DNA of 64,000 bases from Neisseriaceae bacterium (GTDB lineage Bacteria > Pseudomonadota > Gammaproteobacteria > Burkholderiales > Chromobacteriaceae). The first letter of the stretch is position 1. Every line of letters starts with the position of its first letter. Shown here piece after piece: positions 1 through 64,000 of the stretch. The stretch lies in assembly GCA_027489245.1 (NCBI GenBank), contig JAIYAC010000004.1, positions 1 through 64,000 of the forward strand, given 5' to 3'. The position numbers and the translations under genes are program-made. Under the pieces are notes generated by a model. It made no database searches and was not told the DNA's origin. It saw only the letters and a program-made list of their open reading frames with translations.

Positions 1-285
1 CCGCACACCAAGTTCTCTGCTTCCGTATACGTACTGAGCAAAGACGAAGGCGGCCGTCACACCCCGTTCTTCGCTAACTACCGCCCACAGTTCTACTTCC
101 GTACAACTGACGTGACTGGCGCTGTTAGCCTGTCCGAAGGCGTGGAAATGGTTATGCCTGGCGATAACGTAGAAATCACCGTAGAACTGATCGCTCCGAT
201 CGCTATGGAAGAAGGTCTGCGTTTCGCGATCCGTGAAGGTGGCCGTACTGTTGGCGCCGGCGTTGTTGCTAAGATCATCGCCTAA
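1..285 (+). CDS. tuf: Elongation factor Tu, C-terminal part (partial, 5' end outside window)
   Basis: The first 94 codons visible, in frame 1 from base 1, are the C-terminal beta-barrel domain of EF-Tu, which carries aminoacyl-tRNA to the ribosome as a GTP complex. The reading includes the [13 protein letters not shown] segment and ends in the typical [14 protein letters not shown]. The stop is TAA at 283-285. rpsJ begins 20 bp later with no terminator between, so tuf and rpsJ are probably co-transcribed (str-type operon end). Whether this is tufA or tufB cannot be told from the fragment. Confidence 0.97.
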
Positions 286-305
286 TCGGACGCGGAGTTA
301 ATACC

Positions 306-617
306 ATGCAAAGCCAGAAAATCCGTATCCGTCTGAAAGCCTTTGATTACAATCTGATCGATCGCTCTGCTCAGGAAATCGTTGAAACCGCCAAGCGCAC
401 TGGTGCCGTTGTTAAAGGCCCGGTTCCGCTGCCGACCAAAATCGAGCGTTTCAACGTACTGCGTTCCCCGCACGTGAACAAGACTTCCCGCGATCAGCTG
501 GAAATCCGTACCCACCTGCGCCTGATGGACATCGTTGATCCGACTGATAAAACCGTTGACGCGCTGATGAAGCTGGACCTGCCAGCAGGCGTGGATGTGG
601 AAATCAAGCTTCAGTAA
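306..617 (+). CDS. rpsJ: 30S ribosomal protein S10
   Basis: This 103-residue protein matches the universal length of S10, a 30S head protein that also acts as NusE in transcription antitermination. The start region [19 protein letters not shown] and the [18 protein letters not shown] loop are diagnostic. It follows tuf closely but is separated from rplC by 143 bp that hold a promoter and a strong hairpin. S10 may therefore be read mainly from the str/tuf side rather than with the L3-L4-L23 genes. Confidence 0.98.
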
Positions 618-649
618 TTACGGATTTACAATGTTTGTTTGCTAAGTGC

Positions 650-677
650 TTGCAAGCATTGATTTTTCTGTGATAAA
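650..677 (+). promoter_or_regulatory. Probable sigma-70 promoter for the rplC operon
   Basis: TTGCAA at 650-655 and GATAAA at 672-677 are separated by 16 bp, with a TG one base upstream of the -10 (extended -10 character). It lies in the rpsJ-rplC gap just before the hairpin at 681-707, so the hairpin would be in the transcribed leader. Assigned by motif only. Confidence 0.55.
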
Positions 678-680
678 GTC

Positions 681-715
681 GCGGACTCATCATTTTGATG
701 AGTCCGCTTTTCTTT
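681..715 (+). terminator. Perfect 11-bp hairpin with U-run in the rplC leader (terminator or attenuator)
   Basis: Arms GCGGACTCATC (681-691) and GATGAGTCCGC (697-707) pair perfectly around a 5-base loop and are followed by TTTTCTTT. It may terminate tuf-rpsJ transcripts. Because it also lies just downstream of the promoter at 650-677, it could act as an attenuator for rplC onward, comparable in logic to the L4-controlled S10 leader of E. coli, though there the leader precedes rpsJ. Confidence 0.75.
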
Positions 716-760
716 GAGCAAGCCGGTCAATCGTAATCGGCGCCTGTAAAGGAAATAACC

Positions 761-1405
761 ATGACTTTAGGTCTAGTCGGTCGCAAAGTCGGCATGACCC
801 GCATTTTTGCTGAAGACGGTGCTACCGTCCCAGTAACTGTGCTGGATATGTCCGCAAACCGCGTATCGCAAATTAAAAACGCAGAAACCGACGGCTACGT
901 AGCTGTCCAAGTTGCTGCAGGTGCCCGCAAGGCCAATCGCGTGACCAAGGCAGAAGCCGGTCACTTCGCTAAGGCCGGCATTGAAGCCGCCCGTACTATG
1001 CGTGAGTTCACCCTCACTGCGGAAGCACTGGCGTCGCTGAATGTTGGTGATGCGCTGTCCGTTGAAATCTTCACCGTTGGCCAACTGGTAGATGTTACCG
1101 GTACCTCCAAAGGTAAGGGCTTCTCTGGCGCCATCAAGCGTCACAACTTCTCGTCCAACCGTGCATCCCACGGTAACTCGGTTTCCCACAACTCCCCTGG
1201 CTCTATCGGTCAGGCGCAAGATCCGGGCCGTGTATTCCCGGGTAAGCGCATGGCAGGTCAGTACGGTAATGTGAAGAGCACTGTTCAGTGCCTGGAAGTC
1301 GTTCGTATCGACGTAGAGCGTCAACTGATTCTGGTAAAAGGCGCAGTGCCTGGTGCCAAGAACGGCGACGTAGTGGTGCGTCCTAGCGTGAAGGCAGGTG
1401 CATAA
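761..1405 (+). CDS. rplC: 50S ribosomal protein L3
   Basis: The 214-residue protein is L3, an early-assembly 50S protein next to the peptidyl transferase centre. It starts [16 protein letters not shown] and contains the conserved [13 protein letters not shown] and [20 protein letters not shown] segments. The ATG has a good AAAGGA ribosome site 8 bases upstream. The stop TAA overlaps the rplD ATG by one base, giving translational coupling. Confidence 0.98.
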
Positions 1406-2025
1406 TGGAATTGAAAGTGATCAATGCCCAGGGTCAGCAAGTAGACGCCCTGCAAGCTTCTGAAGCACTGTTTGCACGTGACTACAACGAAGCACTGGTA
1501 CATCAGGTTGTTACTGCCTTCCTGGCTAACGCCCGTAGCGGTAACCGTGCCCAGTTGACTCGTGCCGAGGTTAAACACTCGACCAAGAAGCCTTTCCGCC
1601 AGAAAGGTACAGGCCGTGCTCGTGCCGGTATGACTTCTTCCCCGCTGTGGCGTGGTGGTGGTCGCACCTTCCCGAACAAGCCGGACGAAAACTTCACTCA
1701 CAAAGTGAACCGTAAGCAATACCGTGCAGGTATGGCTACTATTCTGTCCCAGCTGGTTCGTGACGAACGCCTGATCATTGTTGATGAGCTGAATGTTGCT
1801 ACACCGAAAACCAAAGAATTCGCCGCCAAGGTGAAGGCTCTGGGTCTGGATCGTGCACTGATCATCACCAAAGAGCTGGATGAGAATCTGTATCTATCTT
1901 CCCGTAACCTGCCTAACGTGCTGGTAATTGAAGCTCAGCAAGCTGATCCGTTCAGCCTGGTACGCTTCAAGAAAGTGGTAATCACCCGTGATGCCGTGAA
2001 GCAACTCGAGGAGCAGTGGGTATGA
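1405..2025 (+). CDS. rplD: 50S ribosomal protein L4
   Basis: A 206-residue L4, which lines the exit tunnel. The [18 protein letters not shown] tunnel loop and the [16 protein letters not shown] segment are present. In E. coli L4 also represses its own operon. Its start overlaps the rplC stop by one base (TAATG), and its TGA overlaps the rplW ATG (ATGA at 2022-2025), so rplC, rplD and rplW are tightly coupled. Confidence 0.98.
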
Positions 2026-2330
2026 ACCAGGAACGTTTGCTGCAAGTAATCCTGGCGCCGATCGTGTCTGAAAAGAGCACACTGGTTGCCGAGAAAAACC
2101 AGCAGGTTGCTTTCCGCGTTGCTACCGATGCAACTAAGCCGGAAATCAAGGCTGCCGTTGAACTGCTGTTCAATGTCAAGGTTGAAGGTGTTTCCACTGT
2201 CAACGTTAAGGGCAAAACCAAGCGTTTTGGTCGCTTCGTTGGCCGCCGCAAGGACTGGAAAAAGGCGTATGTAAGCCTGGTTCCGGGTCAAGAACTTGAC
2301 CTGACCGCCACCCCGGCCGTTGCGGAGTAA
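2022..2330 (+). CDS. rplW: 50S ribosomal protein L23
   Basis: L23 sits at the tunnel exit and docks trigger factor and SRP. The ATG at 2022 ([19 protein letters not shown]) is preferred over the in-frame ATG at 2016, because it makes the ATGA overlap with rplD and matches the usual N-terminus. This gives 102 residues. The [22 protein letters not shown] motif region is present (about residues 64-85). Confidence 0.96.
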
Positions 2331-2341
2331 GGAGATAGAGC

Positions 2342-3169
2342 ATGCCTCTCGTAAAAGTTAAACCGACTTCCGCAGGTCGTCGTGCCGTTGTTAAGGTCGT
2401 ACATCCTGACCTGCACAAAGGTGCTCCGTTCGCTGCGCTGGTTGAAAAGAAAACTTCGACTGCTGGCCGTAACAACAACGGTCACATCACTACCCGTCAC
2501 AAGGGTGGTGGCCACAAGAAGCACTACCGTATCGTAGACTTCCGTCGCAACAAAGATGCGATCCCGGCCAAAGTTGAGCGTATCGAATACGATCCGAACC
2601 GTACCGCCCACATCGCACTGCTGTGCTATGCAGACGGTGAGCGTCGCTACATCATCGCTCCGCGTGGCGTTAAGCCAGGTGCCGAACTGATGTCCGGTGC
2701 TGAAGCCCCGATCAAAGCTGGTAATGCCCTGCCTATCCGCAACATTCCAGTTGGTACCACCATCCACTGCATCGAACTGCAGCCGGGTAAAGGTGCTCAG
2801 ATCGCTCGTTCCGCTGGTTCTTCTGCCATGCTGCTGGCCCGCGAAGGCGTTTACGCCCAGCTGCGTCTGCGCTCCGGCGAGATCCGCAAGGTACACGTTG
2901 ACTGCCGCGCCACCGTTGGCGAAGTAGGTAACGAAGAGCACAGCCTGCGTAAGATTGGTAAAGCCGGTGCAAACCGCTGGCGCGGTATTCGTCCGACCGT
3001 TCGTGGTACTGCCATGAACCCGGTGGATCACCCGCACGGTGGTGGTGAAGGCCGTACCGGTGAAGGTCGCGTGCCAGTAAGCCCATGGGGTACCCCAACT
3101 AAGGGCTTCCGTACCCGTCGCAACAAGCGTACCGACAATATGATCGTACGCCGTCGCTTTTCGAAATAA
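2342..3169 (+). CDS. rplB: 50S ribosomal protein L2
   Basis: A 275-residue L2, needed for subunit association and peptidyl transfer. It has the conserved [18 protein letters not shown]-terminal block and the signature [15 protein letters not shown] near residue 225, which includes the functionally essential histidine. An AGGAGA ribosome site lies 7 bases upstream of the ATG. It is followed by rpsS after 14 bp. Confidence 0.98.
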
Positions 3170-3183
3170 GGGGTAATTGACTT

Positions 3184-3462
3184 ATGGCACGTTCGCTTAA
3201 AAAAGGCCCGTTCGTTGATCTCCACCTGCTGAAAAAAGTGGATGCGGTGCGTGCGACGAATGACAAGCGCCCGATCAAGACCTGGTCCCGTCGCTCGACC
3301 ATTCTGCCGGACTTCATCGGTCTGACTATCGCCGTACACAACGGCCGCACTCACGTGCCGGTTTATGTGTCCGAGAACATGGTTGGTCACAAGCTTGGTG
3401 AATTCTCGCTGACTCGTACCTTCAAAGGCCATGCGGCTGATAAGAAGGCCAAGAAGAAATAA
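3184..3462 (+). CDS. rpsS: 30S ribosomal protein S19
   Basis: The 92-residue S19 of the 30S head, which partners S13. It starts [19 protein letters not shown] and has the conserved [20 protein letters not shown] block and [12 protein letters not shown] motif. It lies between rplB and rplV with spacings of 14 and 9 bp. Confidence 0.98.
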
Positions 3463-3471
3463 GGTGATGCG

Positions 3472-3801
3472 ATGAAAGTTTCTGCACAACTGAATAATGC
3501 ACGCCTTTCGGCACAGAAGTGCCGCTTGGTAGCAGATCTGATCCGCGGTCAATCCGTTGGTCAGGCACTGAACATTCTGACTTTCAGCCCGAAAAAGGGT
3601 GCTGCACTGATCAAGAAAGTACTGGAATCCGCTATTGCTAACGCTGAGCACAACGAAGGCGCGGATATCGATACTCTGAAAGTGACGAGCATCTATGTTG
3701 ACAAGGGTCCTAGCCTCAAGCGCTTTACCGCACGTGCCAAAGGCCGTGGTAACCGCATCGAGAAGCAGACCTGCCACATCACGCTAAGTGTTGGCAACTA
3801 A
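3472..3801 (+). CDS. rplV: 50S ribosomal protein L22
   Basis: A 109-residue L22, whose extended loop contributes to the exit tunnel constriction. Recognisable features are [15 protein letters not shown] (about residues 13-27), the ALNIL helix and the C-terminal [10 protein letters not shown] loop. It lies between rpsS and rpsC (10 bp to the rpsC ATG). Confidence 0.98.
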
Positions 3802-3811
3802 GGGGTAAGCT

Positions 3812-4516
3812 ATGGGTCAGAAGATTCATCCGACGGGTTTCCGTCTCGCAGTAACAAAAAACTGGGCTTCCAAGTGGTTTGCAAACTCGCACGATTTTGC
3901 AGGTCAGCTGAAGCAGGATATCGAAGTTCGTGAATTCCTGAAGAAGAAGCTCGCTCATGCTGCAGTTGGCCGCATCGTTATCGAGCGCCCAGCCAAGTCC
4001 GCCCGCATTACCATTCACAGCGCCCGTCCAGGTGTTGTAATCGGTAAAAAAGGTGAAGACATTGAAGTTCTGAAAAAAGAACTGCAGCGTCGCATGGGTG
4101 TTCCTGTGCATGTGAACATCGAAGAAGTTCGCAAGCCGGAAATCGATGCACAGATCATTGCCGATGGTATCGCTTCCCAGCTGGAAAAGCGCGTAATGTT
4201 CCGTCGTGCCATGAAGCGTTCCATGCAAAATGCAATGCGCATGGGTGCTCAGGGCATCAAGATCATGAGCTCCGGCCGTCTGAACGGTATCGACATTGCT
4301 CGTAGCGAGTGGTATCGCGAAGGCCGTGTTCCGCTGCATACTCTGCGTGCAGACGTGGACTACGCTACTTCCGAAGCCCACACCACCTACGGTGTTATCG
4401 GTATCAAGGTATGGGTCTACAAGGGTGACATGAAGCCAGGTCAGGTTCAGGCAGCCCCGGTAGCACCTGAGAAGAAATCCAGAAAGGCAGGAGCTCGTAA
4501 TGCTGCAGCCAACTAG
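3812..4516 (+). CDS. rpsC: 30S ribosomal protein S3
   Basis: A 234-residue S3, part of the mRNA entry site. It contains [14 protein letters not shown] at the start, the KH-type RNA-binding [12 protein letters not shown] (about residues 71-82) and the [30 protein letters not shown] region. The 3' end overlaps the rplP start by 17 bp. It holds the only exact copy of the dispersed 10-mer GTTGGCCGCA in the ribosomal block (3965-3974). Confidence 0.98.
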
Positions 4517-4916
4517 ACTCAAATACCGTAAACAGCACAAAGGTCGCAATACTGGTATTGCTACCCGTGGCAACAAGGTGAGCTTTGGTGACTTCGGTCT
4601 GAAAGCTCTGGGCCGTGGTCGTCTGACCGCTCGCCAGATTGAAGCTGCACGTCGTGCTATGACTCGTCACATCAAACGTGGCGGTCGTATCTGGATTCGT
4701 GTATTCCCGGACAAGCCAATTACTTCCAAGCCAGCCGAAGTTCGTATGGGTGGGGGTAAAGGTTCTCCTGAATACTACGTGGCAGAAATTCAGCCAGGTA
4801 AAATGCTGTACGAAATGGACGGCGTTGCTGAAGAACTGGCTCGTGAAGCGTTCCGTCTGGCTGCTGCCAAGCTGCCAATCCCGACGGTGTTTGTGACTAA
4901 ACAGGTGGGCCAGTAA
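4500..4916 (+). CDS. rplP: 50S ribosomal protein L16
   Basis: A 138-residue L16 near the A-site tRNA elbow. It starts [19 protein letters not shown] and has the conserved [24 protein letters not shown] region. The start lies within the rpsC 3' end, and the stop TAA overlaps the rpmC ATG by one base (TAATG). Confidence 0.98.
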
Positions 4917-5104
4917 TGAAAGCGACTGAACTGAGAGCCAAGAACGTTGATGAGCTCAAAGCCGAACTGCTCGGTCTTTTGAAAGCTCAGTTCGCACTGC
5001 GCATGCAACACGCAACCCAGCAGCTGGCTAAAAACAGCGAGCTGAAAAAAGTGCGTCGTGACATCGCGCGTGTCCGCACCGTTCTGAAAGAGAAGGCTGC
5101 ATAA
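4916..5104 (+). CDS. rpmC: 50S ribosomal protein L29
   Basis: A 62-residue helical L29 at the tunnel exit. It starts [19 protein letters not shown] and ends in the conserved [16 protein letters not shown] helix. It is coupled to rplP by a one-base overlap and followed by rpsQ two bases after its stop. Confidence 0.97.
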
Positions 5105-5105
5105 T

Positions 5106-5369
5106 ATGAGCGACACTAAAGTGGTTCGTACGCTGACTGGTAAAGTAGTCAGCGATAAAATGGATAAGACAGTAACTGTCCTGGTTGAGCGCAAAGTAAA
5201 GCACCCGATCTACGGCAAAGTTATTCGTCGTTCCAAGAAGTTTCACGCCCATGATGAGAACAACGAGTTCCGCGCCGGTGACATCGTAGTCATCAGCGAG
5301 ACTCGTCCGCTCTCGAAAACAAAAACTTGGGCTGTCACTGCACTGGTCGAGAAAGCTCGCCAAGTGTAA
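5106..5369 (+). CDS. rpsQ: 30S ribosomal protein S17
   Basis: An 87-residue S17, a primary 16S rRNA binder with an OB fold. It contains [23 protein letters not shown] and [13 protein letters not shown]. It is the last gene before a 170-bp gap carrying a new promoter, so it likely ends the rplC-led unit, although read-through into rplN is possible. Confidence 0.98.
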
Positions 5370-5372
5370 TGC

Positions 5373-5401
5373 TTGCAGAGGGGGCGACCCCTCTGTATAA
5401 T
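5373..5401 (+). promoter_or_regulatory. Near-consensus promoter for the rplN (spc) operon with a palindrome in its spacer
   Basis: TTGCAG (5373-5378) and a perfect TATAAT (5396-5401) are separated by the optimal 17 bp. The spacer is occupied by an inverted repeat, CAGAGGGG at 5376-5383 and CCCCTCTG at 5388-5395 with a 4-base centre. The palindrome could be a repressor site or the stem of an rpsQ terminator without a U-run. The promoter position matches the spc promoter upstream of rplN in E. coli. Confidence 0.8.
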
Positions 5402-5462
5402 GGCTGTTTTCGGGGGTTCCTCCGAAATCATCCCTGACGGGGTCCAAGACTGGCCGCTAGAC

Positions 5463-5481
5463 ACGCCGCATTTTGCGGCGT
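5463..5481 (+). promoter_or_regulatory. Hairpin in the rplN leader
   Basis: ACGCCGC (5463-5469) and GCGGCGT (5475-5481) pair around ATTTT and are followed by TTCCTTC, a weak U-run. It lies about 65 bases downstream of the -10, in the 5' leader of rplN. It could be an attenuator or only a structural leader element. Confidence 0.4.
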
Positions 5482-5539
5482 TTCCTTCATGTTCAGAAGG
5501 AAAGAGGCGGAATTAAGTTGGATAGAAAGGTAATCAAAC

Positions 5540-5908
5540 ATGATTCAAATGCAGTCCATTTTGGATGTTGCAGACAACACTGGTGCGCGCTCTGTTATGT
5601 GCATCAAGGTGTTGGGCGGCTCCAAACGTCGCTATGCCGGCGTGGGTGACATTATCAAGGTGAGCATCAAGGATGCTGCTCCTCGTGGTCGTGTCAAGAA
5701 GGGTGATGTTTACAACGCTGTAGTGGTTCGCACTGCTAAAGGCGTTCGTCGTCCTGATGGCTCTCTGATTAAATTTGACAGCAACGCGGCTGTTCTGCTC
5801 AACAACAAGCTTGAGCCGATCGGTACTCGTATCTTCGGGCCTGTTACGCGTGAACTGCGTACCGAGCGCTTCATGAAGATCGTGTCGCTGGCTCCTGAAG
5901 TGTTGTAA
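5540..5908 (+). CDS. rplN: 50S ribosomal protein L14
   Basis: The 122-residue L14 at the subunit interface. [28 protein letters not shown] at the N-terminus and the C-terminal FGPVTRELR are characteristic. It is the first gene of the spc-like operon. It is preceded by a long leader (5402-5539) containing a hairpin. Confidence 0.98.
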
Positions 5909-5919
5909 GGAGAGAACCC

Positions 5920-6234
5920 ATGCGTAAGATTCGTAAAGGCGACGAAGTCGTCGTAATCACCGGCAAAGACAAAGGCAAACGTGGTGCTGTACTGCGCGTG
6001 CTCGAAGGCAAGGTATTGGTAGAAGGCATCAACCTGGTGAAAAAACACCAGAAGCCTAACCCGATCCGCGGTGTGGCTGGCGGTATTGTTGAAAAAACAA
6101 TGCCTCTGGATGTTTCCAATGTCGCTATTTTCAACGCGGCTACCCAGAAAGCTGACCGTGTTGGCTTTAAGGTTCTTGATGACGGCAAAAAAGTACGTGT
6201 CTTCAAGTCCACTGGCGAAATCGTGGGCGCGTAA
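5920..6234 (+). CDS. rplX: 50S ribosomal protein L24
   Basis: A 104-residue L24, an assembly initiator of the 50S subunit. The KOW motif [21 protein letters not shown] is at residues 7-27, followed by [15 protein letters not shown] strong AAGGAGAG ribosome site precedes the ATG, and rplE follows after 9 bp. Confidence 0.97.
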
Positions 6235-6243
6235 GGAGCAAAA

Positions 6244-6783
6244 ATGGCACGTTTGTATGATTTCTACAAAAGCACCGTTGTTCCAGAGCTGATCAAACAG
6301 TTCGGCTACAAGTCCGTAATGGAAGTGCCGCGCATTGAAAAGATCACCCTGAACATGGGTGTTGGCGAAGCGGTTGCTGACAAAAAAGTTATGGACCACG
6401 CGGTTGGCGATCTGGAAAAGATTGCTGGTCAGAAGCCAGTTGTTACTGCTGCTCGCAAGTCCATCGCCGGCTTTAAGATCCGTGATAACTACCCGGTAGG
6501 TTGCAAGGTAACTCTGCGTCGCGAACGCATGTATGAGTTCCTGGATCGCCTGGTAACTATCTCGCTGCCGCGCGTTCGTGACTTCCGTGGTGTTTCCGCC
6601 AAGTCTTTTGACGGCCGCGGTAACTACAACATGGGCGTTAAAGAACAGATCATTTTCCCGGAAATCGAGTACGACAAGATCGATGCTCTGCGTGGTATGA
6701 ACATTACCATCACCACCTCCGCGAAAACTGACGAAGAAGCCCGCGCACTGCTGGCTGCGTTCAAATTCCCGTTTAAGGGCTAA
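6244..6783 (+). CDS. rplE: 50S ribosomal protein L5
   Basis: A 179-residue L5, which binds 5S rRNA and contacts P-site tRNA. It contains [12 protein letters not shown] and the [20 protein letters not shown] segment, and ends [24 protein letters not shown] perfect AAGGAG site lies 5 bases upstream. Confidence 0.98.
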
Positions 6784-6787
6784 GCAC

Positions 6788-7093
6788 ATGGCAACTCTTG
6801 CTCTGATTAATCGCGAAGAGAAGCGCGCGAAGCTCGTGGCTAAGTACGCCGGCAAGCGTGAACAACTTCTCGCCATCATCAATAACCCGAATTTGTCTGA
6901 AGAAGAGCGTTTTGCTGCTCGTCTGAAGCTGCAGCAGCTGCCGCGTAATGCCAGCCCGGTTCGTCAGCGTCGCCGCTGCGCACTGACTGGTCGTCCGCGT
7001 GGCGTTTTCCGCAAATTCGGTCTGGCTCGTAACAAACTCCGTGAAATCGCCATGAAAGGCGAAATCCCGGGTGTTGTTAAAGCCAGCTGGTAA
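6788..7093 (+). CDS. rpsN: 30S ribosomal protein S14, zinc-independent form
   Basis: This 101-residue S14 is the long C-minus type: the CxxC...CxxC zinc ribbon of the short form is absent. The C-terminal [24 protein letters not shown] block is conserved. It lies 4 bp after rplE. Confidence 0.97.
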
Positions 7094-7106
7094 TAGGAGA
7101 TACAGA

Positions 7107-7502
7107 ATGAGCATGCAAGATCCTATTTCCGATATGCTGACTCGCATCCGTAACGGCCAGCGCGCTGCTAAAACCAATGTTTCGATGCCATCGTCGAAGC
7201 TGAAGGTAGCAATCGCCCAGGTCCTGAAGGATGAAGGCTACATCGAAAACTTCGCAGTTACCGAAGCTGATAAAAAGCCGGTACTGGAAGTTGAGCTGAA
7301 GTACTACGTTGGCCGCCCGGTAATTGAGCGTATCGAACGCGTATCCCGTCCTGGCCTGCGTGTTTACAAAGGTTCCACCGAGATTCCGAAGGTACTGAAC
7401 GGTTTGGGCGTTACCATCGTTTCGACTTCGCGTGGCGTAATGACTGATCGTAAAGCACGTGCTGCCGGTATCGGCGGTGAGTTGCTGTGCGTCGTGGCTT
7501 AA
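7107..7502 (+). CDS. rpsH: 30S ribosomal protein S8
   Basis: S8 binds the central domain of 16S rRNA, and in E. coli it represses the spc operon translationally at rplE. The ATG at 7107 ([18 protein letters not shown]) follows AGGAGA and is chosen over an upstream in-frame start that would run into rpsN. The product is 131 residues, ending [26 protein letters not shown]. Confidence 0.97.
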
Positions 7503-7514
7503 TCGGAGGGTGTA

Positions 7515-8048
7515 ATGTCTCGCGTAGCTAAAAACCCCGTGGTTATTCCTGCAGGCGTAGAAGTTAAGTTCGGCGCTGCTGAAGTAACCGTAAAGGGCGC
7601 GCTGGGCTCTTTGAGCACCCCGCTGTGTGCCGATGTTGACGTAAAACTGGTTGATAACCAACTGGTTTTTGCTGCCAACAATGACACCAAATTTGCCCGT
7701 TCGATGTCCGGCACCCTGCGTGCCCTGCTGAACAACATGGTACTTGGTGTTAGCAAAGGCTTCGAGAAGAAACTGCAACTGGTAGGTGTAGGTTACCGCG
7801 CGCAAGCTCAAGGTGACGCTCTTAACCTGTCTCTCGGTTTCTCCCATCCGGTAGTTCACCAGATGCCTGCTGGCATCAAGTGCGAAACGCCGACTCAGAC
7901 CGAAATCCTGATCAAAGGCGCTGACAAACAGCGCGTTGGCCAGGTTGCTGCCGAAATCCGCGCATATCGTTCCCCAGAGCCATACAAAGGCAAAGGCGTT
8001 CGTTACGTTGATGAGGTTGTGGTTCTGAAAGAGACCAAGAAGAAGTAA
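7515..8048 (+). CDS. rplF: 50S ribosomal protein L6
   Basis: A 177-residue L6 with two related L6 domains. It starts [17 protein letters not shown] and ends in the typical [21 protein letters not shown] plus a basic tail. GGAGGG precedes the ATG. Confidence 0.98.
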
Positions 8049-8061
8049 TTGAGGCACTGAA

Positions 8062-8415
8062 ATGGACAAGAAACAGACTCGACTCCGCCGCGCACGCAAA
8101 ACCCGTGCACGTATTGCGGAGCTCAAGATGGCTCGTCTGTGCGTATACCGCACTAATAGCCACATTTACGCTCAGGTCATTGACGAAACTGGTAGCCGTG
8201 TTCTGGCAAGTGCTTCCAGTCTTGAAGCTGATGTGCGCGCTAATCTTGCAAACGGTGGCAACGTTGCTGCAGCTGTTGTGGTTGGCAAAGCAATTGCCGA
8301 AAAAGCCAAAGCTGCTGGCGTAAGCCAAGTTGCATTCGATCGTTCCGGCTTCAAATACCATGGTCGCATCAAGGCCCTGGCAGACGCTGCCCGTGAAAAC
8401 GGTCTTGTATTCTAA
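8062..8415 (+). CDS. rplR: 50S ribosomal protein L18
   Basis: A 117-residue L18, which binds 5S rRNA with L5. The basic N-terminus [18 protein letters not shown] and the C-terminal [23 protein letters not shown] are conserved. rpsE follows after 12 bp. Confidence 0.98.
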
Positions 8416-8427
8416 TCGGAGTTAAGA

Positions 8428-8946
8428 ATGGCTAAGCACGAGATCGAAGATCGTGGCGATGGTCTGATCGAGAAAATGATCGGCGTAAACCGTGTCACCA
8501 AAGTGGTGAAGGGTGGTCGTATCATGGCCTTCTCGGCTCTGACTGTCGTAGGTGATGGCGACGGTGGTATCGGCATGGGTAAGGGCCGTTCCAAAGAGGT
8601 TCCTGCTGCTGTACAAAAAGGCATGGAACAAGCACGTCGTAACATGATTAAAGTACCGCTGAAAAACGGTACCCTGCATCACGCAGTCGTAGGCAAGCAT
8701 GGTGCTACCACCGTGTTCATGCAGCCGGCTAAAGACGGTGCCGGTGTAAAAGCCGGTGGCCCGATGCGTGCTGTGTTTGAAGCCCTGGGCGTGCACAACG
8801 TTTCGGCTAAAATCCATGGTTCCACCAACCCGTACAACGTGGTTCGTGCAACACTGGACGGCCTGAGCAAGATCCACACTCCGGCGCAGATTGCAGCCAA
8901 GCGTGGTCTGACCGTAGAGCAGATTCTGGGGGCGGATCATGAGTGA
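8428..8946 (+). CDS. rpsE: 30S ribosomal protein S5
   Basis: A 172-residue S5, important for decoding fidelity. The double-stranded-RNA-binding-like domain has [19 protein letters not shown] and [21 protein letters not shown]5 is the substrate of RimJ-type N-acetyltransferases, and a RimJ-like gene lies at 50663-51244. Its 3' end overlaps rpmD by 8 bp. Confidence 0.98.
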
Positions 8947-9124
8947 TATCAAAACCATCAAAGTGACTCTGGTTAAGAGCCTGATTGGTCGTATTGAATC
9001 GCACAAGGCTTGCGCACGTGGTCTCGGTCTGAAGAAAATCAATCAGACCGTTGAAGTGATCGACACTGCAGCTAACCGTGGCATGATCAACAAGATCAGC
9101 TACCTGGTTAAGAGCGAGGGCTGA
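8939..9124 (+). CDS. rpmD: 50S ribosomal protein L30
   Basis: A 61-residue L30. It contains [21 protein letters not shown] and the [13 protein letters not shown] motif. It starts inside the rpsE 3' end (8-bp overlap) and ends 3 bp before rplO. Confidence 0.97.
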
Positions 9125-9127
9125 TAA

Positions 9128-9562
9128 ATGTTGCTGAATACCATTAAGCCTGCCGCTGGCGCTAAACACGCCAAGCGTCGTGTAGGTCGTGGCATTGGTA
9201 GCGGCCTGGGTAAAACCGCTGGTCGTGGCCATAAAGGTCAGAAGAGCCGTGCAGGTGGCTTCCACAAAGTAGGCTTCGAAGGTGGTCAAATGCCACTGCA
9301 ACGTCGCCTGCCGAAGCGTGGCTTCAAGTCGCTGACTGCTGGTGATGTGGCTGAAGTTCGCCTGTCCGAGCTGGCACTGCTGCCAGTTGCCGAGGTGGAT
9401 CTGCTGTCCCTGAAACAGGCTGGTCTGGTTCCTGTGCAAGCACTGGGTGCCAAACTGATCCTGTCCGGCTCCGTTGATCGTGTATTTACCCTGCGTGGCG
9501 TTGCTGCTACCGCGGGTGCTAAAGCTGCGATCGAAGCTGCTGGTGGCAGTTTCGTAGAATAA
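9128..9562 (+). CDS. rplO: 50S ribosomal protein L15
   Basis: A 144-residue L15. The Gly/Lys/Arg-rich N-terminal block [20 protein letters not shown], followed by [15 protein letters not shown], identifies it. secY starts 10 bp downstream, as in most bacteria. Confidence 0.98.
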
Positions 9563-9572
9563 GGCGCAATCC

Positions 9573-10889
9573 GTGGCGAATACTTCTCTAGTTGGAAACG
9601 CCAACAAGTTTGGTGATCTCAAGCGCCGTATCTTGTTTTTGGTCGGAGCTTTGATTGTTTACCGTATTGGTGCTCACGTGCCAGTACCAGGTATCAATCC
9701 TGCAGAACTAGCGAAGTTGTTCCAGTCGTCGCAAACGGGCCTCCTGGACATGTTTAACATGTTCTCGGGAGGCGCCTTGGAGAGATTTACGGTATTTGCC
9801 CTAGGCATTATGCCGTACATCTCTGCCTCTATCGTTCTTCAGCTGGCGTCGGAAATTGTTCCGGCACTGAAGCAGATGAAGAAAGAGGGCGATGCGGGAC
9901 GTCGCAAAATAACTCAGTACACACGTTATGCAACCTTGGCTCTGGCTAGCTTCCAGAGTTTTGGTATCGCGGTAATGCTGTTTAAACAACCTGGTCTGGT
10001 AGTGGCGCCGCAGCTGGAGTTCTATGTAACGACAGTTGTTTCGCTGGTAACCGGCACCATGTTCCTGATGTGGCTCGGCGAGCAAATCACGGAGCGCGGG
10101 TTGGGTAACGGTATTTCCCTGATCATCTGCGCAGGTATTGCTGCCGGTGTGCCTGCTGCGATTGGTAAGACCCTGACGCTCACTAGCCAAGGTTCCCTGC
10201 CTATCCTGCTGGTGATCGCGCTGTTTGTTGCAGTGATTGCGGTTACCTATCTGGTTGTTTTCGTGGAACGGGGCCAGCGGAAAGTTCTGGTTAATTATGC
10301 CAAGCGTCAAGTAGGCAACCGCGTTGTGCAGGGTCAAAGCACCCACATGCCGCTGAAGCTGAACATGGCCGGTGTAATTCCGCCAATTTTCGCATCGAGC
10401 ATCATCCTGTTCCCGGCAACGGTGTTGGGTTGGTTCGGTAATACCGAAGGCCTTGGCGTGCTGAAGTCTATTGCAGACAAGCTTCATCCTGGCCAGCCGG
10501 TATACGTGTTGCTGTACGCTGCGGCAATCATTTTCTTCTGTTACTTCTATACCGCCCTGGTATTCAACCCCAAGGAAACGGCAGATAACCTGAAGAAGAG
10601 TGGGGCATTTATTCCCGGAATCCGCCCAGGCGAGCAGACTTCGCGGTATATCGAGAAGATCATTCTCCGCCTCACATTGATTGGTGCGATCTACATCACA
10701 CTTGTTTGCTTGATGCCTGAGTTCCTCATCCTTAGCTGGAACGTTCCTTTCTACTTTGGCGGCACTTCTCTGCTGATCATGGTAGTGGTAACGATGGATT
10801 TTATGGCGCAAGTACAGTCGTATGTTCTTTCCCATCAGTACGAAGGCCTGCTCAAGAAAGCAAACTTCAAGAGTGGCGGTAATCGTTAA
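9573..10889 (+). CDS. secY: Protein translocase subunit SecY
   Basis: SecY is the channel-forming subunit of the SecYEG translocon in the inner membrane. The 438-residue product has the expected ten hydrophobic segments, the plug/TM2 region ISASIVLQL and cytoplasmic loop motifs such as [19 protein letters not shown] and [23 protein letters not shown]. The start codon is GTG at 9573, with AAGGCG 6 bases upstream. It follows rplO and precedes infA and rpmJ. Confidence 0.98.
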
Positions 10890-10909
10890 GGTAAACGGTA
10901 ACTGGTTTT

Positions 10910-11128
10910 ATGGCGAAAGAAGATACTATCCAGATGCAGGGTGAAGTCCTGGAAACGTTGCCTAACGCAACTTTCCGGGTCAAGCTCGAAAATGGACACG
11001 TAGTTCTGGGTTACATCTCTGGCAAGATGCGTATGCACTATATTCGTATTTTGCCTGGTGACAAGGTAACGGTGGAGATGACGCCGTATGACCTGTCTCG
11101 TGCCCGTATCGTGTTCCGTGCGAAGTAA
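10910..11128 (+). CDS. infA: Translation initiation factor IF-1
   Basis: A 72-residue OB-fold IF-1 that blocks the A site during initiation. It starts [20 protein letters not shown] and ends [15 protein letters not shown], full length for the family. The ribosome site is weak (no clear purine-rich stretch in the 10 bases before the ATG), which is unusual in this block. It lies between secY and rpmJ. Confidence 0.98.
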
Positions 11129-11163
11129 TCGCACTTGCTCTTTTCAGATAGAAAGGAACTGAA

Positions 11164-11277
11164 ATGCGTGTACAACCTTCGGTAAAGAAAATTTGCCGTA
11201 ACTGCAAAATCATTCGTCGCAACCGTGTTGTTCGAGTGATCTGCACTGATCCGCGTCACAAACAAAAACAAGGCTAA
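11164..11277 (+). CDS. rpmJ: 50S ribosomal protein L36
   Basis: This 37-residue frame starts at ATG 11164 after AAAGGA and ends at TAA 11275-11277. It reads [20 protein letters not shown] and ends in HKQKQG. The zinc ligands C11, C14, C27 and H32 are all present, so this is the zinc-binding form. It closes the secY-infA-rpmJ group ahead of a new promoter. Confidence 0.96.
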
Positions 11278-11280
11278 TAT

Positions 11281-11309
11281 TTGTTAGCTTGGTTTTGTCG
11301 TGTTACAAT
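11281..11309 (+). promoter_or_regulatory. Probable promoter of the alpha operon (rpsM onward)
   Basis: TTGTTA (11281-11286), 17-bp spacer and TACAAT (11304-11309) lie immediately after the rpmJ stop and 37 bp before the rpsM ATG. The position is where an alpha-operon promoter would be expected. Confidence 0.65.
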
Positions 11310-11345
11310 CGCAACCTTTTCAAGCTTAAGGCTTAAGGAAAGAGA

Positions 11346-11708
11346 ATGGCCCGTATTGCAGGGGTAAACATCCCCAATCATGCGCATGCCGTTATCGGCC
11401 TGCAGGCTATCTATGGCATTGGTGCTACCCGCGCTAAGCACATTTGTGCTTCCGCTGGTATCAATCCTTCTTCGAAAGTGAAGGATCTGACCGAAGCCGA
11501 GATGGAGTCTCTGCGTGTAGAAGTCGCCAAGTTCACCGTTGAAGGTGATCTGCGTCGTGAAATCACCATGAGCATCAAACGTCTGATGGACATGGGTTCC
11601 TATCGTGGCTTCCGTCATCGTCGTGGTCTGCCGTGCCGTGGTCAGCGCACTCGTACCAATGCTCGTACCCGCAAAGGTCCGCGCAAGGCTATCGCCGGTA
11701 AGAAGTAA
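11346..11708 (+). CDS. rpsM: 30S ribosomal protein S13
   Basis: A 120-residue S13 of the 30S head, contacting P-site tRNA and 50S. It contains [19 protein letters not shown], the H2TH-like [12 protein letters not shown] and the C-terminal [16 protein letters not shown] tail. First gene of the alpha operon. Confidence 0.98.
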
Positions 11709-11726
11709 TTTTAAGGAACACAGATA

Positions 11727-12122
11727 ATGGCTAAAGCAAACACAGCTGTCCGTGTACGCAAAAAAGTACGCAAGTCTGTTAGCGACGGTATCGTGCACGT
11801 GCACGCTTCCTTCAATAACACCATCATTACCATCACCGATCGTCAAGGAAATGCTTTGTCTTGGGCTACCTCCGGCGGTGCTGGCTTTAAAGGCTCGCGT
11901 AAAAGTACACCCTTTGCCGCTCAGGTAGCAGCAGAGCACGCTGGTAAAGTTGCCCAAGAATACGGCGTAAAAAACCTGGAAGTTCGCATCAAGGGTCCCG
12001 GTCCAGGCCGTGAGTCCTCCGTGCGCGCACTGAATGCTCTGGGTTTCAAAGTGACCAGCATCTCTGACGTGACGCCAGTCCCGCACAACGGCTGCCGTCC
12101 TCCCAAGAAACGTCGTATCTAA
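11727..12122 (+). CDS. rpsK: 30S ribosomal protein S11
   Basis: A 131-residue S11 of the platform. The conserved [17 protein letters not shown] block and the C-terminal [18 protein letters not shown] are present. It follows rpsM by 18 bp. Confidence 0.98.
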
Positions 12123-12140
12123 TTTCGGAGAGTCTGAGAA

Positions 12141-12761
12141 ATGGCACGTTATACCGGCCCTAAATGTAAGCTCGCTCGTCGCGAAGGGACTGACCTCTTC
12201 CTGAAGAGCGCCCGTCGTGCTCTGGATACCAAGTGCAAGCTGGATACTGCACCTGGCCAGCATGGCGCCAAGAACACCCGTCTGTCCGACTTCGGTGTTC
12301 AACTGCGTGAAAAACAAAAAGTACGTCGCATCTACGGCATTATGGAACGTCAGTTCCGTAAATACTTCGCCGAAGCTGCACGTCGCCAAGGCTCCACTGG
12401 TGAAAACCTGCTGAAGATCCTGGAAGCTCGTCTGGATAACGTTGTTTATCGCATGGGCTTCGGTTCCACTCGTGCAGAAGCTCGCCAACTGGTAAGCCAC
12501 AAAGCGATCACCGTGAATGGTGCTCTAGTGAACATCCCGTCTTACCAGGTTAAAGCTGGTGATGTGGTTGCTGTTCGTGAAAAGTCCAAGAAACAGGTTC
12601 GTATTCAAGAAGGTCTGGCTTTGGCTGAGCAGATTGGCTTCCCGGCATGGGTAGCTGTTGACACCAAAAAGATGGAAGGTGTCTTCAAAACTGCTCCTGA
12701 GCGTTCCGAGTTGTCTAGCGATATCAACGAACAACTCGTTGTGGAATTCTACTCCAAGTAA
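12141..12761 (+). CDS. rpsD: 30S ribosomal protein S4
   Basis: A 206-residue S4, a 16S rRNA primary binder. In E. coli it represses the alpha operon by binding its own leader. It has the N-terminal [19 protein letters not shown] and the S4 RNA-binding domain around residues 96-160 ([20 protein letters not shown]). The N-terminal Cys-rich zinc pattern is not evident. Confidence 0.98.
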
Positions 12762-12784
12762 TCGCTAGCTCTTAAGGAATGACT

Positions 12785-13768
12785 ATGCAAAACAGCGCTT
12801 CGGAATTTCTGAAACCGCGACTGATCGATGTGCAGCCGGTTTCGGCTACACATGCTCGTGTGTCGATGGAGCCGTTCGAACGCGGCTATGCCCATACTCT
12901 GGGTAATGCACTGCGTCGTATTCTGCTCTCTTCCATGCCGGGCTATGCTCCGACCGAAGTAACAATCGCTGGCGTTTTGCATGAGTATTCCGCTCTTGAC
13001 GGTGTTCGGGAAGATGTCGTTGACATCCTCCTGAACCTGAAGGGCGTAGTGCTTAAGCTGCATGGTCGTGACAGCCTGATTCTTTCCTTGAAAAAGGAAG
13101 GTGAAGGTCCTGTCCTGGCTGGTGACATCGAACTGCCGCACGATGTAGAAGTGATCAACCCTGATCACGTTATCTGCTATCTGTCTGCTGGCGGTAAAAT
13201 CGATATGGAAATCAAGGTTGAGAAAGGCCGCGGCTACCAGCCGGTAGCTGCCCGTATCAACCACGATGACAATCGTGCGATTGGCACTATCCAGCTTGAT
13301 GCTTCCTTCTCCCCGGTGCGCCGCGTCAGCTTCAATGTTGAAAGCGCCCGTGTAGAACAACGTACCGACCTTGACCGTCTGGTACTGGACATCGAGACCA
13401 ACGGTGTGATCGAACCGGAAGAAGCGGTACGCCTGGCGGCCCGTATTCTGGTAGATCAGCTGTCGATCTTTGCAGACTTGCAAGGTACAGCAGTTGAGGA
13501 AGTCGTTGAGAAGGCGCCACCGATCGATCCGATCTTGTTGCGCCCGGTCGATGATCTCGAACTTACTGTTCGTTCCGCCAATTGTCTGAAGGCCGAGAAC
13601 ATTTACTACATCGGTGATCTGATTCAGCGTACGGAAACCGAGCTGCTGAAGACCCCGAACCTTGGTCGTAAGTCGCTGAACGAGATCAAGGAAGTTCTCG
13701 CTTCTAAAGGCCTGACACTCGGCATGAAGCTCGAAAACTGGCCTCCGGCTGGCCTCGAGAAGCCGTAA
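12785..13768 (+). CDS. rpoA: DNA-directed RNA polymerase alpha subunit
   Basis: A 327-residue alpha subunit. The N-terminal dimerisation domain includes [21 protein letters not shown]. The C-terminal domain (from about residue 250) has the helix-hairpin-helix [16 protein letters not shown] that binds UP elements and activators. The ATG at 12785 lies 7 bases after AAGGA. The in-frame ATG at 12779 abuts the ribosome site and is unlikely. Confidence 0.98.
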
Positions 13769-13791
13769 GTTTGGGATAAAAGGACACTACA

Positions 13792-14184
13792 ATGCGTCAT
13801 CGTAATAGCAATCGTAAACTGAACCGCACGAGCAGCCATCGCCTGGCGATGCTTCGCAACATGGCGAACTCGTTGCTCCGTCACGAAGTTATCGTGACTA
13901 CCCTGCCGAAAGCAAAAGAACTGCGTCGCGTAGCCGAGCCGCTGATTACCCTGGGTAAGAAGCCTTCTCTGGCCAACCGTCGTCTGGCTTTCGACCGTAC
14001 TCGTGACCGCGAAATGGTTGTAAAACTGTTCGACGTTCTGGGCCCGCGCTACGCTGCCCGTAACGGTGGTTATGTACGTATCCTGAAGTACGGTTTCCGT
14101 CAGGGCGACAACGCTCCGATGGCACTGGTAGAACTGGTAGACCGTCCGGAAGGTGAAGTGGTAGCAGAAGAAGCCGCCGAGTAA
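13792..14184 (+). CDS. rplQ: 50S ribosomal protein L17
   Basis: A 130-residue L17. It starts [21 protein letters not shown] and contains [15 protein letters not shown] and [23 protein letters not shown]. It is the last gene of the ribosomal block, 14 bp before a strong terminator. Confidence 0.98.
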
Positions 14185-14198
14185 TCGACAGCCTCTGT

Positions 14199-14230
14199 AG
14201 AAAAAGCCAGCGCTTGCGCTGGCTTTTTCT
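14199..14230. terminator. Bidirectional intrinsic terminator closing the ribosomal block
   Basis: A perfect 15-bp stem pairs AGAAAAAGCCAGCGC (14199-14213) with GCGCTGGCTTTTTCT (14216-14230). It has a U-run for the plus strand and an A-run, which becomes a U-run for the minus strand. It serves rplQ and the convergent MocR-type gene, whose stop codon (14229-14231) overlaps its edge. Confidence 0.93.
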
Positions 14231-15623
14231 ATTGTTGCGCGGCCAACCAGTGCCAGAACTGCGTATGGTCCAGGTAGGCCGCGTTAAAGCGGTAATAAGG
14301 CGTGCTGCTGCCATCACTGCTGAAAAGCCCGCCCGGAGCCAGAAAGATTTGCTGCTGTCGTGCACTTTCCTGATCGATAACCACACCTTGCGGTGGTTTG
14401 GCCCAGATGAACATGCTTTTGCTATTGGGCTGAAACACCTGCCAGCCCAGCTGTTCGAAGCGCGCCACTGCCTTGCTGGTGCTCTGCGCGATGCGCTCTA
14501 TCAGCCGGCTGTTTTGCCGCTTGTATTTGCTGTCGCTGGCCAGCTCGTAGGCTAGCCGTTCGGTGTGGCTGGACGAGGTGAGTGCGGCCAACATCTTGGC
14601 GCGCGTTAGCGCGGCTTGCCAGCGTGCCGGTGCCAGCAGGTAGCCTACCCTAAGTGCCGGGCTCAGCGCCTTGCTGAAGCTGCCAATGTGCAGCACCTGG
14701 CGCAGGCCATCCATGGCCGCGAGGCTGGGCCCGGCTTGGGCCAGCAGGTCGGCCGAGACATTATCTTCTACCAGCAGCACATCGTACTGCTGTGCCAGCC
14801 GCAGCACGCCGTGGGCAATATGCGGTGCATAGCTGGCGCCGGTGGGGTTGTGTAGCCAGGGGTTGGTAAAAAACACCCGCGGGCGGTGTTGCTGCATCAG
14901 CTGCTCAAGCTGCTGCAGATCCGGGCCTTGCGGTGTCCAGTTTACCGGTAGCAGCTGGCATTCCCTGAAACGCAGCGCCGACAACAGGTTGCAGTAGCCG
15001 GGGTTGTCTATCAGTACGGCTGTGCCATCCAGCCGCAGGGTGCTGCACACGATGTCCAGTGCATGCGTGGCGCCTTGCGTCAGCAGAATCTCCTCTGCAT
15101 GGCAGCTCATGCCTTGCTGGCTCAGTTTATCGGCCAGAAACTCGCGTAGTAACAACAAGCCCTGCGGGTGGCCGTAGGTCATCTCGGTAATCTGCTCGCG
15201 GGCGATCTTGCGCAGCGCACGTACCTGGGCCTGATCGTCGTACCAGCTGGCGGGTAGCCAGCCGCAGCCCGCCAGAATGCCCTGCTGTTCCCCCTGATAG
15301 ATGCCGCTGAGTAGCCAGTCGCCATCCAGCGGCAGGTCGCTTAGCTGCTTGCGTACCGCCTGGCTGCTGCTTTGCTGCTGTTTGCGCTGCGCATAAAAGC
15401 CCGAGCCCGCCCTGGCGGCCAGCCAGCCTTCCTGCACCAGCCTGTCGTAGGCCTCGCTGACCGTGAACGGGCTGGCGGCAATGTCTTTGGCCAGTGCGCG
15501 GATGGAGGGCAGCTTGCTGCCCGGCGTCAGGCGGCCTTCGCGGATGGCCTGCTGGATGCCGCGCACCAGCTGTTCCACCTTGGTGCGTTGGCTGGGGTCC
15601 AGGTAGCTTTGGTAGCGGTTCAT
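14229..15623 (-). CDS. MocR/PdxR-type GntR-family transcriptional regulator with aminotransferase domain
   Basis: This 464-residue protein has an N-terminal GntR winged helix (about residues 10-78, with PGSKLPSIRALAKDIAASPFT). A fold-type-I aminotransferase-like domain follows, with the PLP lysine K318 in SFSKALSPALRVGY and the aspartate of VEDN near residue 287. Family knowledge: MocR proteins bind PLP or a PLP-amine adduct and activate or repress divergently transcribed genes. Here the divergent genes are bauA and mmsA, so it probably controls beta-alanine (or related omega-amino acid) catabolism. Repeated ACTGTAC boxes fill the shared intergenic region. Confidence 0.9.
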   Translation of the reverse strand: MNRYQSYLDPSQRTKVEQLVRGIQQAIREGRLTPGSKLPSIRALAKDIAASPFTVSEAYDRLVQEGWLAARAGSGFYAQRKQQQSSSQAVRKQLSDLPLDGDWLLSGIYQGEQQGILAGCGWLPASWYDDQAQVRALRKIAREQITEMTYGHPQGLLLLREFLADKLSQQGMSCHAEEILLTQGATHALDIVCSTLRLDGTAVLIDNPGYCNLLSALRFRECQLLPVNWTPQGPDLQQLEQLMQQHRPRVFFTNPWLHNPTGASYAPHIAHGVLRLAQQYDVLLVEDNVSADLLAQAGPSLAAMDGLRQVLHIGSFSKALSPALRVGYLLAPARWQAALTRAKMLAALTSSSHTERLAYELASDSKYKRQNSRLIERIAQSTSKAVARFEQLGWQVFQPNSKSMFIWAKPPQGVVIDQESARQQQIFLAPGGLFSSDGSSTPYYRFNAAYLDHTQFWHWLAAQQ

Positions 15624-15624
15624 G

Positions 15625-15693
15625 ACTGTACCTATTTTTTTACCAGTACGGTTTGGTGTGTTTGTACGCTAACTGTACCTGTAACTGTACTGG
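15625..15693. promoter_or_regulatory. Cluster of TGTAC-containing boxes between the MocR-type gene and bauA (putative operator)
   Basis: ACTGTACCT occurs at 15625-15633 and again at 15672-15680. AACTGTAC occurs at 15671-15678 and 15683-15690 as a 12-bp-spaced direct repeat. CCAGTAC (15643-15649) and GTACTGG (15687-15693) are inverted mates. Direct repeats of this kind are typical MocR-family targets. The pairing with the regulator is inference from position. Confidence 0.6.
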
Positions 15694-15748
15694 CTTGGCA
15701 CCTACATTTATGCCATCAGTGCTGCAATCAGGCAGAGGAGACACCGCA

Positions 15749-17065
15749 ATGAACCCCCAAGCAATGGACGCTTTCTGGATGCCGTTTACGGCAAACCGCC
15801 ACTTCAAGGCCAACCCGCGCATGCTGGTCAGCGCTGACGGCATGTACTACCAGGACGATGCCGGCCGCAGCATTCTGGATGGCTGCGCCGGGCTGTGGTG
15901 CGTGAACGCCGGCCACAATCGCAAGCCGATTGTGGAAGCCATTCAGCGCCAGGCTGCCACCCTGGACTACGCACCGCCTTTCCAGATGGGCCACCCCAAG
16001 GCATTCGAGGCGGCAGAGAAGCTGGCCGAGATGGCACCGGCCGGGCTGGATAAAGTGTTCTTTGTGAACTCGGGTTCAGAGGCTGCCGATACCGCCTTGA
16101 AAATGGCGATTGCCTACCACCGTGTGCGCGGCGACGCTGGCCGTGTGAAGCTGGTTGGCCGCGAGCGCGGCTACCACGGTGTGAACTTTGGCGGTATTTC
16201 GGTAGGCGGCATTGCCGGCAACCGCAAGCTGTTCCCGGTGGCGCTACCGGCTACCGACCATATTCGCTCCACGCACGACCTGGCGCGTAATGCCTTTACC
16301 CGTGGCGAGCCGGAGTTCGGCGCCGAGTTTGCCGACGAGCTGGAAGCGCGCATCACCACGTTGCACGACCCGTCCACCATTGCGGCGGTGATCGTGGAGC
16401 CGATGGCCGGCTCCACCGGCGTGCTGATTCCGCCTAAAGGCTACCTGAAGCGTTTGCGCGAAATTTGCGACAAATATGGCATTTTGCTGATTTTCGATGA
16501 AGTCATCACCGGTTTTGGCCGCTTGGGCGCCGACTGGGCGGCCAACAAGTTCGACGTACTGCCAGACATCATTACTTGCGCCAAAGGCCTGTCCAACGGC
16601 GTGGTGCCGATGGGGGCGCTGATCGTCAAGCCCGCCATCCACGACGCTTTCATGGCAGCTGCCGCCGACCGTGCCATCGAGTTCCCGCATGGCTACACCT
16701 ATTCGGCGCACCCGCTGGCCTGCGCCGCCTCGGTGGCCACGCTGGACCTGTATCGTGACGAAGGCTTGTTCCAGCGTGCGGCCAACCTGGCCCCGCGCTT
16801 CGAAGAAAAAGCCCACGCCCTGCGCGGCACCCGCCATATCAAGGACATTCGTAACCTGGGCCTGGTGGCCGGTATCGAGCTGGATAGCCGCCCCGGTGCG
16901 CCAGGTGCGCGTGGCATGGATGTGTTCCTGAAATGCTGGGAAAAAGGCGTACTGGTGCGCTTTACTGGCGACATCATCGCCGTGTCGCCGCCGCTGATCA
17001 TCAGCGAAGCCGAGATCGACCGCCTGTTTGCCACCATTGGCGAAGCCATTCACGAAGCCGACTGA
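15749..17065 (+). CDS. bauA: Beta-alanine (omega-amino acid)--pyruvate aminotransferase
   Basis: A 438-residue class III PLP aminotransferase that moves the omega-amino group of beta-alanine to pyruvate, giving malonic semialdehyde and alanine. It shows [15 protein letters not shown] at the start, [14 protein letters not shown], the PLP-contacting IFDEV (D250) and Schiff-base lysine K279 in [14 protein letters not shown]. The ATG at 15749 follows AGAGGAGA and is chosen over an upstream in-frame start. The partner dehydrogenase lies 85 bp downstream. The stop codon sits in a tandem 9-bp repeat. Confidence 0.92.
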
Positions 17066-17085
17066 CCCGACTGACCCGACTGACC
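17059..17085 (+). repeat. Triple tandem 9-bp repeat giving three in-frame TGA stops
   Basis: CGACTGACC occurs three times head to tail. Since 9 is a multiple of 3, TGA recurs in the bauA frame at 17063, 17072 and 17081. Copy-number slippage would leave the BauA protein unchanged. Confidence 0.9.
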
Positions 17086-17093
17086 CTACTGGC

Positions 17094-17117
17094 GCTGCGG
17101 CCAACGTTGGCCGCAGC
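17094..17117. repeat. 24-bp perfect palindrome made of two abutting dispersed 10-mers
   Basis: TGCGGCCAAC (17096-17105) is followed without spacer by its reverse complement GTTGGCCGCA (17106-17115), and the symmetry extends two bases each side. It lies between bauA and mmsA. No U-run follows, so it is not a canonical terminator. Confidence 0.95.
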
Positions 17118-17150
17118 CGCCCGACACCGATCATTGATAAAGCTGACACC

Positions 17151-18638
17151 ATGAAAACCATTCCACACCTGATTGCTGGCGAGCTGCATGCAGGCCAGGG
17201 CAGCCGCTTTGCCGACGTGTACAACCCGGCGCTGGGCGAAGTCATTGCCCGCGTACCGCTGGCTAACGATGACGATATCCAGGCCGCAGTGGCTGCCGCC
17301 CGCCGCGCTTTCCCGGCCTGGGCCGAGACCTCGCCGCTGAAGCGCGCCCGCGTCATGTTCAAGTTCAAAGCCCTGCTGGAAGACAATGCGCAAAAGCTGG
17401 CCGAGATCATCTCGCAAGAACACGGCAAGGTGGTGTCGGACGCCATGGGCGAAGTCACCCGTGGCCTGGAAGTGGTGGAGTTTGCCTGCGGTATTCCGCA
17501 GCTGCTGAAGGGCGAGTTCACCGAGCAGGTCGGTAGTGGCATCGATAGCCATAGCCTGCGCCAGCCGCTGGGCGTGGTGGCCGGTATCACCCCGTTCAAC
17601 TTCCCGGCCATGGTGCCACTGTGGATGATTCCGGTGGCGCTGGCCTGCGGTAACACCTTTATCCTGAAACCGTCCGAGCGCGACCCGTCCGCCGCCATGT
17701 TCCTGGCCGAGCTGCTCAAGCAAGCCGGCCTGCCGGACGGCGTGTTCAACGTACTGCACGGCGACAAGCAGGCGGTAGACGGCCTGCTGACCCACCCGGA
17801 CGTACAAGCCATCAGCTTTGTCGGCTCCACGCCGATCGCCCAGTACATCTACGAAACCGGTGCGCGCCACGGCAAGCGTGTGCAGGCACTGGGCGGCGCC
17901 AAAAACCATATGGTGGTGATGCCGGATGCCGACCTGGACGGCACGGTAGAAGCGCTGATCGGCGCCGCCTACGGTTCGGCCGGCGAGCGCTGCATGGCGA
18001 TTTCGGTGGCGCTGGCGGTAGGCGACATTGCCGACGCGCTGGTAGAGAAGTTGGCCGCACGCGCGCGCCAGCTGAAAATCGGCGTGGGCAACGACGCCGC
18101 TGCCGAGATGGGCCCGCTGGTAACCCGCGTGCACCAGCAGAAAGTCGCCGGTTACATTGACCAGGGCGTGGAAGAGGGCGCCAAGCTGGTGGTGGATGGC
18201 CGTGGTTACTGCCACCCGGGCTACGAGAGTGGCTTCTTCCTGGGCCCCAGCCTGTTCGATAACGTGACGCCGGAGATGACCATCTACCGCGAAGAAATCT
18301 TCGGCCCGGTGCTGTCCATCGTGCGGGTGCCGGATTTCGATACCGCCGTACAGCTGATCAACAGCCACCAGTACGCCAACGGTACCAGCATCTTTACCCG
18401 CTCCGGTGCCGCTGCCCGCGAGTTTGGCCACCGTATCCAGGTAGGCATGGTCGGCGTGAACGTGCCCATCCCCGTGCCCATGGCCTTCCACAGTTTTGGC
18501 GGCTGGAAAGCCTCGCTGTTTGGCGACCATCACATGCATGGCCCCGAAGGCGTGCGCTTCTACACCCGCATGAAAACCATCACCACGCGCTGGCCAGACA
18601 AGCTCACTGCCGAGTTTGTCATGCCCACCATGAAGTAA
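17151..18638 (+). CDS. mmsA: CoA-acylating (methyl)malonate-semialdehyde dehydrogenase
   Basis: A 495-residue aldehyde dehydrogenase of the MmsA/IolA/BauC type. It converts (methyl)malonate semialdehyde plus CoA and NAD+ to propionyl- or acetyl-CoA and CO2. Catalytic C281 lies in [12 protein letters not shown], and [15 protein letters not shown] and [15 protein letters not shown] are characteristic. The ATG at 17151 is chosen because upstream in-frame codons run through the tandem repeat and palindrome. Context with bauA suggests the BauC role: malonic semialdehyde to acetyl-CoA. Confidence 0.92.
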
Positions 18639-18681
18639 TGCTCTGTCCACGATAAAGGGATAACCCTTGTATCGCAGCTTC

Positions 18682-18707
18682 AACCCGGCCTAGGCCGGGT
18701 TTTTTTT
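18682..18707 (+). terminator. Intrinsic terminator after the bauA-mmsA operon
   Basis: AACCCGGCC (18682-18690) pairs with GGCCGGGTT (18693-18701) and is followed by a run of T to 18707. Confidence 0.92.
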
Positions 18708-18811
18708 GTTTAAGGCAATGACAAACTGTCTGATGCGGCTTAAATTAGTTGGTACAAAAATGGCGCATAATCCGGCCTGATTTAATAAAAATGCTTCACA
18801 GGAGTGATGGA

Positions 18812-20452
18812 ATGCAAAAAAACGCAGGTTTGTCGCTGAAGCGCAGGTTGCAGCTTCAGGTAGTGCTGGTGGCCGTAATTCTCTGCGTGCTGGGTGTGCT
18901 ATCGCTGATGCATGAGCGCGCCACCATGCTGGAAGACCGCCAGATAAAAGTACGCAACCTGGTGGAATCTGCCATGACCGTGGTGAAGGCCTACGAGGAC
19001 AAGGCCAGCAGCGGCGCACTGAGCGAAGCAGAAGCCAAAAAGCAGGCCGCATCGGTACTGAACGCCATGCGCTACGACGAGCGTGAGTACTTTTTTGCCT
19101 TCGATCGCGACTGGAACTGGGTAGCCCATGGCGCCAAGGCCGCCATGATCGGCAAAAACCTGAACAGCGTAAAAGATGCCTCTGGCAGCCCGCTCAAACC
19201 GCTGTTCGAGCAATCCCTGCAAAGCGGTGGCGGTAAAGGCCTGGTGGCTTATGTGTGGGACAAGCCGGGCTTTGATACCCCGCAAGACAAGATTTCCTAT
19301 ATTGCCACCACCGCAGGCTGGGGCTGGGTGCTGGGTACCGGCATCTACCTGGACGACGTACAAGCCGGCTTTATGTCACAGGCTTATGTGCTGATCGTAG
19401 AAGTGCTGCTGGCCGTGGCTTTGGTAGTGACCGTAGGCTACCTGATTCGCCGTAACGTGATGCAGCAGCTAGGGGGCGACCCCGCGCTGACGCGGGATGT
19501 AGTACACCGCATCGCCCAGGGCGACCTGAACGTGCAGGTACCGTTGGCCGCAGGCGACAAAGACAGCCTGCTGGCCGCCGTTGCCAATATGCAGCAACAC
19601 CTGCGCGAGCTGGTAGGCGGCATTGCCGGCAGCAGCAGCACCCTGTCCGGCATGGCAGGCAATATTGCCGGTAGCGCCGCCGCCGTGGCCAGCAGCTCGG
19701 ATCAGCAAAGCCACGCGGCGACCGAAATGGCCGCGTCCATCGAGCAGCTTACCGCCAGCATCAAGCAGATTGCCGAGCTGGCCGAGCACGCCCGCACCGT
19801 GTCGGCCAGCTCTGGCCAGCTGTCCAACCAGGGCGGCGAAGTGATCGCCAGCGCGGTGAGCGAAATGCAGCGCATCAACAGCGCGGTAGACCAAGCTGCC
19901 GGCACCATCGGCAACCTGGTGAGCAAGACGCAAACCATCTCCACCATCATGCAGGTGATCAAGGACATTGCCGACCAGACCAACCTGCTGGCGCTGAACG
20001 CCGCCATTGAAGCCGCCCGCGCCGGCGAAATGGGCCGCGGCTTTGCCGTGGTGGCCGACGAGGTGCGCAAGCTGTCCGAGCGTACTGCTGCCGCTACGCA
20101 GGAAATTGCCGGCATGATCAACGAGATTCAGGCAGGCTCCGAAGCCTCGCGCAGCAATATGGAAGAAGCCGTCAACCGCGTGAAAGCCGGCCTGGCGCTG
20201 GCCGAGCAAGGCGGCGAGGCCATCCACCAGATACGCGACAGTGCCAACGGCGTAGTGGGCGTGGTGAAAGACATCTCGCAAGCACTGGCCGAGCAAGGCC
20301 ACGCCAGCGAGGAAATCACCCGCAATGTGGAGCAGATCGCCCAGGCTGCGGCCAGTAACGCCGCTGCTTCTGGTCAGTCGTCCCAGGCGATTGGCGAGCT
20401 GAACGAACTGACCCAGCGCCTGCGCAGTATGGTGTCGCGTTTTCAGGTATAG
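18812..20452 (+). CDS. Methyl-accepting chemotaxis protein with periplasmic single-Cache domain
   Basis: A 546-residue chemoreceptor. It has a TM segment at about residues 11-32, then a single-Cache (sCache_2-type) ligand domain with [20 protein letters not shown] and [17 protein letters not shown]2 (about 190-212) is followed by HAMP and the signalling tip [19 protein letters not shown] through [12 protein letters not shown]. Family knowledge: such Cache domains often sense small carboxylates; the ligand here is unknown. There is no C-terminal CheR-tethering pentapeptide. The ATG at 18812 follows AGGAG. It is a single-gene unit between two terminators. Confidence 0.93.
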
Positions 20453-20488
20453 CAAGATGCGGTAGCCCGGCTGGGCTGCCGGTAAGAC

Positions 20489-20539
20489 AAAAAAGGTTGG
20501 CCGCATTGCCTGTAATAGGGCATGCGGCCAACCTTTTTT
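20489..20539 (+). terminator. Intrinsic terminator built from an inverted pair of the dispersed 10-mer
   Basis: A 17-bp perfect stem, A6-GGTTGGCCGCA (20489-20505) with TGCGGCCAACC-T6 (20523-20539), closes a loop that has a further TGCC/GGCA pairing. The 10-mer GTTGGCCGCA forms the core of both arms. The U-run and A-run make it potentially bidirectional. This mirrors the use of paired DUS as terminators in Neisseria. Confidence 0.95.
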
Positions 20540-20855
20540 GCGGGTTAAGTTTTGACTTATCTATAGTGTTTGACGTTGTGAGTCAGTGCAAAGTGGTAAC
20601 TCGAATGGTCTTGGGGCTAATTCGAGCAACCTGCTGAATAATGGTGGAAAGGTTTGACGCAAGCTAGAGTGCCGCAATTCTGCATGCGTTATATCTAGCA
20701 TTTGTGGTGTTGCAGTTTCATGTTTCATTGTGCTTATTGCATGAAGATGTCTGATTGCCAGAAAATGCGAAGGTAAATTCATGTTGTTCATTTTTATGCA
20801 AGCAAGCTAGCTATGCATTGGCTAATATCTCATGTTTGGTTTATAGGGGTAGGAC
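20540..20855. other. AT-richer intergenic stretch without a convincing gene
   Basis: Base composition drops compared with both sides. A 76-codon minus-strand frame (20561-20791) has no recognisable features and no good ribosome site. No tRNA, repeat or hairpin was seen. It presumably carries the promoter for the orphan gene at 20856. Confidence 0.5.
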
Positions 20856-21392
20856 ATGCTGCAGCAAGAAGTCAAAGACTGGCTCCCACTGTTTGTCGGT
20901 ATTGTCACTGCTATAGCCGCATTGTTGGGTGTCTTAATATCCGGATACTTTTCACATCGGAATACACGTTCAACACTACGCGAGCAGCGCCAACTTCGAG
21001 CTGATGAGCGTCGACTTGAGCGAATGGAAGAATTATTCGTTGTATTTGCGCGCTGGGAGATGAATTTTACTCAGATATACCTAATCCATCTTCGCCTGCA
21101 TAAAGGATTACTAACTATCTCGCAAGTACATGATTTGGTTGTAAAACTTGATGTGCTCGATAAGGGCGACGTTCATCGTTTGTCCATGCTCCTCCGAGTT
21201 CACTTTCCAGAGTTGGCAATGCACTACAGTGAGGTTCAGGATGCGCGTAAACGAATTGTCCCATTTCTCGGAGACTTAGTAGCAGCAAATGTCGATGCAT
21301 TTGTAAAAGAGCAGGAGCGTTTTGAGAATGCTTGCGAAGCATTCAAGCAAGCGATATCTGAGTTGCCAAAGCTATCTGGTACCTTGCGTTAA
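20856..21392 (+). CDS. Uncharacterised membrane-anchored protein (orphan, AT-richer)
   Basis: The 178-residue product is not recognised. It has one N-terminal TM segment (about residues 12-32, LFVGIVTAIAALLGVLISGY) and a basic juxtamembrane stretch (HRNTRSTLREQRQLRADERRL). The remainder is helical and soluble, likely coiled-coil and cytoplasmic by the positive-inside rule. Codon use is AT-richer than neighbours, suggesting recent acquisition. A GGTAGG site precedes the ATG. It stands alone between a terminator and the convergent lnt gene. No function is proposed. Confidence 0.65.
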   Translation: MLQQEVKDWLPLFVGIVTAIAALLGVLISGYFSHRNTRSTLREQRQLRADERRLERMEELFVVFARWEMNFTQIYLIHLRLHKGLLTISQVHDLVVKLDVLDKGDVHRLSMLLRVHFPELAMHYSEVQDARKRIVPFLGDLVAANVDAFVKEQERFENACEAFKQAISELPKLSGTLR

Positions 21393-21423
21393 ATAGCAAG
21401 TAGAGTGAGCAAAGGCTCAAGCC

Positions 21424-21480
21424 ATGCCCCCCGTTGCGAGTGGCTGGACGGTGGGCACGCTGTGCTTTGCCCACCCTGCG
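21424..21480. repeat. Intergenic hairpin repeat resembling a widespread proteobacterial dispersed element
   Basis: GTGGGCA (21451-21457) and TGCCCAC (21468-21474) form a stem. Read on the minus strand, the stretch resembles the common CAGGGTGGGCAAAGC...GCGTGCCCACCG element, which yields spurious VGKAQRAHRP-type peptides in many genomes. It lies between the 3' ends of the orphan gene and lnt. Confidence 0.5.
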
Positions 21481-21524
21481 TATATTCACCCTGCGCTTTA
21501 CCGCCGTCGCTTTTACGCCGTTGC

Positions 21525-23039
21525 CTAGCCGCTGCTTTGGGCCATACGGCGGTGCCACAGCCCCCAGCCGCCGGCAATGGCCAGCAGAACAGCGCATAGC
21601 AGCAGTACCGGCACGTTGCCGTGGCGCATATACGGTGTCAGGCCGCTGTGGCCTTGTACCGTCGCCAGCAGCGTCTGGCGCGTGTCCGGCGCGGCTGCGG
21701 CGATCAGTTCGCCGCGGTGGTCGATGGCGGCGGTCATGCCGGTATTGGTGGCGCGCAGCATGGGGCGGCCGGTTTCCAGCGCCCGCGCTTGCGACAGCTG
21801 CAGGTGCTGGCTCATGGCGTTGCTTTTGCCGAACCAGGCCAGGTTGCTGACGTTGGCCAGAATGGTGGCGTTGGCCGCCGGGCCGATCAGCTCTTCACCA
21901 AAGCCGTCTTCGTAGCAGATATTGAACGCCACTTTTTGTTGGCCGATGGTCAGCGGCGGCTGGTCAGCGCCACCTGGCGTAAAGCCGGACAGCGGCATGC
22001 GCAAAAACTGGTAAATCCAGCTGGTGACGGCGGGCAGGGGAATGAATTCGCCAAACGGTACCAGGTGGTTTTTGGCGTAGTAGTCCTGTGCCGGCTGGTT
22101 CAGCGCGATGACCGCGTTCAGGTAGCCACGGCCATCCGGTGTGCGGCGCGGTATGCCGGCCACCAGGGTGGTGTTTTTGCGATCGGCTACGCCGTTGATC
22201 ATGGTGAGGTAGCCGGAGGGCAGGTCATCCAGAAACACCGGCAGTGCGGTTTCCGGCAGCAGGGTCAGCTCGGCCTGTGGCGCCTGTACCACCATGCGGT
22301 AGTAGGTGGCCAGGGTGAAGTCGAAGGTGGCTGGGTCCCATTTCAGCGCTTGCGGGATATTGCCCTGCAGCAGTGCCACGCGCAGCGGGGCGCCGGCCGG
22401 GGTGGTCCAGCTTTGTTGCTGCAGCCAGCCGCTACCGCCCCATAGCGCCACCAGCAGGGCCAGCAGGCTGGCACGGCGCTGCAGGGGCTGGCCGGCTTGC
22501 GGTAGCAGGGCCAGCACGCCGGCGCTGAGCGCTACCGCCAGGGTAACGGCATGGATGCCGCCCACGGGGGCCAGGCCGGCGAGCGGGCTTTCGGTAATCT
22601 GGCTGTAGCCGATGGCCCCCCAGGGGAAGCCGGTAAACACCCAGCTGCGCAGCCATTCGCCCAGCGTCCAGGCGACGGGGAACACCACCAGCCAGCGCAC
22701 GGCGGGCAGGTGGTGCATGCGGGCGGCCAGCCAGGCAGCCAGGCCGGGGTAGAGCGCCAGGTACATGGGTAGCAGCAGGGTCATGCCGCCGGCCAGTAGC
22801 GGGGGCATACCGCCAATATCGTGCAGGCTGATGTAGATCCAGTAGAACTGGCTGGTGTAGGCGGCCACGCCCCACACCCAGGCCAGGCCAAAGGCGCGCT
22901 GCGGCCAACGTTGTACCAGCATGATCAGCGCAGCCAGTGCCAGCAGTGCCACCCAGTACAGGCGGTAGGGGGCAAAGGCCAGTACGGTACTGGCACCGGC
23001 CAGCGCGGCCAGCAGCAGGGTGAGGGCGTGGCGTAGCAT
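21525..23039 (-). CDS. lnt: Apolipoprotein N-acyltransferase
   Basis: The 504-residue inner-membrane enzyme adds the third acyl chain to the N-terminal cysteine of lipoproteins. Several TM segments occupy about residues 1-205, followed by a nitrilase-like periplasmic domain. The catalytic triad is visible: E263 (LPETALP), K323 (YAKNHLVPFGEF) and C375 (FNICYEDGF). The ATG at 23039 lies one base after the corC stop and is preferred over an in-frame start inside corC. It is the last gene of the miaB-ybeZ-ybeY-corC-lnt operon. Confidence 0.96.
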   Translation of the reverse strand: MLRHALTLLLAALAGASTVLAFAPYRLYWVALLALAALIMLVQRWPQRAFGLAWVWGVAAYTSQFYWIYISLHDIGGMPPLLAGGMTLLLPMYLALYPGLAAWLAARMHHLPAVRWLVVFPVAWTLGEWLRSWVFTGFPWGAIGYSQITESPLAGLAPVGGIHAVTLAVALSAGVLALLPQAGQPLQRRASLLALLVALWGGSGWLQQQSWTTPAGAPLRVALLQGNIPQALKWDPATFDFTLATYYRMVVQAPQAELTLLPETALPVFLDDLPSGYLTMINGVADRKNTTLVAGIPRRTPDGRGYLNAVIALNQPAQDYYAKNHLVPFGEFIPLPAVTSWIYQFLRMPLSGFTPGGADQPPLTIGQQKVAFNICYEDGFGEELIGPAANATILANVSNLAWFGKSNAMSQHLQLSQARALETGRPMLRATNTGMTAAIDHRGELIAAAAPDTRQTLLATVQGHSGLTPYMRHGNVPVLLLCAVLLAIAGGWGLWHRRMAQSSG

Positions 23040-23040
23040 G

Positions 23041-23877
23041 TCAGCTAGGCTTGGCGGCACGCCGCTCTACCAGCAGGGCGTGCAGGCGGCGGCTGTCGGC
23101 ACGGATCACGGTGAAGTGCCAGTCGTCCAGCTGCAGGCCTTCGCCACGGGTGGGCACGTAGCCCAGGTTGGCCATGACCAGGCCGCCGACGGTGTCCACT
23201 TCGTCGTCGGGTAGGGTGCTGTCGAAGAAGGTGTTGAAGTCGTCGATGGCGGTGGTGGCGCGTACGCGGTAGCGCCCGCCGCGCACCGGCACGATGTCGT
23301 CTTCTTGTTCTTCCAGATCGTGCTCGTCGTCGATTTCGCCCACGATTTCTTCCAGCACGTCTTCGATGGTGACCAGGCCGGACACGCCACCGTATTCATC
23401 CACCACGATGGCCATATGCGTTTTGCTGGCGCGAAAATCGCGCAGCAGGGCATTGAGCGGTTTGCTTTCCGGCACGAACACTACCGGGCGCAGCACTTTT
23501 TTCACGTCGAAGGCGTCGGGCTGGTGAAAGTAGTGCAGCAGGTCTTTGGCCAGCAGGATGCCCTTGATGTCGTCCTTGTCTTCACCGATGACGGGGAAGC
23601 GCGAATGGCCGGTTTCGATGAGCTGCGGCAGCCATTTTTCGATGCTGTCTTCCAGCTTCAGCACGGTAATCTGGCTACGCTGCACCATCACGTCGCGTAC
23701 GCTTTGCTCGGAAAACGACAGCACGCCCTCGATCATGGACAGCGCTTCGGCGTCCAGCAGGTTGCGCTCGAAGGCGGCGTGCAGCTGCTCGCGCAGCTCC
23801 TCGCGGTCTTCCGGTTCGTGGGTGAAGCGGTTTAGCAGGCGGTCAAACCAACTGGCGGGTTTACTGGGGTCGTCCAT
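23041..23877 (-). CDS. corC: CBS-domain protein of the CorC/HlyC family
   Basis: A 278-residue soluble protein with two CBS domains (about residues 65-185; VRDVMVQRSQITVL, HMAIVVDEYGGVSGLVTIEDVLEEIVGEI). A C-terminal CorC_HlyC domain follows, ending in LGYVPTRGEGLQLDDWHFTVI. There is no N-terminal membrane domain, as in E. coli CorC/YbeX. Proposed roles are magnesium/cobalt efflux and, in E. coli ybeX, ribosome homeostasis. The ybeZ-ybeY-corC-lnt order matches the E. coli neighbourhood. Confidence 0.93.
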   Translation of the reverse strand: MDDPSKPASWFDRLLNRFTHEPEDREELREQLHAAFERNLLDAEALSMIEGVLSFSEQSVRDVMVQRSQITVLKLEDSIEKWLPQLIETGHSRFPVIGEDKDDIKGILLAKDLLHYFHQPDAFDVKKVLRPVVFVPESKPLNALLRDFRASKTHMAIVVDEYGGVSGLVTIEDVLEEIVGEIDDEHDLEEQEDDIVPVRGGRYRVRATTAIDDFNTFFDSTLPDDEVDTVGGLVMANLGYVPTRGEGLQLDDWHFTVIRADSRRLHALLVERRAAKPS

Positions 23878-23885
23878 AGGTGGGG

Positions 23886-24395
23886 TCAGGGTTTCTCTGC
23901 GGCGTAAGGGTCGTCATAGCCTAACTTGGCGAGGATGGCGGTTTCAAGCGCTTCCATGATGTTGGCCTCATCGTCCTGCTCGTGGTCAAAGCCTTGCAGG
24001 TGCAGCATGCCGTGCACGGTGAGGTGGGCGTAATGCGCGTCCAGCGTCTTGCCTTGCTCGGCGGCCTCGCGCGCCACCACGGGGGCACAGAATACCAGGT
24101 CGCCAAACAGTGGCATGCCTGCCACGGTGTCGCCTTCGTTCAGCGCAAAGGACAGCACATTGGTGGCGTAGTCCTTGCCGCGGTAGTCGTGGTTCAGCTG
24201 GCGGCCTTCGGCTTCGTCCACCACCAGTAGCGATACCTGCGCCTGGCGGTGCTGGCGCTGCAGTGCAGCCTGGCACCAGCGGCGCCATTGCTTGCCGTCC
24301 GGCAGCGGCTGTTCGCTTTCCAGGCGGTCTTCCAGGGTCAGGTCCAGCCGTGCGGCCAACCTTTGCAGGAAGGGGTTACGTTTCGCTTTTTTCAT
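23886..24395 (-). CDS. ybeY: Endoribonuclease YbeY (16S rRNA maturation)
   Basis: A 169-residue metal-dependent RNase acting in 16S rRNA 3'-end maturation and quality control. The zinc-binding signature HGMLHLQGFDH supplies H128, H132 and H138. DYATNVLSFAL is also conserved. Its start lies 20 bp inside the 3' end of ybeZ, implying translational coupling. Confidence 0.95.
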   Translation of the reverse strand: MKKAKRNPFLQRLAARLDLTLEDRLESEQPLPDGKQWRRWCQAALQRQHRQAQVSLLVVDEAEGRQLNHDYRGKDYATNVLSFALNEGDTVAGMPLFGDLVFCAPVVAREAAEQGKTLDAHYAHLTVHGMLHLQGFDHEQDDEANIMEALETAILAKLGYDDPYAAEKP

Positions 24396-25344
24396 CTTGT
24401 CTTGCCTGATAGTGGTCGTAAGCGTCGACGATCTTCTGCACCAGCGGGTGGCGCACTACGTCGTCGCTCTGGAAATGATGGAAATGGATGCCGCGTACCT
24501 TACCCAGGATGCGCTCTACTTCGACCAGGCCGCTTTTTTGGTGACGTGCCAGGTCGATCTGGGTCACGTCGCCGGTGATGACGGCGCGCGAGCCAAAGCC
24601 GATGCGGGTGAGGAACATCTTCATTTGTTCGGGCGTGGTGTTCTGCGCCTCGTCCAGGATGATGAAGGCGTTGTTCAGCGTACGGCCGCGCATATAGGCC
24701 AGCGGGGCGATTTCGATCAGGTTTTTCTCGAACAGGCGCGCTACTTTGTCAAAGCCCATCAGGTCGTACAGCGCGTCGTACAGCGGGCGCAGGTAGGGGT
24801 CCACTTTTTGTGCCAGGTCGCCGGGCAGGAAGCCCAGCTTCTCGCCGGCTTCTACCGCCGGGCGCACCAGCACGATGCGCTTCACCGCGTCGCGCTCCAT
24901 GGCATCCACGGCGCAGGCTACCGCCAGATAGGTTTTACCCGTGCCGGCCGGGCCAATGCCAAAGGTGATGTCGTGGCCGAAGATGGCCTTGATGTAGGCG
25001 CCCTGGCGCGGGGTACGGCCTTTGAGGTCGCGGCGGCGGGTGGCCAGCTGCGGGGTATCGTCGTCCTCGCCCTGCGGGTTGTGCTGGCGCGCTTCGACCA
25101 GGCTTAGCTGGATGTCGCGTATGCCCAGGTCGCGCTTTTCGGCCATATCGTAAAAGCGCAGCAGCAGGGCCAGTGCGGTGTCGGCGTGTTGGCCGCGCAC
25201 GGTGAACTGCTCGCTACGGCGCTGGATCACCACATCCAGCCCGGTTTCAATCTGCTTGAGGTTTTCGTCTAGCGCACCGCACAGGCGGGCGAGGCGGTCG
25301 TTGTCGACAGGGGTAAAGCTGTGGGTGCAGGTAGATTCGCTCAT
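24376..25344 (-). CDS. ybeZ: PhoH-family ATPase (YbeZ)
   Basis: A 322-residue PhoH-like protein. A KH-like N-terminal region (about residues 30-100) precedes a P-loop ATPase domain with Walker [17 protein letters not shown] and Walker [18 protein letters not shown]. It works with YbeY in RNA processing. The ATG at 25344 forms an ATGA overlap with the preceding lipoprotein gene, so it is favoured over the in-frame ATG at 25371. Confidence 0.94.
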
Positions 25345-25688
25345 GGACGCTTTGCTGTAGTTGGCGGGCATTGGCGCTGGCGCTGCAGGCTTTGCAGGCG
25401 GGCCAGCTTTTCTTCCAGGGCCTGGATGCGGTCGTCGTCGGCGCGCGGGGTGCCTACCGGCAGGCCAAAACCGACACCGATACTACCGTGGCTACCTACC
25501 GCACCGCCCAGGCCGATGTTGAGTGTAACCGGCGCCCGCAGGTTTGTGCGCTCGCGGCTTAGCACCAGGCTGGTGTCGGTCACGGCTTGCGCCAGGCCGG
25601 CGCAGTCCAGTGTGGCGGGGTCGGGCTGTTTCAGGCTGGCGCAGGCGGCCAGCAGCAGGCAGGCAATCAGGGGCAGGGTACGTGGCAT
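25341..25688 (-). CDS. Small putative lipoprotein in the miaB-ybeZ operon
   Basis: The 115-residue product has a short signal with lipobox LLAAC (C16). A mature region contains a glycine-rich GLGGAVGSHGSIGVGFGLPVG stretch split around residue 66, and a C-terminal coiled-coil-like DRIQALEEKLARLQSLQRQ (about 87-105). The ATG at 25688 follows a purine-rich site. Its stop overlaps the ybeZ start (ATGA). No function is recognised; its place beside lipoprotein-processing lnt may be incidental. Confidence 0.7.
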   Translation of the reverse strand: MPRTLPLIACLLLAACASLKQPDPATLDCAGLAQAVTDTSLVLSRERTNLRAPVTLNIGLGGAVGSHGSIGVGFGLPVGTPRADDDRIQALEEKLARLQSLQRQRQCPPTTAKRP

Positions 25689-25735
25689 GGTGGCTCCGGT
25701 AGGGGCCGGGCAGCAGGCTGCCCGGCTGGCCTGGC

Positions 25736-27070
25736 TCAGGCGGTTTCCAGGGTGAGGATTTCGCCGCCCAGCGAATGCGGGTTGGCTTCGGTAATCACCA
25801 CGTCTACCAGCTGGTTGATCAGCCGTGGCTGGCCGACAAAGTTCACCACGCGGTTGTTGGCGGTACGGCCTGCCAGCATGCCGGGGTCTTTTTTGGAAAT
25901 GTTCTGCACCAGCACGCGCTGCACGGTGCCCAGCATGCTCTGGTTGATCTCGAAGCCACGCGCTTCGATCACCTCGTTCAGCGCTTCCAGGCGGCGTACT
26001 TTTTCCTTGTGCGGGGTGTCGTCTACCAGGTTGGCCGCAGGGGTGCCCGGGCGCGGGCTGTAGATGAACACGTAGCTGAAATCGAAGGCCAGGTCTTTGA
26101 CCAGCTTGAGTGTCTGTTCGAACTCGGCCTCGGTTTCGCCAGGGAAGCCCACGATAAAGTCGGACGACAGGCACAGGTCGGGGCGGATGGCGCGCAGCTT
26201 GCGGATGATGGATTTGTATTCCAGCGCGGTGTAGCCGCGTTTCATGGCGGAAAGCACGCGGTCGGAGCCGCTTTGTACCGGCAGGTGCAGGTGCGATACC
26301 AGCTTGGGCAGGCGCGCGTAGCAGTCGATGATGCGCTGGCTGAACTCGCGCGGGTGGCTGGTGGTAAAGCGCATGCGCTCGATGCCGGGGATCTCGTGCA
26401 CGTATTCCAGCAGGGTGGCAAAGTCGGCAATCTCGCCGTCGGCCATCACGCCGCGGTAGGCGTTCACGTTCTGGCCCAGCAGGGTGATTTCTTTTACGCC
26501 TTGCAGCGCCAGGTTGGCGATTTCGGTGAGTACGTCGTCAAACGGGCGCGATACTTCCTCGCCGCGGGTGTAGGGCACCACGCAGAACGAGCAGTATTTG
26601 GAACAGCCTTCCATCACCGACACCATGGCGGCGGCACCGTCTACCTTGGCCGGCGGGATGTGGTCGAATTTCTCGATTTCGGGGAAGGAAATATCCACCT
26701 GCGAGGTACCGCTTTGCTGGCGGCTCTTGATCAGCTCGGGCAGGCGGTGCAGGGTTTGCGGGCCGAACACCACATCTACATACGGCGCACGCTTGACGAT
26801 GGTGTCGCCTTCCTGGCTGGCCACGCAGCCACCCACGCCGATAATCAGGTTGGGGTTGGCTTCTTTCAGCGGGCGGATACGGCCCAGGTCGGAAAACACC
26901 TTTTCTTGCGCTTTTTCGCGCACGCTACAGGTATTGAACAGGATCACGTCGGCCTCTTCCGGGTTTTCCGTCTTGATCATGCCCTCGGTGCTGCCCAGTA
27001 CGTCTACCATTTTGTCCGAGTCGTACTCGTTCATCTGGCAGCCGAATGTCTTGATGTAAACCTTTTTCAT
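25736..27070 (-). CDS. miaB: tRNA-2-methylthio-N6-dimethylallyladenosine synthase
   Basis: A 444-residue radical-SAM methylthiotransferase that thiomethylates i6A37 in tRNAs. The UPF0004 N-terminal domain ([17 protein letters not shown]) holds the auxiliary cluster cysteines. The radical-SAM motif [15 protein letters not shown] gives the CxxxCxxC ligands, and a TRAM domain ends the protein. It is the first gene of the run to lnt. Confidence 0.96.
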
Positions 27071-27164
27071 GCTGGTATCTGCAAAAAAGAGAAGGCCAGC
27101 TCACACCGGCCACCTGTGCAGTGGGGGTGTTTTTGCTGGCGAATGAATAGCTTGCGCGAGTTTA

Positions 27165-28358
27165 TCACATCGCGCCGGTGGCGGCAGCGGGCGGGCCGGC
27201 ACGGCGCAGGGCTAGGCGGAACAGCAGCGGGTTCAGCAGGATGGACAATATCGCCCCGGCCATGATCAGCGCATGGCCGCGCTCTGGCAGCAGCTGCAGG
27301 CTCAGGCCCAGGTTGGCCAGAATGAAGGAGAACTCGCCGATCTGCGCCAGGCTGGCCGCCAGCAGCCAGCGTTCGCCGCGCGGCTGGCGCAGCAGCGCCA
27401 TCAGCAGCCAGGCGGCCAGGCCCTTGCCCACGATGATGATGGCCAGCGTGGCCAGCACGGCGGCGGTATCGGTAATCAGCACGCGCGGGTCGAACAGCAT
27501 GCCGGCGGCCACGAAAAACAGCACCGAAAAGGCATCGCGCAGCGGCATGGCTTCTTCGGCGGCGCGGTGGCTGAACGGCGAGCCGGCCAGCACGGTGCCG
27601 GCAAAGAACGCGCCCAGGGCAAACGACACCTCAAACAGCGCGGTGGCACCGTAAGCCACGCCCAGTGCCGTGGCCAGCACGCCCAGGCGGAACATTTCGC
27701 GGCTGCCGGTGTGCACGATTTTTTCCAGCATCCACGGGATGGCCTTCTGCCCCACCAGCATCATTACCGCCACAAACGCCGCCACTTTGCCCAGCGTGAT
27801 CAGAATCGCCTGCAGCGAATCCCCCAGGTTGGCCGCAGCACTGCCCGCCAGCGCGGGGATCAGTACCAGCGCCAGAATGGTGGCCAGGTCTTCGCTGACC
27901 AGCCAGCCTACCGCCACCTTGCCGGCCGGGGTTTCCAGCTTGTTGTGTTCTTCCAGCGCTTTGAGCAGCACCACGGTACTGGCTACCGATAGCGCCATGC
28001 CAAACAGCAGGCCCTGCGGCACGCTCCAGCCCAGCAGCACGCCCAGGCCACAGCCCAGGGCAATGGCCACGGCAATCTGTGCAAAGGCGCCTGGCAGCGC
28101 AATGCGCCGTACTGCCCACAGGTCTTGTATGGAAAAGTGCAGACCCACGCCAAACATCAGCAGGATCACGCCCAGCTCGGCCAGCTCGGCCGCCAGGTGG
28201 CCATCCGCGACAAAACCCGGGGTGAAGGGCCCGACCAGAATGCCGGCGGCCAGATAGCCCAGTAGCGGCGGCAGGCGCAGCTTGAGCGCCACGGCGCCCA
28301 GCAGGAAGGCGGTGACCAGTGCGCCGACCAGGGTGGTAATCAGTGGGGTTGCGTGCAT
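27165..28358 (-). CDS. CPA2-family cation:proton antiporter (KefB-like, membrane domain only)
   Basis: A 397-residue protein with about 12-13 hydrophobic segments and CPA2/Kef features (LPPLLGYLAAGILVGPFTPG, GVGLHFSIQDLW, DLATILALVLIP with the transport aspartate). It lacks the C-terminal RCK/TrkA-N domain of full-length KefB/KefC/YbaL and stops soon after the last TM. It may exchange K+ or Na+ for protons; the substrate is unknown. It has its own transcript direction with miaB, 94 bp apart. Confidence 0.85.
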   Translation of the reverse strand: MHATPLITTLVGALVTAFLLGAVALKLRLPPLLGYLAAGILVGPFTPGFVADGHLAAELAELGVILLMFGVGLHFSIQDLWAVRRIALPGAFAQIAVAIALGCGLGVLLGWSVPQGLLFGMALSVASTVVLLKALEEHNKLETPAGKVAVGWLVSEDLATILALVLIPALAGSAAANLGDSLQAILITLGKVAAFVAVMMLVGQKAIPWMLEKIVHTGSREMFRLGVLATALGVAYGATALFEVSFALGAFFAGTVLAGSPFSHRAAEEAMPLRDAFSVLFFVAAGMLFDPRVLITDTAAVLATLAIIIVGKGLAAWLLMALLRQPRGERWLLAASLAQIGEFSFILANLGLSLQLLPERGHALIMAGAILSILLNPLLFRLALRRAGPPAAATGAM

Positions 28359-28622
28359 GTGTTCTCCCTGTCCATTGTCGTTTTGTGGTCGCCAGCCTGG
28401 CCGCGTGCTGCGGGCGGGGCGGCAGGGCGCGGCTGGCCTGTCTGCGCTAGGCCTGGCGGGCGGCTATTTAAAGATAGAAAGCCTGACGGCGGTAGAGTTC
28501 ACCGTTTGGGCATAATCCATCGAATTTGTTTTACTTAATGGGTGCACTAGAAACATTCAATTTCAGCTATTGGGTGAAAATAACTATCATCACGCCAAGT
28601 TCAATAGCTTTCGGAGCGCATC

Positions 28623-28853
28623 ATGATCAAGACCATCACCTTCGCCATCTGTCATTTCACCGTGGCCTTCGGCGTGGCCTATGCGCTGACCGGCAGCTTT
28701 GGCATCGCCAGCCTGCTGGCACTGGTAGAGCCGCTGGTGAACACGGTGGCGTACTACTTCCATGAAAAAGTGTGGGACCGCATTCGTGCCAACAAGGGGG
28801 CGCAGCCAGACACCGCCACCGCCGGGCACGGGGGGCTGCTGCATCGGCATTAG
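28623..28853 (+). CDS. Small DUF2061-family membrane protein
   Basis: The 76-residue product has two hydrophobic segments (about residues 4-23 and 27-42), the conserved ICHFTVAFGVAYALTGS and PLVNTVAYYFHEKVWDRI. This is the DUF2061 pattern, of unknown function. The His-rich C-terminus (GHGGLLHRH) is not typical of the core family. A GGAG site precedes the ATG. The upstream 264-bp gap (28359-28622) shows no other gene. Confidence 0.8.
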   Translation: MIKTITFAICHFTVAFGVAYALTGSFGIASLLALVEPLVNTVAYYFHEKVWDRIRANKGAQPDTATAGHGGLLHRH

Positions 28854-28970
28854 CAGCTTCCCGCCGTATGTAAAAGGCTGGTGTAGAATTGCATCATTTT
28901 TGTAGGGTTTTGTGACGCGTTAGCGAGTGTGCTGGCGGTGCAGAGCCCGCTTCCTACACTGGTTTTTTGC

Positions 28971-31043
28971 ATGCTGGCCTTCCCCCGTCCTGCTTCTTCT
29001 GCGTTTTATCGCCCCGATATCGATGGCTTGCGCGCCATAGCGGTACTGAGCGTGATCGCCTACCACATTGGCGTGCCCGGCTTGACGGGTGGTTTTGTGG
29101 GGGTGGATATCTTTTTTGTGCTCAGCGGGTTTCTGATTAGCGGCCTGCTGCGCCAGGAGCTGCAGTCTACCGGCAGCCTGGGTTTTGCCGCCTTCTTTGC
29201 GCGGCGTATCCGCCGCCTGGGCCCGGCACTGGTGCTGGTGACGCTGGCTACGCTGCTAGCCGGCTACATGGTGCTGCTACCGGATGCGGCCAACACGCTG
29301 GGCCGCGAAGCGCGCGCGGTGGTGACCTTGTCGGCCAACCACCATTTCATGAAGCATGCTTTTGACTACTTCAATACGGCTACCGACCTGAAGCCCTTGC
29401 TGCATACCTGGTCGCTGGCGGTAGAGGAGCAGTATTACCTGCTGTGGCCGCTGCTGATGCTGGGGGCCTACCGCGTGGGCGGCGGCGTGAAGGCTTTGCG
29501 GCCAACCTTGCTGGCCGTGCTGTTGCTGTCTTTTGCTGCTTGTCTGTATCTGTCCTACCGCGATATGCCGAAGGCGTTTTACCTGATGCCGGCACGGGCC
29601 TGGGAGTTTGCGGCGGGTGGTTTGCTGGCCTGGCTACCGCTACGCCATAGCCGTAGCGCATGGCATGCCAATGCTTTGGCGGGTGGGGGGCTGGCTATCT
29701 TGCTGGCCAGCATCGTGCTGCTGGACGAGCACAGCATGGTGTTTCCTGGCTGGGTGGTATTGCTACCGGTAAGCGGTACGTTGCTGGTGTTGGCCGCAGG
29801 CGGGCTGGACCCGCATCACGCGCCAGGTCGCGTGCTGGGTAGCCGCTTGTTCACGGCGTTAGGCCTGTTGTCTTACAGCTGGTATTTGTGGCACCAGCCT
29901 TTGCTGGCGCTGGGGCGTTATTACGATGTAGGCCAGCGCGATCTGCCACGGGATTTCCTGCTGGGAGGTGTTGTGGCGCTGTTGCTGGCCTGGCTGACGT
30001 ATTGCCTGGTAGAGCAGCCGGTACGGCAACGCCGCTGGCGCTGCTTTGCTACCGACAGATCCACCCTGTGGGCCGGGCTGGCCATGTCGGTACTGGTGTG
30101 GCTGGTCGCCAGCGCTGCCATGTATCTGCCCAAAAAATACCCTTGGCCAGGCTACCAGGCTATTTTGCAGGTCAAGCAAGACCAGGCGCAGCTACCGCCC
30201 GGTTGCGACATGCCGGAACGTGGCGTGCCGCTCTCGCCGCAAGCCCGCTGCCGTATCGGCCCCGCACAAGCGCCCTTGCAGCTGCTGGCCTGGGGCGATT
30301 CCCATACCGACCACGCCATGCCGATGTACCAGCTGCTGGCACAAGCACAAGGGGTAGGTATCCTGCGCCGCGCTTACCACGGCTGCCCGCCGCTGGTGGA
30401 TGCCGTGCCGGTGGGGGAGGGCAAGGTGCGCAGCTGGTGCCTGAACCACTCGCGCGCGGTGATGGCCGAGCTGGCACCGCTATCGCGTAGCGGGCTGCAC
30501 GGCGTGTTGATGAATGTGCGCTGGAACGGCTATACCGCCTTGCCGGTGGCCGGCAGTGCCAGTATTACCGGCCTGGCGCAGGCCGATGCCCAGGGCAATG
30601 TGGCGGTGGCCGGTGCCATGCTGGCGGGCGTTGGCCAGCTCGACCGGGCGCATTCGCTGCAGGTGATGGCAGCCTCGCTGGATCGCGTCGCCAGCCAGCT
30701 GGCGGCGCTCAGGCTCAAGCTGGTGCTGCTGGCGCCTGAGCCGGAAATGCCGTTGTCCGTGCCGGAATGCCTGGCCCGCCGTGGTGCGGCCGCCTGCCAT
30801 GCCAGCCGTGCCGATGTAGACCGCCAGCGCGCCGCTATCCTGGCCATTCTGCAGCAGGTTGCCAGCCGCCATGCCAATGTGCGCGTCTGGGACCCGATCG
30901 CCCGCTTTTGCGATGCCCAGACTTGTTATGCCGCTGCCGCAGGCGTGGTGCGCTATCAGGACCAGAACCACCTGACTGCCAGCATGTCGCGTACGCTGCA
31001 GGCGGATTTTGCCCCCTTGTTCAGCTGGGCACGTCAACCCTGA
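28971..31043 (+). CDS. OafA/YrhL-type acyltransferase with C-terminal SGNH domain
   Basis: A 690-residue inner-membrane O-acyltransferase. The acyltransferase-3 domain (about residues 10-365) begins YRPDIDGLRAIAVLSVIAYH and has GGFVGVDIFFVLSGFLIS and SLAVEEQYYLLWP. A periplasmic SGNH domain (about 425-690) shows WGDSHTDHAMPMYQ and the DQNHLT catalytic Asp-His. Members acetylate surface polysaccharide or peptidoglycan sugars. The ATG at 28971 is favoured over GTG 28929 because family members start near the YRPDIDGLRA motif; neither has a good ribosome site. Confidence 0.9.
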   Translation: MLAFPRPASSAFYRPDIDGLRAIAVLSVIAYHIGVPGLTGGFVGVDIFFVLSGFLISGLLRQELQSTGSLGFAAFFARRIRRLGPALVLVTLATLLAGYMVLLPDAANTLGREARAVVTLSANHHFMKHAFDYFNTATDLKPLLHTWSLAVEEQYYLLWPLLMLGAYRVGGGVKALRPTLLAVLLLSFAACLYLSYRDMPKAFYLMPARAWEFAAGGLLAWLPLRHSRSAWHANALAGGGLAILLASIVLLDEHSMVFPGWVVLLPVSGTLLVLAAGGLDPHHAPGRVLGSRLFTALGLLSYSWYLWHQPLLALGRYYDVGQRDLPRDFLLGGVVALLLAWLTYCLVEQPVRQRRWRCFATDRSTLWAGLAMSVLVWLVASAAMYLPKKYPWPGYQAILQVKQDQAQLPPGCDMPERGVPLSPQARCRIGPAQAPLQLLAWGDSHTDHAMPMYQLLAQAQGVGILRRAYHGCPPLVDAVPVGEGKVRSWCLNHSRAVMAELAPLSRSGLHGVLMNVRWNGYTALPVAGSASITGLAQADAQGNVAVAGAMLAGVGQLDRAHSLQVMAASLDRVASQLAALRLKLVLLAPEPEMPLSVPECLARRGAAACHASRADVDRQRAAILAILQQVASRHANVRVWDPIARFCDAQTCYAAAAGVVRYQDQNHLTASMSRTLQADFAPLFSWARQP

Positions 31044-31065
31044 CACAGTGCATCGCCCGCCTGGA

Positions 31066-31108
31066 AACACCCTCTGCTGACATCAGTCGCCAGAGGGTGT
31101 TGTTTTTT
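31066..31108 (+). terminator. Intrinsic terminator after the acyltransferase gene
   Basis: AACACCCTCTG (31066-31076) pairs perfectly with CAGAGGGTGTT (31091-31101), followed by GTTTTTTG. Confidence 0.9.
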
Positions 31109-31467
31109 GTGGCATCAGCGTGCCGGGCGTGCGGCGTTTTGCTGCCTTGACGTGTTGCGCTGCGGCACCCGCTGCTGGCCGGGCTTGCTGTGGTGGCCTG
31201 CCAGAATTTGTGCACTGCAACTACAGCATGGTGCTTGCCTGGGTTGCTGAGCATGCTAACGCTGCATTTTGCTGCGTTTTATTGATAACCAATGGCATAT
31301 GCGGTGCTTTTCTGTAGTGCATGGCTTACATTTTTTGCGTTTTTCTCTTTCCTGCCGCTAGCCCTGTGCGCTAGCATTCGCGCTGGCTGATGACGTTTTA
31401 GCTAAACGTTAGCTAACAGATAACGCGGTTTGCCACCCAGGTTGGCCGCAGGCAGGAGACAAGCGCG
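31109..31467 (+). other. Regulatory intergenic region upstream of rbsK
   Basis: There is no convincing gene in this 359-bp stretch. It holds a palindromic operator-like site (31398-31417), a GCTAGC inverted pair near 31361-31379 and one copy of the dispersed 10-mer (31441-31450) just before the rbsK ribosome site. A clear -35/-10 pair was not identified. Confidence 0.6.
31398..31417. promoter_or_regulatory. Putative LacI-family operator upstream of the rbs operon
   Basis: TTAGCTAAACGTTAGCTAAC contains two TTAGCTAA-type half sites around a central CG, the hallmark of LacI-family operators, with the halves offset by one base. It lies 50 bp before rbsK. The likely binder is the LacI-type protein encoded at 36327-37337. 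Confidence 0.55.
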
Positions 31468-32358
31468 ATGACGCGTGTGCTGGTAATAGGCAGTATCAAT
31501 ATGGACATGGTGGTGAATAGCCCCACCATGCCACGGCTGGGCGAAACGCTCAGCGGCAGCGGCTTTGCCACCTATCCGGGCGGCAAAGGTGCCAACCAGG
31601 CGGTGGCCGCCGCCCGGCTGGGTGCGCAGGTCAGCATGATCGGCTGCGTAGGGCGCGATGCGTTCGGTGCCGGGCTGAAAGCCGTGCTGGCGCACGAAGG
31701 CGTAGACACGCGCTGGGTCAGCGAAGTGGACGTGGCCACCGGCGTGGCCAGCATTACGCTGTGCGGCAGTGACAACGCCATCATCGTGGTGCCAGGTGCC
31801 AACCATGCGCTGCAGCCGGCGCAGCTGGACGCGGCCGAGCAGGCTTTTGCCGACGCCGACGTGGTGTTGGCGCAGCTGGAGGTGCCGCTGGCTACCGTAG
31901 AGCACGCTGCCATGTTGGCCGCACGCCATGGCAAACCCTTCATGCTGAACCCGGCGCCAGCGGTGGCACTGCCGGCTGCGCTGCTGGCCCGCGTCAGCGT
32001 GCTGACCCCCAATGAATTCGAGCTCGCCACCACGCTGGCCAGCGCGCAGCCGTGGCGCGAGCTGGTGGCCGCGGCAGCTGGCCGCATCGTGATGACGCAC
32101 GGTGCCGAAGGCGCCTTCTTTGCCGATGCCGACGGCCAGCTGCAGCAGCAGCCCGGCTTTGCCGTGACGCCGGTAGACACCACCGGTGCCGGTGACACCT
32201 TCAATGGCGCGCTGGCGACCTTCCTGCACCTGGGCCTGCCCGAAGCGGTACGCCGCGCCGCCGCCGCCGGTGCGCTGTCGGTGACGCAGCCGGGCGCGCA
32301 GGGCGGCATGCCCACCCTGGCCGCACTGGACACCTTTTTGCAGGAGCGCGCCGCATGA
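31468..32358 (+). CDS. rbsK: Ribokinase
   Basis: A 296-residue PfkB-family kinase, phosphorylating D-ribose to ribose-5-phosphate. It has VIGSINMDMVVNSPTMPRLGET, the substrate-binding YPGGKGANQAVAAARLGA and the catalytic TTGAGDTFNGAL. AGGAG precedes the ATG. It is first in the operon, unlike E. coli where rbsD leads, and overlaps rbsD by 4 bp (ATGA). Confidence 0.95.
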   Translation: MTRVLVIGSINMDMVVNSPTMPRLGETLSGSGFATYPGGKGANQAVAAARLGAQVSMIGCVGRDAFGAGLKAVLAHEGVDTRWVSEVDVATGVASITLCGSDNAIIVVPGANHALQPAQLDAAEQAFADADVVLAQLEVPLATVEHAAMLAARHGKPFMLNPAPAVALPAALLARVSVLTPNEFELATTLASAQPWRELVAAAAGRIVMTHGAEGAFFADADGQLQQQPGFAVTPVDTTGAGDTFNGALATFLHLGLPEAVRRAAAAGALSVTQPGAQGGMPTLAALDTFLQERAA

Positions 32359-32753
32359 AAAAGCTGGGCCATCTGAACCGTGATATCGCCCGCGTGCTGG
32401 CGTGCCTGGGCCACACCGACAGTATTGTCATTGCCGACTGCGGCCTGCCGGTGCCACCAGGCGTGGAGTGCATCGACGTGTCGCTGGCGCTGGGCGAGCC
32501 CGGCTTTGCCCGCGTGCTGGATACCGTGCTGGCCGACATGGCCTGCGAGCGTGCGCTGTTTGCCAGCGAGTGCCACAGCCACAACCCGGCGGTGTCGGCG
32601 CTGGCCGCTGCTCTGCCGGAGCAGGGCATTGCCACCGAATTTGTTAGCCACGAAGCGTTCAAGCAGCACTGCCGCCAGGCGCGGGCCGTGATCCGCACCG
32701 GCGACGCCACGCCGTACGCCAATGTGATCCTGTACGCCGGCGTGATTTTCTAG
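32355..32753 (+). CDS. rbsD: D-ribose pyranase
   Basis: A 132-residue RbsD, which interconverts beta-pyranose and beta-furanose forms of ribose so that RbsK can act. It shows LNRDIARVLACLGHTDSIVIADCGLPVP, including the catalytic His, and the C-terminal RTGDATPYANVILYAGV. It starts by ATGA overlap with rbsK and is 9 bp ahead of rbsA. Confidence 0.94.
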   Translation: MKKLGHLNRDIARVLACLGHTDSIVIADCGLPVPPGVECIDVSLALGEPGFARVLDTVLADMACERALFASECHSHNPAVSALAAALPEQGIATEFVSHEAFKQHCRQARAVIRTGDATPYANVILYAGVIF

Positions 32754-32762
32754 GAGGCGGCG

Positions 32763-34271
32763 ATGAAGGTAAGCATGCGTGGCATCTGCAAGGCCTTTGG
32801 CCCGGTGCGGGTGCTGGAAAACGTGGACTTCACCCTGCACGGTGGTGAAATCCACGCGCTGATGGGCGAAAACGGCGCGGGCAAATCCACGCTGATGAAG
32901 ATCCTCAGCGGCGTGTACCAGCCGGACAGCGGTAGCGTGGAGGTAGACGGCCAGGCGGTGGCCATCCGCAGCACCCGCGACGCTGAGGCGGCGGGTATTG
33001 CCATCATCCACCAGGAACTGAACCTGATTCCGCAGCTGTCGGTGATGGAAAACCTCTTTCTGGGCCGCGAACCGTCGCGCTTTGGCGTGATCCAGCGGGC
33101 CGCCATGCGCCAGCAGGCGCGGGCGCAGCTGGATGCGCTGGGCGCCAGCCAGATCGACGTGGAAGCCGAAGCCGGCAGCCTGTCTATCGGCCAGCAGCAG
33201 ATGGTGGAAATCGCCAAGGCGCTGGCCATGGACGCCCGCGTGCTGATTATGGACGAGCCCACCGCCGCGCTGTCGGCGCGCGAAATCGACACCCTGTTTG
33301 CGCTGATGCGCGGCCTGCAGGCGCGCGGCGTGGCGATTGTGTATGTGTCGCACCGCATGGAAGAGATCTTCCACATCTGCGACAAGATCAGCGTGCTGCG
33401 CGATGGCTGCTTTGTGGGTGAGCGTGTGATCGCCGATACAGGCTTCGACGAAGTGGTGAAGCTGATGGTTGGCCGCGAGATCGGCGACCGCTTCCCCGGG
33501 CGCGATGTGGTACCAGGCGCGGTGCGGCTGGCGGTGCGTGGCCTGTCCGATGGCCGCCATATCGACGGCATCAGCTTCGAAGCCCGCGCGGGCGAGGTGC
33601 TGGGCATTGCCGGCCTGATGGGCGCCGGCCGTAGCGAAATCCTCAAGACGCTGTTTGGCGTCAACCGCCGTACTGCCGGCGACGTCTGGCTGGATGGCGC
33701 GCCGCTGGACGTGCGCAACCCGGCGGCCGCCATTGCTGCCGGCCTGGCGTTTGTCACCGAAGACCGCAAGAGCCAGGGCCTGGTGCTGGGCATGTCGGTG
33801 CGCGAAAACGCCACGCTGGTACATCTGGATAGCTACGCTCGCCTGGGCGTGGTAAACGGCGCGGCCGAGCAGGCGGCGGTGGCGCAGCAGATCAGCCAGC
33901 TGCGCATCCGCACCCGCGACGCCGAGCTGGACGTGAAATCGCTGTCCGGCGGCAACCAGCAAAAAGTGGTGTTTGCCAAATGGCTGGCCAAGCCGCCCAA
34001 GGTGCTGCTGCTGGACGAACCCACGCGCGGCGTGGACGTGGGCGGCAAAGCCGAGATTTACCACATCATCAACCAGCTGGCCGCCGCCGGCGTGGCCATC
34101 GTGATGGTGTCGTCCGAGCTGCCCGAGGTGATGGCGATGAGCAACCGCATTCTGGTGCTGCACGAAGGCCGCCAGACGGCGCTGTTCGATGCGGCCAAGC
34201 TGAGCCAGGAAGACATCATGGCCGCCGCCACCGGCACCGCCGGCCACGACACCCGCACTACACAGGATTAA
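32763..34271 (+). CDS. rbsA: Ribose ABC transporter ATP-binding protein (double ATPase)
   Basis: A 502-residue protein with two ABC modules. The first has an intact Walker A (GENGAGKST), signature SIGQQQMVEI and Walker B VLIMDEPTAAL. The second has the usual degenerate Walker A (GLMGAGRSE), signature LSGGNQQKVVFAKWL and VLLLDEPTRGVDVGGKAEIY. This is the normal sugar-importer RbsA/MglA pattern. GGAGG precedes the ATG. Confidence 0.96.
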   Translation: MKVSMRGICKAFGPVRVLENVDFTLHGGEIHALMGENGAGKSTLMKILSGVYQPDSGSVEVDGQAVAIRSTRDAEAAGIAIIHQELNLIPQLSVMENLFLGREPSRFGVIQRAAMRQQARAQLDALGASQIDVEAEAGSLSIGQQQMVEIAKALAMDARVLIMDEPTAALSAREIDTLFALMRGLQARGVAIVYVSHRMEEIFHICDKISVLRDGCFVGERVIADTGFDEVVKLMVGREIGDRFPGRDVVPGAVRLAVRGLSDGRHIDGISFEARAGEVLGIAGLMGAGRSEILKTLFGVNRRTAGDVWLDGAPLDVRNPAAAIAAGLAFVTEDRKSQGLVLGMSVRENATLVHLDSYARLGVVNGAAEQAAVAQQISQLRIRTRDAELDVKSLSGGNQQKVVFAKWLAKPPKVLLLDEPTRGVDVGGKAEIYHIINQLAAAGVAIVMVSSELPEVMAMSNRILVLHEGRQTALFDAAKLSQEDIMAAATGTAGHDTRTTQD

Positions 34272-34275
34272 AAGC

Positions 34276-35214
34276 ATGACTGCACAACAAAAAGCCACGC
34301 TGCAAAAGCTGGGCCCCTTTATCGCGCTGCTGGTGGTTTCCGGCGCGCTGGCCATCATGAGCCCGGATTTCCTGACCGTGGGCAACCTGATGAACGTGAT
34401 GCGCCAGGTATCGATCAACGCGCTGATTGCCTTTGGCATGACGCTGGTCATCCTGCTGGGCGGCATTGATTTGTCGGTGGGCTCCATCCTGGCGCTGTCG
34501 TCGGTGTGCATTGCGCTGATGATCCAGAGCGGGCTGGACCCGGTGCTGGCCACGCTGCTGGGCATTGCGGCCGGTGCGGGTATGGGCTTTGCCAACGGCT
34601 GGATCATCAGCAAGGGCAAGGTGGCACCGTTTATCGCCACGCTGGCGTCCATGACCATCTTGCGTGGCCTGTCGCTGGTGTTTTCCGGCGGCAGCCCCAT
34701 TACCGGGCTGGACAGCGATTTCTTCCAGATGCTGGGCGGCGGCTACGTGGCCGGCTTGGTACCGGTGCCTGTGGTGTGGATGCTGCTGATGTTTGCCGGC
34801 TTCTGGTTCCTGCTGAAGCAGACCGTCTTTGGCCGCCACGTGTACGCCACCGGCGGTAACGAAGAAGCCTCGCGCCTGTCCGGCGTGAAGGTGGACCGCA
34901 TCAAGATCTGGGTTTACACCGTGTCCGGTGCCATGTCGGCCATGGCGGGCGTGGTGCTGACCTCGCGCCTGAACTCGGCGCAGCCCACCGCCGGTACCGG
35001 CTACGAGCTGGACGCCATCGCAGCCGTGGTGCTGGGCGGTACCAGCCTGACAGGCGGGCGCGGCTGGATCTTTGGCACCCTGATGGGGGCGCTGCTGATC
35101 GGCGTACTGAACAATGGCCTGAACCTGCTGGGCGTGTCGTCGTTCTATCAGCAGGTGATCAAGGGCGCAGTCATTCTGCTGGCGGTACTGCTGGACCGCG
35201 CAGGCAAAAAGTAA
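34276..35214 (+). CDS. rbsC: Ribose ABC transporter permease
   Basis: A 312-residue inner-membrane permease with 8-10 hydrophobic segments. LLGGIDLSVGSILALSSV and GYELDAIAAVVLGGTSLTGGRGWIFGTLMGALLIG are typical of RbsC. It lies 4 bp after rbsA. Confidence 0.95.
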   Translation: MTAQQKATLQKLGPFIALLVVSGALAIMSPDFLTVGNLMNVMRQVSINALIAFGMTLVILLGGIDLSVGSILALSSVCIALMIQSGLDPVLATLLGIAAGAGMGFANGWIISKGKVAPFIATLASMTILRGLSLVFSGGSPITGLDSDFFQMLGGGYVAGLVPVPVVWMLLMFAGFWFLLKQTVFGRHVYATGGNEEASRLSGVKVDRIKIWVYTVSGAMSAMAGVVLTSRLNSAQPTAGTGYELDAIAAVVLGGTSLTGGRGWIFGTLMGALLIGVLNNGLNLLGVSSFYQQVIKGAVILLAVLLDRAGKK

Positions 35215-35279
35215 ACCGGCTGCCGGCCGGTGGCCGGTGGCGGCAACACGTGTCGTTCAATAAAACAGGGAGTCGCACC

Positions 35280-36212
35280 ATGAATCGCATCATCACCCCG
35301 CTGCTGGCCAGCCTGCTGGCTTTTGGTATTGCTGCTTGCTCCAAGCAGGGCCCGGACAGCGCACCGGCCGCCGCCAGCGAGCCGGCGGCTGCTACCAGCA
35401 CCGCCACCGTTGGCCTGGCTGTGTCCACGCTGAACAACCCGTTCTTTGTGTCGCTGCGTGACGGCGCCGAGGCGGAAGCCAAGAAAGAAGGCATCAACCT
35501 GATTACCGTGGATGCGCAGGACGACCCTGCCAAGCAACAGGCCAGCGTGGAAGACCTGATCCAGAAAAAAGTCAGCGTGATCCTGATTAACCCGACCGAC
35601 TCTGCTGCCGTGGCCAACGTGGTGAAAGAGGCGGTAGGCAAGGGCATCAAGGTGGTGTCGCTGGACCGTAGCGTGACCGGTGCCGACGTCAGCGCGCATA
35701 TTGCGTCCGATAACGTGGCGGGCGGCAAGATGGCCGGTGAGTTCCTGCTGGAAAAACTGGGTGGCAAGGGCAATATCGTGGAGCTGGAAGGCATTGCCGG
35801 CTCCTCCGCAGCGCGCGAGCGTGGCCAGGGCTTCCATCAGGTAGTGGACGGCAAGGCCGACGTGAAACTGCTGGCCAAACAGCCGGCAGACTTTGACCGT
35901 GCCAAAGGCCTGTCGGTAATGGAAAACATCATCCAGGGCAACAAAGGCATTCAGGGTGTGTTTGCCCACAACGATGAAATGGCGCTGGGCGCGGTGAAAG
36001 CCATCCAGGCTGCCGGCCTGAAAAACGTGGTGGTCGTGGGGTTTGACGCCACCGCCGACGCCGTGGCTGCCGTGAAAGGCGGCACCCTGGCCGCGACCGT
36101 ACAGCAGCAGCCAGAGCTGATTGGCCAGTACGGCGTGCAAACTGCCAAAAAGCTGATCGCCGGCCAGCCTGTGGATAAATTCATCCCGGTACCGCTGAAC
36201 CTGGTGAAGTAA
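35280..36212 (+). CDS. rbsB: Ribose-binding protein, predicted lipoprotein
   Basis: A 310-residue periplasmic-binding-protein-1 family sugar receptor (VGLAVSTLNNPFFVSLRDGAEA, VDAQDDPAKQQASVEDLI, FAHNDEMALGAVKAIQAAG). The N-terminus carries a lipoprotein signal with lipobox IAAC near residue 21 and a low-complexity Ala/Pro/Ser/Thr linker (about 27-45). RbsB of enteric bacteria is soluble, so this copy is probably membrane-tethered. The ATG at 35280 follows CAGGGAG. Last gene of the operon, before a terminator. Confidence 0.93.
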   Translation: MNRIITPLLASLLAFGIAACSKQGPDSAPAAASEPAAATSTATVGLAVSTLNNPFFVSLRDGAEAEAKKEGINLITVDAQDDPAKQQASVEDLIQKKVSVILINPTDSAAVANVVKEAVGKGIKVVSLDRSVTGADVSAHIASDNVAGGKMAGEFLLEKLGGKGNIVELEGIAGSSAARERGQGFHQVVDGKADVKLLAKQPADFDRAKGLSVMENIIQGNKGIQGVFAHNDEMALGAVKAIQAAGLKNVVVVGFDATADAVAAVKGGTLAATVQQQPELIGQYGVQTAKKLIAGQPVDKFIPVPLNLVK

Positions 36213-36219
36213 GCCAGCG

Positions 36220-36229
36220 TGCGGCCAAC
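36220..36229 (-). repeat. Intergenic copy of the dispersed 10-mer
   Basis: TGCGGCCAAC lies 8 bp after the rbsB stop, on the opposite strand orientation to GTTGGCCGCA. Confidence 0.9.
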
Positions 36230-36265
36230 CCGCTATGGCGGGTAGCCGCTGTAATACAATCTAGG

Positions 36266-36300
36266 TCCCTGCCAGCATAGGGCTGGCAGGGATTTTCTTT
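36266..36300 (+). terminator. Intrinsic terminator of the rbs operon
   Basis: TCCCTGCCAGC (36266-36276) pairs perfectly with GCTGGCAGGGA (36282-36292) around 5 bases and is followed by TTTTCTTT. It separates rbsB from the regulator gene. Confidence 0.95.
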
Positions 36301-36326
36301 GCCCGGCTACGCCGCAGGAGTTTTTC

Positions 36327-37337
36327 ATGACGTTTCAGCGCCTGACCATTGACGATGTCGCCCGCATTGCCGGGGTGTCCCGCACCACGGCCAGCATGGT
36401 GCTCAATGGCCACGCCGAGCGCTACCGCATTGCCCAGGCCACGGTGGCGCGGGTAGAGCAGGTGGCGCGCGAGCTGAACTTCAGCCCGTCGCACTCGGCG
36501 CGTTCGCTGCGCAACCGCCGCAGCCAGGCCATTGGCCTGGTGATACCCGACCTGACCAACGCCAGCCACGCCGCGCTGGCGCAGGCGCTGGAAAACCTGT
36601 GCCGCGCCCGCGACCTGCAGCTGCTGATGGTCACCAGCGACGAAGACCCCGAGCGCGAAAGCGCCGGCATGACGCAGCTGGTAGCACGTCAGGTAGACGG
36701 CATGCTGGTGGTGCCGTGCAGCAGCGATGCCCGCCATTACCAGAAATGGACACGCCGCCTGCCGCTGGTGTTTGTCGACCGCCGGCTGGACGACAGCGGC
36801 ATCCCCTCGGTGGTGACCGACGCCACCGATAGCGTGGTGCAACTCTTGGCGCCCAAGTTGGCCGCAGGTATTGGCGAGCTGGTGTATTTTGGCGGCCAGG
36901 CCGCGCTGTCGCCCAGCCGCGACCGCCTGGCCGGCTACCGCCAGGCGCTGGCCGCTGCCGGCCTGGCCGAGCAGCCGGGGTGGGTGTGCGAGCGCGACTT
37001 CCTGCGCGAATCCGGCTACGCCATGATGCAAGCCTGGCATGCGGCCAACGGGCGCTACCCGCAGGCGCTGTTTACCGCGTCCATTACCCTGCTGGAAGGC
37101 GTGCTGGCCTATCTGCGCCAGCACGGCCTGCACGATGCGCCGCGCAGCATGATGACCTTTGACCACCACGCCCTGCTGGACTGCCTGCCGCTGGCCATCG
37201 ATGCCGTACAGCAGGATTCGGAAGGCTTGGCCGCCGCCAGCCTGGCTAAAGTACTGGCTTTGCTGGAAGGCCAGCCCCTAGCCGCTACCGATACCCGCAT
37301 TGCCGCCACCCTGTTACGCAGCCCGCACGGCGGCTAG
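36327..37337 (+). CDS. LacI-family regulator, Cra/FruR-like, probable ribose operon repressor
   Basis: A 336-residue LacI-type protein. The HTH and hinge (TIDDVARIAGVSRTTASMVL, then LNFSPSHSARSLRNRRSQAIG) resemble Cra/FruR closely, as do IGLVIPDLTNASHA and the later QALFTASITLLEGVLAYL. Position downstream of rbsKDACB suggests control of that operon, where an operator-like site lies at 31398-31417. By family resemblance its effector could be a phosphorylated sugar rather than free ribose; this is inference. AGGAG precedes the ATG. Confidence 0.85.
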   Translation: MTFQRLTIDDVARIAGVSRTTASMVLNGHAERYRIAQATVARVEQVARELNFSPSHSARSLRNRRSQAIGLVIPDLTNASHAALAQALENLCRARDLQLLMVTSDEDPERESAGMTQLVARQVDGMLVVPCSSDARHYQKWTRRLPLVFVDRRLDDSGIPSVVTDATDSVVQLLAPKLAAGIGELVYFGGQAALSPSRDRLAGYRQALAAAGLAEQPGWVCERDFLRESGYAMMQAWHAANGRYPQALFTASITLLEGVLAYLRQHGLHDAPRSMMTFDHHALLDCLPLAIDAVQQDSEGLAAASLAKVLALLEGQPLAATDTRIAATLLRSPHGG

Positions 37338-37387
37338 GGCAGGCGGCTGGTAGAATGAGCGCTTTCGTACCCGCCTGACCCCGCCCC

Positions 37388-39541
37388 ATGAACAATGACC
37401 TGCTTGCTGGCCTGAACGCCGAACAACTTTCCGCCGTCACCTGGCCCGCCAAAAGCGCGCTGGTGCTGGCTGGCGCCGGTAGTGGCAAAACACGGGTGCT
37501 CACCACGCGCATTGCCTGGCTGCTGCAAACCGGCCAGGCCAACCCGGCCAGCATTCTGGCGGTAACGTTTACCAATAAAGCCGCGCGCGAAATGCAGACA
37601 CGGCTGGCCGCCATGATGCCGGTGAACGTGAAAACCATGTGGATAGGCACCTTCCACGGCCTGTGCAACCGCCTGCTGCGCATGCACTACCGTGACGCCG
37701 GCCTGCCGCAAACCTTTCAGATTCTGGACAGCGGCGAGCAGCAAAGCGCCATCAAACGCCTGCTCAAGAGCCTGGATGTTTCCGACGAGAAATTCCCGCC
37801 CAAGCAGGTACAGCAGTTCATCAACGGCCAGAAAGAAGCCGGCGTACGCGCTGGCGAGCTCAGCGCCTACGACCCGTATACCAAAAAGCTGATCGAGCTG
37901 TACGCCGCCTACGACGCGCAGTGCAACCGTGAAGGCGTGGTGGATTTTGCCGAGCTGCTGCTGCGCAGCTACGAGCTGCTGTCGCGCAATGCCGCGCTGT
38001 GCGAGCACTACCGCGCGCGTTTCCGCTTTGTACTGGTAGACGAGTTCCAGGATACCAACCGCCTGCAATACGCCTGGCTCAAGCTGCTGGCCGGCCCCGA
38101 TAACGCGCTGTTTGCCGTGGGCGACGACGACCAGTCCATTTACGCCTTCCGTGGCGCCGAGGTGGGCAATATGCGCGCGCTGCTGGCCGATTACGGCGTA
38201 GCCGGCCCGGTGCGGCTGGAGCAGAACTACCGCTCGGCCGGCACCATTCTGGATGCGGCCAACGCGCTGATCGAGCGCAACGACGGCCGCCTGGGCAAAA
38301 AGCTGTGGACCGCCGCCGGCCCCGGCGACAAGATCCGTCTATTCGATGCCTATTCCGATGGCGAAGAAGCCCAGTTCATCGTGGACGAGGTCAAGGCGCT
38401 GAAACGCGACGGCTGGAACCTGTCCGACATGGCGGTGCTGTACCGCAGCAACGCGCAGTCGCGTATTCTGGAGCAAGTGCTGGTGCAAGCCGGCGTGGCC
38501 TACCGTATCTACGGCGGCCTGCGCTTTTTCGAGCGTCAGGAAATCAAGCACGCGCTGGCCTACCTGCGCCTGGCCATCAACCCGGACGACGACAATGCCC
38601 TACTGCGTGTCATCAACGTGCCGGCGCGCGGCATTGGTGCCCGCACGGTGGAAAACCTGCAAACTGCCAGCCGCGAGCAGGGCGTCAGCCTGTGGCAGGC
38701 TGCCTGCGGGGCAGGGGGGGGCCGCACCGCCGGTAAGCTGGCCGAGTTTGTGCTGCTGGTAGAAAAACTGCGCCAGCGCTGCGAACCCTTGAACCTGGCC
38801 GAGCAAGTCAGCCTGGTGATCGACGACTCCGGCCTGCGTGGCATGTACGAAGCCGACAAAAAAGACGGCGAAGAACGCCTGGCCAACCTGGATGAACTGA
38901 TCAACGCCGCCACCGGCTTCATGCCGCAAGAGCCGCAGCTGGCGGTGGTGGAGTTCCTGACCCAGGCTAGCCTGGAGGCGGGCGACCACCAGGCCGATGC
39001 GGGCCAGGACGCTTTGCAGCTGATGACCGTGCACGCGGCCAAAGGGCTGGAATTCAACGCCGTGTTTGTCGGTGGGCTGGAGGAAGGGCTGTTCCCGCAC
39101 GAGAACAGCTTTAACGACCCCAAGGGGCTGGAAGAAGAGCGCCGCCTGATGTACGTGGCCATTACGCGTGCCAGACAGCGGCTTTACCTGACTAATGCGC
39201 AAAGCCGCATGCTGCACGGGCAGAGCCGTTACCCTATCCGTTCGCGCTTTGTCGATGAAATTCCGGCCGAGCTGTTGCAGGTTTTATCTGCTACGGTAAA
39301 AGCTGCACCTGTAGCCAGCCGAAGCAGCTGGGCAGAGCCGGCTTTTGTGCAGCAAAAAGCGGCGGCCCGGCAGGGTGGCTGGCGTGTGGGCCAGTCGCTT
39401 AGCCATACCAAGTTTGGCGCGGGGGTGGTGATCAATGCGGAAGGTGCGGGCGACGACGTGCGCTTGCAGATCAATTTTGCCGAGCACGGCATCAAGTGGC
39501 TGGATTTGCGTTACGCTGCAGACAAACTGACGTCTCTATAA
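37388..39541 (+). CDS. uvrD: ATP-dependent DNA helicase UvrD (helicase II)
   Basis: A 717-residue SF1A helicase used in nucleotide excision and mismatch repair. It shows LNAEQLSAVTWPAKSALVLAGAGSGKTR (Q motif and Walker A), LVDEFQDTNRLQY (Walker B), VGDDDQSIYAFRGAEV, LEQNYRS, VHAAKGLEFNAVFVGGLEEGLFP and RRLMYVAITRARQRL. The C-terminus KFGAGVVINAEG...IKWLDLRYA matches UvrD/PcrA tails. Confidence 0.95.
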   Translation: MNNDLLAGLNAEQLSAVTWPAKSALVLAGAGSGKTRVLTTRIAWLLQTGQANPASILAVTFTNKAAREMQTRLAAMMPVNVKTMWIGTFHGLCNRLLRMHYRDAGLPQTFQILDSGEQQSAIKRLLKSLDVSDEKFPPKQVQQFINGQKEAGVRAGELSAYDPYTKKLIELYAAYDAQCNREGVVDFAELLLRSYELLSRNAALCEHYRARFRFVLVDEFQDTNRLQYAWLKLLAGPDNALFAVGDDDQSIYAFRGAEVGNMRALLADYGVAGPVRLEQNYRSAGTILDAANALIERNDGRLGKKLWTAAGPGDKIRLFDAYSDGEEAQFIVDEVKALKRDGWNLSDMAVLYRSNAQSRILEQVLVQAGVAYRIYGGLRFFERQEIKHALAYLRLAINPDDDNALLRVINVPARGIGARTVENLQTASREQGVSLWQAACGAGGGRTAGKLAEFVLLVEKLRQRCEPLNLAEQVSLVIDDSGLRGMYEADKKDGEERLANLDELINAATGFMPQEPQLAVVEFLTQASLEAGDHQADAGQDALQLMTVHAAKGLEFNAVFVGGLEEGLFPHENSFNDPKGLEEERRLMYVAITRARQRLYLTNAQSRMLHGQSRYPIRSRFVDEIPAELLQVLSATVKAAPVASRSSWAEPAFVQQKAAARQGGWRVGQSLSHTKFGAGVVINAEGAGDDVRLQINFAEHGIKWLDLRYAADKLTSL

Positions 39542-39571
39542 GCCACCAACATAACAAAAGCGGGGCAATAC

Positions 39572-41278
39572 ATGAGTTCGCTGTCCAATCAATCGACGAC
39601 TTTCAACGCCATTACCAGCGCCAAAGAAAGCACTGGCCGCCGGGATTACTCCAACCCGTTTGCCAAAAAGCAGTTCCTGGTGGTGGATTGCGTGCCGGAA
39701 ATGCAGCGTGCCATGTCCATGACGCTGCAGTCTTTCGGTGCCGAAAAAGTGGAATACGCCGGCAAGGCCAGCGACGCGCTGGTGAAGCTGATGCGCTACG
39801 ACTTTGACGTGGTGTTGTGCGATTACGACCTGGGCGGCGGCAGCGATGGCCTGTATCTGTACGAGGAGGCCAAGGAACGAAACCTGCTGAAGCAGTCTTG
39901 CGTGTTCATGATTGTCAGCGGCGAGCGCCGTGCGGCCAAGGTGTTGTCTGCCGCCGAGCTGGCACCGGACGGCTACCTGCTCAAGCCCTTTACTGGCGAA
40001 GAGCTGGCCAAACGGCTGGAGGTCGCCATGCGCCGCCGCGATGCCTTCAAAGTGGTAGACGAGGCGCTGATGAGCCACGACTACATGGCCGCCATTGACG
40101 CGTGTGGCAAGAAAATCAGCGAGCGCAACGAGTTCAGCCTGGATTTCATGAAGCTCAAGGGCAGCCTCAGCATGAAGATAGGCGATTACGACTCGGCACA
40201 TAACCTGTACCAGCAGGTACTGAAGATCAAGGAAATCCCGTGGGCCAAGGTGGGCATGGCCAAATCCATGGCCGGGCTCAAAAAAGTGGAGCCGGCCATT
40301 GCGCTCTTCCAGCAGGTGATTGTGGAAAACGACCGCGTGATGGAAGCGTACGACTGGCTGGCCAAGCTGTACCAGGACAACCATGACCTGAACAAGGCGC
40401 AGCAAACCCTGAAGCGCGCTACCGAGCTGTCCCCGGCCACCATTCGCCGCCACCAGGCACTAGGCCAGGTGGCCGAAGAAAACGGCGATCTGGAGCAAGC
40501 CAAAAAAGCCTACAACACCACGCTGGAGCTCTCCAAAGCCAGCTGGCACCGCAGTCCTACCCACTACGCTACGTTGGCACGCACGCAGCTTGCTAGCCAG
40601 GACAAGGCTGAAGCCATGAAAACCCTGGCCTCGCTACGCCGCGACTACAAGCACAACCCGGAAGGCGAGTGGATGGCCGATGTGGTCGACAGCACCATCC
40701 AGAACCACAGTGGTAACAAGGCGGGCGCCGAAAAACTGTTGCGTTCGGCAGAAGAACGTATGCCGCAGCTCACCAAACTGAAAGACAGCGACCGGCTGGA
40801 ATTTGCCCGCGCCTGCTATGGTCAGGGGCAGCACGACATGGGCGACAAGGTCGCCAGCGGCCTGGTGCGCAATAACCACGATAACGAAGAGCTGCTGCAA
40901 AAGCTGTCGACCATGTTTGATCAGGTTGGCCGCGGCGATGCCGGCCGCGAGCTGATCGCCAGCAATGTGCAGGGCATCGTGGACCTGAACAACCAGGCTG
41001 TGCGCGAGGCCCAGTCTGGTGACCACGACAAGGCCATCGCCCTGTTCCAGAAAGCCTTGCAGGAGATGCCGGAAAACGTGCAGCTGATGCTCAACCTGGT
41101 CAACGCCATCATTGCGCAGTGCCACCGTCAGGGCTGGCATGAAAGCAATATCAAACATGCCCACGAGTTGCTGCAGCGTGTACGCGAAATGGCGCCCACT
41201 AATAATAAATTCCAGAAGTTGCTGCAGGCCTGGCGTAGCCTGATCGATCAGCACCAGAAGCGGGAATTCCTGTTGTGA
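39572..41278 (+). CDS. Response-regulator receiver protein with tetratricopeptide repeats
   Basis: The 568-residue product has an N-terminal receiver domain (about residues 33-155): acidic D39, phospho-acceptor D84 in VLCDYDLGGG and the conserved lysine in GYLLKPFTGEEL. The remaining ~400 residues are helical TPR-like repeats (for example NLYQQVLKIKEIPWAKVGMA and ALFQQVIVENDRVMEAYDWLA). There is no DNA-binding or enzymatic output, so it probably acts by protein-protein contact. It is 30 bp after uvrD and overlaps the next gene by GTGA. Confidence 0.88.
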   Translation: MSSLSNQSTTFNAITSAKESTGRRDYSNPFAKKQFLVVDCVPEMQRAMSMTLQSFGAEKVEYAGKASDALVKLMRYDFDVVLCDYDLGGGSDGLYLYEEAKERNLLKQSCVFMIVSGERRAAKVLSAAELAPDGYLLKPFTGEELAKRLEVAMRRRDAFKVVDEALMSHDYMAAIDACGKKISERNEFSLDFMKLKGSLSMKIGDYDSAHNLYQQVLKIKEIPWAKVGMAKSMAGLKKVEPAIALFQQVIVENDRVMEAYDWLAKLYQDNHDLNKAQQTLKRATELSPATIRRHQALGQVAEENGDLEQAKKAYNTTLELSKASWHRSPTHYATLARTQLASQDKAEAMKTLASLRRDYKHNPEGEWMADVVDSTIQNHSGNKAGAEKLLRSAEERMPQLTKLKDSDRLEFARACYGQGQHDMGDKVASGLVRNNHDNEELLQKLSTMFDQVGRGDAGRELIASNVQGIVDLNNQAVREAQSGDHDKAIALFQKALQEMPENVQLMLNLVNAIIAQCHRQGWHESNIKHAHELLQRVREMAPTNNKFQKLLQAWRSLIDQHQKREFLL

Positions 41279-42552
41279 CACAGCCAAAGCACCACGGTAT
41301 ACAGCCCCTGTTGTTTACGGGGCTGTTTTCTTGTTGGTTATTGTTTGCCGCAATGGGCTGGGTGTGGCTGGAAACCGGCGAGCGTCACGCGACACAGCAG
41401 GTACTGGATGACCAGACCGAGCAGCAACTGGTGCAGCTGCGCACCCTGCTGGATGGTATGCAGCAAGAGGCGCGGCAGCTGTTGCGTAACCTGGAGCTGA
41501 CCCGAGCACAAGGTAGCGAGCAATACGCACCCTATCTGGCCAGCCTGCGCCAGCACTATCCCCAGCTGGGGCAGGTGGCACTGCTGGCGGCCAACCCGGC
41601 GCAGGGCAAGCAGCTGGAAGTGCTGGCGTTTGTGCCTTTTCAGCTGGGTGGTGCCCTGCTGCCCACCCAGGACCTGGCACGGCTGCCGCTTATCGTACCG
41701 GTACTGCCTGCGCTGCAGCGTGGCCAGGCGCAGCTGCTGGTTTGGCAGCTGCGTGCGCCAGAGCAGCTATTGCTGATCTTGCCGGGCAAGCAGGGTATGG
41801 CATTGGCTTTATGGCTTCAACCGCAAGCGTTGTTGCCCGATAGCCTGCCCGCGGACATACAGGCCACGCTCTCCGCACAGCCTGCGGCCCCGGCCGCAGC
41901 CAGCGAAGCGGGTAATCTGGTGAGCCAGCAAGCATTGCGCAGCGGTACTGTCGAGCTAAACCTGACCCTGTGGCGTGCCTGGCAGCCCTTGGCCCAGCTG
42001 TCATGGCGCAGCGTGGTGTTGCTGGCTTTCATGCTCTTGCTCTGGTTGTTGGGGTGGCAGTCATGGCGCCAGAGTCGCGGCCTGTTGCGGCAGACCCGTC
42101 AAGCACGCCGCTTGCAAGCACAATGGCTGGCGCAGGCTATGCAGCAGGCGCCGGTGTCGCCACAGCGCGCCCTGGCGACCCTGGAGCGGCAGCTGCAAAC
42201 GCTACCGCCTGCTTGCCTGATACGTGTCTGGTGGGTGCATGGCAAAGGGGTGCGCCGCCGCAATTTTCACTTGGCAAAAGCCATGCTGCAGCTGGACAGC
42301 CAGCTGGCCAGCGCACCATTTGACGGTTTGACGGTTGTTCGGTTACGCCATGGCCAGCTTTTGCTGGTGTTGCTACAGGATGAGGCCGGTATGGTAGTGA
42401 ATGCGCCCAGGCTGTCATTTTGGCTGACGGCTGCCATGGGCGGGCGGCCAGACGAGGCGAGCCTGCTATGGCACTGTTTCGAGATGGACAACGGGGCGGG
42501 CGAACTGGAGCGTGCGCTGTCGGGGGATTCTCTGGTGCAGCCGCATGTCTAG
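41275..42552 (+). CDS. Uncharacterised two-TM membrane protein coupled to the receiver-TPR gene
   Basis: The 425-residue product has TM1 at about residues 12-31, a periplasmic region with amphipathic helices (about 32-240) and TM2 at about 246-264 (VVLLAFMLLLWLLGW). A cytoplasmic tail of about 160 residues begins with a basic, Gln-rich helix. The layout resembles a sensor with a periplasmic input domain, but no HAMP, kinase, GGDEF or MCP output is recognisable. The start codon is GTG at 41275, overlapping the upstream TGA. A partner relationship with the receiver-TPR protein is inferred. Confidence 0.7.
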   Translation: MTQPKHHGIQPLLFTGLFSCWLLFAAMGWVWLETGERHATQQVLDDQTEQQLVQLRTLLDGMQQEARQLLRNLELTRAQGSEQYAPYLASLRQHYPQLGQVALLAANPAQGKQLEVLAFVPFQLGGALLPTQDLARLPLIVPVLPALQRGQAQLLVWQLRAPEQLLLILPGKQGMALALWLQPQALLPDSLPADIQATLSAQPAAPAAASEAGNLVSQQALRSGTVELNLTLWRAWQPLAQLSWRSVVLLAFMLLLWLLGWQSWRQSRGLLRQTRQARRLQAQWLAQAMQQAPVSPQRALATLERQLQTLPPACLIRVWWVHGKGVRRRNFHLAKAMLQLDSQLASAPFDGLTVVRLRHGQLLLVLLQDEAGMVVNAPRLSFWLTAAMGGRPDEASLLWHCFEMDNGAGELERALSGDSLVQPHV

Positions 42553-42562
42553 CCCCGCTAGA

Positions 42563-42597
42563 GGCTGGCCGTGCGCTGATGCCGGCCAGCCGGTTTT
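42563..42597 (+). terminator. Probable terminator after the receiver-TPR/membrane-protein pair
   Basis: GGCTGGCCG (42563-42571) pairs with CGGCCAGCC (42583-42591), followed by GGTTTT. Confidence 0.75.
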
Positions 42598-42637
42598 GCA
42601 GTACAATTGCCGCCATCGCTAACCGGGGGGAATACAC

Positions 42638-42817
42638 ATGTATCAATCCGAATTTACCGCTTTCATGAACGGCTTTCTGGAAAAAAACCCGCAAGTCGAT
42701 ACCGAACGTCGCGAACTGCGCCTGACTTGGTGGGAACGCACGCTGGATCTGGATGATCTGCGTCGCTGGAAAGCCTCCCGCGTACCGCAGAAGCCCTACG
42801 TTTACCAGCCCGAGTAA
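42638..42817 (+). CDS. Small DUF3460-family protein
   Basis: A 59-residue frame, MYQSEFTAFMNGFLEKNPQV to KPYVYQPE, matching the betaproteobacterial DUF3460 family with its WWERTLDLDDLRRW core. No signal peptide or TM. Function unknown. It lies between two terminators, so it is a single-gene unit; a GGGGGGA purine run precedes the ATG. Confidence 0.85.
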   Translation: MYQSEFTAFMNGFLEKNPQVDTERRELRLTWWERTLDLDDLRRWKASRVPQKPYVYQPE

Positions 42818-42854
42818 GCCTGGCGCACCGTCGTTCCGGCGTGCCGTATTGATC

Positions 42855-42888
42855 AAACCCTGCTTGCCATGCACGCAGGGTTTGTCTT
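42855..42888 (+). terminator. Intrinsic terminator after the DUF3460 gene
   Basis: AAACCCTGC (42855-42863) pairs with GCAGGGTTT (42875-42883), followed by GTCTTG, a short U-run. Confidence 0.75.
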
Positions 42889-42979
42889 GTGAACATCAGG
42901 GCTCGCCCGGGCGCAAGTGATACGGCCCGGCCTTGCAAGGCCCGGTAAAACCAGACGGGCAGCTTTGTCAGCAGCCCTC

Positions 42980-43005
42980 ACGCCCGCAAGGGCGTTTGTT
43001 TTTTG
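42980..43005 (+). terminator. Hairpin with U-run in the leader of the O-methyltransferase gene
   Basis: ACGCCC (42980-42985), loop GCAA, GGGCGT (42990-42995) is followed by TTGTTTTTTG. It ends 10 bases before the next ATG, so it may attenuate that gene or merely end upstream transcription. The preceding 80 bases are GC-rich with several GGCCCGG-type repeats. Confidence 0.6.
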
Positions 43006-43014
43006 AGCACCAGC

Positions 43015-43680
43015 ATGACCAGACAAACCATGACCATGAGCGACGATGTCGCTAGCTACCTGCTGCAAATCGGTGTCACCGAGCACCCGGTGCAGCGCGC
43101 TTTGCGCGAATTTACCGCCGGCCACCGCATGGCCAAGATGCAGATCGCCCCGGAGCAAGGCCAGTTCCTGCGCTGGCTGGTCGGCCTGACCGGCGCACGC
43201 CGCTATCTGGAAATCGGCACCTTCACCGGCTATAGCGCACTCACCGTGGCCCTGGCCATGGGGGAGCAGGGCCGCACGGTGTGCTGCGACATGAGCGTGG
43301 AATTCACCACCATCGCCCGCGATTATTGGCAGCAAGCCGGCGTGGCCGAGCGCATTGATTTGTACGTGCAGCCTGCCGTACAGACACTGTCCATGCTGCT
43401 GGAGCAGGGTGGGGCGGGCAGCTTTGACCTGGCATTCATCGATGCCGATAAACAGAACTACCCGGCCTATTACGAAACCTGCTTGCAGCTGGTCCGCCCG
43501 GGCGGGATTATTGCTATTGATAACATCCTGCTGAATGGCAGAGTGGTGGCACCGCAGCCCGATCACCCGCGCAGCGTGCATGTCATGCACGAATTCAACA
43601 GCAAACTGCTGACCGACCCGCGCGTCAGCCTGTGTATCTTGCCCATGGGCGACGGCATGACCCTGTTACGCCGTCTGTGA
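43015..43680 (+). CDS. Class I SAM-dependent O-methyltransferase (CCoAOMT-like)
   Basis: A 221-residue methyltransferase of the bacterial O-methyltransferase family. It has SAM-binding YLEIGTFTGYSALTVALAM, the acidic FDLAFIDADKQNYPAYYE and GGIIAIDNILLNGRV. Substrate unknown. Several starts are possible (43015, 43030, 43036); 43015 is reported, but the ribosome site is poor because the terminator-like hairpin is immediately upstream. Confidence 0.88.
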   Translation: MTRQTMTMSDDVASYLLQIGVTEHPVQRALREFTAGHRMAKMQIAPEQGQFLRWLVGLTGARRYLEIGTFTGYSALTVALAMGEQGRTVCCDMSVEFTTIARDYWQQAGVAERIDLYVQPAVQTLSMLLEQGGAGSFDLAFIDADKQNYPAYYETCLQLVRPGGIIAIDNILLNGRVVAPQPDHPRSVHVMHEFNSKLLTDPRVSLCILPMGDGMTLLRRL

Positions 43681-43785
43681 ACGGTCGCGCCGAGGAACCC
43701 GCTGTGCTTGGGCTGGTCTGTTAATCACGCCTTTTAGCCCGCTGCCGGTGTTAATATCGGCACGTTATTGAAACAGGATAAACCC

Positions 43786-44193
43786 ATGTTGCAACGCCGC
43801 CCGCGCCGCATGATGAACCAGATGAATGTGGTGCCCTACATCGACGTGATGCTGGTGCTGCTGGTGATTTTCATGGTCACTGCGCCCATGTTTACCCCCG
43901 GGGTAATCGATGTGCCCAGCGTGAGCCGCGCCGCCCAGGTAGAGACCACGCCGCTGGAAATCAGCATCGAGGCCAGTGGTGCCTACTTTGTTGGCGAAGG
44001 GGGCAAACGTGACGCTGCGGCCAACCTGGACGAGCTGATTGCCATGGTGCAGGCACGCCTGAAAGATGGCCGCCCGGTGGTGGTCACCGCGCACCAGGAC
44101 CTGAAATACAGCGAAGTCGTCAAAGTGGCCGACAAGCTGCACGCGGCCGGTATCCAGCGTGTGGCGCTGACGGTGCGCCAGCAAGGTAGCTGA
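43786..44193 (+). CDS. tolR: TolR (ExbD/TolR family)
   Basis: A 135-residue protein with one N-terminal TM. VVPYIDVMLVLLVIFMVTAPM contains the conserved proton-path aspartate, followed by the periplasmic ExbD/TolR domain (FTPGVIDVPSVSRA, HAAGIQRVALTVRQ). TolR works with TolQ to energise TolA. No tolQ lies upstream: the preceding gene is the O-methyltransferase. The ATG at 43786 after ACAGGAT is favoured over an in-frame TTG at 43768. TGATG overlap couples it to tolA. Confidence 0.92.
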   Translation: MLQRRPRRMMNQMNVVPYIDVMLVLLVIFMVTAPMFTPGVIDVPSVSRAAQVETTPLEISIEASGAYFVGEGGKRDAAANLDELIAMVQARLKDGRPVVVTAHQDLKYSEVVKVADKLHAAGIQRVALTVRQQGS

Positions 44194-45059
44194 TGCAAGC
44201 CACCCGCCAACCCGGTGCCGCCTCTTGGCTGCTGTCTGCCTGCTTGCATGCGGTGGTATTGCTCTGCCTGTGGTGGTCTGCCGCCCCGGAACAGCTGAAG
44301 ACCCCGCCACCGCTGGCGGTCGAGCTGTGGGCCGGTAATGCCGGCCAGGCCGCTGCACCAGTCGCCACGCCGGTTCCTGCGCCTAAGCCCGCCCCCGTAC
44401 CGGCTCCCGCGCCCGAAGTCAGTGCGAAAGCGCCGCCCCCGCCACCAGCCCCGGTGGTGGACAACCCGGCTGCCGATATCAAAGTACAAGCCGACAAGCC
44501 CGCCAGAAAACCGCCACAACCGGCAGCCAAACCTGCCGTAAAAGAACCGCCCGTGGCCAAAGCCAAGCCCGAGGCAGCCCCGCCAGAGCGTAGCCCGCCG
44601 CCCAAGCCGGCCAGTAACGCGGCCGCCAGGCCTGCGGCCAACCCCAAGCCCGCCGCGGTGAAAACCGACGACCTGCTGGCCGAGCTGGACGCGCTGCCGC
44701 CCGGCCCTGGGCAGGGCAAGGTGAGCCAGGCTGGTGCCAAAACCGGTGCCAAAGCTGGCGCCGCCACCGGCCAGCCAGACCTGAAACAGCAGTACGGCGA
44801 AGCCATCAAGAACCGTGTGCGCCCGTATATCGTGCTGCCGGATGGCATCAAAGGTAACCCCGAGGCATCGGTGGAGGTGATTATCCTGCCGACGCTGGAA
44901 ATCCGTAGCACCCGTATCCTGCGCAGTAGTGGCTCGCCAGCGTGGGACCAGGCGGTACTGGCGGCCCTGGCCGAAGTGCGGCGCTTCCCGCCGCTGCCCA
45001 AGGGCGCCGATTTTGCCGACTACCGCCGTATCACCCTTAATTTCCGCCCCAAGGAGTAA
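44193..45059 (+). CDS. tolA: TolA (TonB C-terminal family)
   Basis: A 288-residue envelope-spanning protein. It has an N-terminal TM (about residues 9-27), a long Pro/Ala/Lys-rich segment (about 50-165) and a C-terminal TonB/TolA domain (about 195-288, ending FPPLPKGADFADYRRITLNF). It links TolQR to TolB-Pal. Its linker is Pro-rich, not the long Ala/Lys helix of E. coli TolA. Confidence 0.88.
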   Translation: MQATRQPGAASWLLSACLHAVVLLCLWWSAAPEQLKTPPPLAVELWAGNAGQAAAPVATPVPAPKPAPVPAPAPEVSAKAPPPPPAPVVDNPAADIKVQADKPARKPPQPAAKPAVKEPPVAKAKPEAAPPERSPPPKPASNAAARPAANPKPAAVKTDDLLAELDALPPGPGQGKVSQAGAKTGAKAGAATGQPDLKQQYGEAIKNRVRPYIVLPDGIKGNPEASVEVIILPTLEIRSTRILRSSGSPAWDQAVLAALAEVRRFPPLPKGADFADYRRITLNFRPKE

Positions 45060-45063
45060 TGCC

Positions 45064-46353
45064 TTGCACCGACTGATTGCTTACTGCTGGCGCGTACTGC
45101 TGCTGGCCATGATGTTGGCCGCACCGCTGGCGCGCGCCGACCTGACTGTGGATATCGTGGGCGGTGGCAGCAGCCGCTACCCGCTGACCATTCTGCCCAT
45201 GCAAAACGAAGAATGGCTGCCCGAGGCGGTAACGCAAACGGTCAAAAGCGACCTGGCCATGACCGGCCTGTTCGGCCTGCTGGAGCCGCCAGGTGGCACC
45301 GCGCTGCCCGCCTCGCCGCAGGCATTCGACCCCGCGCCGTGGCAGCAAAACGGTAGCCGTGCCGTGCTGTACGGCAAAGTAAGCAAACTGGAAGGCGGCC
45401 TGCTACGCCTGACCTTCTGGGCCGAAACGGTGAACCCGCGCGAGCAGAAGCTGGCCGCCGAGTTTGATGTGCATAGCTCGCAGCTGCGCGATGTGGCACA
45501 CCGCATTGCCGACATGGTTTATGAGGCGCTGCTGGGCAGCAAGAGCCTGTTCGCCAGCCGTATTGCCTTTGTGGTGCAAAAAGGCAAAGAGTCGCGCCTG
45601 CAGGTAGCCGATGTGGATGGCCGCCGCGCGCAAACCGTGCTGCGCTCGGCTGAGCCGATCATTTCGCCCGCGTGGAGCCCGGACGGCAGCCGTCTGGCGT
45701 ATGTGTCGTTCGAGAACAAAAAGCCGGTGATCTACGTGCAAGACCTGGCTACTGGCCAGCGCCGCCTGCTGGCCAACTTCAAAGGCAGCAACTCGGCGCC
45801 GACCTGGAGCCCGGACGGCCGCAAGCTAGCCATCGTGCTGACATTAAGCGGTAATTCACAGGTGTATATTATCAATGCCGATGGTACAGGCTTAAGCCGA
45901 TTCTCTTATAGCGACGCTATCGATACCGAGCCGGTATTCAGCCCGGATGGCCGCCAGATCGCGTTTGTGTCCGACCGCAGCGGCGGGCCGCAGATTTACA
46001 TCCAGCCGCTGGATGGCAGCAAAACCGTGCGCCGCGTGACCTTCCAGGGCGTGTACAACGTGTCGCCGGCCTTCTCGCCAGACGGCCGCCAGCTGGCCTA
46101 TGTGCGTCGCGAGGGCGGGCGCTTCAAGGTGATGCTGCAAGACCTGGCCACTGGCGACGCGCGCATGATCAGCAACAGCGCGTTTGACGAATCGCCCAGC
46201 TTTGCCCCCAACGGCAAGATGGTGCTGTACGCCAGCGACGAAGGCGGGCGCAGCGTGCTGTACGCCGCCTCCACCCAACACCCTGGCCGCGTCAAGCTCG
46301 GTGTGCTGGAAGGCCAGGTACAAGACGCCGCCTGGGGCCCGTTTAACCCCTGA
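45064..46353 (+). CDS. tolB: Tol-Pal system beta-propeller protein TolB
   Basis: A 429-residue periplasmic protein. The TTG start at 45064, 8 bases after AAGGAG, gives a proper signal peptide (LLLAMMLAAPLARA, then DLTVDI). A TolB N-terminal domain precedes a six-bladed propeller with repeated AWSPDGSRLAYVS, TWSPDGRKLAIV and AFSPDGRQLAYV units. It binds Pal and TolA. Confidence 0.94.
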   Translation: MHRLIAYCWRVLLLAMMLAAPLARADLTVDIVGGGSSRYPLTILPMQNEEWLPEAVTQTVKSDLAMTGLFGLLEPPGGTALPASPQAFDPAPWQQNGSRAVLYGKVSKLEGGLLRLTFWAETVNPREQKLAAEFDVHSSQLRDVAHRIADMVYEALLGSKSLFASRIAFVVQKGKESRLQVADVDGRRAQTVLRSAEPIISPAWSPDGSRLAYVSFENKKPVIYVQDLATGQRRLLANFKGSNSAPTWSPDGRKLAIVLTLSGNSQVYIINADGTGLSRFSYSDAIDTEPVFSPDGRQIAFVSDRSGGPQIYIQPLDGSKTVRRVTFQGVYNVSPAFSPDGRQLAYVRREGGRFKVMLQDLATGDARMISNSAFDESPSFAPNGKMVLYASDEGGRSVLYAASTQHPGRVKLGVLEGQVQDAAWGPFNP

Positions 46354-46454
46354 CGGCTAAGGCGGTGGAACTTTGGTTTTGTTCAAAAGTCTTTATGGTT
46401 TAACCGATTCGATATCACTGGCTACACCCGGCCAGCCACAACAAGGAGCATTGC

Positions 46455-47000
46455 ATGAAAGTCTTACCCTTCGTCGTCGCCGCAGCGGCGGTATTGCTCA
46501 GTGCCTGCGCCAGTACCAGCAACCCGGCAGATAGTGCCAATGCCGGCAATACTGCCATCGTGTCCGGTAACAGTGGCAGCACCACCGGGAGCGCAGGCAG
46601 CAGCAGCCTGAACCCGGCCCAGCCACTGCCGCAGGTGGACGCAGCCGGTGCCGAGGCCGCCGCGTACGCCGGTGTGAACGGCAAAAGCGTGTTTTTTGAT
46701 TTTGACCAGTTCGCCATCAAAGACGAGTACAAGAGTGTGGTCGAAGCGCATGCTGCCTATCTGGGCAAGTACAAAGGGCACGTGCTGGTACAGGGCAATA
46801 CCGACGTACGTGGTAGCCGCGAATACAACCTGGCGCTGGGCCAGCGCCGTGCCGAAAGCGTGAAACAGTCGCTGGAAGTGCTGGGCGTGAAGCCGGAGCA
46901 GGTAGAAGCCGTGAGTTTTGGCATGGAAAAACCCCGTGCTAGCGGCACCGCCGATAGCGACCACGCGCAAAACCGCCGCGCCGATTTCGCTTATCAGTAA
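46455..47000 (+). CDS. pal: Peptidoglycan-associated lipoprotein Pal
   Basis: A 181-residue outer-membrane lipoprotein. It has lipobox LSAC (C18), a Ser/Gly/Thr-rich linker, and an OmpA-like peptidoglycan-binding domain from about residue 75 (SVFFDFDQFAIKDEY, GNTDVRGSREYNLALGQRRA). It is preceded by a 101-bp gap after tolB. Confidence 0.95.
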   Translation: MKVLPFVVAAAAVLLSACASTSNPADSANAGNTAIVSGNSGSTTGSAGSSSLNPAQPLPQVDAAGAEAAAYAGVNGKSVFFDFDQFAIKDEYKSVVEAHAAYLGKYKGHVLVQGNTDVRGSREYNLALGQRRAESVKQSLEVLGVKPEQVEAVSFGMEKPRASGTADSDHAQNRRADFAYQ

Positions 47001-47085
47001 ACCCCGGCCGGCCACGCCGGCTTGACCTGCATCCGGGAAGGCGTCAACCTGCCCGGATTGCCCATTCTGCAAAGCCCGAACCACC

Positions 47086-47841
47086 ATGCGTAACCGACTG
47101 CTCCCCCTGCTGTTGCCCATCGTACTGGGTGCGTGTGCCACCACTACCGATCTGGAACAGGCGCGTCTGGACCTGGAAACCAAGCTGGCCAGCTCCAGCC
47201 AGCAAGCTAGCGCACGTTTGTCCGACGTAGAAGCCAAGCTGGCCAACCAGCGCCTGCTGGACCTGGTCAACCAGGTGACGCTGCTGAAAGGCGAAATGGC
47301 CACGTTGCGCGGGCAGAACGAGGTGCTGCAACACCAGGTAGCCGAAACGCAAAAGCGCCAGAACGACCTGTATAACGATATCGACCTGCGCCTGGGCAAG
47401 ATGGAAAAGCAGCTGCGCGAAGCCAGCCAGCCGCAAGCCGAGGCACCCGCTGCCGAGCCCGCTGCGGCCAACCCTGCCGAGACCGCACTGGCGCGTGGGC
47501 TGGAAGTACTGCGTGCCCGCGACTTTGCCAAATCGCTGCCCCTGCTCAAAGCCGTGGCCGATGGCTACCCCGGTAGCGAGCAGAGCCTGGAGGCCACCTA
47601 CTGGATGGGCGTGGCGCACACCGCACTGAAGCAATACAGCGCCGCCATCGATATCCAGCGCCGTTTTGCCGAGCAAAACCCCAAGCACCCGAAAGCCGCT
47701 GAAACCCTGCGCCTGATGGCGGGTAACCAGCTACAGCTGGAGCAGAAAGACCAGGCCCGCCTGACGCTGCGCAAAATCATCAAGCAATACCCTGGCACCC
47801 CGGCGGCGCAGCGCGCCCAGCAACAGCTGGCCACGCTATAG
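47086..47841 (+). CDS. cpoB: Tol-Pal system protein YbgF / cell division coordinator CpoB
   Basis: A 251-residue protein with an N-terminal coiled coil (about residues 20-105) and C-terminal TPRs (about 125-250; YPGSEQSLEATYWMGVAHTALKQY). It coordinates Tol with peptidoglycan synthesis at division. The signal ends in LGAC, a lipobox, whereas E. coli CpoB has an ordinary cleavable signal; lipidation is therefore predicted here. Confidence 0.9.
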   Translation: MRNRLLPLLLPIVLGACATTTDLEQARLDLETKLASSSQQASARLSDVEAKLANQRLLDLVNQVTLLKGEMATLRGQNEVLQHQVAETQKRQNDLYNDIDLRLGKMEKQLREASQPQAEAPAAEPAAANPAETALARGLEVLRARDFAKSLPLLKAVADGYPGSEQSLEATYWMGVAHTALKQYSAAIDIQRRFAEQNPKHPKAAETLRLMAGNQLQLEQKDQARLTLRKIIKQYPGTPAAQRAQQQLATL

Positions 47842-47870
47842 CCTGGCCAAGGCCCACACGCTGTTATCGA

Positions 47871-47907
47871 AAAGCCGGCTTTCCCACGGGAATGCCGGCT
47901 TTGTCTT
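47871..47907 (+). terminator. Probable terminator of the tol-pal genes
   Basis: AAAGCCGGC (47871-47879) pairs with GCCGGCTTT (47894-47902), followed by GTCTT. The U-run is short. Confidence 0.7.
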
Positions 47908-48006
47908 GCCGGGAAGATGCTTCCGTGGAAGGTAAATCCCGGCGGCAAGCCCTTGCCAAATCAGGTAAAATTCCGTTTTTTCCCCTTCTTGACGGAATCA
48001 GCCTCC

Positions 48007-48495
48007 ATGATCGAAGTTGGCATCGTGATGGGTAGTAATAGCGACTGGGAAGTCATGCAAAACGCCGCGCGCGTTCTGAAAGACTTCGGCATCGCTTTCG
48101 AAACCCGCGTCGTCTCCGCCCACCGTACCCCCGACCTTCTGTTCCAGTACGCCGAAACCGCCGAAGCGCGTGGCCTGAAAGCCATCATCGCCGGTGCAGG
48201 TGGCGCCGCCCACCTGCCGGGCATGCTGGCCGCCAAGACCCACATCCCGGTACTGGGCGTGCCTGTGCCGTCCAAATACCTGCGTGGTGAAGATTCCCTG
48301 CTGTCCATCGTGCAAATGCCCAAAGGCATTCCCGTGGCCACCTTCGCCATTGGCGAAGCCGGTGCGGCCAACGCTGGCCTGTTTGCCATCGCCATGCTGG
48401 CCACTGGCAACCCCGAGCTGGCGGCCAAGCTGAAGGCCTTCCGCAAGCAACAAGAAGACACCGTGCTGGCGATGAGCCTGCCGGAGGTACAGTAA
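48007..48495 (+). CDS. purE: N5-carboxyaminoimidazole ribonucleotide mutase
   Basis: A 162-residue class I PurE converting N5-CAIR to CAIR in purine synthesis. It contains [23 protein letters not shown] and [15 protein letters not shown]. The ATG at 48007 is chosen over an upstream in-frame start, by homology. A one-base overlap (TAATG) couples it to purK. Confidence 0.96.
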
Positions 48496-49625
48496 TGGCC
48501 GCCATTTTGCCGCCAGCCATGCTGGGCATCCTCGGTGGTGGCCAGCTGGGCCGCATGTTTGTTACCGCCGCCAAGCGCATGGGCTACCGCGTCACCGTGC
48601 TTGACCCGGACGCCAGCGCCCCGGCCGCCGAGTTTGCCGATGTGCACCTGTGCGCCGCGTTTGACGACGCCGATGCCCTGGCTACCCTGGCGCGTACCTG
48701 TGCTGCGGTGACCACCGAGTTTGAAAACGTCAACGCCGACGCCATGCGTCTGCTGGCCAAGACCACCCGTGTATCGCCGTCCGGCGATTGCGTGGCCATT
48801 GCCCAGGACCGCATTGCCGAAAAAAGCTGGGTAGGCAAGGCTGGCCTGCCTACCGCGCCGTATCTGGCGATTGAAAGCGTGGAAGACATACAGGTCGAGC
48901 TGTCGCCCTATCTGCCGGGCATTCTCAAGACCGCCCGCCTGGGCTACGACGGCAAAGGCCAGGTGCGCGTCAAAACCGCCGACGAAGCCCGCGCTGCCTA
49001 CGCCAACCTGGGCGGCCAGGCCTGCGTGCTGGAAAAAATGCTGGACCTGAAGCTGGAAGTCTCGGCCATTGTGACCCGCACCAGTGCGGCGCAAGTGGCC
49101 GTGTTCCCGGTATCGGAAAACATCCACCAGAACGGCATTCTGGACGAGTCCATCGTGCCGGCGCGCATTGCGCCCGAGTTGGCCGCACGCGCACAGCAGT
49201 ACGCCGTACAGCTGGCCGAAGCGCTGGACTACGTGGGCGTACTGGCGGTGGAGTTCTTCGTCCTGGGCGACGATAGCCTGGTAGTCAACGAAATGGCGCC
49301 GCGCCCGCATAACTCCGGCCACTACACCATCGACGCCTGCGTCACCAACCAGTACCAGCAGCAAGTGCGCGCCATGTGCGGCCTGCTGCCAGGCAAGACA
49401 GACCTGCTGTCGCCCGTGGTGATGGTGAACCTGCTGGGCGATGTGTGGGGCGAGGACGGTAGCGAGCCGAACTGGGCTGTGCTGATGGAAGCACCCAACA
49501 CCCACCTGCACAGCTACGGCAAAAAACACGCCCGGCCAGGCCGCAAGATGGCGCACTACTGTGTGCTGGCGGCCAACGTAGACGACGCGCTGGAACAGGC
49601 GCGCGCGCTGAAAGACACCTTGTAA
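48495..49625 (+). CDS. purK: N5-carboxyaminoimidazole ribonucleotide synthase
   Basis: A 376-residue ATP-grasp enzyme making N5-CAIR from AIR, bicarbonate and ATP, so it consumes bicarbonate. It has LGILGGGQLGRMFVTAAKRMGY, GYDGKGQVRV and the C-terminal EMAPRPHNSGHYTIDA. It is coupled to purE and ends at a terminator. Confidence 0.96.
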   Translation: MAAILPPAMLGILGGGQLGRMFVTAAKRMGYRVTVLDPDASAPAAEFADVHLCAAFDDADALATLARTCAAVTTEFENVNADAMRLLAKTTRVSPSGDCVAIAQDRIAEKSWVGKAGLPTAPYLAIESVEDIQVELSPYLPGILKTARLGYDGKGQVRVKTADEARAAYANLGGQACVLEKMLDLKLEVSAIVTRTSAAQVAVFPVSENIHQNGILDESIVPARIAPELAARAQQYAVQLAEALDYVGVLAVEFFVLGDDSLVVNEMAPRPHNSGHYTIDACVTNQYQQQVRAMCGLLPGKTDLLSPVVMVNLLGDVWGEDGSEPNWAVLMEAPNTHLHSYGKKHARPGRKMAHYCVLAANVDDALEQARALKDTL

Positions 49626-49634
49626 TGAAAACAG

Positions 49635-49660
49635 GCGACGCCCACAAGGCGTCGCTTTTT
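49635..49660 (+). terminator. Intrinsic terminator between purK and purC
   Basis: GCGACGCC (49635-49642) pairs with GGCGTCGC (49648-49655), followed by TTTTT. It ends 20 bp before the purC ATG. Confidence 0.9.
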
Positions 49661-49679
49661 GCTTTGTGAAGGAAGTTTC

Positions 49680-50546
49680 ATGACCCAACTGACCAGCCTG
49701 AAAAAAATCTACTCGGGTAAAGTACGCGACCTGTACGAGATCGACGATCAGCGCATGCTGATGGTGGCCAGCGATCGCCTGTCCGCTTTCGACGTGATCC
49801 TGGACGACCCTATCCCAGGCAAGGGCCAGATCCTTACCGCCATTTCCAACTTCTGGTTCGACACCCTGAAAGACGTGGTGCCCAACCACCTGACTGGTGA
49901 CCAGGTAGAAGACGTGGTCGCCGCTGCCGAGCTGCCGCTGGTAGCCGGTCGTGCCGTGGTGGCCAAGCGCCTGAAGCCGGTGATGATCGAAGCCGTGGTG
50001 CGCGGCTATCTGGCTGGCTCCGGCTGGAAGGAATACCAGAAGTCCGGCACCGTGTGCGGCATTGCCCTGCCGGCCGGTCTGCAGGAATCCAGCAAGCTGC
50101 CTGAGCCTATCTTTACCCCGTCCACCAAGGCGGCAGTAGGCGACCACGACGAGAACATTACCTTTGCCCAGTGCGAAGCCATCGTGGGTGCCGAGCTGGC
50201 GGCCAAGGTGCGTGACACCGCCATCCTGCTGTACCAGACTGCTGCGGCCTTTGCGGCCAAGCGTGGCATCATCATCTGCGATACCAAGTTCGAGTTCGGC
50301 CTGGACGCCGACGGTACCCTGGTGCTGATGGACGAGGCGCTGACGCCGGACTCCAGCCGTTTCTGGCCGGCCGACAGCTACGCCGAAGGCACCACGCCAC
50401 CGTCGTTCGACAAGCAGTTCGTGCGCGACTGGCTGGAAGCTTCCGGCTGGAACAAGGCACCGCCAGCCCCGGCCGTACCGCTGGACGTACGCGAAAAAAC
50501 CGCGGCCAAATACCGCGAGGCGCTGGAGCGCCTGACCGCACAGTAA
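49680..50546 (+). CDS. purC: Phosphoribosylaminoimidazole-succinocarboxamide synthase
   Basis: A 288-residue SAICAR synthetase of the longer proteobacterial form. It shows [42 protein letters not shown] and [20 protein letters not shown] precedes the ATG at 49680. Although next to purEK, the intervening terminator implies partly separate expression. Confidence 0.96.
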
Positions 50547-50574
50547 GCCCTGGCCCACGCCAGACGCTTGCCCG

Positions 50575-50596
50575 GCCCGCCTAGCGCGGGCTTTTT
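50575..50596 (+). terminator. Intrinsic terminator after purC
   Basis: GCCCGC (50575-50580) pairs with GCGGGC (50586-50591), followed by TTTTT. Confidence 0.8.
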
Positions 50597-50662
50597 CATC
50601 CCCGCCTGCCGCACTGGTGGCATACTTGCGTTTTTATCGAACCTGCCAAGGGAGTAGCTCAT

Positions 50663-51244
50663 ATGGCCCGTAGCCAGCCCGCGCTCAGCACCGCCCGTTT
50701 ACAGCTTTTGCCGCCCGAAGCGGCCTGGGCCCGCGCCGTTCGCGACTACCAGCTGCGCAACCGCGAGCACCTTGCCCCGTGGGACCCGACCCACGGTGAT
50801 ATGTATTTCACCGAGCTGTTCTGGGGCATGCGCCTGCGCGAACGCATCGAGGACTTCAAGCTGGGCCGCGGTGCCATGTTTCTGGTGATGCACGACAAGC
50901 AGCCAGGGCAGGTGATCGGCACCCTTACCCTGAGCAATATCGTGCGCGGGGTGTTTCAGGCCTGCCACCTGGGCTACAACATCGATCATGCCTACCAGGG
51001 GCAGGGCATGATGAGTGAGGCCGTCGAGGCGGTGGTGCAGTTTGCCTTTCGCGACCTGGGCCTGCACCGCGTTCAGGCCAACTATCAGCCGGAAAACCAG
51101 CGCAGTGCACGCCTGCTCGCCAAGCTGGGCTTTACCATTGAGGGCCAGGCCAAGGAGTATCTGTTTCTGAATGGTGCCTGGCGCGACCATGTGCTGACCT
51201 CGCGCCGCAACCCGGATTTCGACAGCACGCCGCTACGCGCCTGA
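50663..51244 (+). CDS. RimJ-like GNAT-family N-acetyltransferase
   Basis: A 193-residue GNAT of the RimJ/RimL class, which acetylates N-terminal alanine of ribosomal proteins (RimJ: S5). It contains ARLQLLPPEAAWARAV, GTLTLSNIVRGVFQACHLGYNID, the acetyl-CoA loop YQGQGMMSEAVEAVV and YQPENQRSARLLAKLGF. RimJ and RimL cannot be separated with certainty from sequence alone. Single-gene unit. Confidence 0.85.
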   Translation: MARSQPALSTARLQLLPPEAAWARAVRDYQLRNREHLAPWDPTHGDMYFTELFWGMRLRERIEDFKLGRGAMFLVMHDKQPGQVIGTLTLSNIVRGVFQACHLGYNIDHAYQGQGMMSEAVEAVVQFAFRDLGLHRVQANYQPENQRSARLLAKLGFTIEGQAKEYLFLNGAWRDHVLTSRRNPDFDSTPLRA

Positions 51245-51275
51245 TCCCTTAACGTGCTAACCGCTGTGCCGCAGG

Positions 51276-51285
51276 GTTGGCCGCA
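51276..51285 (+). repeat. Intergenic copy of the dispersed 10-mer
   Basis: GTTGGCCGCA lies between the RimJ-like gene and the sbtA promoter. Confidence 0.9.
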
Positions 51286-51313
51286 TGGCGGAAAAGGCCT
51301 ATTCCTCATGGGG

Positions 51314-51341
51314 TTGGCGGAATTTTTGCATGCGTTATGAT
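51314..51341 (+). promoter_or_regulatory. Possible promoter of the sbtA-sbtB genes
   Basis: TTGGCG (51314-51319), 16-bp spacer and TATGAT (51336-51341), 29 bp before the sbtA ATG. Motif evidence only. Confidence 0.45.
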
Positions 51342-51370
51342 GTGGCCTCCTCATCATGCAAGGTGTTCCG

Positions 51371-52303
51371 ATGACGCTAGACCCTGTGGTGCTTTTCTTT
51401 GTGCTGGGCTTGCTGGCAGCGCTGGCCAAGTCTGATCTCAAACTCCCCCCCGCACTATACGAAACCCTGTCGGTGTTTCTGCTGATTGCCATCGGCCTGA
51501 AGGGTGGCGTGGCCTTGTCCAAGCTCACCGGCAGCGCGGTACTGTGGCAGGTGGTGGCGGTGATTGTGCTGGGGGCGGCATTAACGCTCGTGGCCTTTGC
51601 CGTGTTGCGCTGGCGCCTGGGCCGGGCGGATGCCGCGGCCACTGCAGCGCATTATGGCTCGGTCAGTGTGGTGACGTTTGCCGTGGCCAGTGCCTATCTG
51701 TCGCGCCAGGGCGTGGAGGCCGAGCCGCAGCTCACTGTGTTTCTGGCGGTGATGGAAATGCCGGCGCTGGTGGTGGGTGTGTTGCTGGCCCGTATGGGTG
51801 GCGACAAGCGGGTGAACTGGGGCCGCCTGGCGCACGAGGTGTTTCTGGGCAAGAGCATGGTGCTGCTGATGGGCGGCTTGCTGATAGGCTGGATCGCCGG
51901 TGCGGACGGCATCAAGAGCCTGTCGCCGCTGTATATCGATCTGTTCAAGCCGGTGCTGTCGCTCTTTCTGCTGGAGATGGGTTTGCTTACCGCCGGTAAG
52001 CTGGCCGGCCTGCGTACCCAGGGGCTGTTTGTGGTGGCGGTGGCGACGCTGATGCCCTTGCTGTTTGCCTGCCTGGGTCTGGCCACCGCCGTGGCCATGG
52101 GGCTATCGGTGGGTGGGGCGATGCTGCTGGCTACCCTGTGCGCCTCGTCGTCCTATATTGCCGCCCCGGCTGCCATGCGCATTGCCGTGCCAGAGGCCAA
52201 CCCGGCCATTTCGCTGGCCGCCAGCCTGGGCGTGACCTTCCCGTTTAACCTGTTGCTCGGTATCCCGCTGTACCTGTGGCTGGCACAGCAGGTCTATGCC
52301 TGA
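51371..52303 (+). CDS. sbtA: Sodium-dependent bicarbonate transporter SbtA family
   Basis: A 310-residue inner-membrane protein with about ten hydrophobic segments, belonging to the DUF897/SbtA family. It shows FFVLGLLAALAKSDLKLPPALYE, IAIGLKGGVALSK and the duplicated HYGSVSVVTFAVASAYL and CASSSYIAAPAAMRIA motifs. In cyanobacteria SbtA imports bicarbonate with sodium. The next gene encodes an SbtB-like PII protein, supporting the assignment. ATG 51371 follows AAGGTG. Confidence 0.88.
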   Translation: MTLDPVVLFFVLGLLAALAKSDLKLPPALYETLSVFLLIAIGLKGGVALSKLTGSAVLWQVVAVIVLGAALTLVAFAVLRWRLGRADAAATAAHYGSVSVVTFAVASAYLSRQGVEAEPQLTVFLAVMEMPALVVGVLLARMGGDKRVNWGRLAHEVFLGKSMVLLMGGLLIGWIAGADGIKSLSPLYIDLFKPVLSLFLLEMGLLTAGKLAGLRTQGLFVVAVATLMPLLFACLGLATAVAMGLSVGGAMLLATLCASSSYIAAPAAMRIAVPEANPAISLAASLGVTFPFNLLLGIPLYLWLAQQVYA

Positions 52304-52313
52304 AAGGAACACC

Positions 52314-52616
52314 ATGCCATTTCATGACAAAAAACTGCTGACCATCGTGACCGAGTCGGTACTGGAGGCACGGCTGGTGAAGGATATCCAGCGCCTGGGG
52401 GCACACGGCTATACCGTGGTGGATGCGCGCGGTGGTGGCGCACACGGTGTGCAGGGCGGGGCGTGGAGTTTCGACCGCAATATCCGCATTGATGTGGTGT
52501 GCGACGCACAAGTGGCCGAGGCAATTGCGCTACGCTGCGAACAAAGCTATCTGCCGGACTATGGCCTGATCCTGTATGTTTCGGATGTAGGGGTGCTACG
52601 CGCAGACAAGTTCTAG
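52314..52616 (+). CDS. sbtB: PII-like signalling protein, SbtB type
   Basis: A 100-residue ferredoxin-fold PII-like protein. LLTIVTESVLEARLVKDIQRLGAHGYTVVDA precedes a short T-loop-like GGGAHGVQGG and a LPDYGLILYVSDVGVL C-terminus. It matches SbtB, which binds adenine nucleotides (including cAMP in cyanobacteria) and gates SbtA. The classical GlnB uridylylation tyrosine loop is not evident. The C-terminal CGPxGC-type redox loop of some SbtB proteins is absent. It starts 10 bp after sbtA behind AAAGGA. Confidence 0.85.
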   Translation: MPFHDKKLLTIVTESVLEARLVKDIQRLGAHGYTVVDARGGGAHGVQGGAWSFDRNIRIDVVCDAQVAEAIALRCEQSYLPDYGLILYVSDVGVLRADKF

Positions 52617-52645
52617 TGCGAGCCTGCCAGACATCAGGGGGAAAC

Positions 52646-53560
52646 ATGACGCAAACCTTTCGTTTGACCGCCAGTGATGGTGCCGATATCCATGGTTGCT
52701 ATTGGCTGCCTGCTGGCGAGCCACGCGCAGTGGTGGTCATCAGCCATGGCATGAGCGAGTACGGCGGGCGCTATCAGGCGCTGGCACAAAAGCTGGTGTT
52801 GGCGGGCTACGCGGTGTATGCACACGATCACCGTGGCCACGGCCGCCATGCGCCGCTACCCGGCTGGTTTGCCGAACAAGGCGGCTGGCAGCGGGTGGTG
52901 GATGACCTGCGCGAGGTGGTGGACTACGCCCGGCAGCAGCACGAGCGCCCGGTGGTGCTGTATGGCCACAGTATGGGCAGCTTTATTGCCCGGGCTTTCA
53001 TCCTGCGCTACGGCCAGCGCCTGGCCGGGCTGGTGCTTTCTGCTACCGGCTACCGTCAGCGCTACCTGTCGCGTGTGATGCGTGGTGTCGCCAGGTTGGC
53101 CGCCAGGCTGGGGGGCGCCAGCAAACCCAGTACGTTCATGACGGCGCTGGTGTTCGGCAGCTTCAATCTGGGGTTTTTGCCTGCGCGTACCCGGCTGGAC
53201 TGGCTAAGCCGCGACCCGGCGCAGGTGGATGCCTATATTGCCGACCCGCTCTGCGGCCAACATCCTACGCCGCAGCTGTGGATCGACTTGTTTGGCGGCA
53301 TTATCGAGCTGGAGCTGGGCGAGGCCGATGGCCGTGCGCTGCCCAAGGCCTGCCCGGTATGGCTGCAGGCCGGCAGCCGCGACCCGGTAAGCCTGGGCAA
53401 GTTTGGCCTGGGCCAGCTGGCCAGCCGCTACCGTGCAGCAGGCATGCAGGATGTGAGCGTTACGGTGTACCCGGGCGGGCGCCACGAAATGCACAATGAA
53501 ACCAACCGTACCCAGCTGGAGGCCGATTTGCTGGCCTGGCTGAACCGCATTACCGCCTGA
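52646..53560 (+). CDS. Alpha/beta hydrolase (lysophospholipase / monoacylglycerol lipase type)
   Basis: A 304-residue serine hydrolase. It has VVISHGMSEYGGRY, the nucleophile elbow VLYGHSMGSFIAR, and late Asp (QAGSRDPVSLG) and His (YPGGRHEMHNE) giving the catalytic triad. This is the pattern of monoglyceride lipase and PldB-like enzymes. It lies 29 bp after sbtB, same strand, so it may be co-transcribed; the ribosome site is AGGGGGA. Confidence 0.85.
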   Translation: MTQTFRLTASDGADIHGCYWLPAGEPRAVVVISHGMSEYGGRYQALAQKLVLAGYAVYAHDHRGHGRHAPLPGWFAEQGGWQRVVDDLREVVDYARQQHERPVVLYGHSMGSFIARAFILRYGQRLAGLVLSATGYRQRYLSRVMRGVARLAARLGGASKPSTFMTALVFGSFNLGFLPARTRLDWLSRDPAQVDAYIADPLCGQHPTPQLWIDLFGGIIELELGEADGRALPKACPVWLQAGSRDPVSLGKFGLGQLASRYRAAGMQDVSVTVYPGGRHEMHNETNRTQLEADLLAWLNRITA

Positions 53561-53574
53561 GCCGTGTTAGCCGT

Positions 53575-53609
53575 AAAAAAAGCACCGTCACGCTAGACGG
53601 TGCTTTTTT
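53575..53609. terminator. Bidirectional terminator between the hydrolase and carbonic-anhydrase-like genes
   Basis: GCACCGTC (53582-53589) and GACGGTGC (53596-53603) form the stem, flanked by seven A (53575-53581) and six T (53604-53609). It serves the two convergent genes. Confidence 0.95.
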
Positions 53610-53628
53610 CTTGTATAGCCAGGCTGGT

Positions 53629-54186
53629 TCAGCCTTTGGCGACGATTTGCTGCACGCTGCCATCCAGCGCCATCAGGTAGGTTTCTACCGCCAGCTGCGG
53701 GTATTTGGCCAGAATCTGCTTGCGTAGCGTCATCAGGGTCTCGGCGTGGATCTGCGTTTCTTTTTCCGGCATTTTGCCAAAGTCCTCGCCCAGTACCACC
53801 TTGTAGGCGCCGCAGTCGCGGTGGTCGAGAATCATCACCTTGTGAATGTGGTGCAGGCTGATGGCCACGTCCAGGTGCTCCCAGAATGCCTGGTTCCAGG
53901 CGGGGAACTTGCTGGTGATCGCCCCCAGTGCCGCCCCAGCCAGCACGATATGGTCGTACTTGTTCTTCATGCCTTGCCCGGCCATGAACGCTTCGGTGTC
54001 GTCTACCAGGCGATAGTCCATACACGACAGCAGCAGCGCGTCGGTACCGCCGGCAGCATGCGCCGTTTGCGGCAGAAAGCTGCCTAGCAGGGCTGCGCCA
54101 CTACCCAGCGCGGCAAGCTGCACAAACTGGCGGCGGCCAGGGTTGGCCGCAGTGTCACGCGGTGCATGAGTGGGGCATTGGCACAT
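53629..54186 (-). CDS. Tat-exported beta-carbonic-anhydrase-like protein
   Basis: A 185-residue protein with a twin-arginine signal (GRRQFVQLAALGSGAALLGS, cleavage likely after AHA near residue 44), predicting periplasmic export. The mature part resembles beta-carbonic anhydrases: LSCMDYRL supplies the first Cys/Asp pair and ILDHRDCGAYK the His and second Cys zinc ligands. It is shorter and divergent from classical enzymes, so activity is not certain. It converges on the sbtA-sbtB-hydrolase genes. Confidence 0.82.
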   Translation of the reverse strand: MCQCPTHAPRDTAANPGRRQFVQLAALGSGAALLGSFLPQTAHAAGGTDALLLSCMDYRLVDDTEAFMAGQGMKNKYDHIVLAGAALGAITSKFPAWNQAFWEHLDVAISLHHIHKVMILDHRDCGAYKVVLGEDFGKMPEKETQIHAETLMTLRKQILAKYPQLAVETYLMALDGSVQQIVAKG

Positions 54187-54278
54187 GATTTTCTCCCTGA
54201 ATTTATCAATAGTCTGGCTACATTCTAGGTGATTTATGGCGTGATGTCGTATGCGCAGGGTAGGGCCACGGTGCAGAA

Positions 54279-56415
<2,137 letters not shown>

Positions 56416-56481
56416 TTTACTGAACGACTGCCTCCCGGCCTGCCCTACGCAGGTTGGGTGACGAACACTTTATAAAGTGCG

Positions 56482-56514
56482 AAAGACTGCTAGCGTGCCT
56501 GGCAGTCTTTTTTT
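56482..56514 (+). terminator. Intrinsic terminator after fadH
   Basis: AAAGACTGC (56482-56490) pairs with GCAGTCTTT (56502-56510), followed by TTTT. Confidence 0.92.
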
Positions 56515-56757
56515 ATTTCATTGTTATATTCTTTTGGCATTTAAAAATGTCGGGTTGCGGCATTTTTGCCATAAAAGAAGCAATTACCGATAGAATTTAG
56601 CCAAATCAAAAATTCATATTTATTGAAATGCTAGATTGCCGTGGCGTGTTGACGGTACATTGTTAAGCATCAGCTGCCTGACTTTAAAGTCTTGCCTGAG
56701 GTGTTTACTGTCTGCGCGACGAGTGAATCGCCAAAATAACGATAAAGGAATGCCAGG
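56515..56757 (+). other. AT-rich upstream region of the PhnD-like gene
   Basis: Part of a 342-bp gap between fadH and the next gene. It is markedly AT-rich to about 56640, holds a short GGCATTTTTGCC inverted repeat near 56557-56572 and a TTGACG at about 56649 without a good -10. No gene is seen; it is presumably promoter DNA. Confidence 0.5.
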
Positions 56758-57582
56758 ATGGCCAAAAAATTCCTGCTGCTATGCCTGACTGCCTGCTGCC
56801 TGAGCCCCTTGGCGCAGGCAGCAGACATGCTGGTGCTGGGTGTGGTGCCGTACCTGTCGGCACGCAAGCTGGCCGAACTGTACGAGCCGATGCGTGTCCA
56901 GCTGCAAGGTGCTTTGGGCGTGCCGGTTGTCATCGAGTCGGCACCAGACTACCAAAGCTATCTTGAGCGCACCGCTCAGGGCCGCTACGACGTGATTGCC
57001 ACGTCGCCTTACTTCGGCCGCCTGGCGCAGCAGGAACAAGGCTACGAGCCGCTGGCCCGCCCGCAAACCAACCTTGAGCCCTTGCTGGTCACCCGCAAGG
57101 ATGGTGTCAATACGCTGGAAGCCCTGCGCGGCAAGGTGGTTTCCACCAGCGACAAGCTGGCTAACCTGACGTTGGCCGCACAGCGCTACCTGATCCAGAA
57201 TGGCCTGACCCCGGGCAAGGATGTCATCATTCGCCCTGCCGGCAGCCACGCCAATTCTGTCCAGGCGCTGCTGAACGGTGAATCCGCCGCCGCTATCATT
57301 TCTGTTACCGCCTTGCGTCAGCTTCACCCCGGTACCACGGTACGGGTGCGCATCATGAAGCGTCTGCCGCAGACCACACCATTGCTGTACCTGGCGAACA
57401 AGCGCCTGGGCAGCAGCCGTATCGATAGCCTGCGTCGCCAATTGTTCCAGTTTGCCAACCACACCGAAGAAGGCCAGGCTTTCAGTAAAGAGCTGGGGCA
57501 TGGTGGCCTGAAAGAGATTTCCGCTGCGGACATGAAGGCGCTGGACCCGTATGTGCAGGATTTGAAGGCGATGCTGAAATAA
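56758..57582 (+). CDS. PhnD-like periplasmic substrate-binding protein
   Basis: A 274-residue protein with a cleavable signal (KKFLLLCLTACCLSPLAQA, cut near residue 21). The type-2 periplasmic binding fold is of the phosphate/phosphite/phosphonate (PhnD) family: VLGVVPYLSARKLAELYEPM, SAPDYQSYLERTAQGRYDVIATSPYFGRLA and GSHANSVQALLNGESAAAI. No ABC permease or ATPase is nearby. The next gene, a GGDEF-EAL sensor, overlaps its stop by one base, so it probably feeds a signal to that sensor rather than a transporter. Confidence 0.87.
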   Translation: MAKKFLLLCLTACCLSPLAQAADMLVLGVVPYLSARKLAELYEPMRVQLQGALGVPVVIESAPDYQSYLERTAQGRYDVIATSPYFGRLAQQEQGYEPLARPQTNLEPLLVTRKDGVNTLEALRGKVVSTSDKLANLTLAAQRYLIQNGLTPGKDVIIRPAGSHANSVQALLNGESAAAIISVTALRQLHPGTTVRVRIMKRLPQTTPLLYLANKRLGSSRIDSLRRQLFQFANHTEEGQAFSKELGHGGLKEISAADMKALDPYVQDLKAMLK

Positions 57583-60500
57583 TGGCCATTGACCTGCGGC
57601 CGCGTTCGCTGACCTGGATCATCATTCCGGCCTTGTTCGTGGTGCAGCTGCTGCTGTTTGGCATTATTGCCTGGCAGAGCGTGCACATGATGCGCGAAAT
57701 GGCAGTAGAGCAAACGCGTGTGCGTCTGGGCAGCCTGCAGGTAGAGCTGCGCGCCGCCCTGGTCGCGCCGATGCTGGAGCGTGACTACAGTACGCTGCAG
57801 GAAATTACCGACGAACTGACCCGTTCCAGTGACCTGGCCTACCTGGTGGTGCGGGATAGCGCCGGCAAGATCATGGCCCGTAGCGGCATGCAGATACAGC
57901 GTTTTACCGCAGATAGCGATATCGCCGGCAGCAACGATCCTTTATTCGACACCCGTTTTCCGCTGACGCAGGGCGAAGTACAGCTGGGTTTGCGCGTGGC
58001 AGAGGCGCGGCAGATTTTCCTCAACTTCATCCAGCGTACCGCCCCGATGGTGGTGGTGGCGGGCCTGCTGGCCACCGTCTGGATGGTGTTGGTCACGGTA
58101 TGGATTGTGCGGCGGCTAAAGCGTTTGACCCAGGCTGCCGAATCGCTGGGCCATGGCACCTTGTCGGTTCGGGCGCCGGAAGACGGTGTAGACGAAGTGG
58201 GCCGCTTGGGCCTGGCTTTTAACCGTATGGCCGCAGCGGTGCAGTCGGCAGACGAAAAGTGGGCCAAGAGTCAGCGTTTCACCGATATGCTGCTGCTGGC
58301 CATGCCGATGCCGGTGTTTTACAAGGATGCGCAAGGCCGCTACATGGGCTGTAACGATGCCTTTGCCCGGGTTACCGGCCTGAGCCGGCGCGATATTCGT
58401 GGCAAGGTGGCCGCCGAGCTATGGCCCGCCGAGTTGGCCGCACTGCACATGCGGCACGATGAGGCGCTCAACGCCGGCCTGGGGCACCAGGAATACGCCG
58501 GCCTGCTGACCGACCAGCACGGCCTGCAGCGGCATGTGATTTTTTCCAAGGACGTGTTCTACGACGATCTGGGCCAGATTGCCGGCATTATCGGCGCCTG
58601 GAACGACATCTCTGACCTGCGTCGTGCCGAAGGCCGGTTGCAGCTGTTGGCCGGGGTATTCAAGCATTCGCGTGAAGGCATTGTGATTGCCGATGCCAGC
58701 GGCCGGGTGGTGGATGTGAACCGTGCGCTGTGCGAGATCAGCGGTTTCGAGCGGGACGAAGTGGTCGGGCAAATGCCCAGCCACTTTTACTCTGGCCGGC
58801 ACGACGAAGACTTTTACCAAGCCATCCGTACCACCCTGGGCCAGAAAGGCCATTGGCAGGGCGAGGTGTGGAACCGGCGCAAAGATGGCAGCCTCTACCC
58901 GGTATTGCTATCGATTTCCATCATTTACGACCAGCAGGGCCTGGTACGCCATTACATCGCCGTGTTTGCCGATATCACGGTGATGAAAGAGCAGGAAGCC
59001 CGGCTGGACCGCATGGCGCACCACGACCCGCTTACCCAGCTACCGAACCGCGTTTTGCTGGGCGACCGCATGCGTGTGGCCATTGCCCAGGCCAGCCGTA
59101 GTGGCCAGTGGCTGGCGATCTGCTTCATGGACCTGGACAGCTTCAAACGCGTCAACGATCGTTACGGCCACGATGTAGGCGACCAGCTGCTGATCAACAT
59201 TGCCGACCGCCTGCAGCTAACCATGCACGGCGGGGATACCGTGGCACGGCTGGGCGGCGATGAATTCGCCCTGCTGTTATCCGGCCTGCCCGATATTGAA
59301 GCCTGTCACCAGACCCTGCACCGGATTCTGGAGACCGTCGCCCAGCCCTGCGATATCGGCGATATCCAGATACAAGTCTCGGCCAGTATCGGCGTCACCC
59401 TGTACCCGCAAGACGAGCAGGATGCCGACACCCTGCTGCGCCACGCCGACCAGGCTATGTACAAAGCCAAAGACCTGGGCCGCAATGGCTACCAGATTTT
59501 CGACGCAGAGCACGACCGCCAGAGCCGTAGCCGCCTGCAAAGCCTGCAGCGGCTGGAGCAGGCCTTGATACAGGGCGAGCTACAGCTGTACTACCAGCCC
59601 AAGGTCAATATGCGCGATGGCCAGATCGTGGGCATGGAGGCCTTGATGCGCTGGCACCATCCCCAGCGCGGCGTTCTGGCCCCCGGTGCCTTTCTGCCCG
59701 AAGTGGAAGATAGCCACCTGGATGTCCGCCTGGGCGAGTGGGTGATCGCTACCGCCTTGCAACAGATGGCACTGTGGCGCGGCGAAGGGCGGGTACTGTC
59801 GGTGAGTGTGAATATCTCTGCCCACCATCTGCAGCAGTCGGATTTTGCTGCCCGTCTGGCCTGCCTGCTGGACGCCCACCCGGATGTACCGCGCGGCATG
59901 CTGGAAATCGAGGTACTGGAAAGTACGGCGCTCTCCGATGTAGACCACGTTGGCCGCTTGATGCAAATCTGCCAGGGTCTGGGGGTACGTTTCTCGCTGG
60001 ATGATTTTGGTACCGGCTATTCGTCCCTGCTGTATTTGAAACGCCTGCCGGCAGATAAGCTCAAGATTGACCAGTCGTTTATTCGCGGCATGCACGAAAG
60101 CAGCGACGACCTGGCCATTGTGCAGGGCATTATCGGCCTGTCCGAAGCCTTCAACCGAGAGCTGGTCGCCGAAGGCGTGGAAACCGTAGAGCACGGCAGC
60201 CTGCTACTGCACCTGGGCTGCGATGTGGCACAGGGCTATGGCGTAGCCAAACCCATGCCGGCTGGCGAGGTCGTAGCGTGGTGCCGTGGCTGGCATAGCC
60301 CGCCGGAATGGCTGGCGGCGCGCAAGCGTTGGTCACAGGAAGACATCTTCCTGTTTGGGCTGGAACTGAACCTGCGCAGCACATTGTCGCGCTTGCTTTC
60401 CCTGGCCCAGGAGCCGGGCGTGGAGGGCAGCTGGGTAGACGATGTTAGCGAGCGCTTCTTGCGCTGGTACGGCACCGACGGCCAGATGCGCTACGGCGGC

Positions 60501-60713
60501 CACGCCAGCTTTGTCCAGCTGGGCCAGCTGCAGTCTGCGTTGATGCTGCATTGCCAGCAGCTATGGCAGGCCTGCCAGCTGGGCGACGATGACGCCATCC
60601 AGCAGCATATCCCCATTATTTTCACCCTGCGCCAGCAGCACGAGCAGGCAGTGCACAGCCTGCTATCGGGTATGCCGCGGCTGCGGGAAGACAACCACAG
60701 CCTGTCCTTATAG
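57582..60713 (+). CDS. Membrane GGDEF-EAL protein with HAMP, two PAS domains and a C-terminal extension
   Basis: A 1043-residue c-di-GMP protein. TM1 lies at about 12-32, the periplasmic loop to about 145, TM2 at 147-170, then HAMP. Two PAS domains (about 222-345 and 350-470) lead to GGDEF with an intact ARLGGDEFALLL; the I-site position reads HGGD, not RxxD. The EAL domain is intact (GMEALMRWHHP, DDFGTGYSSLLYLKRLP, LVAEGVETVEH), so both synthesis and hydrolysis are possible. A ~150-residue tail has FLRWYGTDGQMRYG and a following LMLHCQQLW, resembling a CZB-like domain. TAATG overlap with the binding protein. Confidence 0.92.
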   Translation: MAIDLRPRSLTWIIIPALFVVQLLLFGIIAWQSVHMMREMAVEQTRVRLGSLQVELRAALVAPMLERDYSTLQEITDELTRSSDLAYLVVRDSAGKIMARSGMQIQRFTADSDIAGSNDPLFDTRFPLTQGEVQLGLRVAEARQIFLNFIQRTAPMVVVAGLLATVWMVLVTVWIVRRLKRLTQAAESLGHGTLSVRAPEDGVDEVGRLGLAFNRMAAAVQSADEKWAKSQRFTDMLLLAMPMPVFYKDAQGRYMGCNDAFARVTGLSRRDIRGKVAAELWPAELAALHMRHDEALNAGLGHQEYAGLLTDQHGLQRHVIFSKDVFYDDLGQIAGIIGAWNDISDLRRAEGRLQLLAGVFKHSREGIVIADASGRVVDVNRALCEISGFERDEVVGQMPSHFYSGRHDEDFYQAIRTTLGQKGHWQGEVWNRRKDGSLYPVLLSISIIYDQQGLVRHYIAVFADITVMKEQEARLDRMAHHDPLTQLPNRVLLGDRMRVAIAQASRSGQWLAICFMDLDSFKRVNDRYGHDVGDQLLINIADRLQLTMHGGDTVARLGGDEFALLLSGLPDIEACHQTLHRILETVAQPCDIGDIQIQVSASIGVTLYPQDEQDADTLLRHADQAMYKAKDLGRNGYQIFDAEHDRQSRSRLQSLQRLEQALIQGELQLYYQPKVNMRDGQIVGMEALMRWHHPQRGVLAPGAFLPEVEDSHLDVRLGEWVIATALQQMALWRGEGRVLSVSVNISAHHLQQSDFAARLACLLDAHPDVPRGMLEIEVLESTALSDVDHVGRLMQICQGLGVRFSLDDFGTGYSSLLYLKRLPADKLKIDQSFIRGMHESSDDLAIVQGIIGLSEAFNRELVAEGVETVEHGSLLLHLGCDVAQGYGVAKPMPAGEVVAWCRGWHSPPEWLAARKRWSQEDIFLFGLELNLRSTLSRLLSLAQEPGVEGSWVDDVSERFLRWYGTDGQMRYGGHASFVQLGQLQSALMLHCQQLWQACQLGDDDAIQQHIPIIFTLRQQHEQAVHSLLSGMPRLREDNHSLSL

Positions 60714-61196
60714 GCCCGCCAGCGCTTTGCTGAGTGCTTTCTCGTCAAGGATGCCCAGCAGCTGCTTCACCGGCTTGCCCTGGGCATTCAGGATCACCGT
60801 ATAAGGCAGGCCGCCACTCTTGTTGCCCAGCTCGCGCATGATGGCAATACCGTCACCATCGCTCATCAGGATGGGGTAGTTCACCGCGGTCTGTTTCAGA
60901 AACGCCTGCACCTGCTCCGGCTGGTCCAGCGCAATGCCTACCGTCTTGATGCCCTTGGCGGCCAGCTTCACCGATAGCGACGACAGCATGGGCATTTCCT
61001 GCCGGCACGGTGCGCACCAGGTCGCCCAGAAGTTCACCACGGTAAGCCTGCCCTGAAAGGGGGCAAAGGCAGCCGCCTGGCCACTTACCAGCGTCAGTTT
61101 GGCCTTGTCCAGTTGGCCGGCGGCCTGCGCAGGCAGGCTAAAACCCAGTGCGAGCAGCAGCAGCCCGTGGCGTAGCAGCGTGGTGATATTGTGCAT
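60708..61196 (-). CDS. TlpA/ResA-like thiol-disulfide oxidoreductase
   Basis: A 162-residue secreted thioredoxin-fold protein. It has a signal peptide (LLLLALGFSLPAQA), active site FWATWCAPCRQEMP, the cis-Pro region GGLPYTVIL and a TlpA-type central insert. It likely reduces periplasmic disulfides (for example in cytochrome c maturation). The start at 61196 is favoured over an upstream in-frame start because it places the signal peptide at the N-terminus. It overlaps the convergent GGDEF-EAL gene by 6 bp. Confidence 0.88.
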   Translation of the reverse strand: MHNITTLLRHGLLLLALGFSLPAQAAGQLDKAKLTLVSGQAAAFAPFQGRLTVVNFWATWCAPCRQEMPMLSSLSVKLAAKGIKTVGIALDQPEQVQAFLKQTAVNYPILMSDGDGIAIMRELGNKSGGLPYTVILNAQGKPVKQLLGILDEKALSKALAGL

Positions 61197-61239
61197 TTTT
61201 ATTCCATTTTGATAGTAAAAAGTTGTTAGATATCTGCAA

Positions 61240-61249
61240 GTTGGCCGCA
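61240..61249 (+). repeat. Intergenic copy of the dispersed 10-mer
   Basis: GTTGGCCGCA between the divergently transcribed thioredoxin-like and kinase genes. Confidence 0.9.
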
Positions 61250-61318
61250 GTTCGCCGCTGCCTTTAAACAAACGTTCATGATAAACTCGCCGATTACTTT
61301 TTTGTTTGCGCGCGAGTC

Positions 61319-62263
61319 ATGTCTATTCTCGTTTGCGGGGCGCTGGCCTACGACACCCTGTTCAATTTCGAAGACCGCTTCGATAACCATATCCTGCCCG
61401 ATCAGCTGCACAAGATCTCCACCACCTTCAAGGTGCCCACCATGCGCCGCGAGTTTGGCGGCCCGGCAGGCAATATTGCCTACAGCCTGTGCCTGCTAGG
61501 CGAGAAGCCGCTGGTGATGGGGGCTGTAGGGGAGGACTTCGAGCCTTATCGCCAGCATCTCAAGCGCGCAGGCGTGGATGACCGCTTCATCCGCACCATT
61601 CGCGGGCAGTATACGTCGCAATGCTTTGGCATTGCCGACAAGGATGGCAACCAGCTGATGGCCTTTCACCCCGGCTCCATGGACCACGCTACCGTGAACC
61701 ATATCGCGGACGTGCCAGAGCCGGTACAGGTGGCCATCGTATCGCCAGGCGGCCACGCCGCCTTTTTGCAGCACACCCGCGAGCTGCACGCCGCAGGTAT
61801 TCCGTTCATATTCGACCCGGGCCAGGAGCTGCCGCTGCTGTCGCGTGACGAGCTGAATGAAATCGTGGAGCTGGCAACCTATGTAGCTATTAACGATTAC
61901 GAAAGCGAGCTGATGCGCGAGCGCGCGGGCTTGCCGGTAGAGGTGCTGAAAGACAAGGTCAAAGCACTGATCGTGACGCGCGGCTCCAAAGGTGCCGAAA
62001 TCTATGTGGACGACACCATCCACCTGATTCCGCGCGTACAGATGCCGATCAAGCCGGTAGACCCGATGGGCTGCGGCGATGCCTTCCGCGCTGGCCTGCT
62101 GTACGGTATCAAGCATGGCTACGACTGGAAGATCACCGGCCGTCTGGCCAACGTGCTGGGCGCCATCAAAGTCACCAGCCATGGCCCGCAGAACCATTTC
62201 TTTGACTGGGACAAGCTGAAGTCGCTCTACCTGCAGGCCTACGGTGACCCCTGGCCGCTGTAA
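61319..62263 (+). CDS. PfkB-family carbohydrate/nucleoside kinase
   Basis: A 314-residue ribokinase-fold kinase. It has ILVCGALAYDTLFNFEDRF, the substrate motif REFGGPAGNIAYSLCLLG and the catalytic DPMGCGDAFRAGLLYG; the anion hole is GCGD rather than GAGD. The overall pattern resembles the adenosine kinase-like subgroup, but the substrate cannot be fixed from sequence. It is distinct from rbsK in this window. Confidence 0.85.
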   Translation: MSILVCGALAYDTLFNFEDRFDNHILPDQLHKISTTFKVPTMRREFGGPAGNIAYSLCLLGEKPLVMGAVGEDFEPYRQHLKRAGVDDRFIRTIRGQYTSQCFGIADKDGNQLMAFHPGSMDHATVNHIADVPEPVQVAIVSPGGHAAFLQHTRELHAAGIPFIFDPGQELPLLSRDELNEIVELATYVAINDYESELMRERAGLPVEVLKDKVKALIVTRGSKGAEIYVDDTIHLIPRVQMPIKPVDPMGCGDAFRAGLLYGIKHGYDWKITGRLANVLGAIKVTSHGPQNHFFDWDKLKSLYLQAYGDPWPL

Positions 62264-62294
62264 GAAATATCGTGGGTGTTTTCCACACTGTTCA

Positions 62295-62320
62295 ATAAGG
62301 CACGCTTTGGCGTGCCTTAT
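62295..62320. terminator. Perfect hairpin after the PfkB kinase gene
   Basis: ATAAGGCACGC (62295-62305) pairs with GCGTGCCTTAT (62310-62320) across a TTTG loop. No long U-run follows, so termination strength is uncertain. The rest of the 283-bp gap to gshA shows no gene. Confidence 0.65.
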
Positions 62321-62546
62321 GCATTGTTATGCCTGCGATAGTTTTTTCACCGGCCTTGTTGTCTTTAATAATCAATGGCTTGAATGTCGCCTGGCTACGC
62401 CGGATGCGCCTGCCTGCCAAAAGCCGGCCTGGAGCGCGGCGATTTTCCTTGGCTGGCAAAGCGCGACAAAGTGATAACGGGGTTGAATAAGCCGCGCGGC
62501 GGCCCCACCATGCACCAATTACCGCTTTCCCCGCAGAAAGGGCACC

Positions 62547-63830
62547 ATGACCGTACCGCATTTGACCACCGCTTTGACCGGCCCTTTGCTAGAGCTGGAA
62601 AGCCGCATTCTGCTAGCCCAGCCGCATATCGAGCACTGGTTCCGTAGCCAGTGGCACAATCACGCTGCCCCGTTTTATGGCTCGGTAGACTTGCGCAATA
62701 GCGGTTTCAAACTGGCACCGGTGGACATGAACCTGTACCCGGGTGGCCATAACAACCTGAACCCCGAATTTCTGCCCTTGGCCGTGCAGGCAGCACAAAG
62801 CGCGGTAGACCGCGTCTGCCCCAAGGCCAAGAGCATCTTGCTGATACCGGAAAACCATACCCGCAACACCTTCTACCTGCAGAACGTGGCGGCGCTGGTC
62901 CATATCTTCGAGCAGGCCGGGCTGAAAGTACGTCTCGGTACGCTCAACCCGGAGATTACCGAGCCTACCGCTCTGACTGCGGCCAACGGTGCCGTCGTCA
63001 CGGTGGAGCCGCTGCAACGCCGTGGCAGCCGCGTGGTGTTGGCCGACGGTTTCAGCCCGTGCATTGTTCTGCTGAACAACGACCTGTCTGCTGGCCTGCC
63101 CGACGTACTGGCCGGTATCGAGCAAAACCTGATGCCGCCGCTGCACGCCGGCTGGGCTGTGCGCCGCAAGACCAACCACTTTGCCGCCTACGACAAAGTG
63201 GCCAGCGATTTTTCGCAGCTGATCTCCATTGACCCCTGGCTGATCAACCCCTATTTCAGCGCTGCCGGTGGCCTGGACTTCCACACCCGCCAGGGTGAAG
63301 ACGCGCTGGCCGAGCACGTGGCACAGATGCTGGACAAGATCCGCATCAAGTACCGTGAATACGGCATTACCCACGACCCGTACGTGATTGTGAAAGCCGA
63401 CGCCGGCACCTACGGCATGGGCGTGATGAGCGTGAAGTCGCCGGAAGAGGTGATTGGCCTGAACCGCAAGGCCCGCAACAAGATGTCGGTGGTAAAAGAA
63501 GGCCTGGAAGTGAGCGAGGTCATCGTGCAGGAAGGCGTGCACACTTTCGAATCCATCAACGATGCCGTGGCCGAACCCGTGGTGTACATGATGGACCGTT
63601 ACGTGATTGGCGGTTTCTACCGCGTGCATACCGGCCGTGGTGTAGACGAAAACCTGAACGCCCCGGGCATGCACTTTGTCCCCCTGTCGTTTGAAACCGC
63701 CTGCCTGCCAGACCATAAAGTCGGCCCCGATGCCCCGCCAAACCGCTTCTACGCCTATGGCGTGGTAGCGCGCCTGGCGCTGCTGGCCGCCTCGCGCGAG
63801 CTGGAAGCCACCGACCCGGACGCCGAATAA
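62547..63830 (+). CDS. gshA: Glutamate--cysteine ligase (proteobacterial GshA type)
   Basis: A 427-residue enzyme that joins glutamate and cysteine with ATP, the first step of glutathione synthesis. It belongs to the TIGR02049-like family of beta/gammaproteobacteria, not the E. coli GshA family. Typical stretches are DLRNSGFKLAPVDMNLYPGG, IPENHTRNTFY and VIVKADAGTYGMGVMSV. It is 33 bp upstream of gshB, forming a glutathione operon. Confidence 0.92.
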   Translation: MTVPHLTTALTGPLLELESRILLAQPHIEHWFRSQWHNHAAPFYGSVDLRNSGFKLAPVDMNLYPGGHNNLNPEFLPLAVQAAQSAVDRVCPKAKSILLIPENHTRNTFYLQNVAALVHIFEQAGLKVRLGTLNPEITEPTALTAANGAVVTVEPLQRRGSRVVLADGFSPCIVLLNNDLSAGLPDVLAGIEQNLMPPLHAGWAVRRKTNHFAAYDKVASDFSQLISIDPWLINPYFSAAGGLDFHTRQGEDALAEHVAQMLDKIRIKYREYGITHDPYVIVKADAGTYGMGVMSVKSPEEVIGLNRKARNKMSVVKEGLEVSEVIVQEGVHTFESINDAVAEPVVYMMDRYVIGGFYRVHTGRGVDENLNAPGMHFVPLSFETACLPDHKVGPDAPPNRFYAYGVVARLALLAASRELEATDPDAE

Positions 63831-63838
63831 GCGCCCGC

Positions 63839-63848
63839 TGCGGCCAAC
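63839..63848 (-). repeat. Intergenic copy of the dispersed 10-mer between gshA and gshB
   Basis: TGCGGCCAAC lies 8 bp after the gshA stop and 15 bp before the gshB ATG. Confidence 0.9.
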
Positions 63849-63863
63849 CTTGGGAGCAAACCT

Positions 63864-64000
63864 ATGCAGATACTGTTTATTGCCGACCCGCTTGAAAGCT
63901 TCAAGATCCACAAGGACACCACCTACGCCATGATGGAAGAGGCGCACGCGCGCAACCACGCCATCTGGTTTTGCGAGGCGGGCGAGCTGTACGTGGAAGG
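63864..64000 (+). CDS. gshB: Glutathione synthetase, N-terminal part (partial, runs off window)
   Basis: The first 45 codons read [20 protein letters not shown] and continue [22 protein letters not shown], the N-terminus of GshB, which adds glycine to gamma-glutamylcysteine. A GGGAG ribosome site precedes the ATG. The 3' end lies outside the window. Confidence 0.93.

What the first reader, a model, noticed from the sequence alone, without database searches (positions are those of the whole stretch)
51371..54186. SbtA-SbtB bicarbonate uptake pair beside a Tat-exported carbonic-anhydrase-like gene in a heterotroph
sbtA and sbtB lie together, and two genes away (convergent) is a beta-CA-like protein with a twin-arginine signal. 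This suggests a periplasmic CO2-to-bicarbonate step feeding sodium-bicarbonate import, controlled by nucleotide-sensing SbtB. That is a carbon-concentrating logic outside autotrophs, perhaps for anaplerosis or purK and carboxylase supply (purEK are 2 kb away).
Basis: partly seen in the sequence, partly recalled or inferred. Interest (0 to 1): 0.62.

Follow-up and report, generated by a model that had tools for sequence, protein, structure and literature searches.

The report
Bicarbonate uptake pair beside purine genes
A bacterium in which no RuBisCO was found carries a likely bicarbonate importer and its small regulator beside purine-making genes; relatives of this importer often sit beside enzymes that use or make bicarbonate, while the nearby exported carbonic-anhydrase-like gene looks like a separate unit.

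Summary
The genes are real. sbtA (51371-52303) and sbtB (52314-52616) form an Sbt_1 carrier / PII-like pair; a Tat-signalled beta-carbonic-anhydrase-like gene (53629-54186, minus) is the second gene further on. No RuBisCO match in 61 of 61 family genomes searched. SbtA-like proteins in heterotrophs are already known (PMC10117731 passage).

In 27 of 27 family genomes with this CA it sits divergently beside an old-yellow-enzyme gene; 15 of these lack sbtAB, and 3 of 15 sbtAB genomes lack the CA. Its family is near sbtA in 0 of 195 other loci.

What recurs near sbtA is bicarbonate chemistry: within 5 kb, purE in 17 of 195 loci, pyruvate carboxylase in 8, ordinary beta-CA in 25, six control families in 0. 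In this family sbtAB follows purEKC(-rimJ) in 15 of 15.

Best reading: bicarbonate import for biosynthetic carboxylation, PurK the best-supported user. Against it: two bicarbonate-contact residues differ, and purE linkage was 0 of 58 in the phylum sample. The regulator lost R43xxR46 in 15 of 15. No transport was measured.

The parts
51371..52303 (+). sbtA, Sbt_1 (PF05982) carrier, 310 aa (possible start 51356)
   Evidence: PF05982 370.8 bits; phmmer hit to Synechocystis SbtA 7cye, E 3.6e-24
52314..52616 (+). sbtB-like PII protein, 100 aa, 10 bases after sbtA
   Evidence: PF00543 74.4 bits; TTHA0516 8e-22 and SbtB structures 4e-10 to 2e-9; R43xxR46 read as HxxQ
52646..53560 (+). alpha/beta hydrolase (Hydrolase_4), 29 bases after sbtB, probably same transcript (inferred); also present near this place in relatives without sbtAB
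   Evidence: PF12146 187.6 bits; synteny
51314..51341 (+). promoter-like TTGGCG-16-TATGAT before sbtA
   Evidence: Scan (3 sites found in the region, 1.1 expected). Present exactly and at the same distance in 6 of 15 family rows, in variant form in 4, not found in 5
53576..53609 (.). two-way terminator-like hairpin between the hydrolase and the CA-like gene
   Evidence: 14-pair stem, -29.7 kcal/mol for 53561-53628, z -4.6; not listed by the terminator scan, which wants the T run after the stem
47917..50546 (+). purE (47917-48495), purK (48495-49625), purC (49659-50546), upstream neighbours of sbtAB in 15 of 15 family genomes with sbtAB; a weak terminator-like site 50574-50592 follows purC
   Evidence: PF00731, PF02222/PF17769, PF01259; synteny; scan, 4 terminator-like sites found against 3.7 expected
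50663..51244 (+). GNAT acetyltransferase (RimJ-like) between purC and sbtA
   Evidence: PF13302 80.6 bits; NF008072 159.1 bits, below its cut-off of 190
53629..54186 (-). Tat-signalled beta-CA-like protein (Pro_CA_2); judged a separate unit
   Evidence: PF20393 38.1 bits; TIGR01409 21 bits; C55 D57 R59 H122 C125 and R18 R19 invariant in 25 of 25 aligned rows, of 29 held; model matches beta-CAs
54385..56415 (+). old-yellow-enzyme-type flavin oxidoreductase, divergent neighbour of the CA-like gene
   Evidence: PF00724 320 bits; 27 of 27 CA loci in the family

Best explanation
sbtA-sbtB is a sodium-coupled bicarbonate uptake pair in a bacterium without a RuBisCO match. SbtA (trimeric elevator carrier by homology) brings HCO3- in with Na+. 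The SbtB-like trimer plugs or releases it according to adenylate state. The HCO3- serves biosynthetic carboxylation; PurK, which uses HCO3-, is the best-supported user in this lineage, with other carboxylases served too. In the window the pair has its own promoter-like site and is next to, not visibly co-transcribed with, purEKC; in some other lineages the same genes abut as in an operon. The Tat-signalled CA-like protein is a separate unit that keeps company with the OYE gene. Shown here: gene identities, conserved neighbourhoods, lost arginines. Inferred: substrate, direction, sodium coupling, regulation, purpose.
For: Family match 370.8 bits. Ser114 and Ser324 of Synechocystis SbtA, where Ala mutations cut transport (PMC8352866, whole text), are S99 and S261 here and invariant in 26 of 26 aligned rows, chosen from 72 held (correspondence read). 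sbtAB follows purEKC(-rimJ) in 15 of 15 family genomes that have it. Outside the family, within 5 kb of sbtA: purE 17, purK 16, pyruvate carboxylase A and B 8, beta-CA 25 of 195 loci; tolB, pal, cpoB, rimJ, OYE, pbp 0 each (some identities checked). The purEK label needs 13 changes on a 142-row SbtA tree, in orders sbtA-sbtB-purE-purK, sbtA-purE-purK, purE-purK-purC-sbtA-sbtB, purE-purK-sbtA-sbtB-purC, purK-purE-sbtA-sbtB. No RuBisCO match in 31 of 50 named genomes tested (50 of 80 were given). PurK uses HCO3- (PMC10880623, passage). Two Sbt proteins of Thiomicrospira pelophila rescued a CA-less E. coli and raised internal DIC (PMC12628692, passages).
Against: Tyr140 and Ser327 of Synechocystis SbtA are Leu125 and Ala264 here, and Ala at either place cut Synechocystis transport to 10-40% (PMC8352866). 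purE linkage is uneven: 3 of 57 class loci, 14 of 80 named loci (picked as most similar to SbtA of the window), 0 of 58 phylum loci; in 3 of the 17 (L213, L222, L234) purE is more than 2 kb off, in L234 on the other strand. The 13 changes may be gains or losses, and no shuffle control was run for that count. A promoter-like site before sbtA argues against one transcript with purEKC, though it is exact in only 6 of 15 family rows. The genome has other CA genes. For Shewanella SO_3758 the authors' modelling leaned to efflux (PMC12093963, passages).
Confidence: 0.55

Rival explanations
1. The first reader's module: the exported CA turns periplasmic CO2 into HCO3-, which SbtAB imports; the gene cluster is the unit of function.
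For: Zinc and dyad residues and the RR pair kept in 25 of 25 aligned rows; CA within 1.5 kb of sbtA in 8 of 15 family genomes, and next to sbtB with no window-like gene between in two of them (L163, L164). A beta-CA with a leader seen by eye follows sbtB in 4 other loci.
Against: CA sits beside OYE in 27 of 27, with sbtAB or without; 15 genomes have the CA without sbtAB, 3 have sbtAB without the CA, 4 have them about 14 kb apart. 0 of 195 outside loci have this CA family near sbtA. The Tat model is not met in the three cyanobacterial CAs. Another beta-CA with a leader seen by eye exists elsewhere in the genome.
Confidence: 0.17
2. A general bicarbonate or pH/anaplerosis carrier; the purine neighbourhood is incidental or only an expression convenience.
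For: Relatives sit beside pyruvate carboxylase (8 of 195) and beta-CA (25 of 195) as well, so demand may differ by lineage; own promoter-like site; purE 0 of 58 in the phylum sample.
Against: Kept behind purEKC in 15 of 15 family genomes; purEK linkage is scattered over the tree in several gene orders.
Confidence: 0.19
3. The carrier moves another small anion (formate, for example) or works as an exporter.
For: SO_3758 of Shewanella affects formate tolerance and the authors' modelling leans to efflux (PMC12093963, passages); two of four docked HCO3- contacts differ, one being the very Ala change that lowered Synechocystis transport.
Against: The same two substitutions occur in rows L119 and L133 from RuBisCO-bearing genomes, L133 near a CsoS2-like gene by my reading; frequent neighbours are bicarbonate enzymes.
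Confidence: 0.09

Closest known systems
Cyanobacterial SbtA-SbtB (Synechocystis slr1512-slr1513)
   Same: Same families, same gene order, Ser114 and Ser324 kept
   Different: Tyr140 and Ser327 replaced; T-loop about 5 residues shorter; no R43xxR46 and no C-terminal CGPxGC loop in SbtB; genome without a RuBisCO match
Sbt and Sbt-CS of Thiomicrospira pelophila (PMC12628692, passages)
   Same: Proteobacterial Sbt carriers, shown to raise internal DIC in E. coli
   Different: There in a chemoautotroph with carboxysomes; not placed on my trees
SO_3758 of Shewanella oneidensis (PMC12093963, passages)
   Same: Sbt_1 carrier of a heterotroph; a Shewanella relative (L248) lies in the same half of the tree as the window
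   Different: No SbtB found in L248 by the model used; studied for formate tolerance
MpsAB of Staphylococcus aureus (PMC6689103, passages)
   Same: Bicarbonate supply to a non-autotroph at air CO2; its authors already name pyruvate carboxylase, acetyl-CoA carboxylase and the purine carboxylation step as users
   Different: Another protein family (recalled, not compared here)
TTHA0516 of Thermus thermophilus (2cz4)
   Same: Closest solved relative of this SbtB, similarly short T-loop
   Different: Keeps both arginines

Membership tests
Sbt_1 (PF05982) sodium/bicarbonate carriers | Full-length match to the family model | tested here: met
   370.8 bits, profile 1-308 of 308
Sbt_1 (PF05982) sodium/bicarbonate carriers | Serines at the crossover (Ser114, Ser324 of Synechocystis SbtA) | tested here: met
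   S99 and S261, invariant in 26 of 26 aligned rows
Sbt_1 (PF05982) sodium/bicarbonate carriers | Sodium-dependent HCO3- transport | not testable with these tools
   needs an uptake assay
Synechocystis-type SbtA | Tyr140 and Ser327 as docked HCO3- contacts (PMC8352866) | tested here: not met
   Leu125 and Ala264; also so in rows L119 and L133 from RuBisCO-bearing genomes. Not filed as Synechocystis-type, only as Sbt_1
SbtB PII-like regulators | PII family model and gene next to sbtA | tested here: met
   PF00543 74.4 bits; adjacent in 15 of 15 family genomes
SbtB with ATP clamp and apyrase (Synechocystis type) | R43xxR46 | tested here: not met
   HQ 11, HK 2, YK 2 of 15 family rows; both Arg in 62, only the second in 27, neither in 28 of 123 other rows
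SbtB with ATP clamp and apyrase (Synechocystis type) | C-terminal CGPxGC redox loop | tested here: not met
   protein ends ...RADKF; no row of the alignment shows CGP (its three PDB rows were fragments)
beta-carbonic anhydrase | Pfam PF00484 over its cut-off | tested here: not met
   22.4 bits against 25.7; PF20393 'putative carbonic anhydrase' is met at 38.1 against 30. Filed as beta-CA-like only
beta-carbonic anhydrase | CxDxR ... HxxC zinc and dyad residues | tested here: met
   C55 D57 R59 H122 C125 in 25 of 25 aligned rows
beta-carbonic anhydrase | beta-CA fold | tested here: inconclusive
   model pLDDT 80, pTM 0.71; the 50 rows shown are beta-CAs, best E 1.8e-6, but TM (query) only 0.43-0.54 with rmsd 5-13.5
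beta-carbonic anhydrase | CO2 hydration activity | not testable with these tools
   needs an assay
CO2-concentrating mechanism of autotrophs | RuBisCO served by the transporter | tested here: not met
   0 of 61 family genomes

The most novel reading that the evidence does not exclude
A feedback loop for purine synthesis: an SbtB that has shed the ATP clamp reads AMP or cAMP, that is, products of the pathway, and throttles bicarbonate entry for PurK, so that bicarbonate supply is regulated as a purine precursor in heterotrophs; several lineages have built the purEK-sbtA link independently.
Probability: 0.16. Interest if true: 0.72.

Novelty: new variant of a known kind. Interest (0 to 1): 0.45.

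Why it matters
What SbtA does in heterotrophs is open (the one study I saw concerns formate tolerance). Repeated adjacency to PurK, pyruvate carboxylase and carbonic anhydrase points to bicarbonate for biosynthesis, an idea already put forward for MpsAB of S. aureus, and gives simple tests. It also shows an SbtB lineage without the arginines needed for the Synechocystis apyrase, useful for separating nucleotide sensing from hydrolysis.

Tried and rejected
Exported-CA module: rejected as the unit. CA-OYE as a general pair: not seen outside the family; the two outside genomes with PF20393 in the class sample (G299, G382) show no OYE hit in the 20 kb read. CA-versus-transporter trade-off: PF00484 matches are in 61 of 61 genomes; the strong type (best E below 1e-30) is in 11 of 13 same-genus genomes, missing from G000 (88% complete) and G058, but also from 17 others of which 16 lack sbtAB, so no clear trade-off. 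alpha-CA: 3 of 61, none in sbtAB genomes. Autotroph origin: the window's 15-row SbtA clade is well supported (100/99); its place among mixed autotroph and heterotroph groups is unsure. No Rfam match in 44000-60000. CA: no PDB sequence match at E <= 1, hence the model. Leaders of other CAs: a simple RR pattern also flagged L212 and L218, which I read as upstream non-coding translation; the Tat model finds neither. Literature: the listings of searches (12 of 15 shown; no paper; 10 of 27 shown) and passages of PMC10880623 and PMC6689103 showed no sbtA-purEK or sbtA-pyruvate-carboxylase neighbourhood; most subscription papers are not held.

Full report
What is there. sbtA (51371-52303) matches PF05982 over its whole length at 370.8 bits and sbtB (52314-52616) matches PF00543 at 74.4 bits. 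They are 10 bases apart; an alpha/beta hydrolase follows 29 bases after sbtB, then a strong hairpin (53576-53609; fold of 53561-53628 z -4.6; coordinates checked), then the convergent CA-like gene. The genome has one PF05982 match. The nearest solved relative of SbtB is TTHA0516, then SbtB structures. The CA-like protein passes PF20393 but not PF00484, passes the Tat model, keeps CxDxR and HxxC in 25 of 25 aligned rows (25 given of 29 held), and its model (pLDDT 80) finds beta-CAs in the PDB with modest TM-scores (0.43-0.54).

Family distribution. Of 61 family genomes, 15 have Sbt_1 over the cut-off (two further weak hits not counted), the same 15 have sbtB, 27 have the PF20393 CA and 0 have a RuBisCO match. 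All 15 keep purE-purK-purC-(rimJ)-sbtA-sbtB; in L163 and L164 no rimJ hit lies between. All 27 CA genes sit beside OYE, divergently: 12 in genomes with sbtAB, 15 without. The CA is within 1.5 kb of sbtA in 8 of 15, about 14 kb away in 4 and absent in 3. In one same-genus genome (G055) and 13 genomes of another genus the order is purE-purK-purC-rimJ-hydrolase-CA-OYE with no sbtAB, in some with other genes between. So sbtAB is a pair present or absent in a standing neighbourhood, and the CA keeps company with OYE. Outside the family that company was not seen: 0 of 2.

Transcription signals. A promoter-like TTGGCG-16-TATGAT precedes sbtA. It is exact and at the same distance in 6 of 15 family rows, in variant form in 4 (L163-L166) and not found in 5 (L149, L151, L153, L155, L162). 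Terminator-like sites in the region are no more frequent than in shuffles (4 against 3.7), so the one after purC is weak evidence. I see no sign of one purEKC-sbtAB transcript here.

Wider Sbt_1 genes. In class and phylum samples 54 of 369 and 55 of 398 genomes pass the cut-off. Of the 54, 35 have a strong RuBisCO match, 4 a weak one, 15 none (the split by E-value is mine). In the class sample many loci carry carboxysome-, CbbR- or SulP-like neighbours (named by my reading of the sequences, not by a family search). Of 50 of the 80 named genomes, 31 have no RuBisCO match. An SbtB-like gene is within 5 kb of sbtA in 50 of 57, 73 of 80 and 27 of 58 loci by the model used, so the pair is not universal.

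Neighbours. Over 195 loci outside the family (57 class, 80 named, 58 phylum; L097 and L208 are near-identical, L209 and L210 have identical SbtA, some genomes give two or three loci) I counted genes within 5 kb of sbtA. purE: 3, 14, 0. purK: 3, 13, 0. Pyruvate carboxylase A and B: 0, 5, 3. PF00484-type beta-CA: 0, 12, 13 (one of the 12, L258, is a short weak piece). PF20393-type CA: 0, 0, 0. purC: 2, both with purEK. Controls tolB, pal, cpoB, rimJ, OYE, pbp: 0 each; their models were built from the window's own family and may miss distant copies, so the zeros are a soft control. Chance placement in a 3.5 Mb genome would give about 0.6 purE in 195 (my arithmetic). The named set was chosen by similarity to the window's SbtA, not by neighbours. 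Pfam confirms PurK in three loci, pyruvate carboxylase subunits in two, beta-CA in four; the others rely on my models. The cyanobacterial CAs after sbtB (L247, L250, L262) have an RR leader by eye only; the Tat model is not met.

Independence. On a 142-row tree the purEK label (21 rows, six of them from the window's family) needs 13 changes, gains and losses not told apart, no shuffle control for that number, quick method with many open forks. The orders differ: sbtA-sbtB-purE-purK (Aeromonas, Pseudohongiella, a Chromatiales and a gammaproteobacterial MAG), sbtA-purE-purK (Pleionea, Halioglobus, a MAG, G085), purE-purK-purC-sbtA-sbtB and purE-purK-sbtA-sbtB-purC (two betaproteobacterial MAGs), purK-purE-sbtA-sbtB (a Pseudomonadales MAG, a MAG labelled Akkermansia, G200). 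Nine of the 12 closely linked named genomes have no RuBisCO match, two a strong one (G429, G431), one a weak one (G442). Pyruvate carboxylase precedes sbtAB in three Pseudomonas rows, one Stutzerimonas row and a MAG, one clade, and in three phylum-sample genomes not on the tree.

Regulator. SbtB of the family lacks both arginines of R43xxR46 in 15 of 15 rows; of 123 other rows 62 keep both, 27 only the second and 28 neither, so the loss is not unique to this family. In Synechocystis these hold the ATP phosphates and either mutation ends apyrase activity (PMC10117731, passages). The redox loop is also missing. If nucleotides still bind, ATP/ADP should bind weakly; AMP and cAMP sensing could persist. 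Untested.

Carrier. Ser114 and Ser324 are kept; Tyr140 and Ser327 are Leu and Ala, and Ala at any of the four lowered Synechocystis transport to 10-40% (PMC8352866). The two changes also occur in rows L119 and L133 from RuBisCO-bearing genomes, so they do not mark heterotrophs; whether such carriers are slower, or bind differently, is open. Two T. pelophila Sbt proteins moved DIC in E. coli (PMC12628692, passages), but I did not place them on the tree.

Own carbonic anhydrases. One search counts three PF00484 matches in the genome and lists two places outside the window: one protein without an evident signal (L272) and one with a Sec-type leader and a His-rich stretch (L273), both read by eye. 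SbtA is therefore unlikely to be the only bicarbonate source.

Verdict. A pair of known families in a kind of organism where such carriers were already known (PMC10117731 passage), and a purpose already proposed for another carrier in S. aureus (PMC6689103 passages), with one thing I did not find in print in the searches named above: repeated linkage of SbtA to purEK, pyruvate carboxylase and beta-CA. That supports bicarbonate as the substrate and biosynthesis as the purpose, and demotes the exported CA to a neighbour.

Noticed in passing
53629-56415: A Tat-signalled Pro_CA_2 protein and an OYE-type flavin oxidoreductase are divergent neighbours in 27 of 27 family genomes with the CA, but not in the 2 outside loci read; no functional link is known to me, and beta-CA folds also host non-CA enzymes (recalled).
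   Followed up: partly
L247, L250, L262 (about 9220-10010): beta-CA with an RR-type leader by eye directly after sbtB in three cyanobacteria; NCBI's Tat model is not met.
   Followed up: partly
L308, L311, L314, L317 and other phylum loci: A PF00484-type beta-CA within 5 kb of sbtA in 13 of 58 phylum-sample loci, no leader seen by eye where the start is evident; a cytosolic CA beside an importer is not what a carbon-concentrating scheme predicts.
   Followed up: partly
G000:C3:483-872 (L273): Another beta-CA with a leader (by eye) and a long His-rich N-terminal stretch elsewhere in the genome.
   Followed up: partly
56758-60713: Phosphonate-type periplasmic binding protein (PF12974) followed by a large membrane protein with GGDEF/EAL-like sequence (by eye), near OYE in the window and in 10 of 13 other CA loci of genera g1 and g4.
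   Followed up: no
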